Shown here: positions 1 through 57,095 of the stretch, in pieces
How positions within the stretch are numbered: position 1 is the first letter of the stretch
Layout of the letters: each line of letters begins with the position of its first letter
From: Spirogloea muscicola
Taxonomy: Eukaryota > Streptophyta > Zygnematophyceae > Spirogloeales > Spirogloeaceae
Direction: 5' to 3'
DNA length: 57,095 nt
Assembly (NCBI GenBank): GCA_009602725.1
Contig: WELB01000108.1
Coordinates: 383,910 to 441,004 of the forward strand
Notes under the pieces: generated by a model
Database searches by the model: none
Seen by the model: the letters and a program-made list of their open reading frames with translations, nothing else
Told to the model about the DNA's origin: nothing
Made by a program: the position numbers and the translations under genes

Positions 1-293
1 ACGCCGCCGCCGCCGCCGCCAGCGGCAGCGGCAGCGGCGGCGACTACGCGCGGCTGTCCAAGTGGCCCAACCCGCCGGACCGCGCGAACCCGGACCCGGT
101 GGCGCTGGCGGAGCAGTGGCGGTATGCGACGCGGCTGTATGCGCGCTTCTATGCCCGCGCCTGGGGCGCCGCCGTGCTCGGCGCCTCCGCGTGCTTCGCG
201 CTCGGCTACTACCTCAAGGGCGGAAACCCCGTCACCGCCGCCGCCAGGAGGGCCTCCTCCGACGGGCCCCTTGGCCGCGGCGGCGGCGGCTGA
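1..293 (+). CDS. C-terminal exon of an unrecognised small membrane protein (5' end outside window)
   Basis: The third forward frame is open from the window edge to a TGA at 291-293 and gives about 96 residues. After an Ala/Gly/Ser-rich lead it reads DYARLSKWPNPP, then a segment rich in aromatic and small residues (WRYATRLYARFYARAWGAA) followed by a hydrophobic stretch (VLGASACFALGYYL) that could be one membrane span, and a basic, Gly-rich tail. I do not recognise the family. The start, and any upstream exons, lie outside the window. An AATAAA-like string lies near 585-590 downstream. The call as real coding sequence rests on its composition and open frame only. It could instead be the tail of a longer exon with a different frame. 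Confidence 0.45.
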   Translation, partial: AAAAAASGSGSGGDYARLSKWPNPPDRANPDPVALAEQWRYATRLYARFYARAWGAAVLGASACFALGYYLKGGNPVTAAARRASSDGPLGRGGGG

Positions 294-822
294 CATGCCG
301 CGGCCCTTGGCCAAGCCTGCGGCACCCACAGCCGTCATGCCTTGCCCTGCCACTCCTCTGGGCGGCCAGGCCGTGGTCAGTGGTTGCGTGTATTCTCTCG
401 TCTCCCAAGAGCAGCTCCGTGTCAGCCGCCGCCTCCTGCGCGCCCAGAGCCGCAGCACTCCAGACGTCGGCAGATGCGTGCCTGCTCGCCGTACCTGCCC
501 GGGCTGCCGGTCGGCCCTGAGGGCTCGAGGCTGACGGGCCCACCAGCTTCCTGCAGCCTACTTCTTGCTAGTCGTTGCAATGCCAATAAACGCTGAGCGA
601 GGCTCGTCAACTTTGCCCGCCACTCGGCATCTGTACAGTGTTACGGTGGACGCATCCTGCGGTCCCGCATCAAGGAGCACGAGCGAGTCCACGCCTCGTG
701 CATGTTTAGTCAATGTTCCTTGGCCTACTTGGCCCGCTTCCAGGCTCTGTTGCCGCCAAGGCCCGAGCAAGTGCTCGTGCAGGGCGGAAATTCTCCATGG
801 AGCGCACTTCGAGTGGTGCGCA
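294..822. other. Convergent 3' flanks, no gene seen
   Basis: This stretch lies between the stop of the leftmost gene (+) and the stop of the RabC gene (-), so it should hold both 3' untranslated regions. Several frames are open because the sequence is GC-rich, but none shows a recognisable domain. Confidence 0.5.
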
Positions 823-2340
823 TCAGCAACTGCAGCTGCTGCTGGGTGGGACCGCACCGGCCGTTGGCCGGAGCAAGTTGACTGCGGGAGCGCTCTCTGC
901 GACAAGGCTGGGCATCTCGAGGATCTGCACGTGCTCCACAATGAAATGGAGCGGCATGGCCTGGGTTAGAAATCATAACGCACACTCACAACCACTGCTG
1001 GGTGAGCACTGACTCAGGCCCCCGCACGACATGATTACCCGTCTACGTGACTGGACAATGGTCCAGCTCACCTTCTGAACGAGCTCCTCAAAGCACTGCG
1101 CCACATTGTCCCGTGTCTTGGCACTGCACTCGAGGAAAAGGCAGCCGTGCTGCCGCGCAAATGCCACACCCTCCTGCCGCGTCACCATACGCTCTGACTC
1201 CTGCAATTGTTCCCCACTGTGTATGTTTAAGCAACCCCTGCTGCCAGCGCGGCAAGACATGTGGCGTGGACCCCTTTCATCGCTGGTTAACACCGGAAGC
1301 TGAAACACAGTTGAAGTAAGCGAGTGTGCAGCTGGCCGGGCTTACCCGGTCAACCTTGTTGCCAACAAGCATCTTGATGCAGTCGGCATTGGTCGAGTAC
1401 AAGTCGATCTCCTTGAGCCACACCTCTGAGAGGTCGATAAATGTTTCCCGCCTGGTGACGTCATACACTGCACGCACAACCACACTCTCTGGCCAGTTGA
1501 GACGCTAGCACGCTGATGGCCGACCGAACAAGACTCCCCCAGCATGGCCCAACACCATGGCGAGTAGCGGGGCCAGCAGTCGGCCAAGCAAGACAAGTGA
1601 CGTGCTACTCACCGAGTATGATGCCCTGTGCTCCACGATAGTAGGAACCCGTGAGGGTCCGGAAGCGCTCCTGGCCAGCTGGGCACACCACACGAGTCTC
1701 AACGCCCTTGTCAGGCTCACAACTCCAAGCAGCAGCCTACATAGACTAAGGCAAAGTCGAGGCGCATGAGAAAGTTTTGTGCCATACTTGCTAGCATGTC
1801 TGCCATGTCAAGGACACCGCTGCAGTAGGTTAAGCTGGAACAGTCTGGGCGTGCTTAGCAGCAGACTGAGCTTACCTGTGTCCCAGACCGTGAGCTTGAG
1901 CCGCTTGCCACCAATGGTCATCATCTTGAGCTTAAAGTCAACACCTGCTGGGATAATGCTCAGCTCTGGTCTTAGCCTGGGGCGAGGCAGAGGCCTTGCC
2001 GCAGCAGCAGCAGGGCGCAGGGTGGAGAGGGGCGGGACGGACCGATTGTGGGCGCAAGGTCGTCAAAGACGTCTGCCGTGAAGCGCAGCAGCAGGCTGCT
2101 CTTGCCCACGCCTGTGCCGCCGCCGCCGCCACCGCACACCTCTCCTACTGCAGTCAGGCAGCTTGTCCTGGTCGCCATGCCGCAAGCTGGGGGTAGAGTG
2201 GAAGGGCAAGCGGAAGGGGGGGGCCAGAGGCGCCTACCCGAGTCGCCGATGAGGAGGAGCTTGAAGAGGTGGTCGAACTCGGGCGGCTTGGGGCTCGCCA
2301 CCGCCGCCGCTGCCGCTGGCGGGGCCGGCTTGGCCGCCAT
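823..2340 (-). CDS. Rab GTPase of the RabC/Rab18 class
   Basis: Membrane-traffic small GTPase, 219 aa in seven exons: 2238-2340, 2043-2111, 1876-1944, 1613-1678, 1346-1467, 1072-1200 and 823-924. All introns are GT-AG and all phases fit. Visible motifs are the P-loop GDSGVGKS (residues 32-39), switch I ending APTIGVDF, WDTAGQE (78-84), NKVD (139-142) and ECSAKT (167-172). The C-terminus is CSC, a double-geranylgeranylation signal of CXC type. The strings [17 protein letters not shown] and [12 protein letters not shown] closely resemble plant RABC proteins, which are Rab18 relatives linked to ER, lipid droplets and peroxisomes. That role is from the family, not from this sequence. The start is the ATG at 2340 before an Ala/Pro-rich leader; a start further upstream in frame is possible (GTG-type only seen). 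Length is normal for Rabs. Confidence 0.95.
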
Positions 2341-2959
2341 CGCCGATGCGAGATACAGCTCGCCCGGCGCACTGCTGCTGGCTTTACGGCTGCTGCGTTG
2401 CCTCGCGACCTCCAATTCCTTGTCGCCCAAGACCCCACTATCTCAATCTCCCTCCTGCGAGCGCGGGAGGCCACGTTCGACGGGCGCCCGAGCGGTGCGG
2501 CCTCCTGAAGACGGAGACGATGACGAACGGCTTCTTCAGCTTGTGCCGTGCGTAAGCTTGGCGATGCGCAAGCCCGCCGGGAGTGCTCCGACGCGTCCGG
2601 ATGGCGCGGAGTCAGTCAGCCCCCCTGCCGCGGCACCTGCGGCGGGCAGCTCCCGCGGCTCCCAGCAGCATGCGGCTGCTGCTATCAAAAGCGAGGCTGG
2701 AAATGGCAGCCACGTGCATACATGGGGTGTCAGATGTGTTTCAGCGGAGCCACAGGCTAGGCAAATAGTGCAAGGCAAATAGGAGGCGTGGAGTGTGTGT
2801 TGATGTAATCAAATGGTGTGATGGAGGGTGAGGGGGGTGCCAAGTGGGCGCCCACAAACTGCGGCCTCCGCCCCTCTCCCCCATAACAGCGTAGATGTTA
2901 ATGTCTTTGTACTCGGCCACTCAGGCCCTCCATCATGCAACAACCTCGTCTTCCTCGTC
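2341..2959. other. 5' flank of the RabC gene, no gene seen
   Basis: The sequence upstream of the RabC start holds GC-rich DNA to about 2700 and then a more mixed stretch. It ends where a retroelement 3' end begins at about 2960. No convincing coding exon was found. Confidence 0.4.
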
Positions 2960-3125
2960 TTCGCTAGCTACTCAGACTTGCATCTCCTGACTAGAGGTAA
3001 GTGAGCGCTCCCTGGCTGATGTCTTAGTCCTAGTCGTTCGCACACAGGCTCCCTCAGACCTTGTCCATTCCTTTGGGCTGGCCTTTCCCAGCGACCAGTC
3101 AATCTGGCCGCGCTTCGTCTTCCTG
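2960..3125 (+). mobile_element. Non-LTR retroelement family B, 3'-terminal fragment
   Basis: The segment matches the end of the family B ORF and its 3' tail: the CTCAGACTTGCATCTCCTGA motif, the stop region, then the tail through GTCTTAGTCCTAGTCG to the hairpin GGCTGG-CCTTTC-CCAGC. The same order is seen at 30855-31365 (+), 12207-12404 (-) and 46690-46910 (-). Here only the last few codons remain, so the copy is severely 5'-truncated. Confidence 0.7.
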
Positions 3126-3292
3126 TGTCTTTGGCGCGCCTTAAGTCAGGCCTCCGGCTTTCTTGGCGGCGCAGCTCCCCAAGTTAGCTTGCCGGATTTA
3201 TTTGTGCTCACCCGTGGGTACTGATGTCACCTTAGGCACCTTGGTTTCGGTTTCCGTATCATGTAGCCCTGTTTAGTTTGCCCCAGACTCTG

Positions 3293-3365
3293 CCTGAACA
3301 ATGTGTCGGCCTAAATAGGCCTTGATTTCATTTCATGCCATGCGCCCCGCGCGCCTTCTCTCTCT
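3293..3365 (+). repeat. Dispersed CTGAACAATG repeat module, copy 1
   Basis: A module of about 70 bp runs from CTGAACAATG through TTTCATTTCATGC to a CGCGCGCC-TTCTCTCT end. Copies in the same orientation are seen near 4047, 12007, 31990, 46243, 55978 and 56776. The function is unknown; it may be the 3' end of a short retroelement. Confidence 0.7.
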
Positions 3366-3368
3366 TCG

Positions 3369-3976
3369 GTACAGGTCGAGTCGTCATGGCCCCCGTCAGC
3401 ACGGTTCCCCCCGCTCTGTGGCACCTCCGGCCCTCCTTTCCCCCACCCGCCCTCCCTCCTGCCATTGCTGCTTTCTCAACCTCCTCTAGCAGCTCCACAA
3501 GCGGTACAGGTCGAGTCGTCATGGCCCCCGTCAGCACCGCTCCCCCCGCTCTGTGGCACCTCCGGCCCTCCTTTCCCCCACCCGCCCTCCCTCCTGCCAT
3601 TGCTGCTTTCTCAACCTCCTCTAGCAGCTCCACAAGCGGTACAGGTCGAGTCGACATGGCCCCCGTCAGCACGGCTCCCCCCGCTCTGTGGCACCTCCGG
3701 CCCTCCTTTCCCCCACCCGCCCTCCCTCCTGCCATTGCTGCTTTCTCAACCTCCTCTAGCAGCTCCACAAGCGGTACAGGTCGAGTCGTCATGGCCCCCG
3801 TCAGCACGGCTCCCCCCGCTCTGTGGCACCTACGGCCCTCCTTTCCCCCACTCGCCCTCCCTCCTGCCATTGCTGCTTTCTCAACCTCCTCTAGCAGCTC
3901 CACAAGCGGTACCGGTCGAGTCGACATGGCCCCCGTCAGCACGGCTCCCCCCGCTCTGTGGCACCTCCGGCCCTCC
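3369..3976. repeat. 135-bp minisatellite, 4.5 copies
   Basis: Units start at 3369, 3504, 3639, 3774 and 3909 (GGTACAGGTCGAGTCG) and are 135 bp long; the last unit is partial. Units differ by only a few substitutions, such as GTCATGG against GACATGG. Because 135 is a multiple of three and the unit lacks stops, long open frames run through it on both strands, producing Pro/Ser-rich or Lys/Gly-rich repeats. The array lies between two copies of the CTGAACAATG module. I regard it as a non-coding minisatellite. Confidence 0.93.
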
Positions 3977-4046
3977 TAGTATAGGGCGTCTTTTCATGTA
4001 GCCACATTCTTTGCGCTGCATTCTTTGCACTTTCTGCATTTTCTGC

Positions 4047-4120
4047 CTGAACAATGTAATGGCTTGAATTGGCCTCGCTTTAATTTCATGCGCACCGCGC
4101 GCCTTCTCTCTCTCTTCCTG
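4047..4120 (+). repeat. Dispersed CTGAACAATG repeat module, copy 2
   Basis: A second copy, nearly identical to the one at 3293, closes the right side of the minisatellite. The stretch from here to 4644 holds purine-rich sequence and no gene that I can support. Confidence 0.7.
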
Positions 4121-4644
4121 TCCGATACTCCATCCCACCCGCGTCTCCAGCTTCTCTCGGCCCCCGCACGGTACCGGGCGCGCCTGCTGCGCCCCTGGAA
4201 AGAAAGGCGCCGCGCCCGCTGCCCCCGCTTCTGTGGCCGCCGCTGCTGACTTCGGACATACCCCTTTAGCGGCGGTGTGCTTGCTGGCCCATCCTCGCAA
4301 GACTAGCGCCAGTGAGGCAGAAGACGACTCAAGGAATACAGGCAGAGGCATGGAGAGAGCGTGAAGGAGGGGAGGAGGTGACAGAGAGCGCTTGAGAGTA
4401 CTCAAGAAGAGGTTGAGGAGTAGTAGAGTCAGAGAGGCTGGGGGGATGCGTGGCAGGGGTTGGACAAGGGCAATGTGAAAAAGGCGTACATTGCCTGGCA
4501 AGACGAGCGCAGCTGGGCGTATTTACACACTGGATGCTAGGCATGGCGGCGCAGGGGAGTCAAAGGAGGCCAAGGAGAAAGCATGTCGTGCACGCCAGCA
4601 GCGAGAGGGCCCCCGCCTGACTGCACCTTGTGGACCTGCCGGAC

Positions 4645-6006
4645 ATGGTGTCCCTCGGGGACGCAGTGCTTGCGGTAGCCGCCCTGCTGCTGCTGCGCCT
4701 GGTGTACGTGCTCGCTAACGTCGGCCGCAAGCTGCCCAGTCGCCGGCCATCGCAGCGGCCGCTCTCAACGCTCATCGTTCTTGGTTCAGGTCAGCAACCG
4801 CGACCTTCACATACAGTCACGACAGGCGCCGTGCGCAGTCGCCTACCCACCTTTTCCATTCCTTGGCAACAGCTTGTTCCTGTCATCGCCTGATGCGCTG
4901 TATGCAAGCGCAGGCGGGCACACCGCCGAGATACTCAACCTCATTGGCTCTCTGGACCGTGCCCACTACTCCCCTTGCTGGTACGTTGCCGCCGCCACAG
5001 ACACCATGAGCCTTGCGCGAGCTAGGACGGCAGAAGAGAAAGCCTCTACCAATGAGGTACTACCACCACCTTCCCCAGACTACGAGACTTGCGAATTGGC
5101 TTGCTCATGGAAGATTGAATAGGTGAAGAAGTGAATTGAGGACAGATGATAGGGCAACTTCCTGCTCCGTTGCTCAATGCTGGGTGTCAAAAGCGTAATG
5201 GCTGCTGCTTAATTGGTCCTGAATTGGATGGGGCCAATGCCATCCGCAGAGTGCGCGGTACTGCAAGATTTTTCGCAGCCGTGAGGTTGGGCAGTCATAT
5301 CTCACATCCGTGGCCACCACAATTGTTGCCTTCCTACACGCCGTTTACATCGTCTTTCACATCCGCCCGGACGTTGTGAGTGACAATACACATCTGTGAC
5401 CAGCAAGTGCCTCCTTACACGTAATATCCAATTTGTCCGAGTGGCAGCTTCAATCAACAGATTCGTATCAGTATAATTCAACCATCAGTCAAACTCTGTG
5501 TACGCTACATGAGCAGGTACTCTGCAATGGGCCTGGCACCTGCCTCCCAGTCTGTGTCGCTGGTTTCATCTGCAAAGTAAGCACTGTCCCAAGCGCCTGC
5601 GCACACTGAAGAATCCACCCCAGTCCTATCTAATGTCAAGTCCCACAGTCCTTGTAGTGGACGAGATGTATGGGCAGGTGCAGATCAATGCAGTCAGAAG
5701 CAGTGTAACGCTGCGCACATCACTTGTAACTCATACCATGTGCTGCTGGTCATCGTCTGCTGACGCTTGGAGGTTTCCCCATTATCGGCTTGCCTTTCTT
5801 AATGCGGGCATTTATGCCACATGCACCAGGTAATTGGCCTACAGTGGACGAAGCTCATCTATGTGGAAAGCGTGGCTCGCGTGCAGAAGCTGTCACTCAC
5901 TGGCAGGCTCCTGTACAAGAACAAGATTGTGGATCTATTCTTTGTGCAGTGGCCACACCTCACACAGAAGTATCCGGGCTGCCAATATGTTGGCCGCCTC
6001 ATGTAG
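4645..6006 (+). CDS. ALG14: ALG14, UDP-GlcNAc transferase membrane subunit
   Basis: ALG14 anchors ALG13 at the ER membrane, and the pair adds the second GlcNAc to dolichol-PP-GlcNAc in N-glycan assembly. Five exons give 210 aa: 4645-4789, 4914-5056, 5268-5375, 5517-5576 and 5830-6006. The N-terminal Leu-rich segment (AVAALLLLRLVYVLANV) is the expected membrane anchor. The family signature GSGGHTAEIL is split over intron 1. Further motifs are RSREVGQSYLTS, CNGPGTCLPVC, then WTKLIYVESVARVQKLSLTG and VQWPHLTQKYPG near the C-terminus. Phases agree at all junctions. The ATG at 4645 is the first in frame; a GTG 15 bases upstream is not used. Length is normal for the family. Confidence 0.94.
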
Positions 6007-6509
6007 GTGTGTCATTATGCCAGAATGGGATTGAGCATGTTAGCTTCCTTGTCAGACTGATAGAGGCCCTGTGCTACATGCTGCGTGTGGGAGCAGTAGC
6101 CTTCTAAAGCTCCCAGGGATATCGGCAAAAATTTTTGTCGCCAGATGCTCGCTAGACTTCTATCACCTAAAAGGTGCATAGCAAGTAGCTAGCCACTCTG
6201 AGCTTTTTCCAAGGGTTGCCTTCAAGACCAAGGCACCATGAAACAAGGACAGGACAGCACTGACTTACAAACTGACTGGTCAGCCATTCACTCTACTGCT
6301 GCAAGGAGCTCAGGTGAGGAGCCTTAGATGCTTCATTTGCCTTAGTCTGATTGCTGCAGCCCAGGCTGATTCTAATCCAGTGGACGACTCAGAGTGAAGA
6401 TTACCATTGTCCATTCATACACGAAGAGGAAGTGTAAGCCTTCCTCTTGGCATGGTTGTGCAATGTCAGCATAGCAAGGCAACAAGGCCAACGAATCCAT
6501 AAGCTATGC
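6007..6509. other. Convergent 3' flanks, no gene seen
   Basis: This AT-richer stretch separates the ALG14 stop (+) from the stop of the DUF4864 gene (-). No coding signal was found. Confidence 0.5.
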
Positions 6510-8471
6510 TCACAAGTCATCTCGATGGACCATGTCTGTCATCCAGCAGTCCTTGTAGGAGCCTTCCTCCTGATGTAAGGCAGAGCGCAGGTTAAGGACA
6601 GCAGTCATTTCACGCAACCATGTTGCTACGAAGGTCAGGCGTTCAAATAAGACAGTGATGCAGCTGCGTTGTGGGCATATCTTCGAGGACAAGCTACAAG
6701 GAGTGCAACCTGTCAGCTTGGCCAGTGACAAAATATGAGCTACCTGCTTGGAGAGGGACCAGACAAAGATGGTCTCTATGCCACTGGCTCCCACAAAGGA
6801 GACGCGCTGCAGGATCAATTGCAAAAAGCAACACATGACGTTGACGTCAATAAGCTGACTCTATGTCAAGCGCGCTCTTCTCTTCTGTGGTGCATGCGAC
6901 TAAAAGATGTGACACTAAGACAAGCCGCCTCTGTTGTAAACTGTGAGAAGTTACTTGTTGCATGAAAGAAGTGCTGGAATGGCCATGTAGTCCGACCTGC
7001 TGAAAGCGAGTGGGTCCTATAGACACTGTACTCAGTACTCGAGCCTCAGCATGCTCAAGCATCATCTGCAGCATGCAAGACTCTCCAATTGCTTTCCTTA
7101 GGCCCAGCATTGTCCTCAGGCCAGCAAGCAACTGTGCTGTCCATATTGATACACTATGTACAGAGGATCCTAGATTCAGTCTGAGTTCACTAGTTTGACG
7201 TGCCACTAAGGAAGTCAGTATAGAGAAAGCAAGGCCGGTAAGCTGGGCTTCAAGCATAGAATGGCTGGCTAAGAAGAATGCCTCAGAGGTGATGCTGAAG
7301 CTGCTCACAAGCAAGCGACCATAACCACAATTGCTTACATTATAAGCTCGGCTCTCAAGCATCATTGAGAATCGAGAAAGAGGTCCCGCGTGGGCTTTGT
7401 TTGCAGGTGACGCGAATTCAAATCTGCAAATATAGACAAGAGAGAAGCACATCAGCTGTGATAATCTATTAGACCACAAAGAACATGGTACTGCATCCTA
7501 ATGAGCAGAAGAAGAAGAGCAAAAAACTTCGTCTCATTGTCTAGCAAAGATAAAAGATACAAGACGAGGCAGGGGCAATACACGGTGCTCAAGTCCCTCC
7601 TTCTAAGCGCCTCAAGCTGAGCTTGAACAACCTGAGCAGGTCCAATCTGGAGTCACAGGAACATCATTCCATCAACCAGCAAACGTAGGTGCCTGAAGCA
7701 CAAACTGTGCCCCTTGTCCACAGGACAACAGAGGTCTACCATTGAACTATCTGTTAGTCTTTGCTTGCTTGTCATCGACATATAAGATATGTAATGCCCT
7801 TTCTTGTAGCTTCAAATTGGACTTATTGTGGCTTGCAGGAAGAAGAACAGATTGCCTGGCCATACCTCTGGGTCCGGCTTCAGGGGAGTGGTCTGCTCGC
7901 TGCCCCTGCTCAAGGCATGAAAGTGAGGTGAACAGAAGGCAATCAGCTCCCTCACACCTCTGACATACATAGATAGGTGGAGCGCACCGGCGTTTCAAAT
8001 ACACGCAAGTTACATACAGTACGCGAAAATTACTTATCATGGGGAGATCAGCAATATGTGCTGTTACCTGCACTACATCACTTCAACCAGCTGGGCCATG
8101 GTGGCCAGATTGAACATCTGAATGCAGAACTAAATACTATAAGAACAGCAACAACTTGCCCAGCCAAGGCAGTGGACAGAGCAACTGGCATCACCCGTTG
8201 GAACTGGCGCTCTGATCCGAGCCGGCAGTGGCCGACACAACGACGCTAGGCTGGCCATCCCTGGCAGGGACCGTGAGTGATCCCGGGCTCCGTCCGGGCG
8301 CACGCTTGCCGTTGCTCTGCCGCACGGAGGACGCTCGCCGCCGCCCGGCGGCGGGGCGCAGACGGTAGTACGCGGCGGCCTGCAGGCGCCGCGCTCGGAG
8401 CGGCCCGGATGCTCCGGCCCAGCCGGCGGCGCGGCCGGGGGGCGGGCGGCGGCGGCCAGGCCGAGCACCAT
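6510..8471 (-). CDS. DUF4864-domain protein, probably plastid-targeted
   Basis: Seven exons: 8195-8471, 7866-7957, 7582-7646, 7339-7423, 6997-7065, 6744-6806 and 6510-6569, giving 236 aa with the ATG at 8471. The conserved core reads PAQVVQAQLEALRRRDLSTV, FEFASPANKAHAGPLSRFS, ARVLSTVSIGP, RVSFVGASG, then EEGSYKDCWMTDMVHRDDL at the C-terminus, which is the DUF4864 pattern. The function of that family is unknown to me. The N-terminus is Arg/Pro/Ala-rich like a transit peptide. The start is uncertain: exon 2 has two AG acceptors two bases apart (exon at 7959 or 7957). The other choice joins a different exon 1 frame that looks even more like a transit peptide but has no ATG. Internal exons from 7957 onward are phase-consistent. 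Confidence 0.8.
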
Positions 8472-9609
8472 GAGCCGCCGCGCGGCCGGAGCTCGAGGAC
8501 GACGCGGCGGAGGTGCTGAGCTGCAAAGGAGCGTGTATGGAGACGGAGTAGAGCGTGCGGGGAAGGGGCGGACTGGATCTGGCGCCCGCGCGGATCCTCT
8601 GTGCGCACCGCAGCAGCTGTGAAAGCAGCAGATCGCCGGATACTTCGAGTGAGGGCGGGACCAGGGATTCGGAGATACACTGTTATTTGAAGCCTGCTAG
8701 GCGAGGGGCCAAGGATGCGGGTGCGAGGCCCCTCTCCCCGCCTGCAGTCCTGGACTGCAGCCCGCCCTGCCTCAAGAAACAAGGTGCTGAGCGCCCACAA
8801 GTGGTGCAGAGACGACTCAGTCTCCACGCTCCACACGGCGAAGCCAGTCTTCTGACTGGCTCTAGCTGGAACCAGGCATAGGACCTGATCACATGGCACA
8901 GCAGGCTGAGGGCGACTGAGGGCAAGTCAAGCACTTCACTGCTTGGAGCAGAGCAGCTCTGCAGACAGTGTACACGCAGTTCTGAGACTGGTCATAGAAG
9001 AAGCAGCTCTTCGAAAGGTCATGGGAGAAGTCATATGGCTCAATAGCCTGCTGCTTGACATAGATACTTATCCTGCCGACTAGCTGCCCTTGGCAGAAGC
9101 AACAGCTTGCACATTGTGCAGATTCAGACCCGCAAGGCACATGTCTTTGCCTTGCATGCTATCCGCCTGTCTATGACACAGGTCGAAGGGCACATTGACA
9201 GAAGTAAGCTGAGCTGTGTATCCAGTCAGCGACATACTTCCTGCTTGCTTGACACTGATGCTCAATACCAGTTTCGCAAACTGGTTGACATGTTCAGAGG
9301 GACAGACACCAAAATGTATGTTGCAAATTGCAACAACTGCACTTTTGGCAAGTACTCAGCAATGTGCGCATTGCTTATGCGCAGACGTGTCATTTGCTTT
9401 GGAAAGCAGCCCATGAAATGAGCGGTTTTCCTAGCCAAGGGTGCGCAAGAAAGCATTGTGGTCAGAAAGCAGTCACAAGCAGCTGATACTGAAGCAGCTG
9501 CAACTCAATCTCTCCGCTGAACCTGAACACTGCGAAATCTCTGCTGAACCTGAACACTACGAAGTCCTCCTGCAATCGACCTGTCAAAGTCGTGCACCTG
9601 CGGACCTGC
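8472..9609. other. Upstream flank of the DUF4864 gene and 3' flank of the next gene
   Basis: Open frames here are short and unrecognised. A short direct repeat built on CTGAACCTGAACACT lies near 9518-9560. A missing 5' exon of the DUF4864 gene could hide between 8530 and 8900. Confidence 0.4.
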
Positions 9610-11719
9610 TTAGTGCTTCAGACCCTCGTCCCAGCCCCCAAGATCCCTGCTCCTACTCCTCACAATCTCCGGCCCCTGAGTCCTACGCCTAGCGGACTCG
9701 GATTTAACACCAGACTTCTGCTGCCGCCTAGTGGAGGAGTACATCCTCGCATAGTAGGGACCCCGTCGGCCTGCACCTTGCTCTTGAATCCTCTCAGGTA
9801 GCATAGGAGTCCTGCTTGTGGGCCTGGATTGATTGTCTGCGGAAGCCGGGGACCTGTATCCAACATCATCCTCACTCCAATCCCACTCGTCAGACCAGGC
9901 CTGCCCTTGGTCATCCGCATCTCGCCACCGACCTGATTGCCTCTCGGCCTCTTCCTGGTAGTCTGTGTCAAACCAAGACCTCCCCTGTCGGGAATGTGCA
10001 CGACTGGCGGCATTCCAGATAGGCTTGCCTGTCCAAAAGCCAAGACCTCCAGTAGGTCTCACAGACAAAGCAAGAGGAGCAGAAAGGCACACCTTCTAAT
10101 TCTCATGCTAAAACTGAACACTGCTCAAATACTTCTATGAGTCACTAGAGATCGACAGTCTTCACATGCAAGTAGCCATCTTCAACAGGTTAAAATGAAA
10201 CCGCAACATAGAGAAGGTCAAAGCGAGAGATGTGAGACTGGAAGCATACCTGCAGTATAGAGGAGGACTCGCCATACTTGTGCTGCAATGGGCTTCAGGA
10301 CCTTCATCAGCCTTGGCAGCACCGCCAGGGCAGTGGGTGCAGACAGGAGCCACCAAGGATGCTGGAGTAGAGCAGGGCCCACGATGAAAAGTAGTGGCAC
10401 ACCAAGGAGGAGCAATGTCCAAGCCTGCGACCAGAAAATAAGGTGGAAGCCAGTCTCATTTCATAGGCAGACCCATGGCCAATTTCAGTATTTGATGCAA
10501 CTGTCATGAGCCACTATGGCAGAAAGTGTCTGCGGACACGTGAGCTCCACAGACATAGCCTGCCAAGCAAGTCACTTCAGAGAAGCAGTGCTGGGAGCTC
10601 TCTATCATGGCCACAAAGCCCTATTGTGTCCTTCATACCAGTAAACTTCATGTGTATGAGACTGTGCCTCCTCAAGACCACATTGCTAACAGTCTTCAAG
10701 CAGTTGTTAGTTCTTCACACTTTGATCCAGTATTGCGAGCAGTGAAGACAGTGGAAGAGCAGCTACGACATGCGCAAGCTTACATTAAAGAGGGCAGAGG
10801 AGCTTGATTCATAGTAGTCATCATCACTGGCGTCATGATCGACGTCATAATCATCCTCGTCCCACTGTGGGACTTGCTGTGCACGTGACCTTGGGCCTCC
10901 ATCAGAGGAGTCCCATCCACCTTGTTCTCTTGCCTGTTGACCTGCAGAGGGACATGATGGCCACAGTGCAGGGTCATGCAAAGTCTGCAGCTGACCAGCA
11001 GAACCCAGATGAATAGGCACAGTAGACCGGCTGGATGATTCCCTGTCAGATGTACCACGATTGGCACTCTGATCCAGCGCATGCTGCAGACACACGTTGC
11101 ACATCTGCTGCGGGAACTGTGTACCTCTTCTCCTTCCTGCCGAGCTGGTGGAAGGCCCTGCCTCACTGCCACTTCTTCGACGCCGCCAGTGCTCGGCATT
11201 CGAGTCCCAGGCGCTCAGTCCCTGCTCTGCACCCCTGCCAGCAGCACCAGGTCACAACATAGCCATCAGAGTAAGGAGAACTTCAACCACATATAGGTGA
11301 GCGGATTGAGCCCTTGTTCATGCTTGGCAGGAGAAGAAGGCCAAACAGCTAAATGACGAGCAACTTGGCGGAGGCCAGAAGTACCCAAGATGCCCGTGCC
11401 TTCACAAGATCCTGCCCACCGTCAACAGGCTCGTGGGATACTCTTCGTTGCAGGCAGAGGTCTCAGGAGGCAGAGGCCCTGCTCACCCTGTGCGGCTCTC
11501 GCTACCAACCGAGCGGCTCTGACGAGCGCGAACAGCAGTGGCAGGCTGCTCCTTGTGCAGCTCAGGCTGGGCAGTCCTCCAGAGGCCGGCTCCGCTGCCG
11601 GTCGCGCGGCCCCAGCTGCAGAGAAGGGACGCGCGACGGCTGCGGCTTGACTCGAGGGGCCGAGGCGAGCGCGGCGCCGCGCTGCCGCGGGGGCCGGCTA
11701 GGTTGGCGGTGGCCGCCAT
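9610..11719 (-). CDS. Unrecognised protein with transit-like N-terminus, acidic regions and one membrane segment
   Basis: Four exons with consistent phases (11487-11719, 10784-11234, 10250-10424, 9610-10046) give 431 aa. Residues 1-78 are Ala/Arg/Ser-rich, like a plastid or mitochondrial targeting peptide. The second exon begins GAEQGLSAWDSNAEHWRRRR, carries a lone CNVC pair (residues 123-126), and ends in an Asp/Glu/Tyr-rich run. The third exon holds a hydrophobic stretch (LLLLGVPLLFIVGPALL) that should span a membrane, followed by a second weaker one. The last exon is rich in Asp, Trp and Arg (SDEWDWSEDDVGY) and ends WDEGLKH. I do not know the family. The third-to-fourth exon junction uses a weak acceptor (10046) and was chosen to keep the frame. 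The start ATG at 11719 has no competitor nearby. Confidence 0.68.
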
Positions 11720-11844
11720 GCCGCGCGCTTGCTGCAGCTGCGGCGGCGCTTGCTCCAGCTTGCCAGGCCACAGCCCAAAGTGCCAGCCCGAAGGGAAACG
11801 CGCTCTTTCAAACGCGCTCTTGCATCTTCAGGCCCCTTTGTAGC

Positions 11845-12140
11845 TGCTAAACGCTTGTAGAGGCCCCTCCGAACCTCTTTTTGGGCTGGCTTTTCGCAGC
11901 CCTTGCCCCCATTGGGAGTGCCACTTCTTCTTTCTCTTTCATGTCATCTTAGGTACCTTAGATTAGGTCTCCGTATTATGTAGCATTGTTTAGTCTGCAC
12001 TCGACTCTGCCTGAACAATGTATTGGCTTGAATTGGCCTCCCTTTCAATTCATGCGCCCCGCGCGCCTTCTCTCTTTCAAAGGGGCGGAGGGCTGTGAAA
12101 TGCCAGCCCAGAAACACTGGACAAGGTCCATATGGGCCGA
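11845..12140. repeat. Hairpin module and CTGAACAATG module
   Basis: The stretch contains GGGCTGGCTTTTCGCAGCCC (a short inverted repeat) followed by CCCCCATTGGGAGTGCC. The same string is found inverted at 31440-31500. A CTGAACAATG module lies at 12007-12075. The arrangement suggests dispersed non-autonomous repeats, not a gene. Confidence 0.65.
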
Positions 12141-12206
12141 ACGGCGCTAAAACCACACAGCTATGCACATGAGCTACAGCGTCTGGGAGGCGATGGATGT
12201 CCAGAA

Positions 12207-12404
12207 AGAGAAGCGCGGCCAGATTGACTGGTGGCTGGGAAAGGCCAGCCCAAAGGAATGGACAAGGTCTGAAGGAGCCGGAGTGCGAACGACTAGGACT
12301 AAGACATCAGCCAGGGAACGCTCAGTAACCTCTAGTCAGGAGATGAGAGTCTGAGTAGCTAGCTAGCTGGTGGAAAGACGTCGCCCTGACGGAAGCCGGA
12401 GGCC
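12207..12404 (-). mobile_element. Non-LTR retroelement family B, 3' fragment, minus strand
   Basis: Read on the minus strand it gives the end of the family B ORF (SGFRQGDVFPPAS) and then the shared 3' tail ending in the GGCTGG/CCAGCC hairpin and TCAATCTGGCCGCGCTT. It abuts a plus-strand family B copy at about 12405-12411, head to head. Confidence 0.75.
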
Positions 12405-12410
12405 GCCGCC

Positions 12411-12700
12411 GATGTCCACGGTGCTTTCGCAGCCGCTGGCTGGATCTCCTTCAGCGGCTTGCCCGTCAGGCCTTTGATCAGCGGCCGGGTCTGCCAGGGG
12501 CGATGCCGGGCTTCAACGCAGCCGATTCGCTCGCCCAAGTCTTCCGCATGCGCCTGGCGGTATCGTTTCAGCGTTCCCTTGCCCACGCCGTCCACACGCG
12601 CGCAGGCCGTGCTATGGCCGCCTCTGGGTCTCGGCGGAGTGCCTCTTTCCCTGCAGCAAGCTAACCAGACCTGATGGTGCTCACTCGCGGGTACTGAGCT
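12411..12700 (+). mobile_element. Non-LTR retroelement family B, 3' fragment, plus strand
   Basis: The frame reads DVHGAF, then after a frame change GFNAADSLAQVFRMRLAVS and HTRAGRAMAASG. This is colinear with GFNVAGSLAQVFRMRLAVS in the better preserved copy at 30855-31365. The ORF is broken by a frameshift and an early stop. It still ends near CTCACTCGCGGGTACTGA, matching the LTRGY-stop end of the related family. Confidence 0.75.
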
Positions 12701-13348
12701 TCCCTCCGCATCGTCCAGTGTTTTACAGTGTTTTGCAGTGTTGTCCTTTTCGGCACTTTCTTTGGCTTTGGACATTGTCCATTCTTTTCTTTGGCTGGCT
12801 TTGCCAGCCACTCTTCTCTATGGGCGAGCTCTCTCTTCTTTCTTCATCTGGGAGCTAAGTGAAAATAATTGAGTGTGTGTTGAGAGGAGGGGCTGAGTGA
12901 AAATGAAAAGCAAAAAGCACAAGTAAACGAGCAACACGAAGCTCTTCAAAGAGGTGAGGGCTGTGGAAAACGCGCCGGGCCCTTGGTGGCCACTTGAGCC
13001 GCTGTGCGCTTCAGCGTTTTTCTGGCCCCTCCGAACCTATTATCAATCTTCTTCTGGGCTCGCCGATCACTGACACTCCGCTATAATTTTGAGACCAGAA
13101 AAGAAGGCCCAACGCAACGTCGGGGCCTCCCACGGGACTCTCCCGCCGCGTCCCGTGTCGCCGAAGACACCCAATAGGTCGCGGCCACACGTTCACCCGT
13201 CAGGGCACACGCCGTGCCCTCCTCCCACCGCACGCTCGTCACCATTATCTCGATATATCTTGAACCTCCACCGCCGCCGCCGCCACCGCCGCCGCCCCCC
13301 CCGCCGCCGCTGCCGCCTCTTCCACCGTCGGCGCCGCCGCCGNGCCGC

Positions 13349-13379
<31 letters not shown>

Positions 13380-13512
13380 GTCTCCGCCGTCTCCGCAGCA
13401 TCAGCGCTCGCTCTTTCTTCAGGCGCTGCCAAGCGCAGTGTCGGAGGAGCGTCTGCTCCCGGCCTCGCCACCTGCGCGGACCCTCTCAGCCTCCCAGCCC
13501 AAGCGAGGCCGC
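12701..13512. other. Repeat-containing flank with a CCG tract and one N
   Basis: A further hairpin module (GGCTGGCTTTGCCAGCC) lies near 12800. The stretch 13255-13385 is a nearly pure CCG tract with a single N at 13343. The rest is the 5' flank of CDSP32. Long open frames here come from the trinucleotide tract. Confidence 0.55.
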
Positions 13513-16089
13513 ATGGCGTTGGCTCTTCCCCTGCGCAACGCTGCTCCCGGTGTGCGACTGGACGCCAGCCTGCTGCTTCGGCACGATGGCGCCTCGGAGC
13601 TAGCTGCAGCTCTGCCATTGCGGTGGCAACACTCTGGGTGCAAGCTGCGATCAGGATCTGTCGCTGGAGCGGCACTAGCACGCGGGCCTGAGGCGAAACG
13701 CTTCAGGTTGGCATCAGCGCGGCCCACTGCAGTATAACAACGCCTAGAGCACTAAGCCAATATCCTGGCCTTGGTATGCACTGTAAGCAATACTCGACGT
13801 GACTTGAATGCAAAAAGGCATCGTATCGTATCGTATCGTACTACATCAATGAGGACATTGTTATGTTTGTATGCAGCGGTCTCTTTGCAACACCCTTTGT
13901 CCTGCAATGGTCACCTGGCATTACTAAATTGAACATGTGCTTTTCTGTGCCTCCGGGAGGTGTAGAGTGAGATGCGAGGCCGCTGCTGCTACCTCAGCAC
14001 CAGCAACAAGCCGTCCAAGTACTGTAGGCACTCCTGCTGACGACAAAGTCGTTCAGGTGAGCAAGGCTGTACAAATGTAAGATGCTGAAATGGCAGAGCT
14101 GGCTACTGTGGATGTATAGAAGAGAGGAGTGGGGGCGAAGATGCTGGAGAAGGTGTCTCACAGGAGGTTGCTTGCTGGTAAAATCTGTGTTCTTGCAGTC
14201 TGACAAGGGTGTACGTTTAGACGTGGCACTTCTGGTGGCCTTTTGACTGATGTTCTGTCCTATTGATGCCATCCCCCACATTCTACTGCTTTTCAGGTAC
14301 ATAACAAGGACGAGCTTGATGCAGCCCTAAAGGCAGCTAAGAATCGACTTGTAGTCGTCGAGTATGGGGCAAGGTATTGTTGACATGCTTGAAGATTGTC
14401 AAGCCATTCTTTTGCTTCAGATGCTGACAAAGTGGATAGCTCAAGCATTGCAGCTCTGCAGCCCAGCTCTCCACATTGCTGGATCTGCTATTCCACTGCC
14501 TTTACATGGCAGAAGTGATTGATGTATATCCTGCATCAGTATTGGCAGGAGAAGTTGCTACTCAGTGGTCTGATTCGCAAAAAATGACACTAACACTGCT
14601 GCGCTGTCATGAACGTGTGAACAGCCATAGCGTCAACAGCGCAAAGATCTACCCAACAATGGTGGAAATGAGTCGAAAAATGCAGGTATTTGACAAGTGC
14701 AATGCACACTCTTCAAGCTGTATTATGTATTTGACTGCCCCTTAAGGCAAGCTGCTTTGCTTCCTCCAATTTTCAGGCGGCATTTGCTCTGCGGTCATGT
14801 CTGCTTAGATGCCCTGTGCATATACAGCAGGCTGCCTTAACTTTGGATATAGTGGGAAGGTTGCCAACCCTCAATGGTGTCTGTTGGCTAGTGCAGGATG
14901 TGAATTTCGTGCTAGTCATGGGTGACGAGTCTGATGAGACCACCCAAATGTGTAAAGATGAAGGTAAGTGTCAGCCTTGGAGTCATCTTTATCTGCTCAT
15001 TATAAATCCGTCTGTGTCACCAGCTAGATTGGCCTGGCACGTGTCAATCAGCAGCCTGTCAAGGGTGCTGCTTTCATCTGCATCCTGATTATGTTACAGG
15101 TATCGAGAAAGTACCACATTTCGTGTTTTACAAGAATGGGGAAAAAATCCACGAAGAAGAGGGCATTGATGGTGATATGCTTGTTGGGGACGTCTTGTAC
15201 TATGGAGACAATGATGCTCCCATCCACCAGGTTAATTTCGGTGTCCCTTATTAATCCAGAGGAGTCCTGGGCATGCAGTTGCATGAGTTGCGTGACATTC
15301 CCCAAGATTTAATACAGCATCAATAGACCTCATTCAGATCCTTCCAGTACCTGTCAAGTGCTGCTACTAAGGCAATTGCACTCTGGCTGTGGCAACTGCG
15401 TGACATTCCCCAAGATTTAACACAGCATCAACAGACCTCATTCAGATCCTTCAGTACCTGTCAAATGCTGCTGCTAAAGCAACTGCACTCTGGCTGTGGC
15501 AACATCTTTTCAGCTGCATGGTAAAGAGGATATAGAAGCTCTTCTCCAGAAGCATGCTGCAGATCACCAACTTGTTGTTGTGGATGTGAGCTTGAAGAGC
15601 TGTGGCCCCTGCGTAAAGGTCCGACAAGCTTAACTCCTGTGCACCTGATGACACATTGGTTGTTGAGGGATTATCGCGGTTTGGCTTCTTTTAGATTGTG
15701 CTGAGATTGTGCCATGAAGAAATATAAGTTAAGCTGCTCTACTGGATGTTACTTACAAGCAGACAGGATATCAAGGCTTGAGGTTAATCCAGCTCCTGGA
15801 TATTTAGCATATCTCTAGATGCTAAGGGCTGCGATGCATGTTTCATGTGCAGGTGTACCCTGCAGTAGTAAAATTGAGCCGGAAGATGGCAGGTAATGCC
15901 GTCTTTGCACGGCTCCTTGGTGACGAGAATGAGTCCTGCGAGAATTTGATGCGTGCCTTGGACATCAAGGAGGTTCCTACCTTCCTCTTCATCCGTGATG
16001 GCAAGTTGTGCGGTCGCTATGTTGGCTCAGGCAGGGGGGAGCTTGTGGGAGAGGTCTTGAGACATCTAGGGGTTAGAGTCACTTACTGA
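13513..16089 (+). CDS. CDSP32: CDSP32-like plastid protein with two thioredoxin folds
   Basis: CDSP32 is a stromal stress protein that in plants reduces 2-Cys peroxiredoxins and methionine sulfoxide reductase. Eight exons give 320 aa: 13513-13706, 13966-14056, 14297-14373, 14625-14685, 14897-14963, 15100-15230, 15514-15618 and 15853-16089. Residues 1 to about 67 form a transit peptide ending near FRVRCEA. The first thioredoxin fold has SHSVNS where a CXXC would be, then [42 protein letters not shown] and DVLYYGDN. The second has the redox pair in SCGPC (Cys237 and Cys240), then [25 protein letters not shown] and [14 protein letters not shown]. Plant proteins have HCGPC at the active site. TGTAA occurs about 130 bases after the stop, where an algal polyadenylation signal could lie. 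Confidence 0.96.
15285..15508 (+). repeat. 108-bp tandem duplication in CDSP32 intron 6
   Basis: The block starting GCGTGACATTCCCCAAGATT near 15289 is repeated at about 15399 with few differences (for example AATACAGCATCAAT against AACACAGCATCAAC). The two copies are adjacent and end just before exon 7 of CDSP32. Confidence 0.9.
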
Positions 16090-17521
16090 CAAGCTGAATT
16101 TGATATGACCAAGCTGCAGCAGGGAGGTAGTATTATTGCTGGCATACAGCAGAGGCAGTGTCACAGTATAGAGGTTGTCTTGTTAATTGGCACCTACAGG
16201 ATCTTGCGGCATGTGTGGTGTGTAATGCGCCTCACCTTTATTCTCTGCAAGCTAGTAACCTTTCAGAGGGCTTGTGCTTGGCTCTGATAGCTTGCGGAGC
16301 TGCTACTACGGTGTCAGGTGGCCAGGTGCTAGACCTGGGTCTGAGCTTCAGGGATTCACCTATCATATATATTCTCACCAGTGAAGGGGATTCGATTAGT
16401 GGGCTGGCCAAGCTCAATTGCCCAACCGTGACTCAAATTGCCCACATGGGTCGATTGCCCACGTGGGCCACATTGAGTGACTGTCATTCGCCACACACAT
16501 TCATGTCAGTACCCTTAGATGCTTTCCGGGTCATGCCGTAGTCTGCTTGCCGGAGGAGGTGGCTGCACCTCGTAACACTGGTGGGGACAACTCTGAGCAA
16601 GCAAGTTGGACTAAGCTCCTTGATGAGGATTCATTGCGATCCTATGAGGTGTCCTAAACCTTGACGATTATGTCGTTTGATCTGTTAGTCATGCTACAGG
16701 AGGGGTTGGCCATCTTGATTTGATGCCAACCACTTGCAACCTGCTATGATGCATCAACCTGCTAGAAAGTTGCTCAGAATCTAAACCCTAAACCTGAACC
16801 CAAACAGAATCTTGGAAATCCTCTTAAATGGTCGTGCTATTGTGGAAGCCGGTTGTTCACATCAGATGCACCAGTGTGCATCTTTGCAGGCTTTATCTGC
16901 ATCCAGTCTAGCACCGAGTCGCTCAAGAAGCTACTAATCATTGGGATTCACAAGAACGAGGAGGCTTTGTGCAATATTCGGCATCAGAGTCGCATGATTT
17001 AGTACAACAGGGATGATCAGCTCTTGTGCAGTAAATATGTATCCTGGACTAATATTTCTACGCAGGCTTCAGGGGTGGCACTGTGGGGCTGGCCGGCCTA
17101 GTCTTGACGATACTTACTAGAAATCTCACACACATACAATCATGCAACATAAAAGTGTGCGCGGCACAACGAGCCATTGAGCCACTCAAACACAACATCC
17201 TGTGGCGCACCATTCCTCAGCACTGTGACGCTCGCAGCCGATTCTGCTCATTCTTGATTCAGTAATTTTGGTAACTCTTTGAGCAAGAACTCTTGACGTA
17301 AAATCGATGATGAGGCAGGGGAGAAGTGATTGTGCTAACATGGACCTGTTTTCTCGTCTGGTGGGGTTGCCATAACGAATACCAAGAGGAAGAATGATGG
17401 CTTCCATGATGGGGCAAGGGGGACTGATGCGCTGAAATGGAGCGTGACTTATCGGTGGTAGGGTCGCCATAATGAAGACCTTAATGAAGGTACACCTGAA
17501 CCTCTCCAACACACTTAGATT
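16090..17521. other. Convergent intergenic region, no gene seen
   Basis: The region separates CDSP32 (+) from the gamma-CA gene (-). It contains a perfect 12-bp palindrome GCCCACGTGGGC at 16457-16468 with a G-box core, and plant-telomere-like strings (AAACCCTAAACC) near 16782. Open frames are short and not recognisable. Confidence 0.5.
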
Positions 17522-19266
17522 CTACGACTTCTGAAGTGCCTCTGGCACCTTCTCACGCACAATGCCAAGCTGGGAGTCATAATCATCGTCCCGCTGCGCC
17601 CACTCCGCACGCTTTGCCTTGTCCAGCTCGAGCTCCTCAAAGCTTTTGCTTGTCTCGACTGCGTGCTCAGCGCCCAGGCTGGCATAGTTCTCCGCAGACT
17701 TGCCGATGAATGTCGACTCCTCGCTGGACAGATTCCTCAGGAACTTTGCCGGGTTGCCGGCCCAAATCTGTAGGCAACCCAGATGAATGGGGAGAATCAT
17801 TCTGCTGGCCAAGAAGCAAGTGACTTCTAGCTGTGCTGCACATAAAAGAGCCTGCCTTTGGCTGTCCTGCAGCTGAGCCAACATGCCCGCTCTCACCTTG
17901 TCTAACCTCGCTTGACCTCATGGATTTAGAATCATTAAGTACAGAATGCATAATGACAAATCAACTTGCGACCTCTGCAGTCCCTTTGTGTGGGCCACTG
18001 GCGCACCTGGCCGGAGGGTATCCTCGTATTCTGGGTGACCAGGGAGCCCGCTGCAACCATGGCGCCCTTCTCAACAACCACACCGTCCAGCAGCGTCGCG
18101 CCCATGCCTACAAAGCTCTCGTCTTCCACCGTGCATGCATGGAGCACCGCATTGTGGCCTGTCGAGGGAACAAACACTGGCCTGTCAAGCAAGTGGCAAC
18201 GCGTTGGCTCTAACAAGTCGGCCAGTAATAGCTAGCCCCTGCTGGCATCAAGGTACTCGTCCTCCACAAGCAAAACGTGGCCAAAGCCTGCAATCAGAGC
18301 GAGCAGCACGAGCTGACCAACGGTGACGTCGCTGCCAATGATGGTGGGCGCCACGTTGCCGCTGACGTTCGTCTTGGCAACGTGCACGATGGTGCCGTCC
18401 TGGATGTTGGTGCGCGTCCCCACGCGAATGTAGTTCACGTCGCCTGTGCCAAAGAGGACCATGGGCTCTTATCAAGACAGGCGCTAGCAAAGGCCACCGA
18501 CCAGATTGGTGCCAGCCAGTCGGGGTCACACTCAGCGCTGCGCTCGTGTGGGCAAGTCTCAGCTAGCGTGGCAAGCTGGAGAGCAGGCCTTATTGCACCA
18601 GCCTGGCCGTTCAAAGGTGGGGCAAAGCACCAAAGACAGCATCCACGAGGAGAAACGACCAAGTAAGCAGGCCGCACAGCAGCCAGAGACTGTGACAGTA
18701 TATCGCGCCGGACTGGCCGCTGCCAGGGCACTGCGGCGCTTCTGGTGCCTCTGCCAGCCAGTACTCGGCCAGCTGCCAACACAAACTCATACAGTAGAGC
18801 GGCATGTCCCATTGGCATCCACGTTGGGTATGCAGGCCTTGGCTGCTGCGGCGAGGATCACCACCGATCGGTGCGGCCAGAGGAGAGAAGGAGTTGGGGC
18901 ATGGAGACGCACCTCGCAGGACGGCGCCGTACCAGATGGAGGAGTGCTTGCCCACCGCCACGTCGCCGATGAGCGCCGCGCTGGGCGCCACAAAGGCGTC
19001 CTTGTCCACCGTCGGCGCCTTGTCCATCAGGTTCATCAGCGTGCGGTGCCGCGACACTGCGGCGGCGGCGGCGGCGGCGGCGCTGGAGGCGCTCAGCCGC
19101 GGCAGGGTCAGGGGAGGAGGAGGAGGCGTCGGAGAGGGCGGCGCTGCTCACGCTGCTCCTTGAAGGCAGTGCTGCCCTGCATGCGGCAGCCGAGGCGGTC
19201 CAGCGCCTGGCCCGTCTCGCGCACCCACATTCCCACAGTGTACAGCACGCGGCCGAGGGACGACAT
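17522..19266 (-). CDS. Mitochondrial gamma carbonic anhydrase (complex I subunit)
   Basis: Gamma-CA proteins form the trimeric carbonic anhydrase domain of plant and algal complex I. Five exons give 260 aa: 19152-19266, 18913-19056, 18318-18443, 18007-18158 and 17522-17767, phases consistent. The N-terminus [19 protein letters not shown] is the usual start. The left-handed beta-helix follows: [58 protein letters not shown], and so on. The three zinc-binding histidines are kept as His107 (IVHVAK), His130 (VGHNAV) and His135 (VLHACT), so this is a CA1/CA2-type subunit, not a degenerate CAL. The C-terminal helix carries AERAEWAQ-like and DDDYDS motifs, ending EALQKS. The start sits only 77 bases from the orphan DPH3 exon. 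Confidence 0.97.
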
Positions 19267-19281
19267 CGCCGCGAAACTGTG

Positions 19282-19314
<33 letters not shown>

Positions 19315-19342
19315 TGCGGCGGTGGCGGTGGCGGCGGCTGAC

Positions 19343-19444
19343 CGGGGTGATCTGGAAGAGGTCGCCGCAGGGGCAGGGGTAGGTGTACGCCCCCAGCTCC
19401 GCGCTCCACGCCATGTCCTCGATCTCCACCTCGTCGTACGACAT
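19343..19444 (-). pseudogene. DPH3: Orphan first exon of DPH3 (diphthamide biosynthesis, CSL zinc finger)
   Basis: The ATG at 19444 opens SYDEVEIEDMAWSAELGAY followed by TYPCPCGDLFQIT, the N-terminal half of DPH3/KTI11. DPH3 is a small CSL-type zinc protein that supplies electrons for diphthamide synthesis on EF2 and also serves Elongator. The first two zinc cysteines (CPCG) are present. A GT donor follows at 19342-19341. The second half with CPSC should come next on this strand, but the gamma-CA start lies at 19266, and no CPSC exon was found in the gamma-CA introns. The gene is therefore truncated here, either truly or because the CGG tract at 19280-19340 was collapsed in assembly. An in-frame ATG at 19486 would add an Ala-rich leader. 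Confidence 0.85.
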
Positions 19445-19751
19445 GGCGCCTGCGCGGCCCGCCGCCGCCGCCGCCGCCGCCGCCATGGCGGCAGNCCGGC
19501 TGCCGCTAGACTCCGGCTAAAGTCCCGACTGCCCGTACACCCCGAGGTCGGAAGAGGCAGGCAGAGTCCAGCTCCCGCCTCCGGGTCCCACCACCCGCCT
19601 TCTCGCGCGCCGCGCGCGGCGGCGGCGGCGGCGGCGGCGGAGGCGGAGGCGGGCTGCCCTTGAGGCCCGCAGCGGCCTCGGCGCGAGACCTGCAACCTTG
19701 TCGGAGCTCCTCCACTTTCGGCGGCGGAGCTCCTGGCGCGGGGTCTTCGCC

Positions 19752-20847
19752 ATGGCGTGGCTGGACGCCGAGAAGGTGCGACCGTCGGCGCTGCCCACCT
19801 GACCCCCACCCTTACAGAGCCCCCTTTCTCCCCCACCACTCCCCCAACCATGTTCGGCGCTTGCGATCCACAGACCGCGCCTCGCCGCCCCGCCGACCTG
19901 CAGCCGTTCTGGTGTTGCTCTTTGTTGTGCAAGCTCGGGCCCTGTGACGTCTGAGCAGGTTACGAGCCAGGCCCTACGTCCTATACAAGCCTTTAAATCA
20001 GCAATGATAAGACCTTCGCAAGGCGTTCAGATGGCGCGCAGCTGGCTTCAGTGATCATGCATAGAAGGCCAGACAAGCATTAGCTGCTGTAGAGGTTGCG
20101 AAGCCCTCAGCGACAAAATGCTAGCAGCTTGTCATACTATGGATGCTTGAAAATGCGTGCCACAACCGGCACTGAGCTATCTTCTCTATGGGCGAGCTCT
20201 TCTTCTTTCTTTGGCTTTGGACATTGTCCATTCTTTTTAGGGCTGGTTTTGCTAGCTCCTCTTCTCTATGGGCGAGCACTTTCTTCTTTTCTTCGATCTT
20301 GTCCTCATCCATAGATGCATGAGACTGACTTCATATGCAGCTGTGCGAGCACAGCTGCTTCGCAAGCAGTTGCATTCCAGACACAATGTGCAGAGGGCGG
20401 TTCGTCCTTGTGGTCGAATGCTCAGCCTTGACCTATTGAGCGACTGTGATCTGCCGGGGGGCGCAGGCGGAGAAGGAGCTGAAGCAGTGGTCCACGTGGT
20501 TCCTGAAAAAGGCCAAAATTGCAACATACTACGGCTTCATTCCGCTCGTCATAGTCATTGGCATGCAGGTGAGGGCTGCGATCGAAGGACGTACTGATTG
20601 CCTCGTCGTATATTGTGAGTGTAGGTCCTCTATCTCCCTCACAGGTGCAAAGAGGAGAAAGCCGATGGCTATTGCAGACTATTTGATTGACTTTCATTGC
20701 ACGCTGTCTGGCAGTACACCACCTACAAAGTCACTTGCACCATGCAGTCTGGGCATCTCTGTGACAGCTGAACCTGAGATGCTGTCTTTGTTGGCATCAC
20801 AGACTGACCCCAAACCACAGTGGACGCAACTTCTCGGACCAGTTTGA
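19752..20847 (+). CDS. TOM7: TOM7, small subunit of the mitochondrial outer-membrane translocase
   Basis: TOM7 is a tail-anchored modulator of TOM complex assembly. Exon 2 (20467-20568) encodes [19 protein letters not shown] and then [15 protein letters not shown], and exon 3 (20803-20847) encodes [14 protein letters not shown]. These match the plant TOM7 core (KKAK..THYGFIPLIIVIGM and DPKP..QLL.PV) closely. Exon 1 is proposed as 19752-19775 (MAWLDAEK, donor GTGCGA), which joins in phase and gives 56 aa. It is the least certain part; another short 5' exon may exist. The first intron is about 690 bp and contains dispersed repeat modules, long for this window. The gene is divergent from the DPH3 exon. 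Confidence 0.85.
20180..20295 (+). repeat. Hairpin modules inside TOM7 intron 1
   Basis: TCTATGGGCGAGC occurs twice (about 20184 and 20263) around GGACATTGTCCATTC and GGGCTGGTTTTGCTAGCTCC. The same order is found at 12770-12835, so this is a dispersed element inserted in the intron. Confidence 0.65.
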
Positions 20848-21819
20848 GACATGGTCACGACGGCATTAGTGTGCCAATGTTTTCGATGATGCTGCCATGT
20901 GCTGAAGACCATGCGACAGAAGCAGCATGGACTATTGCAGCATCCAGCTGGCTATTTGTTGGATACCTTTTGCTCTGTACAAGGCTTGGGTGTCAGTGGC
21001 ACTTGTTTCTAGGCTTGTTACCGTCACATTTGGCCGGAACTCGACCTGAGCAGGCCAGATCCTTGCAATGACAGGCGGGCTTCGAAATTTCGCATTTGAC
21101 CTGCAACACTTCACACATTACACAGTTATTGTGGGCCTTGTACATGCTAAGCTCTTGCGTTGGGGGCAGAGCTCTCATCAACTTTCCGATGTCATGAGCT
21201 GAGACCCATCTGCCCACAGCAACCCGTATGAGGTCCTCAAACGGAAGCGCGGCCAGATTGACTGGTGGCTGGGAAAGGCCAGCCCAAAAGAATGGACAAA
21301 AGAGGTTGCACATTGATCCTTCCCAAGTCGGTGACGGTAAACTGATGCCTCATCGTGGATAACCCACCCTTATGAGGCTTTGTCAATGCTTGAAGCTCGC
21401 CGGTCATGGTATACGTCTGTCTGGCTGCTATTGGGCATGCCGTCTGCGCATCTCAGGGAACAAGCTTGCCGGATCGAGCGAGCACGAGACCAGGCCGCGG
21501 GTGCCGAGCTGCGGAAGCAGACGTCTGGGCTGCACGGTGCGCAGGGCAAAAATGCCGCTCGGGGTTTGGGGGTTTGCTTTCGGGGCTTCTGCGGGGTCCC
21601 TCCCGATGCTTGCCACGTGCTGAAGCGCACCATCGTCAAGAGGATCGAACGGCGCTGCGCCAGCCCCGCTCGGGGTTACATGAAAACCCCTAAGTTGCGC
21701 TATCGACCCCTCGCCTATCATTCACGTACCGCGCAGCCTCCATCTGCAAGCTCCGCCGGCTCCGCCGCCGCCGCCGCCGCCACCGCCGCAGCCGCCGCCG
21801 TTGCAGGAGCGTCGGCGCC
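20848..21819. other. Intergenic region with a family B tail, no gene seen
   Basis: A minus-strand copy of the family B tail lies at 21238-21305 (AGCGCGGCCAGATTGACTGG, then the hairpin and AATGGACAA). The rest is the 5' flank of eS30. A GC-rich open frame at 21380-21823 has no recognised domain. Confidence 0.5.
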
Positions 21820-22658
<839 letters not shown>

Positions 22659-23153
22659 GCATGCAGCTACATAGAGGTTTGCTTAGCATGAGAGGCACCT
22701 GCCGCTGCATTGGAGCTTCACTTCAAGTGATGGAGAAGGGGTTGATGGACACTCTTTGTAGCATTGCAAGAAGAGGTGATTGCCTCTTGCTAGTTGATGC
22801 CGCCAGTAGCGACAGGAGGGGAGGAAGGGAAGCTTTTCATACAAAGGTTTGAGGATGATTGGGGACGCTGTTGTGGTGGACACTGTTGAGCTCGACTCGG
22901 CTTCATAGTGAAGCTGGGCAGAGGGTGGTGTGAGCTGATGTTCAGCATACTCGATTGAGCAGCTTTATTCACACTCCTTCAAGGAATCAATGCACTATAT
23001 ATCTTGGTTACCAGCTTCTCGGTAGGTGTAGCGCTACTGACAAGGTAATTTAGTAGCATGCAATTGCCAAGAGCAAGCTTCATCTGGCTTGAATTCCACC
23101 AAATACGACACCTACTTTCAAAGCACCATTATTTGACAGCGAATGGTTGGCCA
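22659..23153. other. Convergent 3' flanks, no gene seen
   Basis: The region between the eS30 stop (+) and the TTI1 stop (-) has no coding signal that I can support. Confidence 0.5.
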
Positions 23154-26100
23154 CTACCTCTCTGAGCTTTGTACAATGGGGTTGGCGAACTCACACTCTC
23201 CCAAATGTTCTACCTCTGACAATAGCGAAACTGCCAGAGCAACATCAGGCATTGCGCCAGAGGGCAACTGCCCTTTGCCCCACAGAATGTAAAGAGCATC
23301 CTTTGAACTGCTCCATGATGGCAAGAGCAGCTCTTTGTCAGGAAGCTCGAAGCTGCACTGCTCCTCACCGCTCTGCAACACCTGATCAGCCATGGCAGCC
23401 ACATTCGTCGAGCAAAGTTGCGGCCCTGGTATCTCGGCTGCGGACAGCGGCCAGCAGGTGAGGTCGGCCAGCAAGAGCCACACTGTGTCGGAATCGATGC
23501 TGGCTATTGCCAGGAGGGCCTGCTTTGCCACCGTGTGCACAGCCCCCCTTAAGAGTGGGATGATAGCACAAGCAACGGCCTTGGCAATGGGGGCCAACGC
23601 TGTGGACGACTTGCTCTCACTGGCTGTTGTGGCTATGCACCGCAACACAGCCTCCTTGACTTTCAGGACAGTGGCCAGCGCGACCTGAGGGCTTGGTGCG
23701 CTTCGTTTCTTGGGCATCAGGGTGGCCTTGGACTCGGGCTCGTCCAGCCGTGCTCCGAATGAGGACGGGGGCTGCTCCCCGGGGAAAGGCTCCACAATGG
23801 GCAGCAAGGTGGCAGCCGCCGATGCCGCTGCAGGCGAGACCGGCCCGTGGCAAAGCAGCCGAAGCATGTGGGGCCACGCATCGTCCCGGAAGCGGCGGGC
23901 CACAAAGTCGCCACCGCCCGAGAGTGCCAGAGTGGACATGACTTCCAGCGCCCGCGCCAACACCTGGTGACCTTGCCACTCTCATCATCAGCTTGGTACT
24001 GAAAGCGCCCACAAGGCTTACTATGAACTTACAAGCACAGCGCTAGTACTTTTGCGGGCAATAGGAGGGCTCACTGTAGGACTTGAAGAGCGCAGGCAGA
24101 GCACAAGGTGGGGCCACAGGAGGTGTATCCGTGGGAGGATGCGGTGCATCTCCTCCTCCTTGATGGCTGCCGGCCTTCCCTCCTCCTCTTCCCAATACTC
24201 CCGGCTGCTGCTCGTCCACTCACCTCCTGCTTGACCACCACTGCCCTCGCAGTAGGCGCCACACTGAATGAGTTCGACCACCGCCGCCTTCTCAAGCTTC
24301 TCGCTGTCACGGCACGCCTGCAGGCTGCCGAGTGCCCTCACTGCATTCTGCACGGACGACAGCCATGGGCAACCAGAAGGCTCAGCGGCAACATTGATGC
24401 CCTTGTTGTGGGTCTCGGACTCACAGGTGCATTGTGTTTGCATCAGTCAGCCCCACCAATACTCATCGCTGTTAGCTTGAAATACATAGCTGCACCAGAC
24501 TGACTGAGGGCTGCATACCTCGGCTGTGTCCAGCGCGACAAGGAGCACCGATAAGGGCTTGGAGCCGAGCAAAGGCCCGCAAGCTTCCAAACAGGAAGTT
24601 GCGACAGATGCCAGGGAGCGGTGGAGCCTCAGCCTCTCCTCTCGCTTTGCCTGTGCCTCGGACAAGTCCACAAATGCTTGATCTCCTCCCTCCTCCCTTT
24701 CTGCAAGCTCGCTGACTTCCATGGAGCTTTGCTGCCTTTCCTCACTTCTCTTTGAGGACCTCCTCCTCGGGCCCTGTCTAGTGCAATATTCGTCTTCCAG
24801 AGTTGCACTGGTGCTTGCAGTGGAATGTGCATGAACTCGACTGTCATTCACAGCAGAAGCTTGACCAGCCAGCACCCCTCCTCCATCGGCCTCGACTTTC
24901 AGCCTCATCATGCTTGATGCTGCTTCAGCTGACTGTCTTGCTGCAGCTGCAGCTTCAATATGTGCTGCTGCAGCTATCTCCCTCATAATCTGCAGATGAT
25001 AGTATGAGTAGCACATCATAAAGAGTGCTGTAACATCTGATCAATGAATTGATAAAATAGACATCCAGCTCATGAGGTTTTCAAGTGCATTGCAAGAGTG
25101 GGGTAGATAGTCCTACTTGCACAAATGCCAAAATCTGCTGCGGATGAGCACGTCTCGATGTAACCTCCAAGCTTTGAGCGACAGCTCTTAGCTGGCTAAT
25201 GCATGTACAATTCAAGACTTTAGTATAGGTTCGTGAATGCTTGCAGCAGATCATAATTAGAAGTCATTGCAGATACATCTTTGGCACGAATCTTTACTTG
25301 ACCATCATATACCACCGAACTTGTCAGACTTCAGCATGCTGAGGTGCAAGCAAAGCACAAGCTCTTGCTTGATCTGAAGTTGACTGAGGGCAGGGAGGAA
25401 ACCTCACAGGCTCTGAGAGAAGCGGCAGGAGGTTGACAGACGACTTGGTACGACTCAAGACCGCCACAAAGAGCCGGGGCGTGCGCGGGTACACAGCCAG
25501 ATGTCGCAGCCCTCGACACAGCGAGTCGACAATGTAGTCGGCATTCGCTGCAACCAGTGCACGTGGCTGGATGGCAGCAAATCCATGAGCTTAAGTGAAA
25601 CAAAAAAGGTGAACTGACTTAGTTCAGGTGACTACTGTTATGATGATAGGTTCATATTCTGCATAATACACTTCCTTGCGCTTGCGGTGGCCTCTTAAGG
25701 CAAGGAAAGTACCGAGGGGTAGCCGCAATTTATGCAGATTGAGTGCAGAGCAATGCCGGCTGCCTCGCTCACAGGGCCGTACGTGTCGCCCAGCTTGTCC
25801 AGAACAGGGTACAGTGTGCTCGCCAAAAGGGTCCCAGGTGACACAAACCGCCTGCCGAGAGCTCGAGCAAATACCGCCACGCCACGCAGCAAAATCTGCA
25901 TGCAAGCCCACCCTCTTATGAGGCTGCCAGCCAAGAGCTTAGCAGAAGCTTCACATGCAATGGGTGCGTATAACCAGTCAGCAAGACTTGCTGCATCTCT
26001 GTACCTGGTGAAGCAGGATGTTGGCGTCCAAGGCATGGCGGGCGGAAGCGGGGTCAAGGCTATCGTCTGAGTACGGCAAGTCCCAGAGGTCTGGGTTGAC

Positions 26101-29100
26101 AAACTCATGCAGCACCTCCTCCACAAAAGGAAGCACGTCTGCAATCTCGCCTGCGCCGAGCTTGACTAGATCGTCACTCCCCTCAGACTCCTCCCTCCAT
26201 ACCCCAGAGGCTCCATAGATGATCTCCTCGATTACAAGAGCCGCACTTGCAGCTGCCCGCTGAGTGCTGCCAACCTCTCTGACTTTGCCTTTGAGGTGAT
26301 CTGAAGGTGCAACATCTAAGACTGTCAACAACTTGCGAGGTTGGCCACTAAGAGAATTGGCGCAAGTCCTCAGAGTGCGCAGAAAGGGCTCCAGGATTGC
26401 TGAGAGTGCACTTCCAGTCAGCGAAGCTGTAAGCAGGGGGGACATCAACACACAAGAGAGGGCTCAGCTAGTGCATACTGAAGAAGCTCCTTCAGCTTGA
26501 GCAACTTCCAACAAGCCCGCCGACATTGGGACCAGCTGATGCAGATGTACAATCTGGATACAGCCATTTCGAGTCAGAGAACCTCATACCTTGGCCACAT
26601 ATACTTCCTGCCACTCGGCACACATGAGCAAGTGCCCAAAATAGCTCCTCATCTTCTAAATGGCGCAGCCTGGCATGTAACTGGGAGCTGTCCAGGTCTC
26701 TGCCTTGGAGAGCAGGGTTGCACTCAACTTCTCTGTCTTGCAAAATGAAGCGCGAGGGCAGGAGAGTTGGTGGGCCAGATAGTGCCACTGCCATGGTAGA
26801 AGTCGACGAGGAATCAATGGCGCGAGCGTGAACAAGGACTGAGGGTGCCGTGACATCTGCAATAAGGCTCGGGCGGGTGGAGAACTCGAACACCTGTGCC
26901 ATGGCACCCGAGAACAGCTCCCCTGCTGGCTGCACAAGTTTGAAGAAGAGTCACGTGTGCAAGGTGAGATCTACATAGGGTGACAAATAGGAAGAGGCCA
27001 ATTCATGGCTGACAACACGTTAGAAAGAACATTTATTGAGTACAGTTTTTACACAAAGTCATCCACAATTCTCAAGCTGGTAGTGCACGTACGTACTGAG
27101 GAGTTGAAGAGCAAAGATGGAAGATGGGCAGGTCCTGTTAGTTGCATGGCAGCAGCAAGGCATCACGCATGTAGAATGGCTGTGGTTGGATGTGCCTTTG
27201 CCGTGACCTCTGGCAAATCCCTAACAAGTCTGAGCAATTCATCAAGAAATCACAGAGTGAATGTCACCAAAAAAGGCAGAGGTGGTTGTTGCTTCCAAAT
27301 GATAGTCTGCAGAGAAGATGAGTATTCTGAGCAAGATGGTAAATTGTAGGCCACCATGCTCAGGTGCAAATGCGTGTTAGTGTGACTGACCTGCAAATTG
27401 TGCCTTTGAGGCTCTTGAGCTGGATGACCATGCCGTCCGAGGCTGTCCTGCCAGGACCCACCGTTTCAAGTATGACTGCGGATGACAACTGCTGCTTTAC
27501 TGCCATCACCACCGAGTGATGACCATCAAGGCTGAGACCCAGAAGGCAATCCTGTGGACGAGAAGACAAGTCAGAGCAGCAAGAGCACCTAAGTGTACAG
27601 AGTCAGCGGGTTACTTAGCATTATTGACAGATTCACAGGTAAGAAAGGCCTTCTTTGACACTGCTGTGAACATGCTTGCCACGAATTAATGTAGTAGATT
27701 CTTCAGCTACATGCTTCTGCATGTTGGTGACACTTGGTCCAAGGTACGGGGCGGGCTCAGGAGCGTCATTGACCAGAAATATGGTTGAGGACGAATGAAG
27801 GACACTGGAGCAGCCCAGGAGCAGCGAGCAACACGCCTCTGCCACGGCTGTGCGAACTTCAGGCATCCTGTGGGCAGCAAGCTGATGGAAGCATCCACGA
27901 ACAGGTATACAGAGGCCTATGTCAGCTGGAGCAGCGTAGGGGTTTGCAAGACAATTTTACAAGTGCGACTCTTACAGTGGAGGCCTGCTTGTCTACTTAT
28001 GCGAGCATCTGTACTTTTAGCAACATAGAAGATCAGGTGAGGCATATGAGACAGCCTCAGCAAGACCCTCATGTTCTTCACCACGCTGCACTCAAAGTAT
28101 TCTGCCAAAAGTGACTGTGCACACCAATCTTCGGGGCAGAGGGGGAGAACATCACATGAGGTAAATTCTCTCACCTTTGTGAAGGTCTTTGCAATGAAGG
28201 AGTGCACTTTCTTATCCACATCCTCCAGCCACTCTGCAGTCCTCTCGATGCGGAGCCGTGGAAGCACTCCTCCTCTTGAGGTGTCCATCACTCCATTGCC
28301 ACCCTCTTTCAAGGTGGTGCGGTCGCCCTGGCTTGGCTTGCTGCCGGCATCTTTGCCCTCCTTGACGGCATTCGACTTGGAAAAGCCCCTCAGCAAGTGA
28401 AGCACGTCCTGGGCGCTGCGCGGCTCCTCCTGGCCCGCATCATGCCGCCTGAGGTCGTCGTTGCAGACGATGACCAACAAGTCAGTGAAGGCCTTGAGGG
28501 CGGTGCAGATGCTGCTTGAGCTGGCGGCTGGTGCTGCAGGAGCGGCCGCCACCTGAGAGAGCAGAGCCTTCGCCAGGCCGCTGGCAACCCCCGGCAGGAA
28601 GAATGCCAGGGCGTCTGCTGTTCTCACCTGGTAGGAGGAACATGTCAGATGGGCATCAATCTCCACAGCAATGAGCCCAGGCATACTGTATAGTGCTGGA
28701 GGCTCCCAAGAGCCTGTATAATAGGCCCTGAGAGACTACGGCACTGGACTATAGCAGATCCACATGTCCATTTGCATTAGGAACTGAGACACTTGATTTG
28801 TCATGCCAGTGAGACTGCTGCAACAATGACATGTAAAAAGTCCCGAAGTCTACACATGCCAGTACTTCCACTTCCACTCTCGACTGGAAGTGCAACACGC
28901 AACTTTCACAATAGCTATATCAAGCGCGTACAACATTGCAAGTGACAAAGAACAGCTACTCATACAAGGTCAACAATCCCAACTTCTCGTCACCGCAGCC
29001 AATACATTAGCCTGTACCTGGAGAATGACCTGATGCAAAGTGGCAAGAGCCTCGGACCTCAGCGTGCGGCTGCCCCGGCTGCCAACTGCCACTTCCCCAC

Positions 29101-30742
29101 TGGCAACCTGCTCAGCTACACATGAATAAGAGGAGTGTGGGAGTGCAGCCATTCTTGACATGACTGCTGCAGCAACGGCAAATGCTCAGAAATAAGCTCA
29201 CTTACGATATTGACTCTACCTTCAAGCAGCCAACCTTACCTTCTTGGGCACCTCCAATTACTTGACTAAAAAACTACAAGATAAGAACTGCTGCAAAACT
29301 CTCACCCAGGTCCTATAGTGCCGTGTAATACAACCAAGGCCCCATTAGTGCTTACTTGCAGCAGGAGCGCATTGGAGCTCTACCGACCTCATCAAGCAGG
29401 AGCCCGCTGCTTGCGTAGAGGAGTGGAGGAGCTCTACCTGAAGGAGCAGAGAGAAGAGGTGGCCGACAGCTGGCGCCATCGCTACACTCCGTAGCGCCTC
29501 GACTGGGCAGGTCGACAGCTCTGCTGCCGCCTCCCGGCCGCTCTGTGCACGTGCTCTGCCACTTTCTGGCGCCGGGCAGTGGCATGCCAGTCGCAAGAGC
29601 AGCAGACGCAAGCATCTCACTGCTCGGAGCCGGATCTCCTCGCTGGCAGCCTCCCTGGGGAGCGACGCGAGCGAGGCGAGGGCGCGCAGGAGCGTTGCGA
29701 GCTGGTGGCCGGATTGAGCGCTGCAGTGGCCGAGGAGGATTTCCAGCGCATGGAGGGCCTCTTCGACGACCGAGTCCGCCACCCCAGAGATCTCTGGCAC
29801 GGCGCCTTTGGCAGTGCGCCGGGACGCGCCCGCTTGCGCCACAAGGAGGTGGAGAGGAAACAGGACATAGCTGCAAGCGCAGAGGTAGTCAATGGATTGT
29901 GAATCTCCTGTGGCGGCGAAAAACGATCAGGGTTTCCATGCTCGACTACAAGGTGCGGCGGCCAGGTAAGGTGACTTGAGTCCATATCGTGTGTCAGAGG
30001 TTAATGCGTCAAGCTCCAGGACCAGGCTTGCATCACAACCTGCACCTTGGCCGCGGCTCCGGCTGCCAGTAAAGCAGCTAAATTGTCGAGCTCGACCCCA
30101 AACCCTAAATCCTAACAACTGAAACCCTAAGCAATTGGCCTTGGGTAAAAGCGAGGGAGGAGTCACGGCGACTCTCAGTGCTTACTCCATGCAGGCCCGC
30201 AGGCCCGGCCGCGGGAGCTCCTGCAGGGCCGCCGCCAGCCGCCGGAGCGCGGCAAGCTGCGGCGCGGCGCCGCCACGGGCCTCCACGACCGCCACGCACA
30301 GCGGCCGCAGGCGCCGGAACGCGTTCTGCCTGGCCCCGTTGTTCACGTCCTCGCCGCCGACGCCGCCGCCGCCGTCATCGTCGTCGCCGTCGTCGCGTTG
30401 GTCCCGCCTGGCCACGCGGCCGGCGGCGCCCTCGGCGGAATCTCTGGCCATGGCCAGCTCCCGCACGCGCCGGAGAAGACCCGCCGCCTCCTCCGCCGCC
30501 GCTCCCGCCTCCACCTCGGAGGCCGGCGGCCCGGCGCGCCGCGCCGCAGGCTCGTCCTCGGGCTCCTCTCGCTGGCGCTCCATGGCTGCCGGCGAAGCCG
30601 CGGCGCTGAGGATCTCCTCCTCCGCCGCCTCCTCCGCCGCCTCATGCTGCTGCCCACAGAGCCAGGCGCGGTGCTGCCGCTCCCACGACGCGCCAGCCAG
30701 CGGCCCGCCCGCCTCGCCCTCGCCCTCGCCCTCGCTCTCCAT
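23154..30742 (-). CDS. TTI1: TTI1 (Tel2-interacting protein 1), HEAT-repeat protein, with an in-frame TGA
   Basis: TTI1 joins TEL2 and TTI2 in the TTT co-chaperone that matures PIKK kinases such as TOR and ATM. Fifteen exons: 30186-30742, 29356-29870, 29018-29115, 28175-28627, 27774-27881, 27391-27551, 27097-27229, 26590-26929, 26005-26426, 25713-25895, 25403-25566, 25117-25186, 24519-24989, 24075-24347 and 23154-23963. Their sum is 1586 codons with every phase matching. Family strings are CMDYVLFPLHLLV, LAAHRMPEVRTAVAEAC, EFVNPDLWDLPYSDDS, VAANADYIVDSLCRGLRHL, LLPLLSEPVRAVAQSLEV and ALEVMSTL-GGDFVARRF near the end. The N-terminal exon is acidic and Ala-rich. Codon 653 (27165-27163) is TGA inside exon 7, although flanking phases and homology continue through it. 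Either the allele is nonsense or the base is a sequence error; TGA is a normal stop in neighbouring genes. Confidence 0.85.
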
Positions 30743-30854
30743 CGCCGGCGGCAGCCGCCTCCGAGGCACAAGGCTCTGAAGACTGCAGGCACAAGGTTGC
30801 AGCCAGCCTTTCGAAATTGCTCCTCAGCAGCCTCGACTCCAGCTCACCTTGTTA

Positions 30855-31365
30855 CGTTTCTCTTGGGCTGGCTTCGCACTGCCATTGCCCTACATTCGGC
30901 GGGCGAGAAGGAACGGAAGTACTCGGACCACCCGGTGGGCGACGAGTTCGTTCCACCGGCAGTGGACGTGCACGGAGCCTTTGGCTCCAAATGGCTTGAC
31001 TTGCTCCACCGCCTGGCGCGGCGTGCAGCGGCCCGCCGAGCAGGGCGAGCAGCCCGGCTTCAACGTAGCCGGGTCCCTCGCTCAGGTTTTCCGTATGCGT
31101 TTGGCCGTCTCGATGCAGCGGTCCCTCGCCTTCGCGGTTCACTTGCGCGCAGGCCGAGCTTTGGCGGCGGCCTCCGGCTTCCGTCGGGGCGACGTCTTTC
31201 CGCCAGCTAGCTTCTCGGACCTGCATCTCCTGTCTAGAGGTTACTGAGCGTTCCCTGGCTGATGTCTTAGTCCTAGTCGTTCGCACTCAGGCTCCCTCAG
31301 ACTTTGTCCATTCTTTTGGGCTGGCCTTTCCCAGCAACCAGTCAATCTGGCCGCGCTTCCTGACC
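30855..31365 (+). mobile_element. Non-LTR retroelement family B, restriction-like endonuclease end
   Basis: The first frame reads EKERKYSDHPVGDEFVPPAV and DVHGAFGSKWLDLLHRLA, matching the K-x-R-K-Y and D-x-FG region that closes restriction-like endonuclease domains of non-LTR retrotransposons. A frameshift near 31058 moves to GFNVAGSLAQVFRMRLAVS, then GFRRGDVFPPAS, and the ORF ends DLHLLSRGY at about 31247. The 3' tail with GTCTTAGTCCTAGTCG and the GGCTGG/CCAGCC hairpin follows. The reverse transcriptase is missing, so the copy is 5'-truncated and dead. It lies just upstream of TTI1 on the other strand. Confidence 0.8.
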
Positions 31366-31374
31366 TACATTGGT

Positions 31375-32065
31375 CGAGCGATGTGTTCCTTTCTTTGGGC
31401 TGGCCTCTCACAGCCATCGCCCTCGACTAGAAGAAGAGGTGGCACTCCCAATGGGGGCAAGCGCTGCGAAAAGCCAGCCCAAAAAGAGCCTTGACAAAGG
31501 TTTGGAGGGGCCTACAAGCCCACAAGCAATTAGCAGCTACCAAGGGGCCTGAACACTGGAAGAGAGTGGAAGAGAGTGGCTCTCCCAGAAGGGGGCGAGG
31601 GCTGCGAAGTGACTGGAAGAGTCCATCTTCTCTGACAACCATTGCCTGACTTGGGATGAGCTGTTTCTTCAGCTCACAACTGCAGCTTACCTGGTGCCTC
31701 CTGACTTTGTCAACCCTCGCCCCCCTTGGAAGAGCTCAGTGCCCGTACTTATCAACTTTGTGACTGATCCTTCACTTTGACCCTTGTTGGGCTGGCCTTT
31801 CACAGCCACTGCCTTACGTTGGAAGAGCTGTTGCTTCACAAGGGGGCTGCTTTCTGGCTGCTAGCCTTTCTGATGTGCGGCTGCTAGCTAGGTGGTATCA
31901 TAGCAGTGTTATTTGTCTATTCCCGGCCCCTTCTACCCTTGTCGAGCGCTCGCCCCCTTTGGAAGAGCTTATGCTTTCTTTGCCCTAGACTCTGCCTGAA
32001 CAATGTGTCGGCTTGAGTTGGCCTCCATTTCATTTCATGCGCCCCGCGCGCCTTCTCTTCCTACA
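31375..32065. repeat. Mosaic of hairpin modules in both orientations
   Basis: GGGCTGGCCTCTCACAGCC (31400), its reverse-complement form (31480), GGGCTGGCCTTTCACAGCC (31788) and a CTGAACAATG module (31990-32062) follow each other with GGAAGAGCT spacers. No coding frame is credible. From 32066 to 32792 lies the 3' flank of FAD6 with no gene that I can support. Confidence 0.65.
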
Positions 32066-32792
32066 GCTCGTCTGCGTGCGGTGGCCAAAATCGAGAGGAG
32101 CTGCTTCTTCCTGTTTAGCCCTGGCTTGACCTGTTAATCAAGGGCTTTACTCCGTGTAGCCATTAGCTTTGCACAATCCACTTGGATCTGTCAGATATGT
32201 ACGTGCTCTTTCGAGGGTATCACAGTCCACCTTCATTAGTATTTTCGTCCTGAGACTTCAGCTCGCTAATCCTCTTTCTTTCTCAGGAAGACGATGAACT
32301 GGCTTGCTTTATGGCTTGCTTTGGCCTCCCTTCCATTCGTATCCCCATTCGCGTCAATAATAGGAAGTCAGAGGGCACAGAAGGAGGATGGGATTCTAGC
32401 GGAGAATGCACTGAGTAGTAAGGAAACAGCATCTACAAAGACAACTGCAGCTTCAATGCACTCACTCATCATGACTCAAGAGTGCTTCCCAAGCTTCCTT
32501 CAATGCATAACAATCCATACATAGCTTACAGTACAAGCATTTGCCTCTTCTTCCATAACACAAGTACATAATGATAGCCTTGCCATGAGGAGTCCACTTC
32601 TTCACAAACTCGTAATGCACACTCTACCATAAAATACACTGGACACCATGTGGGTTGCTAATGAGGGATGGGGGTTGTAATAGGGACGTGTAATGCTCTC
32701 CAGCAAATGAGGTCCGACGTCACTCAGGCAGAGTCTGCTTTACTAAACTGAATATCAGTTCAGCTTGCTGGCCAGAACTCTGGCAGCGCACT

Positions 32793-35447
32793 CTAAACAA
32801 CCTTCTGGGGCTTCACACTGCCCCTCTCGAATGTCACCCACTCCTTTCTGTCAGGGTCGAAAAGATTGCATTGATTCACGATTGTGGACATGAGGGGCAG
32901 CCCAAAGGTCGCCTTATTCAGGTACTTGTTCCAGTTCTTTTCAATGGCGTCGTAGGCCAGCCGCAGGTTGTAGGATGGAATCTTGGTTGACAAATGGTGA
33001 GGAATGTGCACGCTGATGTCGTGGCATAGGACCTCAATCCTGATTCAGAAAAATGTACCAGTCATCGGTTAGCTCACCAAGGACAACATGGACATGCAGT
33101 CGCAGTATGTGAGCAACTAAGGGTCAAAGGACGTCATCATGTAAAAAATAAAATCTGCTGGACAGACTTACCACTTGGGGTACTCGCAGTGAACTGTGCC
33201 ACCAAGCTGCGCCTTGACCAACTCCCACTCACGCGCATTCTTGAATGGAATGTGGGGAGCAGTGTGGTGTACGAGGGTGAAGGTGCTCATCCAGAAATGG
33301 AATCCCAGGAAGGGAATGCCCCACCACTTGACGAAGCCAACTGGGCCAGTTGTGATCAACAGTGGCAGCAAAGCAAAGGCAGCAAATGCGCCAACAGCTG
33401 CCCAGGAGACTAAGACCTTGGGCTTCTCTTGAGGGCGGAACTTGTTCAAGTCAAAGTGCCACATGCCCCAGTGGCCCACTGATGCAACCCACCATGTGGG
33501 TCCCATGGCAATGTGCATCAAAGTCTTCGCAAGCGCTCCACTCCTCCTGTACATTCTTGGAGTGAAGGGTTGCCAGGCAGTGTCGATAAGAAGCCTGCAC
33601 ATGGACGGTCCAGAGATACCTCTCACGTCAATCTACAGATCAGGCTTGCACTGATGGCACTGCCAATCAGTACTGCACAGCCATTTCCAATGCATGCAAC
33701 ATGAAAAATTGGCAAGCGGAGAGAGAGGTCTGATGTGATGTCAGTGCAGGTAATGACGTGGTGCTCACTTGTTTGTGTGTGAGTGATGGGTGTTGTGCTT
33801 GATTCTCCATGGCTCAAAGGGATAGACGAGGGGAGCGAAGACGAGGGTGCCCACCACATCATTCACCAGTTGAGATCTTGAGAATGAATTGTGGCCACAG
33901 TCATGGCCTATGACGAAGAGGCCAGTGACAGCAGCGCTCATATATGCGTAGACCAAGGGGTACAGGTACCATGGGGCGACCGCAAGGGCAGCATAACCAA
34001 GTGCAACTGCACCAAACGTCGTGACTACACTTCGGAAAGCCTTGAGGTCATTCACCTCATAAGCCTGCGGTCAACAGTTTAGGTTTGACATTGAGATGCC
34101 TGACATGTCTCCCCTTGCACACGGAGTGTGAGCTACATGAATCAGCAAACTAGAACTACCATTGCTGGCTGCAGAACGCTCCCTGCATGAGTACAATCAC
34201 CATTGCCTAAATCAAAGCAACAGCTGCCATAATGCGCCAGCATGTTGCTGCCTTACCTCTTTTGGAATTGTCTTTAAGACATCACTCATTGAGATGCCAT
34301 CAGGCACCTGCCAGCAAGCAACACTTTGGGTTCAATATTGACAAGCACATTCTCCAGGTTTGCGTACATTTGACAGAATCGTGCTCTTATTATTTATGGT
34401 GTCACCTCTTCTTGCCAGCTAATTTACACATTCAACAGAACAATCCTGACAAGCTACCCAGTAGCTTCCATCTATTGCTTGTGCGAAGCTGCAAATACCT
34501 CCTCTCCAATCTGTGTGAACCCGGGAATCTGTGTGGTGGTTACTGCAGGCACTGCCACAGCTGTTGTCACCAGTCGCTTAGCCCTCAGGCTCCGTACCTG
34601 GCATTACAATGAAAAAGCTTGGGCAAATTGATAGTGGATACATCTGAAAGATTAAAACCTGTTAGGTTTATTTTAGAATCGGCCTGGCCCACAATGCCTC
34701 CCCACTAGCTGAAACAGGAGAGTAGGCCGGGGGTTTGGTCTTTGCCACTGTGGAAGACGATATTGATTTGAGTAAAGGACTGAGCTAAGTAAATGGACTG
34801 AGCTAAGTAAATGGACTGACGTATGCCAGCAGCAGCAATACAGCATCAACCCTCTGACTAAACTGGCCTATATTGATGTCAACAATAACGATAAGCGACG
34901 GAATAGCAGGCTAATGACTGCAATCTGATGGAGTCCAGGCTGCACTGTAACACTTCTTGTAACAGATCACGAAAGAATGCACATGAAAGAACAAAGAGGT
35001 CGCACTTACTGGCAAAGGAGTGAGGCCCCGCAGGGAAGCGCCCCGGAAAGAGGACCTTTGGGCAGAAACCTTAGAGACAGTCCTTGTGGCCTCTGTCTGA
35101 GTAGCTCCAACCTATTCAAAGAAGAACTTTAGCTGTTTGAGCTGTCAATGACGTCGCGCTTGGTGCAAAGCACCAGTCATGGGCTCAAGCTACTGAAATT
35201 TGCATGTCCTGAAGAGATTGTGACACCCGTTGATCAATTACAGACCCCCACCTCGACTCCAACAATTTCGCTCAATGCATGCATGTTCGACCCGAGCATG
35301 CATCTGTCACGCCCACAACATGCGTCCAACACACGATGTTCCACCACTGCCCGTCGGTCGCCTGGATTAGGATCACAGGCGAACCTGCGTTGAAGCAGGA
35401 GCCCGCAGCAGCGACCCCGTGCGCGCGGCAGCGCAGGCTGCCGCCAT
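32793..35447 (-). CDS. FAD6: FAD6, plastid omega-6 fatty acid desaturase
   Basis: FAD6 inserts the delta-12 (omega-6) double bond into plastid glycerolipid acyl chains using ferredoxin. Seven exons give 421 aa: 35385-35447, 35010-35096, 34499-34597, 34257-34307, 33769-34064, 33172-33594 and 32793-33039. Phases agree throughout. The first 70 or so residues form a transit peptide ([19 protein letters not shown] start; VTTAVAVPA near the cut). The three di-iron histidine boxes are HDCGH (154-158), HNTHH (190-194) and HIPHH (351-355). Other family strings are [32 protein letters not shown] and [18 protein letters not shown]. Length and order fit the plastid enzyme, not the ER FAD2. All catalytic histidines are kept, so it should be active. 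Confidence 0.97.
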
Positions 35448-36924
35448 GGTGACAGCGCAGCCTCTCCCCGCGGCCCTGCGGCCCCGTGAAGCAGACGGGC
35501 GAGCCCTTGCGCTGGCCCGCCTTGGCCCGACGGCGCGAGGCGGCGATGCTGGCCGGAGGCGCTGGCAGCGGCGCGGGCAGAGGGCGGAGGCGGCTGCCGT
35601 GGAGTGAGGAAAGGATGCCGGGGGGGGGGGGGGGGGGGGGNGGGGGGGGTCTCGAACGAACGGGCACCAGGGTTTCTAGCGTCGCTCGGCGGAAAATAAG
35701 AGGTCGTCAGGACAGGCGGCTGGCTGGAATGGCGAGGACCTCGGGAGGCCGTTAGCTTGGGGCGCACGATTTCTGCACATGGCTGGTAAGCGCTATGAGG
35801 GGGACCGTGCGCGGCGGGGCTTTCGACCACGGGTATTGTGCGGGGCAGCGAGCGGCCACGGCGCGCGTCCCCCGCGCCTGCCCGACGACTCGCCCGACGC
35901 CGGGCGCCCACTCGGCGACGGCCCGGCCTTCGGATCGGCCCGACGCCTGCGGCGCCCCGCCGACGACCGCGACAGTTGCCCGCGGCGGCGAGCCCGCCCC
36001 TCCTCGGGCCGCTCCCGGCGCCACGCTGGCGGCTCTGGACCGGCCCCTGGCGGCGCCACGTCTGCAAGCGCCCGCCAATGAGCGCCCGCCGACAGTTGCT
36101 GCCCGATTCGATCACGGAAGTGATTTAGATGGGCCCGCCCGCGCCGCCTCTTTCGCGCCCGAGGTGGTCCACGCGGGGCAGCTAATGGGCAGCCGCCGCG
36201 TCGCTGCCCCCTTCCCCGAGGCAGTGGCCCGGAGGCCCTCCTGCGCACCCGACGTCAGAGCGGCCATTGGCGCCAACTGGCGCAGCATGTGGGGACGCTG
36301 CAGATTAAGCGAGAGCCGCATGATGATGATGTGAACGAGCCTCCCGGCCACGAACCCTAGGTTAAGCAGCTCTTCAATGGGACTAAAGCCGCGGGCAAGA
36401 GGAGACCACACTGGTCTCCCTCTCCATGAGAATCAGTGTCCGTGAGAAGAATTCCAAGGAGGCAATTTGCTGCAAAAGGCCAGCTAAAACAGAATGGACA
36501 GGTCGAAATGGAATGCTGCCTGAGTTGGAGAGAGGCTCTTCCAACAAGCAAGCGGTGCCTGTGAGCGACCTGGCCCAAAAAACTGCTCAAATGGATGGGC
36601 TGCTTCTTCTTTGTGGACTTGATAATCACGAGCCTGCTGTCTCAGACAGACACGCGAGGAAGGTAAAGTTCGTGTATTTGAAACGAACGAAGGCCAAATG
36701 GCCAAAGGAAGGGGGGGGGGGTGAAGTGGGAGAGGGGGAGAAGGACAGACAGGAGAGAGGGAGAGATGGGGAGAGGGATAGAGCGAGAGATAGAAACGCG
36801 AGAGTGCAAGCGAGAGCGAGAGCGAGAGCGACAGCGAGACGGGAGATAGAGATTGACCTTCAGGCCCCTGAACATGATTCCCTCCTGAAAGAGGCAGTGG
36901 CTGTGAGGAGCCAAAACAGAAGGA
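35448..36924. other. GC-rich flank with a poly-G/N join, a GA tract and repeats; no gene seen
   Basis: A run of about 30 G with an N at 35641 lies near the FAD6 start. The block 35770-36340 is very GC-rich and has many overlapping open frames, none recognisable. From 36470 on there are minus-strand hairpin modules, a family A tail in reverse (about 36670-36705, GTGTATTTGAAACG), a G8 run, a GA-rich microsatellite (36750-36845), and a 90-bp block shared with 38910-38990. Confidence 0.5.
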
Positions 36925-38681
36925 AGGACATCCGACTTGCAGCTGCTGACGAGGTAAAATTGAGCAGGCATCCTTAGTGTTCTCTATGCTTTTCCTCTCC
37001 TTTGGGACCTTATTCACTCTTTCGTGGGCCGGCTTTACGAGACCTCACTTCCTGCAAAGAGCTGCTTCTTTCTCTCTTAAGTTGGTATTTCAAATAGACC
37101 TCGGCCCCTTTATAGGAAGTGCTTCTCCTTGGGCTCGCCTTCTTCGGCGATTGCTTTCCTGTGGTACAAATTTTGCTTTCAACTGTCGTGCGTGTATCAC
37201 CCATCCGCTGTTGCCTTGGGCGGCGACGACGGCCAGCTCCGGCAATTGCCCACAGCCTCCATGGCCTTGGCCTGCGCCTTCGCCTGCCGTAGACAACGGC
37301 CTTTGCTTGTGCATCTCATCTGCAAAAATTAGTACACGTTGGCTCAGCTTGGCCTCCCTTCCATGTCATGCCCACCGGTGCCTTCTCTCTTTCTGCTGAC
37401 TCAGGTCGTTGCTTTGCTGGCTGCAAGGGAGAAGCCTCTTCCTCTTCCCCATCTGCTGTAGCAGGGGCCACCTGTCGGGAGGGTGATTGTGATCCTTCTC
37501 CCTGATGTCATTGCTACTGTTTCGAAGCTCCCTGCGATAAATTTGGAGCGAGCCGAGTCTAATGGGCTCCTACAAAATGCTTTGATGTGCTGATGGTCTT
37601 GTGATGGACAGGGGTGCTGGTCCAGCAGCTTTGTTCTGCGTAGTTCACGAGTCTCTCCACTACCACGCTGCTGTCAAGCCAAGCACACAAGTGCTGACTG
37701 CTGTGATGGACTCTCCGGTCACAAAGACGAGATCAGGTGGGACCATGTAACTGGGGACCTCAGTAGGAGATCCCGGTGTCTAAGATGCTGTGCGCCCTAC
37801 ATGAACAGTCAGGCTGGGACCAGGCAAATTTGTGGCTGCGTGCAATGCGGACGGCTCAAAGAGCCCCAGCATCTGCCCGTCCGGAGCCCTCAAGGCCGCT
37901 ATCTGGCACCAGGAGCGACGTGCGGTCAGCAGCGTTGCCCAGTGTAAACCGCATAATTTGATTTCCTGACATGCTTGCCTGTGCTGGACTGCCAACTCGA
38001 TGCCTTCTGCTTGGGCCCATGCAAAGCTTGTGGCTACTGTCTCGCTTCAGGATGGACGGATGACCTTTCGGTGGAAGAAGGCGGCCTCTATGGGCCGCAT
38101 TAGTGCAGCAGGCCTTGCACCTAGCAGCCCCACAATACTTGACATGGCTGCACATCTGGTAGCTGTGAGTTGGGCCTGCCGCATGTCGCTGTCCCTGTTT
38201 TCCTCCTGCTCAGTGTCCTGTCGGGTTGCTTGGAATATCTGAGGTGCGAAGCGAGGGGTCGACGCAGTACCTTGCCATGTGGCCGGTATTTGATGGGCCC
38301 GTCAAGATTGGCGCCCAGGGAGAGGAGTCTTGTCACGGTCGCGTCCAGGTCGTCAACGTCAAAGTGGAGGAACGGGGTGTACCCCGTCGTGACTGGCGCC
38401 TCCCTGCTCGCGACAAGGCAAGATGAAGCACAATTCTTCAAATGGTGCCGGCAAATTGCTGCGGCGGTGGCTTTTGCAATTGTGTGTTGTAGCTGATCAG
38501 AATCTGAACACAGGTGGCGGCAATGGGGCGCACCCATCCACCTGCTTGATAGTGAGCTTGACGTCGCCCGACTGCAGCTCCGCGAAGCGCTCGGTGCAGA
38601 CGTTGACGGCCAGCCCCAGCCCGTCGCGATAGAACTGCACGCCCCTCGGCACGTCCCGCTGCAGCATCATGACGCACCGTA
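36925..38681 (-). repeat. Left arm of a large inverted duplication
   Basis: Read on the minus strand this arm is colinear with 53146-55445 on the plus strand. It contains the VOC gene (37780-38681), a shared intergenic part (CCTACTGAGGTCCCCAGTTA), then GGAGCCCATTAGA-TCGGCTCGCTC, and a distal part to a family-B-like end (GACTTGCAGCTGCTGA). The arms differ by scattered substitutions and by an insertion of about 580 bp in the right arm. Homology stops exactly at the N at 38682. Confidence 0.88.
37780..38681 (-). CDS. VOC/glyoxalase-fold protein, copy 1 (5' end lost at an N)
   Basis: Three exons: up to 38681 through 38534, then 38271-38403 and 37780-37902. The protein reads RCVMMLQRDVPRGVQFYRDG, ELQSGDVKLTIKQVDG, then EAPVTTGYTPFLHFDVDDLD with LGANLDGPIKYRPHGK, and IAALRAPDGQMLGLFEPSA before a divergent tail. 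This is a single vicinal-oxygen-chelate (glyoxalase/bleomycin-resistance) domain like a small plant protein family. The substrate is unknown. It is almost identical to the plus-strand gene at 53134-54037. The initiator ATG seen there is missing: the sequence upstream of N 38682 is unrelated. It is either a misjoined contig or a truncated duplicate. Confidence 0.85.
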
Positions 38682-39661
38682 NGAAGCCCCGGGGCCTGGC
38701 GCGGCCATGAGCTCGTCGGCGCCAGCTCGCCAGCCGGCGGCAGCGGGGGGCGAAAGGACCGCCGCCGCCGCCGCGGCGGCGGCGGCGGCGGCGCGGGGGG
38801 CAAGCGCGGGCGCGCCAACGGTCGGGTTGGGGGTGGGCGAAAGAGAATGATATATTGAAAAAGGCGAGAACGCGAGCGAAGAGCGAGATATATAGAGCTA
38901 CAGCGATATGGATAGAGATTGACCTTAGGCCCCTGAACATACTTGCCTCCTGAACGAGGTAGTGGCTGCGAGGAGCCAAACCAGGAGAATGGACCAGTTT
39001 TCTTACTGGGACTGGAGCTTAAGCTCCAACATGGAGGCCACAGCAGCCATGCGACATGGTGCAGACACTCCATTTGCTTCAGACCTAAACACAAAACGCC
39101 CACCACCAGAACCAAGCCCTTACTCCAACCAAAAATTAATCGTTCTTGTGCTGAGCTGGCCAATCACAGCCATTGCCCTCTACTGGAAGAGTCTATCTTC
39201 TCCTTACGACAGGCACTTGAAGTACGGCTGGCTATACATCCTAGTGTGCTGACGGTCAGTGGAGCAGTGACTAGCTAGCCTCACCAGCACAGTCCCTGGA
39301 CGCATCCTCATCCTGCTGAGTTCCAGTGGCCCCGATCGTCCCTACTGCTAACCAGTTGTGCTTAGGTGAATACGGCGAGGTTGGGCAAAACTTCGGCTCT
39401 AGCTTTTCTATTACGCCTGCATCACCTCCTGCACATTGCAAATTGCTAAATGTGCACCTGTTGAGCACGGTCGGCTGCCTGTTTGGAAACATTCAGCCGG
39501 CAGAGACTTGTGTGCCTGCTATCGTACTACTGGTTGCCTCAATGACATGAAACAAGCAAGGTGCTTTAGGCTCTAAGAAAGTCAGACCTCCACCTTCTGC
39601 AGGAAGGCCAGTCCAGCACATGCTACACGAGTGGAGCACACGCGTCCAGGATACTAGGTAG
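38682..39661. other. Repeat-rich stretch, no gene seen
   Basis: A CGG/CCG inverted tract (38760-38800) is followed by a GA-rich stretch and a block (38905-38990) that matches 36845-36930. A hairpin module (GAGCTGGCCAATCACAGCC) lies at about 39155. Open frames at 39270-39660 are not recognisable. Confidence 0.5.
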
Positions 39662-40513
39662 TCAAGAATGCGCAGCATTGCCCTTGACTTGCTTTATCCT
39701 GGCTCTTCTGATCCTTGACATCTCTACCAGCTCCTCTCTTAGATCTCGCTTTCTAGCGTCCCCTTCATAAGGCAGACCCGAGAGCACCTTATCCAGAGGA
39801 TTTTCGTCTGCTAAGTCAAGCTTGCCATGGTCAGTTGCAACTGAGCTCCCCTTCTCTGGACAGTGTTGTCCATCATCAGGACTTTGACTTGGCGCACATT
39901 TCCCTCTGTCTTGCTCACTGCCATGTTCCGCAGCATTCCCTTCTTGAGCACCAACTTCAGCTTCTTGTTTTCTGGCTGAGTCTAAGGCAGCCTCCACACC
40001 CATCTTCTTGGGCATCTTCCTCCTCTTGCGCATGGGCTCACCCTCGACCACGGCACTGTGGACTCTCTTGACGTCGTTGAGCTGTGATCTTCTCAGCCCC
40101 ACTTCTTTGGCTTGACCGATATCTTTGTTCTTTGCAGGATGAAGCACCTTCAAATTTGCTCGTGTTGGCACCTTCGACTCCTCCACCTGCTGCTTCCTAG
40201 TAGCGTTGTTGTGCATGTATTTACACTTTGTACCCCGGGTGCAGCTCCCTCTTTCCCAGTCGATGCATGGGACTTTCTTTGCATGCATCACGCCGCCCCT
40301 CCTCCCTCTCTTGGTCAACTTCTTCTTGCCCGTCGGCAGCACCACCTCCTCCCTACCATCTGCAGGGCTCTCAGACGCGACCAAATCTGCAGCAGCATCA
40401 GTACAGGGCTTTATCACGCTACGGTCAATTCTTTTTGTTGCAGAGCATCTTGTTCCCAGGCCTCGCATGCAGATTGACACGCCTTTGAAGTTGGCAGGCA
40501 GAGAAGAAGACAT
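39662..40513 (-). CDS. CCCH zinc-finger protein with basic linker
   Basis: A continuous frame of 283 aa from ATG 40513 to TAG-type end at 39662. One CCCH finger is clear near residue 83: C-IDWERGS-C-TRGTK-C-KYM-H, spacing C-X8-C-X5-C-X3-H, typical of RNA-binding fingers. It is preceded by a Lys/Arg-rich patch (GKKKLTKRGRRGG) and followed by a second basic patch (MRKRRKMPKKMG). The C-terminal third contains NPLDKVLSGLPYEGDARKRD and EMSRIRRARIKQVKG. I do not recognise the family beyond the finger; a role in RNA handling is an inference. There may be an upstream exon at 40750-41075 on the same strand, but I could not find a phase that joins it. Confidence 0.72.
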   Translation of the reverse strand: MSSSLPANFKGVSICMRGLGTRCSATKRIDRSVIKPCTDAAADLVASESPADGREEVVLPTGKKKLTKRGRRGGVMHAKKVPCIDWERGSCTRGTKCKYMHNNATRKQQVEESKVPTRANLKVLHPAKNKDIGQAKEVGLRRSQLNDVKRVHSAVVEGEPMRKRRKMPKKMGVEAALDSARKQEAEVGAQEGNAAEHGSEQDRGKCAPSQSPDDGQHCPEKGSSVATDHGKLDLADENPLDKVLSGLPYEGDARKRDLREELVEMSRIRRARIKQVKGNAAHS

Positions 40514-40749
40514 TAGTGTTTCAGATAGCGGCGGGGGGCGTCAGACGGCTGTCAAGTGACCTGCCAGCTGTGCAGTGAGAGACTGTGCTACTTCAGGACT
40601 TCCTTTCGAGCCCACCAGATCCAAAGACAGAAGCGTTGCCTGTTACATAGGACTGGAAAAAGATCATGCAAAGCCCCTGCAGAGGACATCAGTGCAGCCA
40701 GGAGAAGCTTGCCTTCTGCTACGTAAGAGCCTCCTTCTCTGCGCTTACC

Positions 40750-41075
40750 TGGTCGCTCTGCATCGCCCGTGGCTCCTCTAGCACTTCCTGCAGCCCCAGC
40801 TATGCCAGACTCCTGCCTCTTCCTCCGCCTCAAGAGGCCATCCATTAGCCCATGCTTCCGAAGCCACAGGTTCGTGCGATATGCATGTTGGCGCTCCTCC
40901 TTCTTGCCTTCAAGCGTCACCCCGCTGCACTGGCCGAGCGACAGGAGGCCATCAGGGTTTCTTGTAGTCTGATTGACACGTCCTTTGGAAAGTCGGCCTT
41001 GGGAGCAAACTGCTTAGACTGGAGTTTGGTATTCCAGAGCCGGACTGAGGCCTCGCCTAGCGATAGTCTGCAGGC
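40750..41075 (-). CDS. Coding-like segment upstream of the CCCH gene, frame unresolved
   Basis: Two minus-strand frames look coding in succession. The upstream one reads RLWNTKLQSKQFAPKADFPK and then RLQETLMASCRSASAAG. The downstream one reads LEGKKEERQHAYRTNLWLRK and HGLMDGLLRRRKRQE before a GT donor at 40749. The switch lies near GCAGCGGGGTGACGC at about 40925 with no room for an intron, which suggests either a frameshift or that one frame is spurious. It may be the 5' part of the CCCH gene or a separate broken gene. Confidence 0.35.
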
Positions 41076-41852
41076 TTGAAAGTGAACGACCGTCTGAAGC
41101 GACCAGGGACCTGTGCAGTGAGCTGGCGTCGTCAGAGGCCCTTGCTCCTATCTGTGCACTTCTTTAAAGCCTAAGAGCGAAGAAACTGGTGAGGAAAGCC
41201 TGGAAGCGCAGCACAAGCTAACCAACCTACGCAGCAAATGCTGGAACCAAACCAAGCCCTATGCCTTAAGGCCCACTATGAGACCTACTCGAGAAGCTGG
41301 CAAGCTCTAACCCCTAAAGCCTTGCACTTGACTTTCAAGATCTGCTGTGACGGGTGCAGGTGGTCCTCTCCACAAGGTGTTTGCTTCACAAAGGAGCTGG
41401 CCACTCTCTTTGCACCAATTGCTTGCGGCGGACAGGACCACCTGCCAGCCCATTCGCTCCGCTCTCGGTGGCTAACTCAGTAGGTCGGCACTTGACAGCA
41501 GGCAGGAGGAGCTCTGCAAATGCCCGAGCGGCGCAGCAGGCCCCTTGAGCACCGCCGCATGTCTTGGTGCTAGAGAACCCATAGAGCCGCAAGTAGAGCC
41601 TGCGGCTGAGGGCAGCTGCATCGTTCGCGGTACAAGTCCGGCCCCATCACGAGCTCGGCGCCCGGGGGGGGGGTTTGGGTTTCGAGGAAGGGCTGACCAG
41701 CCAGGGCAGTGCCAGGTAGGCCCGCGGCGGCCAGGCGAGCCCTTCTCGACGGCGGTGCGGCACAGGGCGCGCCTCCGGGCCTCAGCCTCGACCACGCCCG
41801 GCTCCGCCGTCGCCGCCACCGCCATCTCCGCCACCGCCGCCGCCGCCGGCGC

Positions 41853-42819
41853 NNNNNNNNNNNNNNNNNNNNNNNNNNNNNNNNNNNNNNNNNNNNNNNN
41901 NNNNNNNNNNNNNNNNNNNNNNNNNNNNNNNNNNNNNNNNNNNNNNNNNNNNNNNNNNNNNNNNNNNNNNNNNNNNNNNNNNNNNNNNNNNNNNNNNNNN
42001 NNNNNNNNNNNNNNNNNNNNNNNNNNNNNNNNNNNNNNNNNNNNNNNNNNNNNNNNNNNNNNNNNNNNNNNNNNNNNNNNNNNNNNNNNNNNNNNNNNNN
42101 NNNNNNNNNNNNNNNNNNNNNNNNNNNNNNNNNNNNNNNNNNNNNNNNNNNNNNNNNNNNNNNNNNNNNNNNNNNNNNNNNNNNNNNNNNNNNNNNNNNN
42201 NNNNNNNNNNNNNNNNNNNNNNNNNNNNNNNNNNNNNNNNNNNNNNNNNNNNNNNNNNNNNNNNNNNNNNNNNNNNNNNNNNNNNNNNNNNNNNNNNNNN
42301 NNNNNNNNNNNNNNNNNNNNNNNNNNNNNNNNNNNNNNNNNNNNNNNNNNNNNNNNNNNNNNNNNNNNNNNNNNNNNNNNNNNNNNNNNNNNNNNNNNNN
42401 NNNNNNNNNNNNNNNNNNNNNNNNNNNNNNNNNNNNNNNNNNNNNNNNNNNNNNNNNNNNNNNNNNNNNNNNNNNNNNNNNNNNNNNNNNNNNNNNNNNN
42501 NNNNNNNNNNNNNNNNNNNNNNNNNNNNNNNNNNNNNNNNNNNNNNNNNNNNNNNNNNNNNNNNNNNNNNNNNNNNNNNNNNNNNNNNNNNNNNNNNNNN
42601 NNNNNNNNNNNNNNNNNNNNNNNNNNNNNNNNNNNNNNNNNNNNNNNNNNNNNNNNNNNNNNNNNNNNNNNNNNNNNNNNNNNNNNNNNNNNNNNNNNNN
42701 NNNNNNNNNNNNNNNNNNNNNNNNNNNNNNNNNNNNNNNNNNNNNNNNNNNNNNNNNNNNNNNNNNNNNNNNNNNNNNNNNNNNNNNNNNNNNNNNNNNN
42801 NNNNNNNNNNNNNNNNNNN
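41853..42819. other. Assembly gap (967 N)
   Basis: A run of 967 N. Both flanks are CCG-rich, and the open frames that cross it are artefacts. The left flank (41545-41852) is GC-rich and could hold the 5' exon of the gene that resumes at 42820, but this cannot be shown. No other gene is supported between 41076 and the gap. Confidence 0.98.
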
Positions 42820-42897
42820 GCCTGCAGCGGCGCTGGCAGCCAGCAGCACTGCGGCCCGCTTGCGCCGCGTCGCGGGCTGTCGTCGAAGCCGGAGGAC

Positions 42898-42935
<38 letters not shown>

Positions 42936-43396
42936 AGTCGCGGCAGGCAGCCTGAGCGAGGACGAGTACCGCGGGGAGGTGGACGCCATCAATGAGCGAT
43001 TTGCAGAGGCGCGGGAGGAGATTGAGTTGGCGATCGAGTCCAAGGAAACAGTCTACTTCAACGAGGAGGCCTCGACTGCGAGGTGGGCGAGGCTCGTGGC
43101 GCGCGCCTGCTAGGGCTGGCGGCGGCGGCGCGGCCGTCAGGGCTGGCTGCGACGTCCGCTGCTCGAGCTGTTGTGGGAAAGAGCTCCCGCCAGGAGCTTT
43201 GTCCCTTGTGATGGCTGGCCTTCTGACTGTGGCAGACCGCGCTCTGCGGCGCAGAGCTGCCGTCCAGCACGTTCTCGACCGCTTCGAGGCGTTGTCGTCG
43301 AGGCTGGGCGACAGCGAGCGCGGCGCGCTGCGCCGCGCCATGGGCCTGAAGATGGAGCAGCTCAAGGCCGAGCTCGAGGGGCTTAATCACGACTAG
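42820..43396 (+). CDS. Small helical protein, 5' end in the assembly gap
   Basis: Exon A is open from the gap edge to 43082 and exon B runs 43255-43396 (AG acceptor after GCGGCGCAG); the join is in phase. After a poly-Gly run from a GGC tract, the protein reads LSEDEYRGEVDAINERFAEA, then REEIELAIESKETVYFNEEA, and in exon B VQHVLDRFEALSSRLGDSER and ALRRAMGLKMEQLKAELEGL before NHD-stop. The heptad pattern suggests a coiled coil. It resembles a small conserved plant/algal protein of unknown function, but I cannot name it. The intron is GC-rich and has other possible acceptors; this one keeps the helical register. Confidence 0.65.
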
Positions 43397-43825
43397 CCTC
43401 TGCTGCACCACTGCCGGATTCTCCATCTCCTACTTCTCGCCAACGTTCTCGCTCTCTCGGAGTACGGAGAAAAGCCCCAAGTCACGTAAATTCAGCTCAC
43501 ATCAACGTGTTTCCTGGTTAGGTCCTTCACCTCCTTGAGAGGGTTGACTTCCGTGAGCCGAGTCATAAGTGTAAGGTACTTGATGCATGCAAATGAACCA
43601 GCTCATGAGCAGTGGCTGCTTTGCTGTGAATCGTGAGATCAGGGTCGCGCATTGGCACTTGCTTTGCCCTACTACCTCAATCCCACAACTCACATTAAGC
43701 AGTAGTCTTCCTTGTGAATGCTCTGCAAACAGATTGCTCTAAGCAGGATGTAACGCACTGGCAGTCCTACTTCCGCGATCGATTTGAGTGATAGCCATTC
43801 CCCAGGATGATGGCTATGCTTCCAA
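43397..43825. other. Convergent 3' flanks, no gene seen
   Basis: The stretch lies between the stop of the small helical protein (+) and the stop of the ankyrin gene (-). No coding signal was found. Confidence 0.5.
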
Positions 43826-45820
43826 TCAACCTCCTGAATGAATATCGGATGGAAGCGAGGCTGGACTTTGGGCCTTCTGCCGTGCCACGGCAGCTGCCAT
43901 CTCCAGCAGCAAGAACGCCTCCGTGTCCGGATCAGCCAGCTCATCGGGCGTCTGTTACCTCGCAGCAGACATCAACAGAAGGCAAAGGCGCAAGTCAAGC
44001 CTGGGGCATTGCACATCATACACCAAAACTGCCACCTACTGTGGGTGCTGGCTCGGCTCAGCTCAGCAAACTCAGACACAACAATAAAGCAGAAGCTGTT
44101 CGCCAGGCAATGAATGGCAAGACTACAATTGCAGCTGTACTACTGAAAGCTTCTACCCCTTGTGCATTGAAGCTGCCATTGATGCCTGTGCGTGGTGCTA
44201 AATATTGATGGCGTGCACCTTGCCGCTGCTATTCTCTGCCAGCGGAGATGACCCTGCCTCCAGAAGCTGCGTCACGACATCAGTGTGCCCGCCACGTGCG
44301 GCATTGTGTAGTGGCTGGCAGCAGCATTGTGGGCGACAAGATTGATGCGCACAGTGAGCTGGGCGTGGAGCTTTGCAGCAGTGAGCAGCCATTGAAGCTC
44401 TTTGCCATCTGAGCAAGCACTACTCAAATTATATTTAAGAATATGAAGAAGGTTAAAGGGAGATACTCTCTATGCTGGTCAGAGTGATACTCCCTGGAAG
44501 TGCGTCACAATGGTTGCATTAAGGAGCTGAGTGTGCAGCAAGGAGTGGACATGCATTTCTTCAATGTCTGCGGTTGATCAGTCTGCGGTTGATCATGTTG
44601 GGAATAAAGAATTACCGTGTCGCCATCTGCATCGGCAGCTTTGAGCAGGGCCTGCTGCTGCTCTGAGGCTACCGCGGAGAGGAGCATGCCGACAGCAACC
44701 GAGCACCCTTCAGCAGCCGAGGTAAGCAGGGAGGCCCACCGTCAGATGCCTGATCATGGGTTAGACCACCCGGCCTGCCAGGGGCTGTATCGACAACACC
44801 AACACAAACTACTCACTACAACAGTGCCATAGACCTTTACATCTACAGATGGATCCCTCTATGTGCACTCGGACAGTGTACTGCAGTCCAAGCCTCTTGG
44901 CAACTATGCAGAGGCAAGACAACTATGCATAGGCAAGAAGTAGAAATAAGAGGTTGGGAAATAGTGCGATGTGCTAAATAACCTCATTGGTTGCGCATGC
45001 ACAGCCTGCTCTTTGGGTGCTTTGTGTAAAGAGGCCCACCGGATGCTGCGGCATCGTGCAGGGGCGTAGAGCCATCCTCGTCTGTTGCATGCGGGCTGGC
45101 CCCTGCAGCGAGGAGCGTCTGCCAAGGCCCCCCGCCAGCCCGGTCAGCTCGCCACTCGCACAGGGAGCTGCAAGGACGGGCGGCACGGTGGCGTAAAGTT
45201 TCAACAGGCAGAGGACATGGAGAGGCTTTCTTTACCTGTCGGCGCAATATAGTCATATGCAGCGTTTGATTGCATTCTGACAAAGTAATTACTTGCTGCT
45301 TCGTCATTGAGGTTCTCAATGGATCGGAATGACCGGCTCTGACAACCAGTAATCCTGCGTGCGCAGCGTAGCCTGGAGAAATTTGCAGGGGCTCTGAGGT
45401 TCTGCAATGAAGGGTCGTCCAAGGGTGTGGCTCAGGCTTCGCGTGAGGTCGCCAGGGCGTGCGCACCTGCACGCACGCCGGGTGGCTGTAGAGGCAGGCG
45501 AGGTGGAGCGCGGTGTCGCCGTCGTCGGCGGGCGTGTCGACGCCCACTGTCAAGAGGTCTGCAGCGCCGGCAGAAGAGGGCGGCCCCTGGACTGGCCAGT
45601 CAGTGCAGTCATAGCCGAGGCGCCGAGCTGTGCGTCGCGCAGCATGCCCTCGCCGCGACAGTTCCGCCGCCGCCGCCACCGGCGGACGAGGACGGCGCGG
45701 CGCTCACCCAGCGCGGCGGCCAGGACGCTGGCGTCGCCGTGCTCCGCGGCCTGCAGGACCTCGAGCAGGTCGGGCGGCACCTCGACCTCGTCATCGCCGC
45801 TGCTGCGGCCGTCGCCTTCA

Positions 45821-45852
<32 letters not shown>

Positions 45853-45886
45853 ATCGCCGCCGCCAGCCGCGTCCCCGCCTTGCTGC
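43826..45886 (-). CDS. Ankyrin-repeat protein, 5' end cut at an N
   Basis: Six exons with consistent phases: 45708-45886 (partial), 45467-45591, 45040-45118, 44616-44707, 44219-44314 and 43826-43951. After a Gly/Asp-rich lead the first helix pair reads PPDLLEVLQAAEHGDASVLA. Ankyrin repeats follow: DDGDTALHLACLYSHPACVQ, TLLAAGASPHATDEDGSTPL, HDAAASGGCSVAVGMLLSAV, ADADGDTPLHNAARGGHTDV and VTQLLEAGSSPLAENSSGKT. A helical tail (PDTEAFLLLEMAAAVARQKA) ends at a TGA. The ligand is unknown. The initiator is missing because exon 1 runs into an N at 45887; beyond it is a retroelement end in the opposite sense, which looks like a contig join. A 16-bp tandem duplication (CTGCGGTTGATCA repeated) lies in an intron near 44567-44597. 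Confidence 0.85.
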
Positions 45887-45887
45887 N

Positions 45888-46190
45888 AGCGAGTCTGGGA
45901 TATGCACGACGCGAGGATATGCTTCCAGCCCAGATGGGTATGCCGGCTGCCTATATGTCATTTTTGCGACGTCGAGTGTCAACTTGTCTGCAGCGAGCTC
46001 AGGCTCATGCGTTGCATCAGAAAGCTGGTCGAGCCTTGGCTGGTAGTTCGAGAGCTTGTCGATTGCCATCCGGTATTCGAGCATCAGTTAGCGACCTCTA
46101 CGTGCTGACTCGTGGTTACTGAGCGGGTAGGCTTAGCAGCAGGTGACGTGCATTTGTCAATGTGCTTGCCTTTTGTACTTGGCCACACAT
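45888..46190 (+). mobile_element. Non-LTR retroelement family A, 3' fragment
   Basis: The frame reads SLGYARREDMLPAQMGMPAA, FLRRRVSTCLQRAQAHALHQ, KAGRALAGS and ends SVSDLYVLTRGY at 46122, followed by GAGCGGGT and the family tail. It is colinear with the end of the longer copy at 52030-52790. Its left edge is the N at 45887. Confidence 0.82.
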
Positions 46191-46239
46191 GGCCTCCCCA
46201 TCTCTTAATACACCCAACTCTCTTCCACTCTCACCTAGC

Positions 46240-47010
46240 GTTTGTCTGAACACAGTGTTGGCTTGATTCGGCCTACCCCTTTCATGTCTTAGTCCTAGTC
46301 CTTCGCACTCCGGCTCCTTCAGACCTTGTCCATTACTTTGGGCTGGCCTTTCCCAGCCACCAGTCAATCTGGCCGCGCTTTCTCTGCATGTCATGCGCAC
46401 CGCGCGCCTTCTCCCTTCTCCTGGCTGGCATGGAATTCCGTGTATAGAAACAAATGTAGGCCAAATGACCAAGTACAAGCCCCTGGCTGGGCTTCTGCAG
46501 CCGCCGCTCCTTTGATATCAGCAGCCGCATACATTTCTCCTGTCATGTTCTTCTCCTCACCACTGACGCGACTCAGCTCCAGCCACGGAAGAAACAGCAG
46601 CAGCGTTTCACGAGAGAAAGTGAGCTCGCAAAAGGGGGCCAGCTCAGCAGCAGGTGTTGCACGTCTGTAACTGTGCTTGCCTCTGTACTCGGCGGTAAGC
46701 GCGGCCAGATGAACTGGTGGCTGGGAGAGGCCAGCCCAACGGAATGGACAAGGTTTGAAGGAGCCGGAGTAACTGAGACTCAAGCAAGAGGAAAGTGCTT
46801 GCCCTTTTGAGGATAGGGGCTGGAAAAGCCAGCCCAAAAAAGAATGGACAGAGTACGAGCAAGAGGACTCTCTGTTAACCTCTAGTCAGAAGATGCAAGT
46901 CCGAACTCGGCCCACTCAGGCCTTCCATCACTCTCCACCGCGCTCTTTTAACATTCCTTTGGGCTGGCCTTTCCCAGCCACCAGTCAATCTGGCCGCGCT
47001 TTTTCTTTTT
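46240..47010. repeat. Nested family B tails and hairpin modules in both orientations
   Basis: A plus-strand family B tail lies at 46283-46375, followed by a reverse family A tail (46433-46480), a minus-strand family B end (46690-46910, including CCTCTAGTCAGAAGATGCAAG), and a plus-strand hairpin tail (46950-47005). No gene is credible here. Confidence 0.7.
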
Positions 47011-47165
47011 TTGACATCAGCAGCCGCAGCTGCCTCTTCATCACTCAACACGCGTTCCGTTTCGCACTCCCTCCCTCCAGTTCTAGTTCTTCCACTCCAG
47101 CAGCCGCTTTTCCGGCGCCGCCGCCGTTGTCCCCGGCCCGCCTCGCCGCCGCCGCCGCCGCCGCC

Positions 47166-47870
47166 ATGTTCGGGGTCCTGACCAAGCTGGGCATCGCGGT
47201 GGCGGGCCTGGGGTGGCCCGCCTACGCGTCCTTCAAGGCCGTGGAGTCGTTCGACGCCGCCGACGACCGCCAGTGGCTCACCTACTGGGTCGTCTTCGCC
47301 TCCCTTAGCTTCTTCGAGGTGCCGCCGCCGCCGCCCCCAATGCCCCACTGCCGCCGCTTAGGCAGCGCCTCTAGCGACAGTCGCCGGCCGCTCGCAGGCT
47401 TCCCCCCCATCGTCTGCCCTCCTCTGCTAACTGCCAGACCCATCAGCTGGACTCCGGCTTTCGCGCTCCACTAACAAGAAGCAGCTGAAGCGGCCGCCCC
47501 GTTCGCTGCCTTCTCTCATTGAGCTGGTGCTGCTTATTGTCTTGGTGCGCAGCCGTTTGTGCACGTGCTCCTGGACTGGCTGCCACTGTACCAGGAGCTC
47601 AAGCTGCTGCTCATCGTCTGGCTCGTCCTGCCCCAGACGCGCGGCGCCGTGTACGTATACGACCACTTCGTGGCGCCCTTCTTCCGGCGCCACGGCGGCG
47701 ACATCGAGCACTGGCAGAAGGTCGGCCAGGCGAAGCTCGGCGGCATGGCCTCCCCCGAGAACCGCGCCACCTTCCAGCGTTTCGTTAACGAACATGGCAG
47801 CCGCGCCTTTGGCGAAGCCATGCGTGTGGGCTACCAGGACGGTTTCAGCCAAATTGGGAAGCAGCACTGA
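47166..47870 (+). CDS. HVA22/REEP (TB2/DP1) family ER-shaping protein
   Basis: Two exons, 47166-47318 and 47553-47870, give 156 aa. Proteins of this family insert hydrophobic hairpins into the ER membrane, promote curvature, and in plants include the ABA-induced HVA22. The first exon gives LGWPAYASFKAVESFDAADD and RQWLTYWVVFASLSFFE, the second PFVHVLLDWLPLYQELKLLL, IVWLVLPQTRGAVYVYDHFV and APFFRRH. The pattern P-x-Y-x-S-x-K-A-V-E, the WL-Y-W-V segment and LPQT-GA-Y-Y are the family signature. The start ATG at 47166 follows a CCG tract. Length is normal. The intron is short and CCG-rich at its start. Confidence 0.93.
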
Positions 47871-48515
47871 GCCGCACCCCAGTGCGACTTTCGCTCCACA
47901 TTCAAGTCTACGTTTGCATCTACATGGTGGGCCTTTGGGCCAAGACACTATGCAAGGGCATGTAGATTGTGTTTCTGCATTGTGTTTCTGCTGTGTTGTG
48001 TTGTGCTGTTGGATGGAGAAAGCAATGCAAAGTGTCTGCCTTTCAAAGTTGCTTAGAAATAGGAATTTCATGTATGGATAGCGGGACAAGTTCTATTCAA
48101 CCCTGCTACCCGGATGCTCAAATTGACATCATAGCAGTGTGCATTGAAGATAATGTTGTTTATCAGCAGGCAGCTTGTGTATCGAATATACAGCAAGCCC
48201 TCGGCTGAGCAGCATATATGTCGTATGAGAATTTCCAGACTGGCCGTCTTGTGCTTCTAGGTCTGCAAGCAGCTGCGTGGACACATTGTTAAGTGTTCAC
48301 TATTGCTCTACAGTGCTCCCGCTTGCTACAATCTTGTGCTTGCCTTTGCTGAAATTGGTAAGGATCCTCTTGGTTCAGTGCATTTGCAGAAGAGCCTCCG
48401 CGAATTCACAGGCACAAGTTGGCTCATGGGCCTTGGAACAACCCAATTGGGGCACAATGTTCTCAATGCTCTACAGGCTGATGCTTGGCCTCCAGTTATC
48501 AAGAGTGCGACTACA
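47871..48515. other. Convergent 3' flanks, no gene seen
   Basis: An AT-richer stretch with GTGTTGTGTTGTGCTGTT near 47995. It separates the HVA22 stop (+) from the ATP10 stop (-). No coding signal was found. Confidence 0.5.
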
Positions 48516-50931
48516 TTACTGCGTGGCTTCTCTTCCACGTATCAATTTTGGACTTGTCTTAGACCTACGCTCCTTTGATATCTCCTCTGCACACTGGTGA
48601 AGGAGCTGAAGCTCGTCTGCTGTGGCCATCCCAGTGGCCCGCCAGCGCAGCCTGTGCTCAGCATCCACCAGGAATATATGCCTGTTTCACAAGTAACAGC
48701 ACCCATATTTCTTGAGGACCATTGCTGGGCCATTGAAATAGCAGGGAGAAGCTGGTGAGCAGGACACTGCTTGTATGTCCAGAGAACTTATGGCCTCCTA
48801 CTCCCATCAGCTTCAAAGTAGCTCTGATCTGTACTGTCTTTGACACAAGGAAATGAAGGCAATGAGTACTAGTCACTGGCAAATACTGAAAGCAAAGCCA
48901 TCATGGTCACAAGTCCCTGGCATCTCTCTGCAGCATCCAGAGAGGGCCTTATAGGGCCAATACCCAGTGAGTCGATTTTTGATGTCGAGGTCCTTCCGCA
49001 GCTGCCACGTGTCGCCAAAGAGGTACACCACCTGTGGCTGGACCGTTGTATCTGCGACAGGTTGGGAGGAGCTGGCCTCCTGCCCCCTTGCTGCAGCCTG
49101 TGGCAGTTGCTGATCCTGACTTACTGCTGTCGAGCGTCGCTGAGGACGTCTCATGGACCTCAGGAGCAGCGGCCGTATAAACGGGAGGCTGAGGACTGGA
49201 GACTCAATAACAGACACCTGATATTGGTCATAGCGTGCTCAGGATCAGAATGTTGCAAAGTTAGACAAAATCAAGCGACAACAAGTACCTGGCTGCAATG
49301 ACATATCGACTTGTGTCAAGCAGCAACTAGTCACACAAATGGCTAGGTGCTAATGATGCTGTTGTGTGACTGACATGAGCATCTTGCGTATATCTGCCAC
49401 GGGCTCCTCAATGACTGCAAGCAGTGCTCAGCAGTTAGCCAGTAAAGCTACAGGATTAAGCAAGCTCATGGAGTATAAGCGCACACTTAGTTCACGCTTA
49501 TACCTCGTAATACTCAGCATCGCCTGGATTTCGTGTCCGTGCAGCGAATGGGACCAGCCAGGAAGATACCATCTCCTGCACATCACATCAGGTAAAGCTC
49601 TTACAGTGACAGCCAGGCGCTTTTGTTGCTTGATTGACAACGAGGACCCAGAGAGTTGTGAGGCGCAGCAACACCAATGTTGAGCCAATACAACCAGTGC
49701 AGGCAACGCAGGCACCAATGAAGACTTTAACTGATTGCTCGTCAGCTTTTGGCAAGCTGCGGCTTGCCAACAGTGGCATGCAATCACAACGCAGACGTAC
49801 TTGAGAGTTTGCCCGGAATGAAAGGCAAACAAGCGTCACAGCTGGCCCGCTTGAGCTGGAAGTGGGTATTGCCACCGGAACCCCGTCTCCTCGGAACACA
49901 GAGAGGCTGGGGAAAAGGCGTGCCGTGGTAGCTGGCACGGGGGCCATTGGAGTCGCGTGCAGCTGTTGGCAGCTCAAGGCAGTATTAAGACTGCCGAGAC
50001 TTAGTAAGGTCCCTCCTCTTCATTAAAATTGACAGCAGCAGTCAGTATGGCCGCAGGGCTGCGGTATCCGAAGTTGATGTTTGCTTTTGCTTCAGCAAGG
50101 GTGGTTGGGAGAGGCACCTTGCCGTGTGTCTTCCGAAGCTCCTTGAAGTCGTCAAAGTACCCCCGGTTGAGCTCGTCCTGCCTGGACGACTGCCACGCAG
50201 ATGGCCGCCATCAGCCTGCCGTGTGTGTTGACAGCCCGGACAAAGATGGGCACACCCTCGACCAAGCTACATGAATGCCCTCATATGCAGCCAAGGGCTG
50301 GCGGAGATGTCCACGCACAGCTTCTCCCTCTCCTTCATCTTCGCCTCCTTGCTGAAGACCTGCACCGAGCACCATCATGGCGAGCCTCAGCAACCAAGAA
50401 TCCTCTGTCCATTCTGTCCCAAGCGGACTTCGATAGAGTTAGATAGAGGATCCGCCTACGAACCTCACGAAGTGAGTCTTCGGCTGCCAACGAGCACCAC
50501 AGTCTGGGAACAATTGACCGTGGACGATGCATCTCCTTGCTCTTGGTGTTATTTCGGATGAACAATTGAGAAGACTGGTGAGCTAAGGCAGGTCGACCCT
50601 GGACTCTGAAGCCTAGACTCAAGCAAGCGGTTCACCTAATCTTGCACCCAAGCAAGTAACACCACCGGCAGCATGACGGGAGGCCTTTGCAGCACGGCCT
50701 CGGCAAATCCCAGCTGCCACTCCTGCTCGCCAGGTTCGTCGGGCGAGGAAGGCCAGCGGGCACACAGTGACATTGGCCGGCGCTGGCCAGGGCACTGACC
50801 GAGAAGACGTTAAAGTGACGGCCGTGCAGCGCAGCTGCTGCTCCGCGTCCGGCGTCCTCGACGGGAGCGACCATTGGGCCGGGCCCCGAGCGGCGCGCCG
50901 CGCCCGCCAGGGCGGCGGCGGCGGCTCCCAT
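48516..50931 (-). CDS. ATP10: ATP10, mitochondrial F1Fo ATP synthase assembly factor
   Basis: ATP10 chaperones Fo subunit 6 into the ring. Seven exons give 312 aa: 50800-50931, 50271-50359, 50118-50181, 49801-49962, 49504-49575, 48964-49217 and 48516-48681. The plant-type N-terminal region is seen as KMKEREKLCVDI, then QDELNRGYFDDFKELRKTHG. The core follows: TTARLFPSLSVFRGDGVPV, TLVCLSFRANSQEMVSSW, LVPF, YYEVSVIESPVLSLPFIRPL, VVYLFGDTWQLRKDLDIKNR, then LTGHIFLVDAEHRLRWRATG. Exon 3 could read through its donor to a TAA at 50001, but the splice to 49962 restores the conserved GK...PA..A..FP spacing. The start ATG 50931 is followed by an Ala-rich leader; an Arg/Ser-rich presequence lies in frame upstream but has no ATG. 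Confidence 0.87.
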
Positions 50932-51358
50932 GATGGCCTGCCGCGACCTTGCAGCTGCACGCCAGTGGGGGAGCCCGCATTGACGACCACGCGCGGATGT
51001 CAAGAGAAGAATGCGGCTGCTGAAGGAGCGGCTGGGATAGAACAGCGAAGAGCGCGGCCATGGAGGCGAGCCCGCGCGCGCGGCTCGCGCTCCCGCGAGG
51101 CCCAGCCCCTCAGCGCAGCGCTGCCGCTCGCAGTGCCGCTGGCATGCAGGACGGACGAGCTCGCGGGCGGCAGCCTCCGGCGGGCCGTCTGGCAACGGGC
51201 TTCGGGGCGCCTCAGGCAGACGGAGCGCAACGAGGAAAGCAGAGCCCCGACGCACCGCTCATCGCTGCCGCTCTTTCAACACAAGCAGCGCATTCAGGCG
51301 CTCCCTGACGGCAGAGCCCGCTGCTGCCCCGCGCTCTCGGCGACCAGCACCCACCGCA

Positions 51359-51396
<38 letters not shown>

Positions 51397-51504
51397 AGTA
51401 CCAGCCGCGTCGCGGCGCGACGCTGCGCGGCCGATGGCAGCGCAGGCGGAGGTCCGCAGCGGCAGGGCCGGGGGAGGTTTAGGAAGCGGGGGGGTGAGGT
51501 TTTA
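50932..51504. other. GC-rich 5' flank of ATP10, no gene seen
   Basis: GC-rich sequence with a CCG tract (51358-51395). Several frames are open on both strands; one on the minus strand (SSLFYPSRSFSSRILLLTS) resembles a mitochondrial presequence leading into ATP10 but lacks an ATG. Confidence 0.45.
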
Positions 51505-51935
51505 AGGTCCACCTTAGATGATCAGGGTTTGGGACTGCTGAGAAAATGCCTTGAGAGGGTTGCCGATCTAGGCTCTGCACGACGCACAGATGTGCTTTCG
51601 GTTGAGATGAAGAGCTTGCCAGCTGCATGCCTGTCGTACTTGCGCCGTCGAGTGTCGGCCTGATTGCGGCGTGCTCAGGCTCATGCCTTGCATCAGAAAG
51701 CTGGTGCAAGGCATGAGCTCTAGTTGGTGGCAAAAAGGGCTTGGGAGTTTGCCATCTGGTATTCAGGCATCGATTGAGCTATCTTTACGTGTCGACCCGT
51801 AGTTACCGAGCGGGTCGATCTGCGGTGGATAATGTACGTCATCGGGTGTGCTTGCCGTTGTAATTGACCACTTCGGCCTTCCGTTGTCACAACATACTCG
51901 TGTACCCTTGCCAACCACCTTTTCCCACCTAATTG
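51505..51935 (+). mobile_element. Non-LTR retroelement family A, decayed 3' fragment
   Basis: The segment matches the C-terminal end of the family A ORF (ADVLSVEMKSLPAACLSYLR type reading) with several stops, including TGA at 51661. It ends with the GAGCGGGTCGAT tail. It is more diverged than the copies at 52030 and 55475, so it is an older insertion. Confidence 0.75.
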
Positions 51936-52029
51936 CCTGATTGGGGTGCGCCAGTGCGAGTGCGGCTTCCGTGCAGAAGGAAAATTTCGTGTATTTGAAA
52001 CAGTCGAAGGCCAGTATGGCCAAGTACAG

Positions 52030-52790
52030 AGGGTGCTGTGCTCGCCACTCACATGCTGAGATGCCCCACTGGACCAGAAGTGGTGGGCATTCACAACCTC
52101 CTTCGCGATGCCCTGGCGGGCTTGATGCGCGACGCCGGCTACCGTGCGGTCGTGGAAGTCAACAATATCATGCCTATCACCACGGACGCCCAGGGACGTC
52201 ATCATCGCCGCACTCTTGACATTGTGGGCGTGCAACCTGGTGGAGGACCACGGGCCCTGGTCGACGTTGTTGTTACGGAGGCATATAAAGGCCCAGCATC
52301 AACACACATTGCTGGGCACGCAGTGGGCGGAGCAGAGCAAAGAAAACTGCGGCATTACTCCGATTACCCCCAATGCGATCAACTCCTGCCAGCTGCAATC
52401 GACATCTTTGGCTGTCTGGGTCCTCGCTTCCACACTCTGCTTCAAAACATTGCCAATCTAGGCTACACTCGACGCGCAGATGTGTTTCCGGCTGAGATGG
52501 GCTTGCCAGCTGCATATCTGTCGCTCTTGCGACGTCGAGTTTCGGCCTGTTTGCAGCGTGCTCAGGCTAGTGCCTTGCACCAGAAAGCTGGGCGAGCTCT
52601 AGTAGGTGGCAGAAGGGCTCCGTTCCTGGCATCTAGTATTCATGCATCGAGTAGTGACCTTTATGTTTTGACCCGTGGTTATTGAGCGGGTCAATCTGCT
52701 GTAGGTTATGTAGATTTTTAAATGTGCTTGCCTTTGTACCTGGCCATTTGGCCTACATTTCTTTCTAATACACGATCTCTCCTTGCCAAG
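52030..52790 (+). mobile_element. Non-LTR retroelement family A with restriction-like endonuclease domain, 5'-truncated
   Basis: This is the longest family A copy. The frame to TGA at 52685 begins inside a zinc-knuckle-like HMLRCP motif, then reads IHNLLRDALAGLMRDAGYRA, RRTLDIVGVQP, ALVDVVVTEAY, AEQRKLRHYSDYPQCD, and LPAAIDIFGCLGPRFHTLLQ. The order R-x2-LDIV, VDVVV, K-x-RHY, and A-x-D-x-FG is that of the PD-(D/E)XK restriction-like endonuclease found at the C-terminus of some non-LTR retrotransposon ORFs. The ORF ends SSDLYVLTRGY. The reverse transcriptase is absent, and the left edge joins a reverse-oriented family A tail (51983-52030). The 3' tail ends near GGCCATTTGGCCTACAT. Confidence 0.85.
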
Positions 52791-53133
52791 ACCAGCCAGC
52801 TTTCTTCTTGCCAAGACCCGCCACGGCTAGTTGTCCCAGGCGCAACGCCAGCGACGCCCACGGCGGCAGCGGCGGCGGCGACGGTCTGGAGGCCCGCGGG
52901 CCCGCCGGCTTGCCCCCTTCGCGTGTCAGGGGGGAGCTCCGCTGAGCGCCACTTCTGTGTCGCCGTCGTGGGGCCGCCGTCCTGCGAGCCCGGCCCTCTC
53001 GCTGCCGCACAACCCTTGCAGCGCCGGCTGGGCTCTTATGCCGGGCCTGGTTCTCCGTCTCCTCCTGCTTTGCTGAGCGCCGCGTCCAGTGGAGCCCGCC
53101 TAGGCCGCATTCAGCGAGCGCGGGGCGCGGGAC
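52791..53133. other. 5' flank of VOC copy 2, no gene seen
   Basis: The stretch holds a short direct repeat (TTTCTTCTTGCCAAGAC) near 52800 and GC-rich sequence up to the VOC start. It has no counterpart upstream of VOC copy 1. Confidence 0.5.
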
Positions 53134-54037
53134 ATGGCGGCGCTGCTGCGGTGCGTCATGATGCTGCAGCGGGACGTGCCGAGGGGCGTGCAGTTCTACC
53201 GCGACGGGCTGGGGCTGGCCGTCAACGTCTGCACCGAGCGCTTCGCGGAGCTGCAGTCGGGCGACGTCAAGCTCACTATCAAGCAGGTGGATGGGTGCGC
53301 CCCATTGCCTCCAACTGCATCTGAAACCTGATCAATTTCGAAACTCAGGTGCAAAAGCCTCCGCCGCAGCAACTTGCCGGCACCATTTGCAGAATTGTGC
53401 TTCACCTTGCCTTTTCGCGAGCAGGGAGGCGCCAGTCACGACGGGGTACACTCCGTTCCTCCACTTTGATGTTGACGACCTGGACGCGACCGTGACAAGA
53501 CTCCTGTCTCTGGGCGCCAATCTTGACGGGCCCATCAAATACCGGCCACATGGCAAGGTACCTTGTCGACCCCTCGCTCGCACCTCAGATGTTCCCAGCA
53601 CCCCGACAGGATAATGAGCAGGAGGAAAACAGGGACTGCGACATGTGGCAGGTCCAACTCACAGCATCCAGAAGTGCAGCCGCGTCAAGTATTGTGGGGC
53701 TGCTAGGTGCAAGGCCTGCTGCACTAGTGTGGGCCGCAGGGCCACCTTCTTCACCGAAAGGTCATCCGTCCATCCTGAAGCGAGACAGTAGCCGCGGGCT
53801 TTGCATAAGCCCAAACAGAAACACCAAGTCGGTAGTCCAGCGCAGGCAAGCACATCATGGTTGTGCAGTTTATACTAGGCAACGCTGCTGACCGGACGTC
53901 GCTCCTGCTGCCAGATTGCGGCCTTGAGGGCTCCGGACGGCCAGATGCTGGGGCTCTTTGAGCCGTCCGCGTTGCACGCATCCACAAATCTGCCTGGCCC
54001 CAGCCTGACTGTGCACGTAGGGCGCACAGCATCGTAG
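53134..54037 (+). CDS. VOC/glyoxalase-fold protein, copy 2 (complete)
   Basis: Three exons, 53134-53294, 53425-53557 and 53915-54037, give 138 aa. The sequence reads MAALLRCVMMLQRDVPRGVQ, FYRDGLGLAVNVCTERFAEL, TGYTPFLHFDVDDLDATVTR, DGPIKYRPHGK and ALRAPDGQMLGLFEPSA. This is one vicinal-oxygen-chelate domain, beta-alpha-beta-beta-beta twice. The family includes glyoxalase I and bleomycin-resistance proteins. Which metal or substrate it uses cannot be told. Phases match in both copies. Differences from copy 1 lie mostly in introns; in exon 3 one residue changes (LHAST against LHAAT). Selection on the protein is therefore likely to have acted on both copies. Confidence 0.92.
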
Positions 54038-55445
54038 ACCACTGGGCTCTTCTACTGAGGTCCCCAGTTACGTGTTCTCAGCAAATCTCGTCTTTGTGAC
54101 CAGAGAGTCCACTGCAGCACTAGTGTGCTTGGCTTGACAGCAGCTGGGAATCAAGAGACTCGTGAACTACGCAGAAAATGCCGCTGCAGCAGCACCGCTG
54201 TCCGTCACAGTTGACACGACTCTTGCTCTGCCTGCCCTCGTCTTTCTTGATCTGCAACCTGAACCTGCTGTTCACGATCTACATTTTGTACCTGTCCTTC
54301 ATGCCTTACAGCCACTTCCTGTCTTGAGGAAGGAGGACCGGCAGATCATCCTCGCCTTGGTGCAAATAAGCACGCAGACGCAGACATGGTCACAAAGAGT
54401 TCAGAGAAACACAAAGGCTTGCCTGATTACACACAGAGCCGGCGAGCACTCAACTCCAGCTGGCCGCAAACACAGCACCGTCTTGCCGCACACAGAGCCG
54501 CCGCGCATGCAGCGCCGCCTAGTCGCACACAAAGCCGCCGCGCACGCAGCGCCGCCTCGCCGCACACAGAGCCGTCGCGACACAGCGCCCGCCTCGCCGC
54601 ACACAGAGCCGCCGCGCACACAGCGCCGCTTCGCCGCACTCAGAGCCACAAGATTGTTCGGGCCAATAATGTCTTTTGCCGGGGCTTCCCTTATCTAAGG
54701 AGACTCTCATCGGCCCAGCAGAATGAGCGGAATGGGTGAATCTACCGACCCACTGATTCACCATAATTCCAAATTCAACAACAGTAACCTCAGCACATCA
54801 ATGCATTTGAAGGAGCCCATTAGATACGGCTCGCTCACGATCCATTGTAGGGAGCTTTGAAGCTAGCAATGACATCAGGGAGAAGTATCACAATTACCCT
54901 CCCGAGAAGCGGCCCCTGCTACAGCAGATGGGGAAGACGGAGAGGCTTCTCCTTCGCAACCAGCAAAGTGACGACCTGAATCAGCAGAAAGAGCGAAAGC
55001 ACTAGTGGGCATGACATGGAAGGGAGGCCAAGCTAAGCCAATGTGCACTAATCTCCAGATGATGTGCACAAGCAAAGGCCGTTGTCTATGGCAGGCGCAG
55101 GCGGCCAAGGCCATGGAGGCTGTGGGCAGTTGCGGGAGCTGGCCGTCTCCGCAGTCCAAGGCAACAGGGGGTGGGTGGTGCACGTTCGGCAGATGAAGGA
55201 TAAAAATGTGAGCAATGGCCGATGAAAGCGAGCCCAAGCAGAAGCATCTTCTCTGGAGGGGCCGAGGGCTGTTGGAAAGCCAGCCCAAGAGAGAAAGAAG
55301 CAGCTCTTGCAGGGGGTGAGGGCTGTTAAAGCTGGCCCACGGAATAGCGAATAAGGTCCCAGGGAAAGCATCGAGGACACTGAATTTGCCTGCTCAGTAG
55401 TACCTAGTCAGCAGCTGCAAGTCGGAAGAACTAGCAGCACAAGAG
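53146..55445 (+). repeat. Right arm of the large inverted duplication
   Basis: Colinear with 38681-36925 read on the minus strand. It carries the VOC gene, the shared spacer to about 54210, an extra block of about 580 bp (54213-54795), and then the shared distal part (GGAGCCCATTAGATACGGCT, CATGGAGGCTGTGGGCAGTT) to about 55445. The distal part keeps hairpin modules in reverse (55268 and 55318). Confidence 0.87.
54487..54655. repeat. 36-37-bp minisatellite, about 4.5 copies
   Basis: Units begin CGCACACAGAGCCG at 54487, 54524, 54560, 54597 and 54633. They lie inside the block that is present only in the right arm of the inverted duplication. The Ala/Arg-rich open frames here are a by-product. 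Confidence 0.88.
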
Positions 55446-55474
55446 GGGACATCCTTCTTCCTTTTGTGGGCCGT

Positions 55475-55775
55475 GCAGATGTGTTTCCGGCTGAGATGGG
55501 CTTGCCAGCTGCATATCTGTCGCTCTTGTGACGACGAGTTCGGCCTGTTTGCAGCGTGCTCAGGCTAGTGCCTTGCACCAGAAAGCTGGGCGAGCTCTAG
55601 TTGGTGGCAGAAGGGCTCCGTTTCTGGCATCTAGTATTCATGCATCGATTAGTGACCTTTATGTTTTGACCCGTGGTTATTGAGCGGGTCAATCTGCTGT
55701 AGGTTATGTAGATCTTTAGATGTGCTTGCCTTTGTACTTGGCCATTTGGCCTACATTAGTTTCTCATGCACGGAA
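55475..55775 (+). mobile_element. Non-LTR retroelement family A, young 3' fragment
   Basis: The sequence from GCAGATGTGTTTCCGGCTGA to the tail GGCCATTTGGCCTACAT is nearly identical to 52476-52780, with about ten differences and one base deletion that breaks the frame near 55530. Only the truncation point differs from the 52030 copy. Confidence 0.88.
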
Positions 55776-55779
55776 TTTT

Positions 55780-56870
55780 CTTCTTCCTTTTGTGGGCCGG
55801 CTTTCCACTGCCGATCCTACCTGGGATGGCCTCTCTCAGCCCTCGCCTTGATTTGGAAGAAGGAGCTGCTTCCTTTCCACAGCCCTCGCCCCCTTTTGGA
55901 AGTCCATTTCTTTGCGCTGGCCTCTCACAGCCTTTGCCGTGTGTTGGTTGAGCTGTTTTGTTGACTTCTCCTTCTTGCCTGAACAATGTATTGGCTTGAA
56001 TTGGCATCGCTTCAATTTCATGCGCACCGCGCGCCTTCTCTCTCTTCTTGCACTGGAAAAGATATCTCTTGGAGGAGCTGCTCTTTGAAGATAAGCTCAT
56101 CCTGACAGCTTCTTCCACATTAACAGCTCTTCCAATGCATGGCAATGGCTGTGAGAGGCCAGCCAGAAGCAATTGAGCTCCTTCCAAGGTGGGCGGGGGC
56201 TGTGAAAACGTTCCCTAAAGAATGTACAAGATCTGAAGGGGCCGGAAGGGCGCAAAAAGCAGGGCAGGGTAAATGAAGGGGCGAGGGGGCTGCTCGATCC
56301 TGACATGACAACGTCCGCATGAGGGACCCAGACAGGTGGCGGAGGCGGAGACGACTGCGCCGCGCGTCGCGCCGCAAAGTACGGCGAACTGACCCAGAAG
56401 CCGCCACGCGTCCCGCGCCGCGTGGCCACGTGGCCAGAGGGCGCCGCCCCCCCCACCCGCCCCCGGCAGCTGCCCGGTGCGCGAGGGCTGCCCGCGGCGG
56501 GCAGCCGGGGGGCCCGGACTCCTCCTACGGTCCGGCGGGCATGGGCTTTCTTTCTCTGGTCCTATCCTCAATGGGCGAGCACTTTTCTTTTCTCTGGTCT
56601 CTGGAAAGAAAGTGGCTCTCCGAAAGCGGCAAGGGCTGTGAACTTGTGCACTCCTGTTCTGCTTTTGGCCCCTTTAGGACCTCGTTCGTGCATTGTTCTC
56701 GGGCTGGCCTCTTCTGGCCATCTCTTCGCTCGGCTTACACTCGCCGTCGCGAGTAAGGCCTCCCTTTCCCCTCCCGAACAATGTATTGGCCTCGCTTTGA
56801 TGCCATGCGCCTTCTCTCTTCATGCGCACCGCGCGCGCCTTCTCGATCTCGCCAGCGCGTCAGCCTGTGT
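55780..56870. repeat. Mosaic of hairpin and CTGAACAATG modules
   Basis: Hairpin modules occur at about 55795, 55825, 55915 (+), 56145 and 56200 (-), and 56700 (+); CTGAACAATG modules at 55978-56045 and 56776-56840. Between them 56290-56540 is GC-rich and unassigned. No gene is credible. Confidence 0.62.
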
Positions 56871-57095
56871 ATAGGGTCGCCTCTCGGAGCATGCTTTCGC
56901 TGTTCCTCTGTGATGGGGAAGGGAACGTGAGCAGGGCCGTGGGAGAGCCGCGAGCGGCTGCCAACCGGGCCGGGGCAAGGGCCGCGGAAAGCCGCGCGGG
57001 CGGTGGCGCGCCAGGCCAGACGGTGGCCGCGGCGGCGGGCCGCGTTCCCAGACGGGCCGCTTTTTGCCGCCCGTCCCTGCCGGCAGGCCCGGTGT
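56871..57095. other. GC-rich window end, no gene seen
   Basis: Very GC-rich sequence with many GCCGCG strings. It may belong to a gene outside the window, but nothing can be supported. Confidence 0.4.

Follow-up and report, generated by a model that had tools for sequence, protein, structure and literature searches.

An in-frame TGA in exon 7 of the Spirogloea muscicola TTI1 gene is very probably a single-base nonsense lesion

The TTI1 gene of Spirogloea muscicola, as assembled, carries a TGA in frame in the middle of its coding sequence. What is this codon: an error in the sequence, a null allele, a stop that is recoded, or a stretch that splicing removes? We examined the 57,095-nucleotide stretch of DNA that holds the gene (the window) and built an exon model of TTI1 by hand. 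The gene lies on the minus strand at 23154-30742 and comprises 14 exons, encoding 1577 codons followed by TAG. Its 13 introns are all GT-AG and measure 109-418 nt, with phases that are consistent across the model. In-frame stops occur at codon 670 (TGA) and at the terminal codon 1578 (TAG), and nowhere else. Exon 7 (27097-27229, minus strand, 133 nt) holds the TGA at 27163-27165; it is entered in phase 2 and left in phase 0, and is flanked upstream by exon 6 (27391-27551, minus strand; phase 0 in, 2 out) and downstream by exon 8 (26590-26929, minus strand; phase 0 in, 1 out). After two bases that complete the exon 6 codon, the peptide of exon 7 reads LVRDLPEVTAKAHPTTAILHA, then the stop, then CLAAAMQLTGPAHLPSLLFNSS. 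The remaining two frames of the exon hold one stop each, and the whole exon is open in no frame. An earlier, sequence-only reading of this DNA had given the TGA, its coordinates, the splice phases and the peptide correctly, and had taken the TTI1 frame to pass through the TGA, as our model does; this TGA is the sole premature stop in 1577 codons. It had counted fifteen exons where the present model has 14; its further claim that the exons sum to whole codons holds for the present model, whose coding length is 4734 nt and divisible by 3.

The identity of the gene, also proposed by that reading, is borne out by profile and structure databases. With an X placed at the stop, the read-through protein exceeds the Pfam cut-off of 27 bits for TPR_TTI1_N (118.8 bits), TPR_TTI1_2nd (33.1), TTI1 (81.7) and TPR_TTI1_C (43.2), and in the PDB it matches human TTI1 (7ole_H) at E 6.8e-30, best over the C-terminal half. 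TTI1-like sequence had been claimed on both sides of the TGA, and domain matches are indeed found on either side. Furthermore, the sequence downstream of the stop, taken alone, matches three of the four TTI1 domains, indicating that the coding sequence is still that of TTI1 beyond the TGA. Judged by its sequence, this is an ordinary nuclear TTI1 (TELO2-interacting protein 1), an HSP90 co-chaperone of the TTT complex; what sets it apart from known TTI1 is the TGA at codon 670. When exons 4-8 were searched against the PDB by themselves, no TTI1 came up, just an unrelated chain at E 1. Among the matches listed for the gene, those away from its own locus were weak, with E values of 0.001 or above, and biased in composition. 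No TTI1 relative was found in the genome contigs scanned, a collection not meant for algae and uninformative on conservation. Viral contigs, likewise from a collection not meant for algae, gave one match that we rejected, a short reading frame (L001) sharing the word ICINCGYP with TTI1 and little else, and weak scattered matches only to the remainder of TTI1.

If the organism read TGA as a sense codon, codon 670 would not be a stop at all. Consistent with such a code, TTI1, a fatty acid desaturase gene and a carbonic-anhydrase-like gene are all terminated by TAG. However, TGA occurs just once in the 1577 codons of TTI1, unlike a sense codon, and both a Rab-like tail and a CCCH-finger ORF terminate in TGA. 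The presumed C-terminal end of the Rab-like gene (823-849, minus strand) reads PPSSSCSC and then TGA (825-823). Its Ras Pfam match (E 4e-9) covers residues 1-42 of a 73-residue joined model, the tail lying outside the match, and the final CSC looks like a prenylation tail. The CCCH-finger ORF (39665-40540, minus strand) provides an ORF end, which is a putative gene end. By the Rab-like tail, TGA thus appears to act as a normal stop in the neighbourhood, in support of the earlier statement that nearby genes use it so. A variant nuclear code would leave TGA absent as a terminator and common as sense; neither pattern was found, and we regard sense decoding as practically negligible.

In the TAG-terminated desaturase gene (32793-34070, minus strand) three ORFs match FA_desaturase in order, one of them above the profile cut-off and two below. 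The carbonic-anhydrase-like gene (17522-19266, minus strand), also TAG-terminated, appears intact, has hexapeptide repeats in a 260-residue joined model, and is presumably of the gamma-type carbonic anhydrase-like kind.

Recoding of a genuine UGA could take the form of selenocysteine insertion. The codon is a UGA, in frame within a long protein, as such a reading would have it. Rfam includes SECIS families; at gathering thresholds it gave zero matches in the whole window, hence no SECIS, and at E up to 10 the region 20500-28000 returned four weak matches, none of them a SECIS. The lack of a SECIS match counts against selenocysteine, with the reservation that the sensitivity of these families is limited. 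To our knowledge TTI1 is not among the known selenoproteins, and decoding of codon 670 as selenocysteine seems extremely improbable. A search for a suppressor tRNA, run with a bacterial-code setting, found no tRNA gene in the window.

Alternatively, the TGA may be real and fixed, and TTI1 may survive by low-level readthrough, as proposed for a nonsense allele of yeast TTI2. That precedent comes from within the TTT complex: the yeast allele tti2 Q276TAA is reported to support viability where two C-terminal truncations do not, and its authors hypothesise low readthrough, although their blots showed no full-length protein (PMC4889661). As in TTI1 here, a mid-gene nonsense codon falls in an essential TTT subunit. 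In contrast, the yeast case is an experimental ochre allele of TTI2, whereas ours is an assembled TGA in TTI1 that is possibly not real. Likewise, human ALDH3B2 has a premature TGA in a longer coding sequence, and full-length protein is reported from human placenta, with the peptide across the TGA undetected (PMC6941052); the TTI1 studied here is known from sequence alone. These two precedents show that a stop of this kind can be survived, and they leave readthrough a slim chance. The context of the stop argues against it. Downstream of the codon the sequence reads TGA TGC CTT, so that UGA is followed by UGC and not by the leaky CUA, and the +4 base is not C, the base described as most prone to readthrough (PMC4973966). 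The context for programmed UGA readthrough, UGA-CUA(G), is thus not found at codon 670. Furthermore, the hexamer TGATGC is common to codon 670 and to the Rab-like CSC end, where termination is expected. No downstream RNA structure stands out either: folding of the spliced mRNA over 120 nt, counted from the first base of the TGA, gave z +1.6, which is nothing unusual.

Elsewhere in the window, at 39662-39664, the end of the CCCH-finger ORF reads TGA-CTA-CCT and so carries the UGA-CUA context described as leaky (PMC4973966). The next in-frame stop there comes about a dozen codons on.

As modelled, exon 7 has only moderate support. An alignment of human TTI1 to exons 6-8 is possible; it keeps the LxGP word of exon 7 in register and needs gaps to the left and right of it. 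Against the human protein, the 50 residues after the TGA score 26, a value attained by 12 of 2000 shuffles, and an 80-residue stretch scores 25, attained by 19 of 2000 with a best shuffle of 41. The codon score of exon 7 (-3.4 bits) is the best of its three frames (the others reach -6.0 and -8.9), but 46 of 397 intron windows do at least as well; the part before the TGA scores +2.1 and the part after it -5.5. GC3 of the exon (0.40) is the lowest among the 14 exons. Among the 13 acceptors, that of exon 7 ranks last (leave-one-out score -1.5), and its donor is ordinary (5.2). In a Pfam comparison, which shows the best stretch per family and does not single out exon 7, removal of exons 6 and 7 raised TPR_TTI1_2nd from 37.0 to 40.6 and lowered TPR_TTI1_N from 40.3 to 32.9; two further splice variants gave 35.1 and 36.2 for TPR_TTI1_2nd. 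Taken with the codon, GC3 and acceptor results, these values leave a small chance that splicing around exons 6-7 differs from the model.

Splicing might then avoid the TGA altogether, through a shortened exon 7, a hidden mini-intron, or joint skipping of exons 6 and 7. We enumerated the possibilities with the exon 6 donor and the exon 8 acceptor fixed, allowing GT or GC donors and no more than a single internal intron (20 nt or longer), the last donor being restricted to GT when an internal intron was present. On paper 376 open splice variants are possible, but even the best of them leave no more than 63 of exon 7's 133 bases in frame. Candidate sites do exist: the GT at 27207 reaches 1.8 as a donor, on par with the weakest real donors of the gene, and an acceptor at 27134 scores 3.3. 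By contrast, the donors that adjoin the TGA are poor, with -2.6 at 27166 and -1.4 at 27168, where the 13 real donors range from 1.1 to 9.3 (leave-one-out). Scored with one matrix, the acceptor at 27306 reaches 12.4 and that of exon 7 reaches 4.9, but use of the former would lengthen the exon (27306 to 27097) to 210 nt and break the phase. Joint skipping would preserve the frame, exons 6 and 7 together measuring 294 nt, a multiple of three. Here the higher TPR_TTI1_2nd score speaks for skipping and the lower TPR_TTI1_N score against it. Alignment to human TTI1 also disfavours bypassing the codon: the read-through peptide of a shorter stretch scores 27, whereas the score drops to 7, 9 and 8 for three splice variants and to 8 for the form with exon 7 dropped, values that shorter length also lowers. 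We therefore hold a splicing solution to be improbable.

Two specific candidates were tried and rejected. A tempting 32-nt mini-intron (GTGATG...CTAACAG), which is among the 376 open variants, would be far below the shortest intron of the gene (109 nt) and would pair a poor donor (-2.6) with a fair acceptor (3.3). A duplicate or mutually exclusive exon 7 was sought in the window with both exon-7 peptides; each matches exon 7 itself, and the next E value is at least 0.43 among the matches listed.

Splice sites of the region include two further features. The acceptor at 27306 is the strongest between exon 6 and exon 7 and is unused in the model. At the end of exon 7, GT donors stand 4 nt apart at 27096, 27092 and 27088 (27088-27096), with scores of 7.2, 4.1 and 0.9, and could allow phase-shifting alternative splicing.

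Since the nonsense codon stands alone in a long and otherwise intact gene, within a gapped assembly, a single-base lesion is the best reading of it. Draft-genome consensus errors and loss-of-function alleles likewise present one isolated lesion in a gapped assembly, the gene being otherwise intact. Gaps in the window comprise five single Ns and one run of 967 Ns, and part of these fall within repeats or a run of G. The position and the frame of the TGA are read directly from the assembly; its status as a lesion, as opposed to a recoded codon, is what we infer, and we consider it highly probable that the assembled exon 7 carries such a change, as a base-call or consensus error or as a null allele. 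An error in the draft assembly has about an even chance of being the cause, and a real null allele, heterozygous or strain-specific, is a serious though lesser possibility. TTI1 is expected to be essential, by extension from other organisms (PMC4889661, PMC5681926), and this expectation makes a fixed null less likely than error or heterozygosity. The causes that the sequence-only reading had listed side by side are therefore not equal: sequence error or an allele is well ahead, and nothing positive was found for selenocysteine or programmed readthrough.

Among the 14193 possible single-base changes in the TTI1 coding sequence, 463 give a stop, one of which alters the TGA itself, and stop lesions like that of TTI1 are therefore to be expected at the scale of a gene catalogue, at ordinary rates of error or loss of function. 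Should the mutation be real, the introns of the gene (23154-30742) point to a route for it. Their observed/expected ratio is 0.41 for CpG and 1.45 for TpG, and CpA is in excess too, which suggests CpG methylation and deamination; the proposed C-to-T change, if at a CpG, is thus a plausible origin. The proposed starting codon, CGA for Arg, is not established. Opposite the stop, human TTI1 has Ser in the 80-residue alignment, and a longer alignment places the stop in a gap.

Several other parts of the window show repeats or possible breaks. An exon at 19148-19516 (minus strand) appears to be the first of a CSL zinc finger gene, presumably DPH3-like, and matches positions 1-30 of the 55 in the profile. 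A six-frame pattern search of the window found no CPSC-type second half, and the exon is followed by (CCG)n repeats and then by the beginning of the carbonic-anhydrase-like gene. The gene may be broken, or the assembly may have been joined here at a repeat. The ORFs at 38124-38666 (minus strand) and 53162-53611 (plus strand) differ at one position over their first 40 residues (CCSGTCRGACSS...) and represent a duplicated segment in opposite orientation. The peptide word WAGLSQPPVNLAA recurs in four ORFs, at 11947-12306 and 20996-21349 on the minus strand and at 46267-46512 and 46879-47178 on the plus strand, and is a dispersed repeat.

If the TGA of TTI1 is an error or an allele, it is mainly an annotation issue: prediction programs would break TTI1 in two, cut it short or supply a spurious intron. 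A real and unsuppressed TGA would truncate the protein after 669 of its 1577 residues, and would remove the stretches matching the TTI1 domain, the C-terminal TPR and the second TPR domains. Were it fixed as well as real, TTI1 would offer a rare case of an essential gene with a stop in its middle. It is also conceivable, if very unlikely, that the TGA is fixed and that this essential HSP90 co-chaperone is expressed only via regulated readthrough or skipping of exons 6 and 7. In that event the amount of TTI1 would determine how much of PIKKs such as TOR, and possibly of SMG1, is available. SMG1 is part of nonsense-mediated decay and is supported by the TTI1 complex, so that with a fixed and real TGA a feedback on nonsense-mediated decay would be directly testable.
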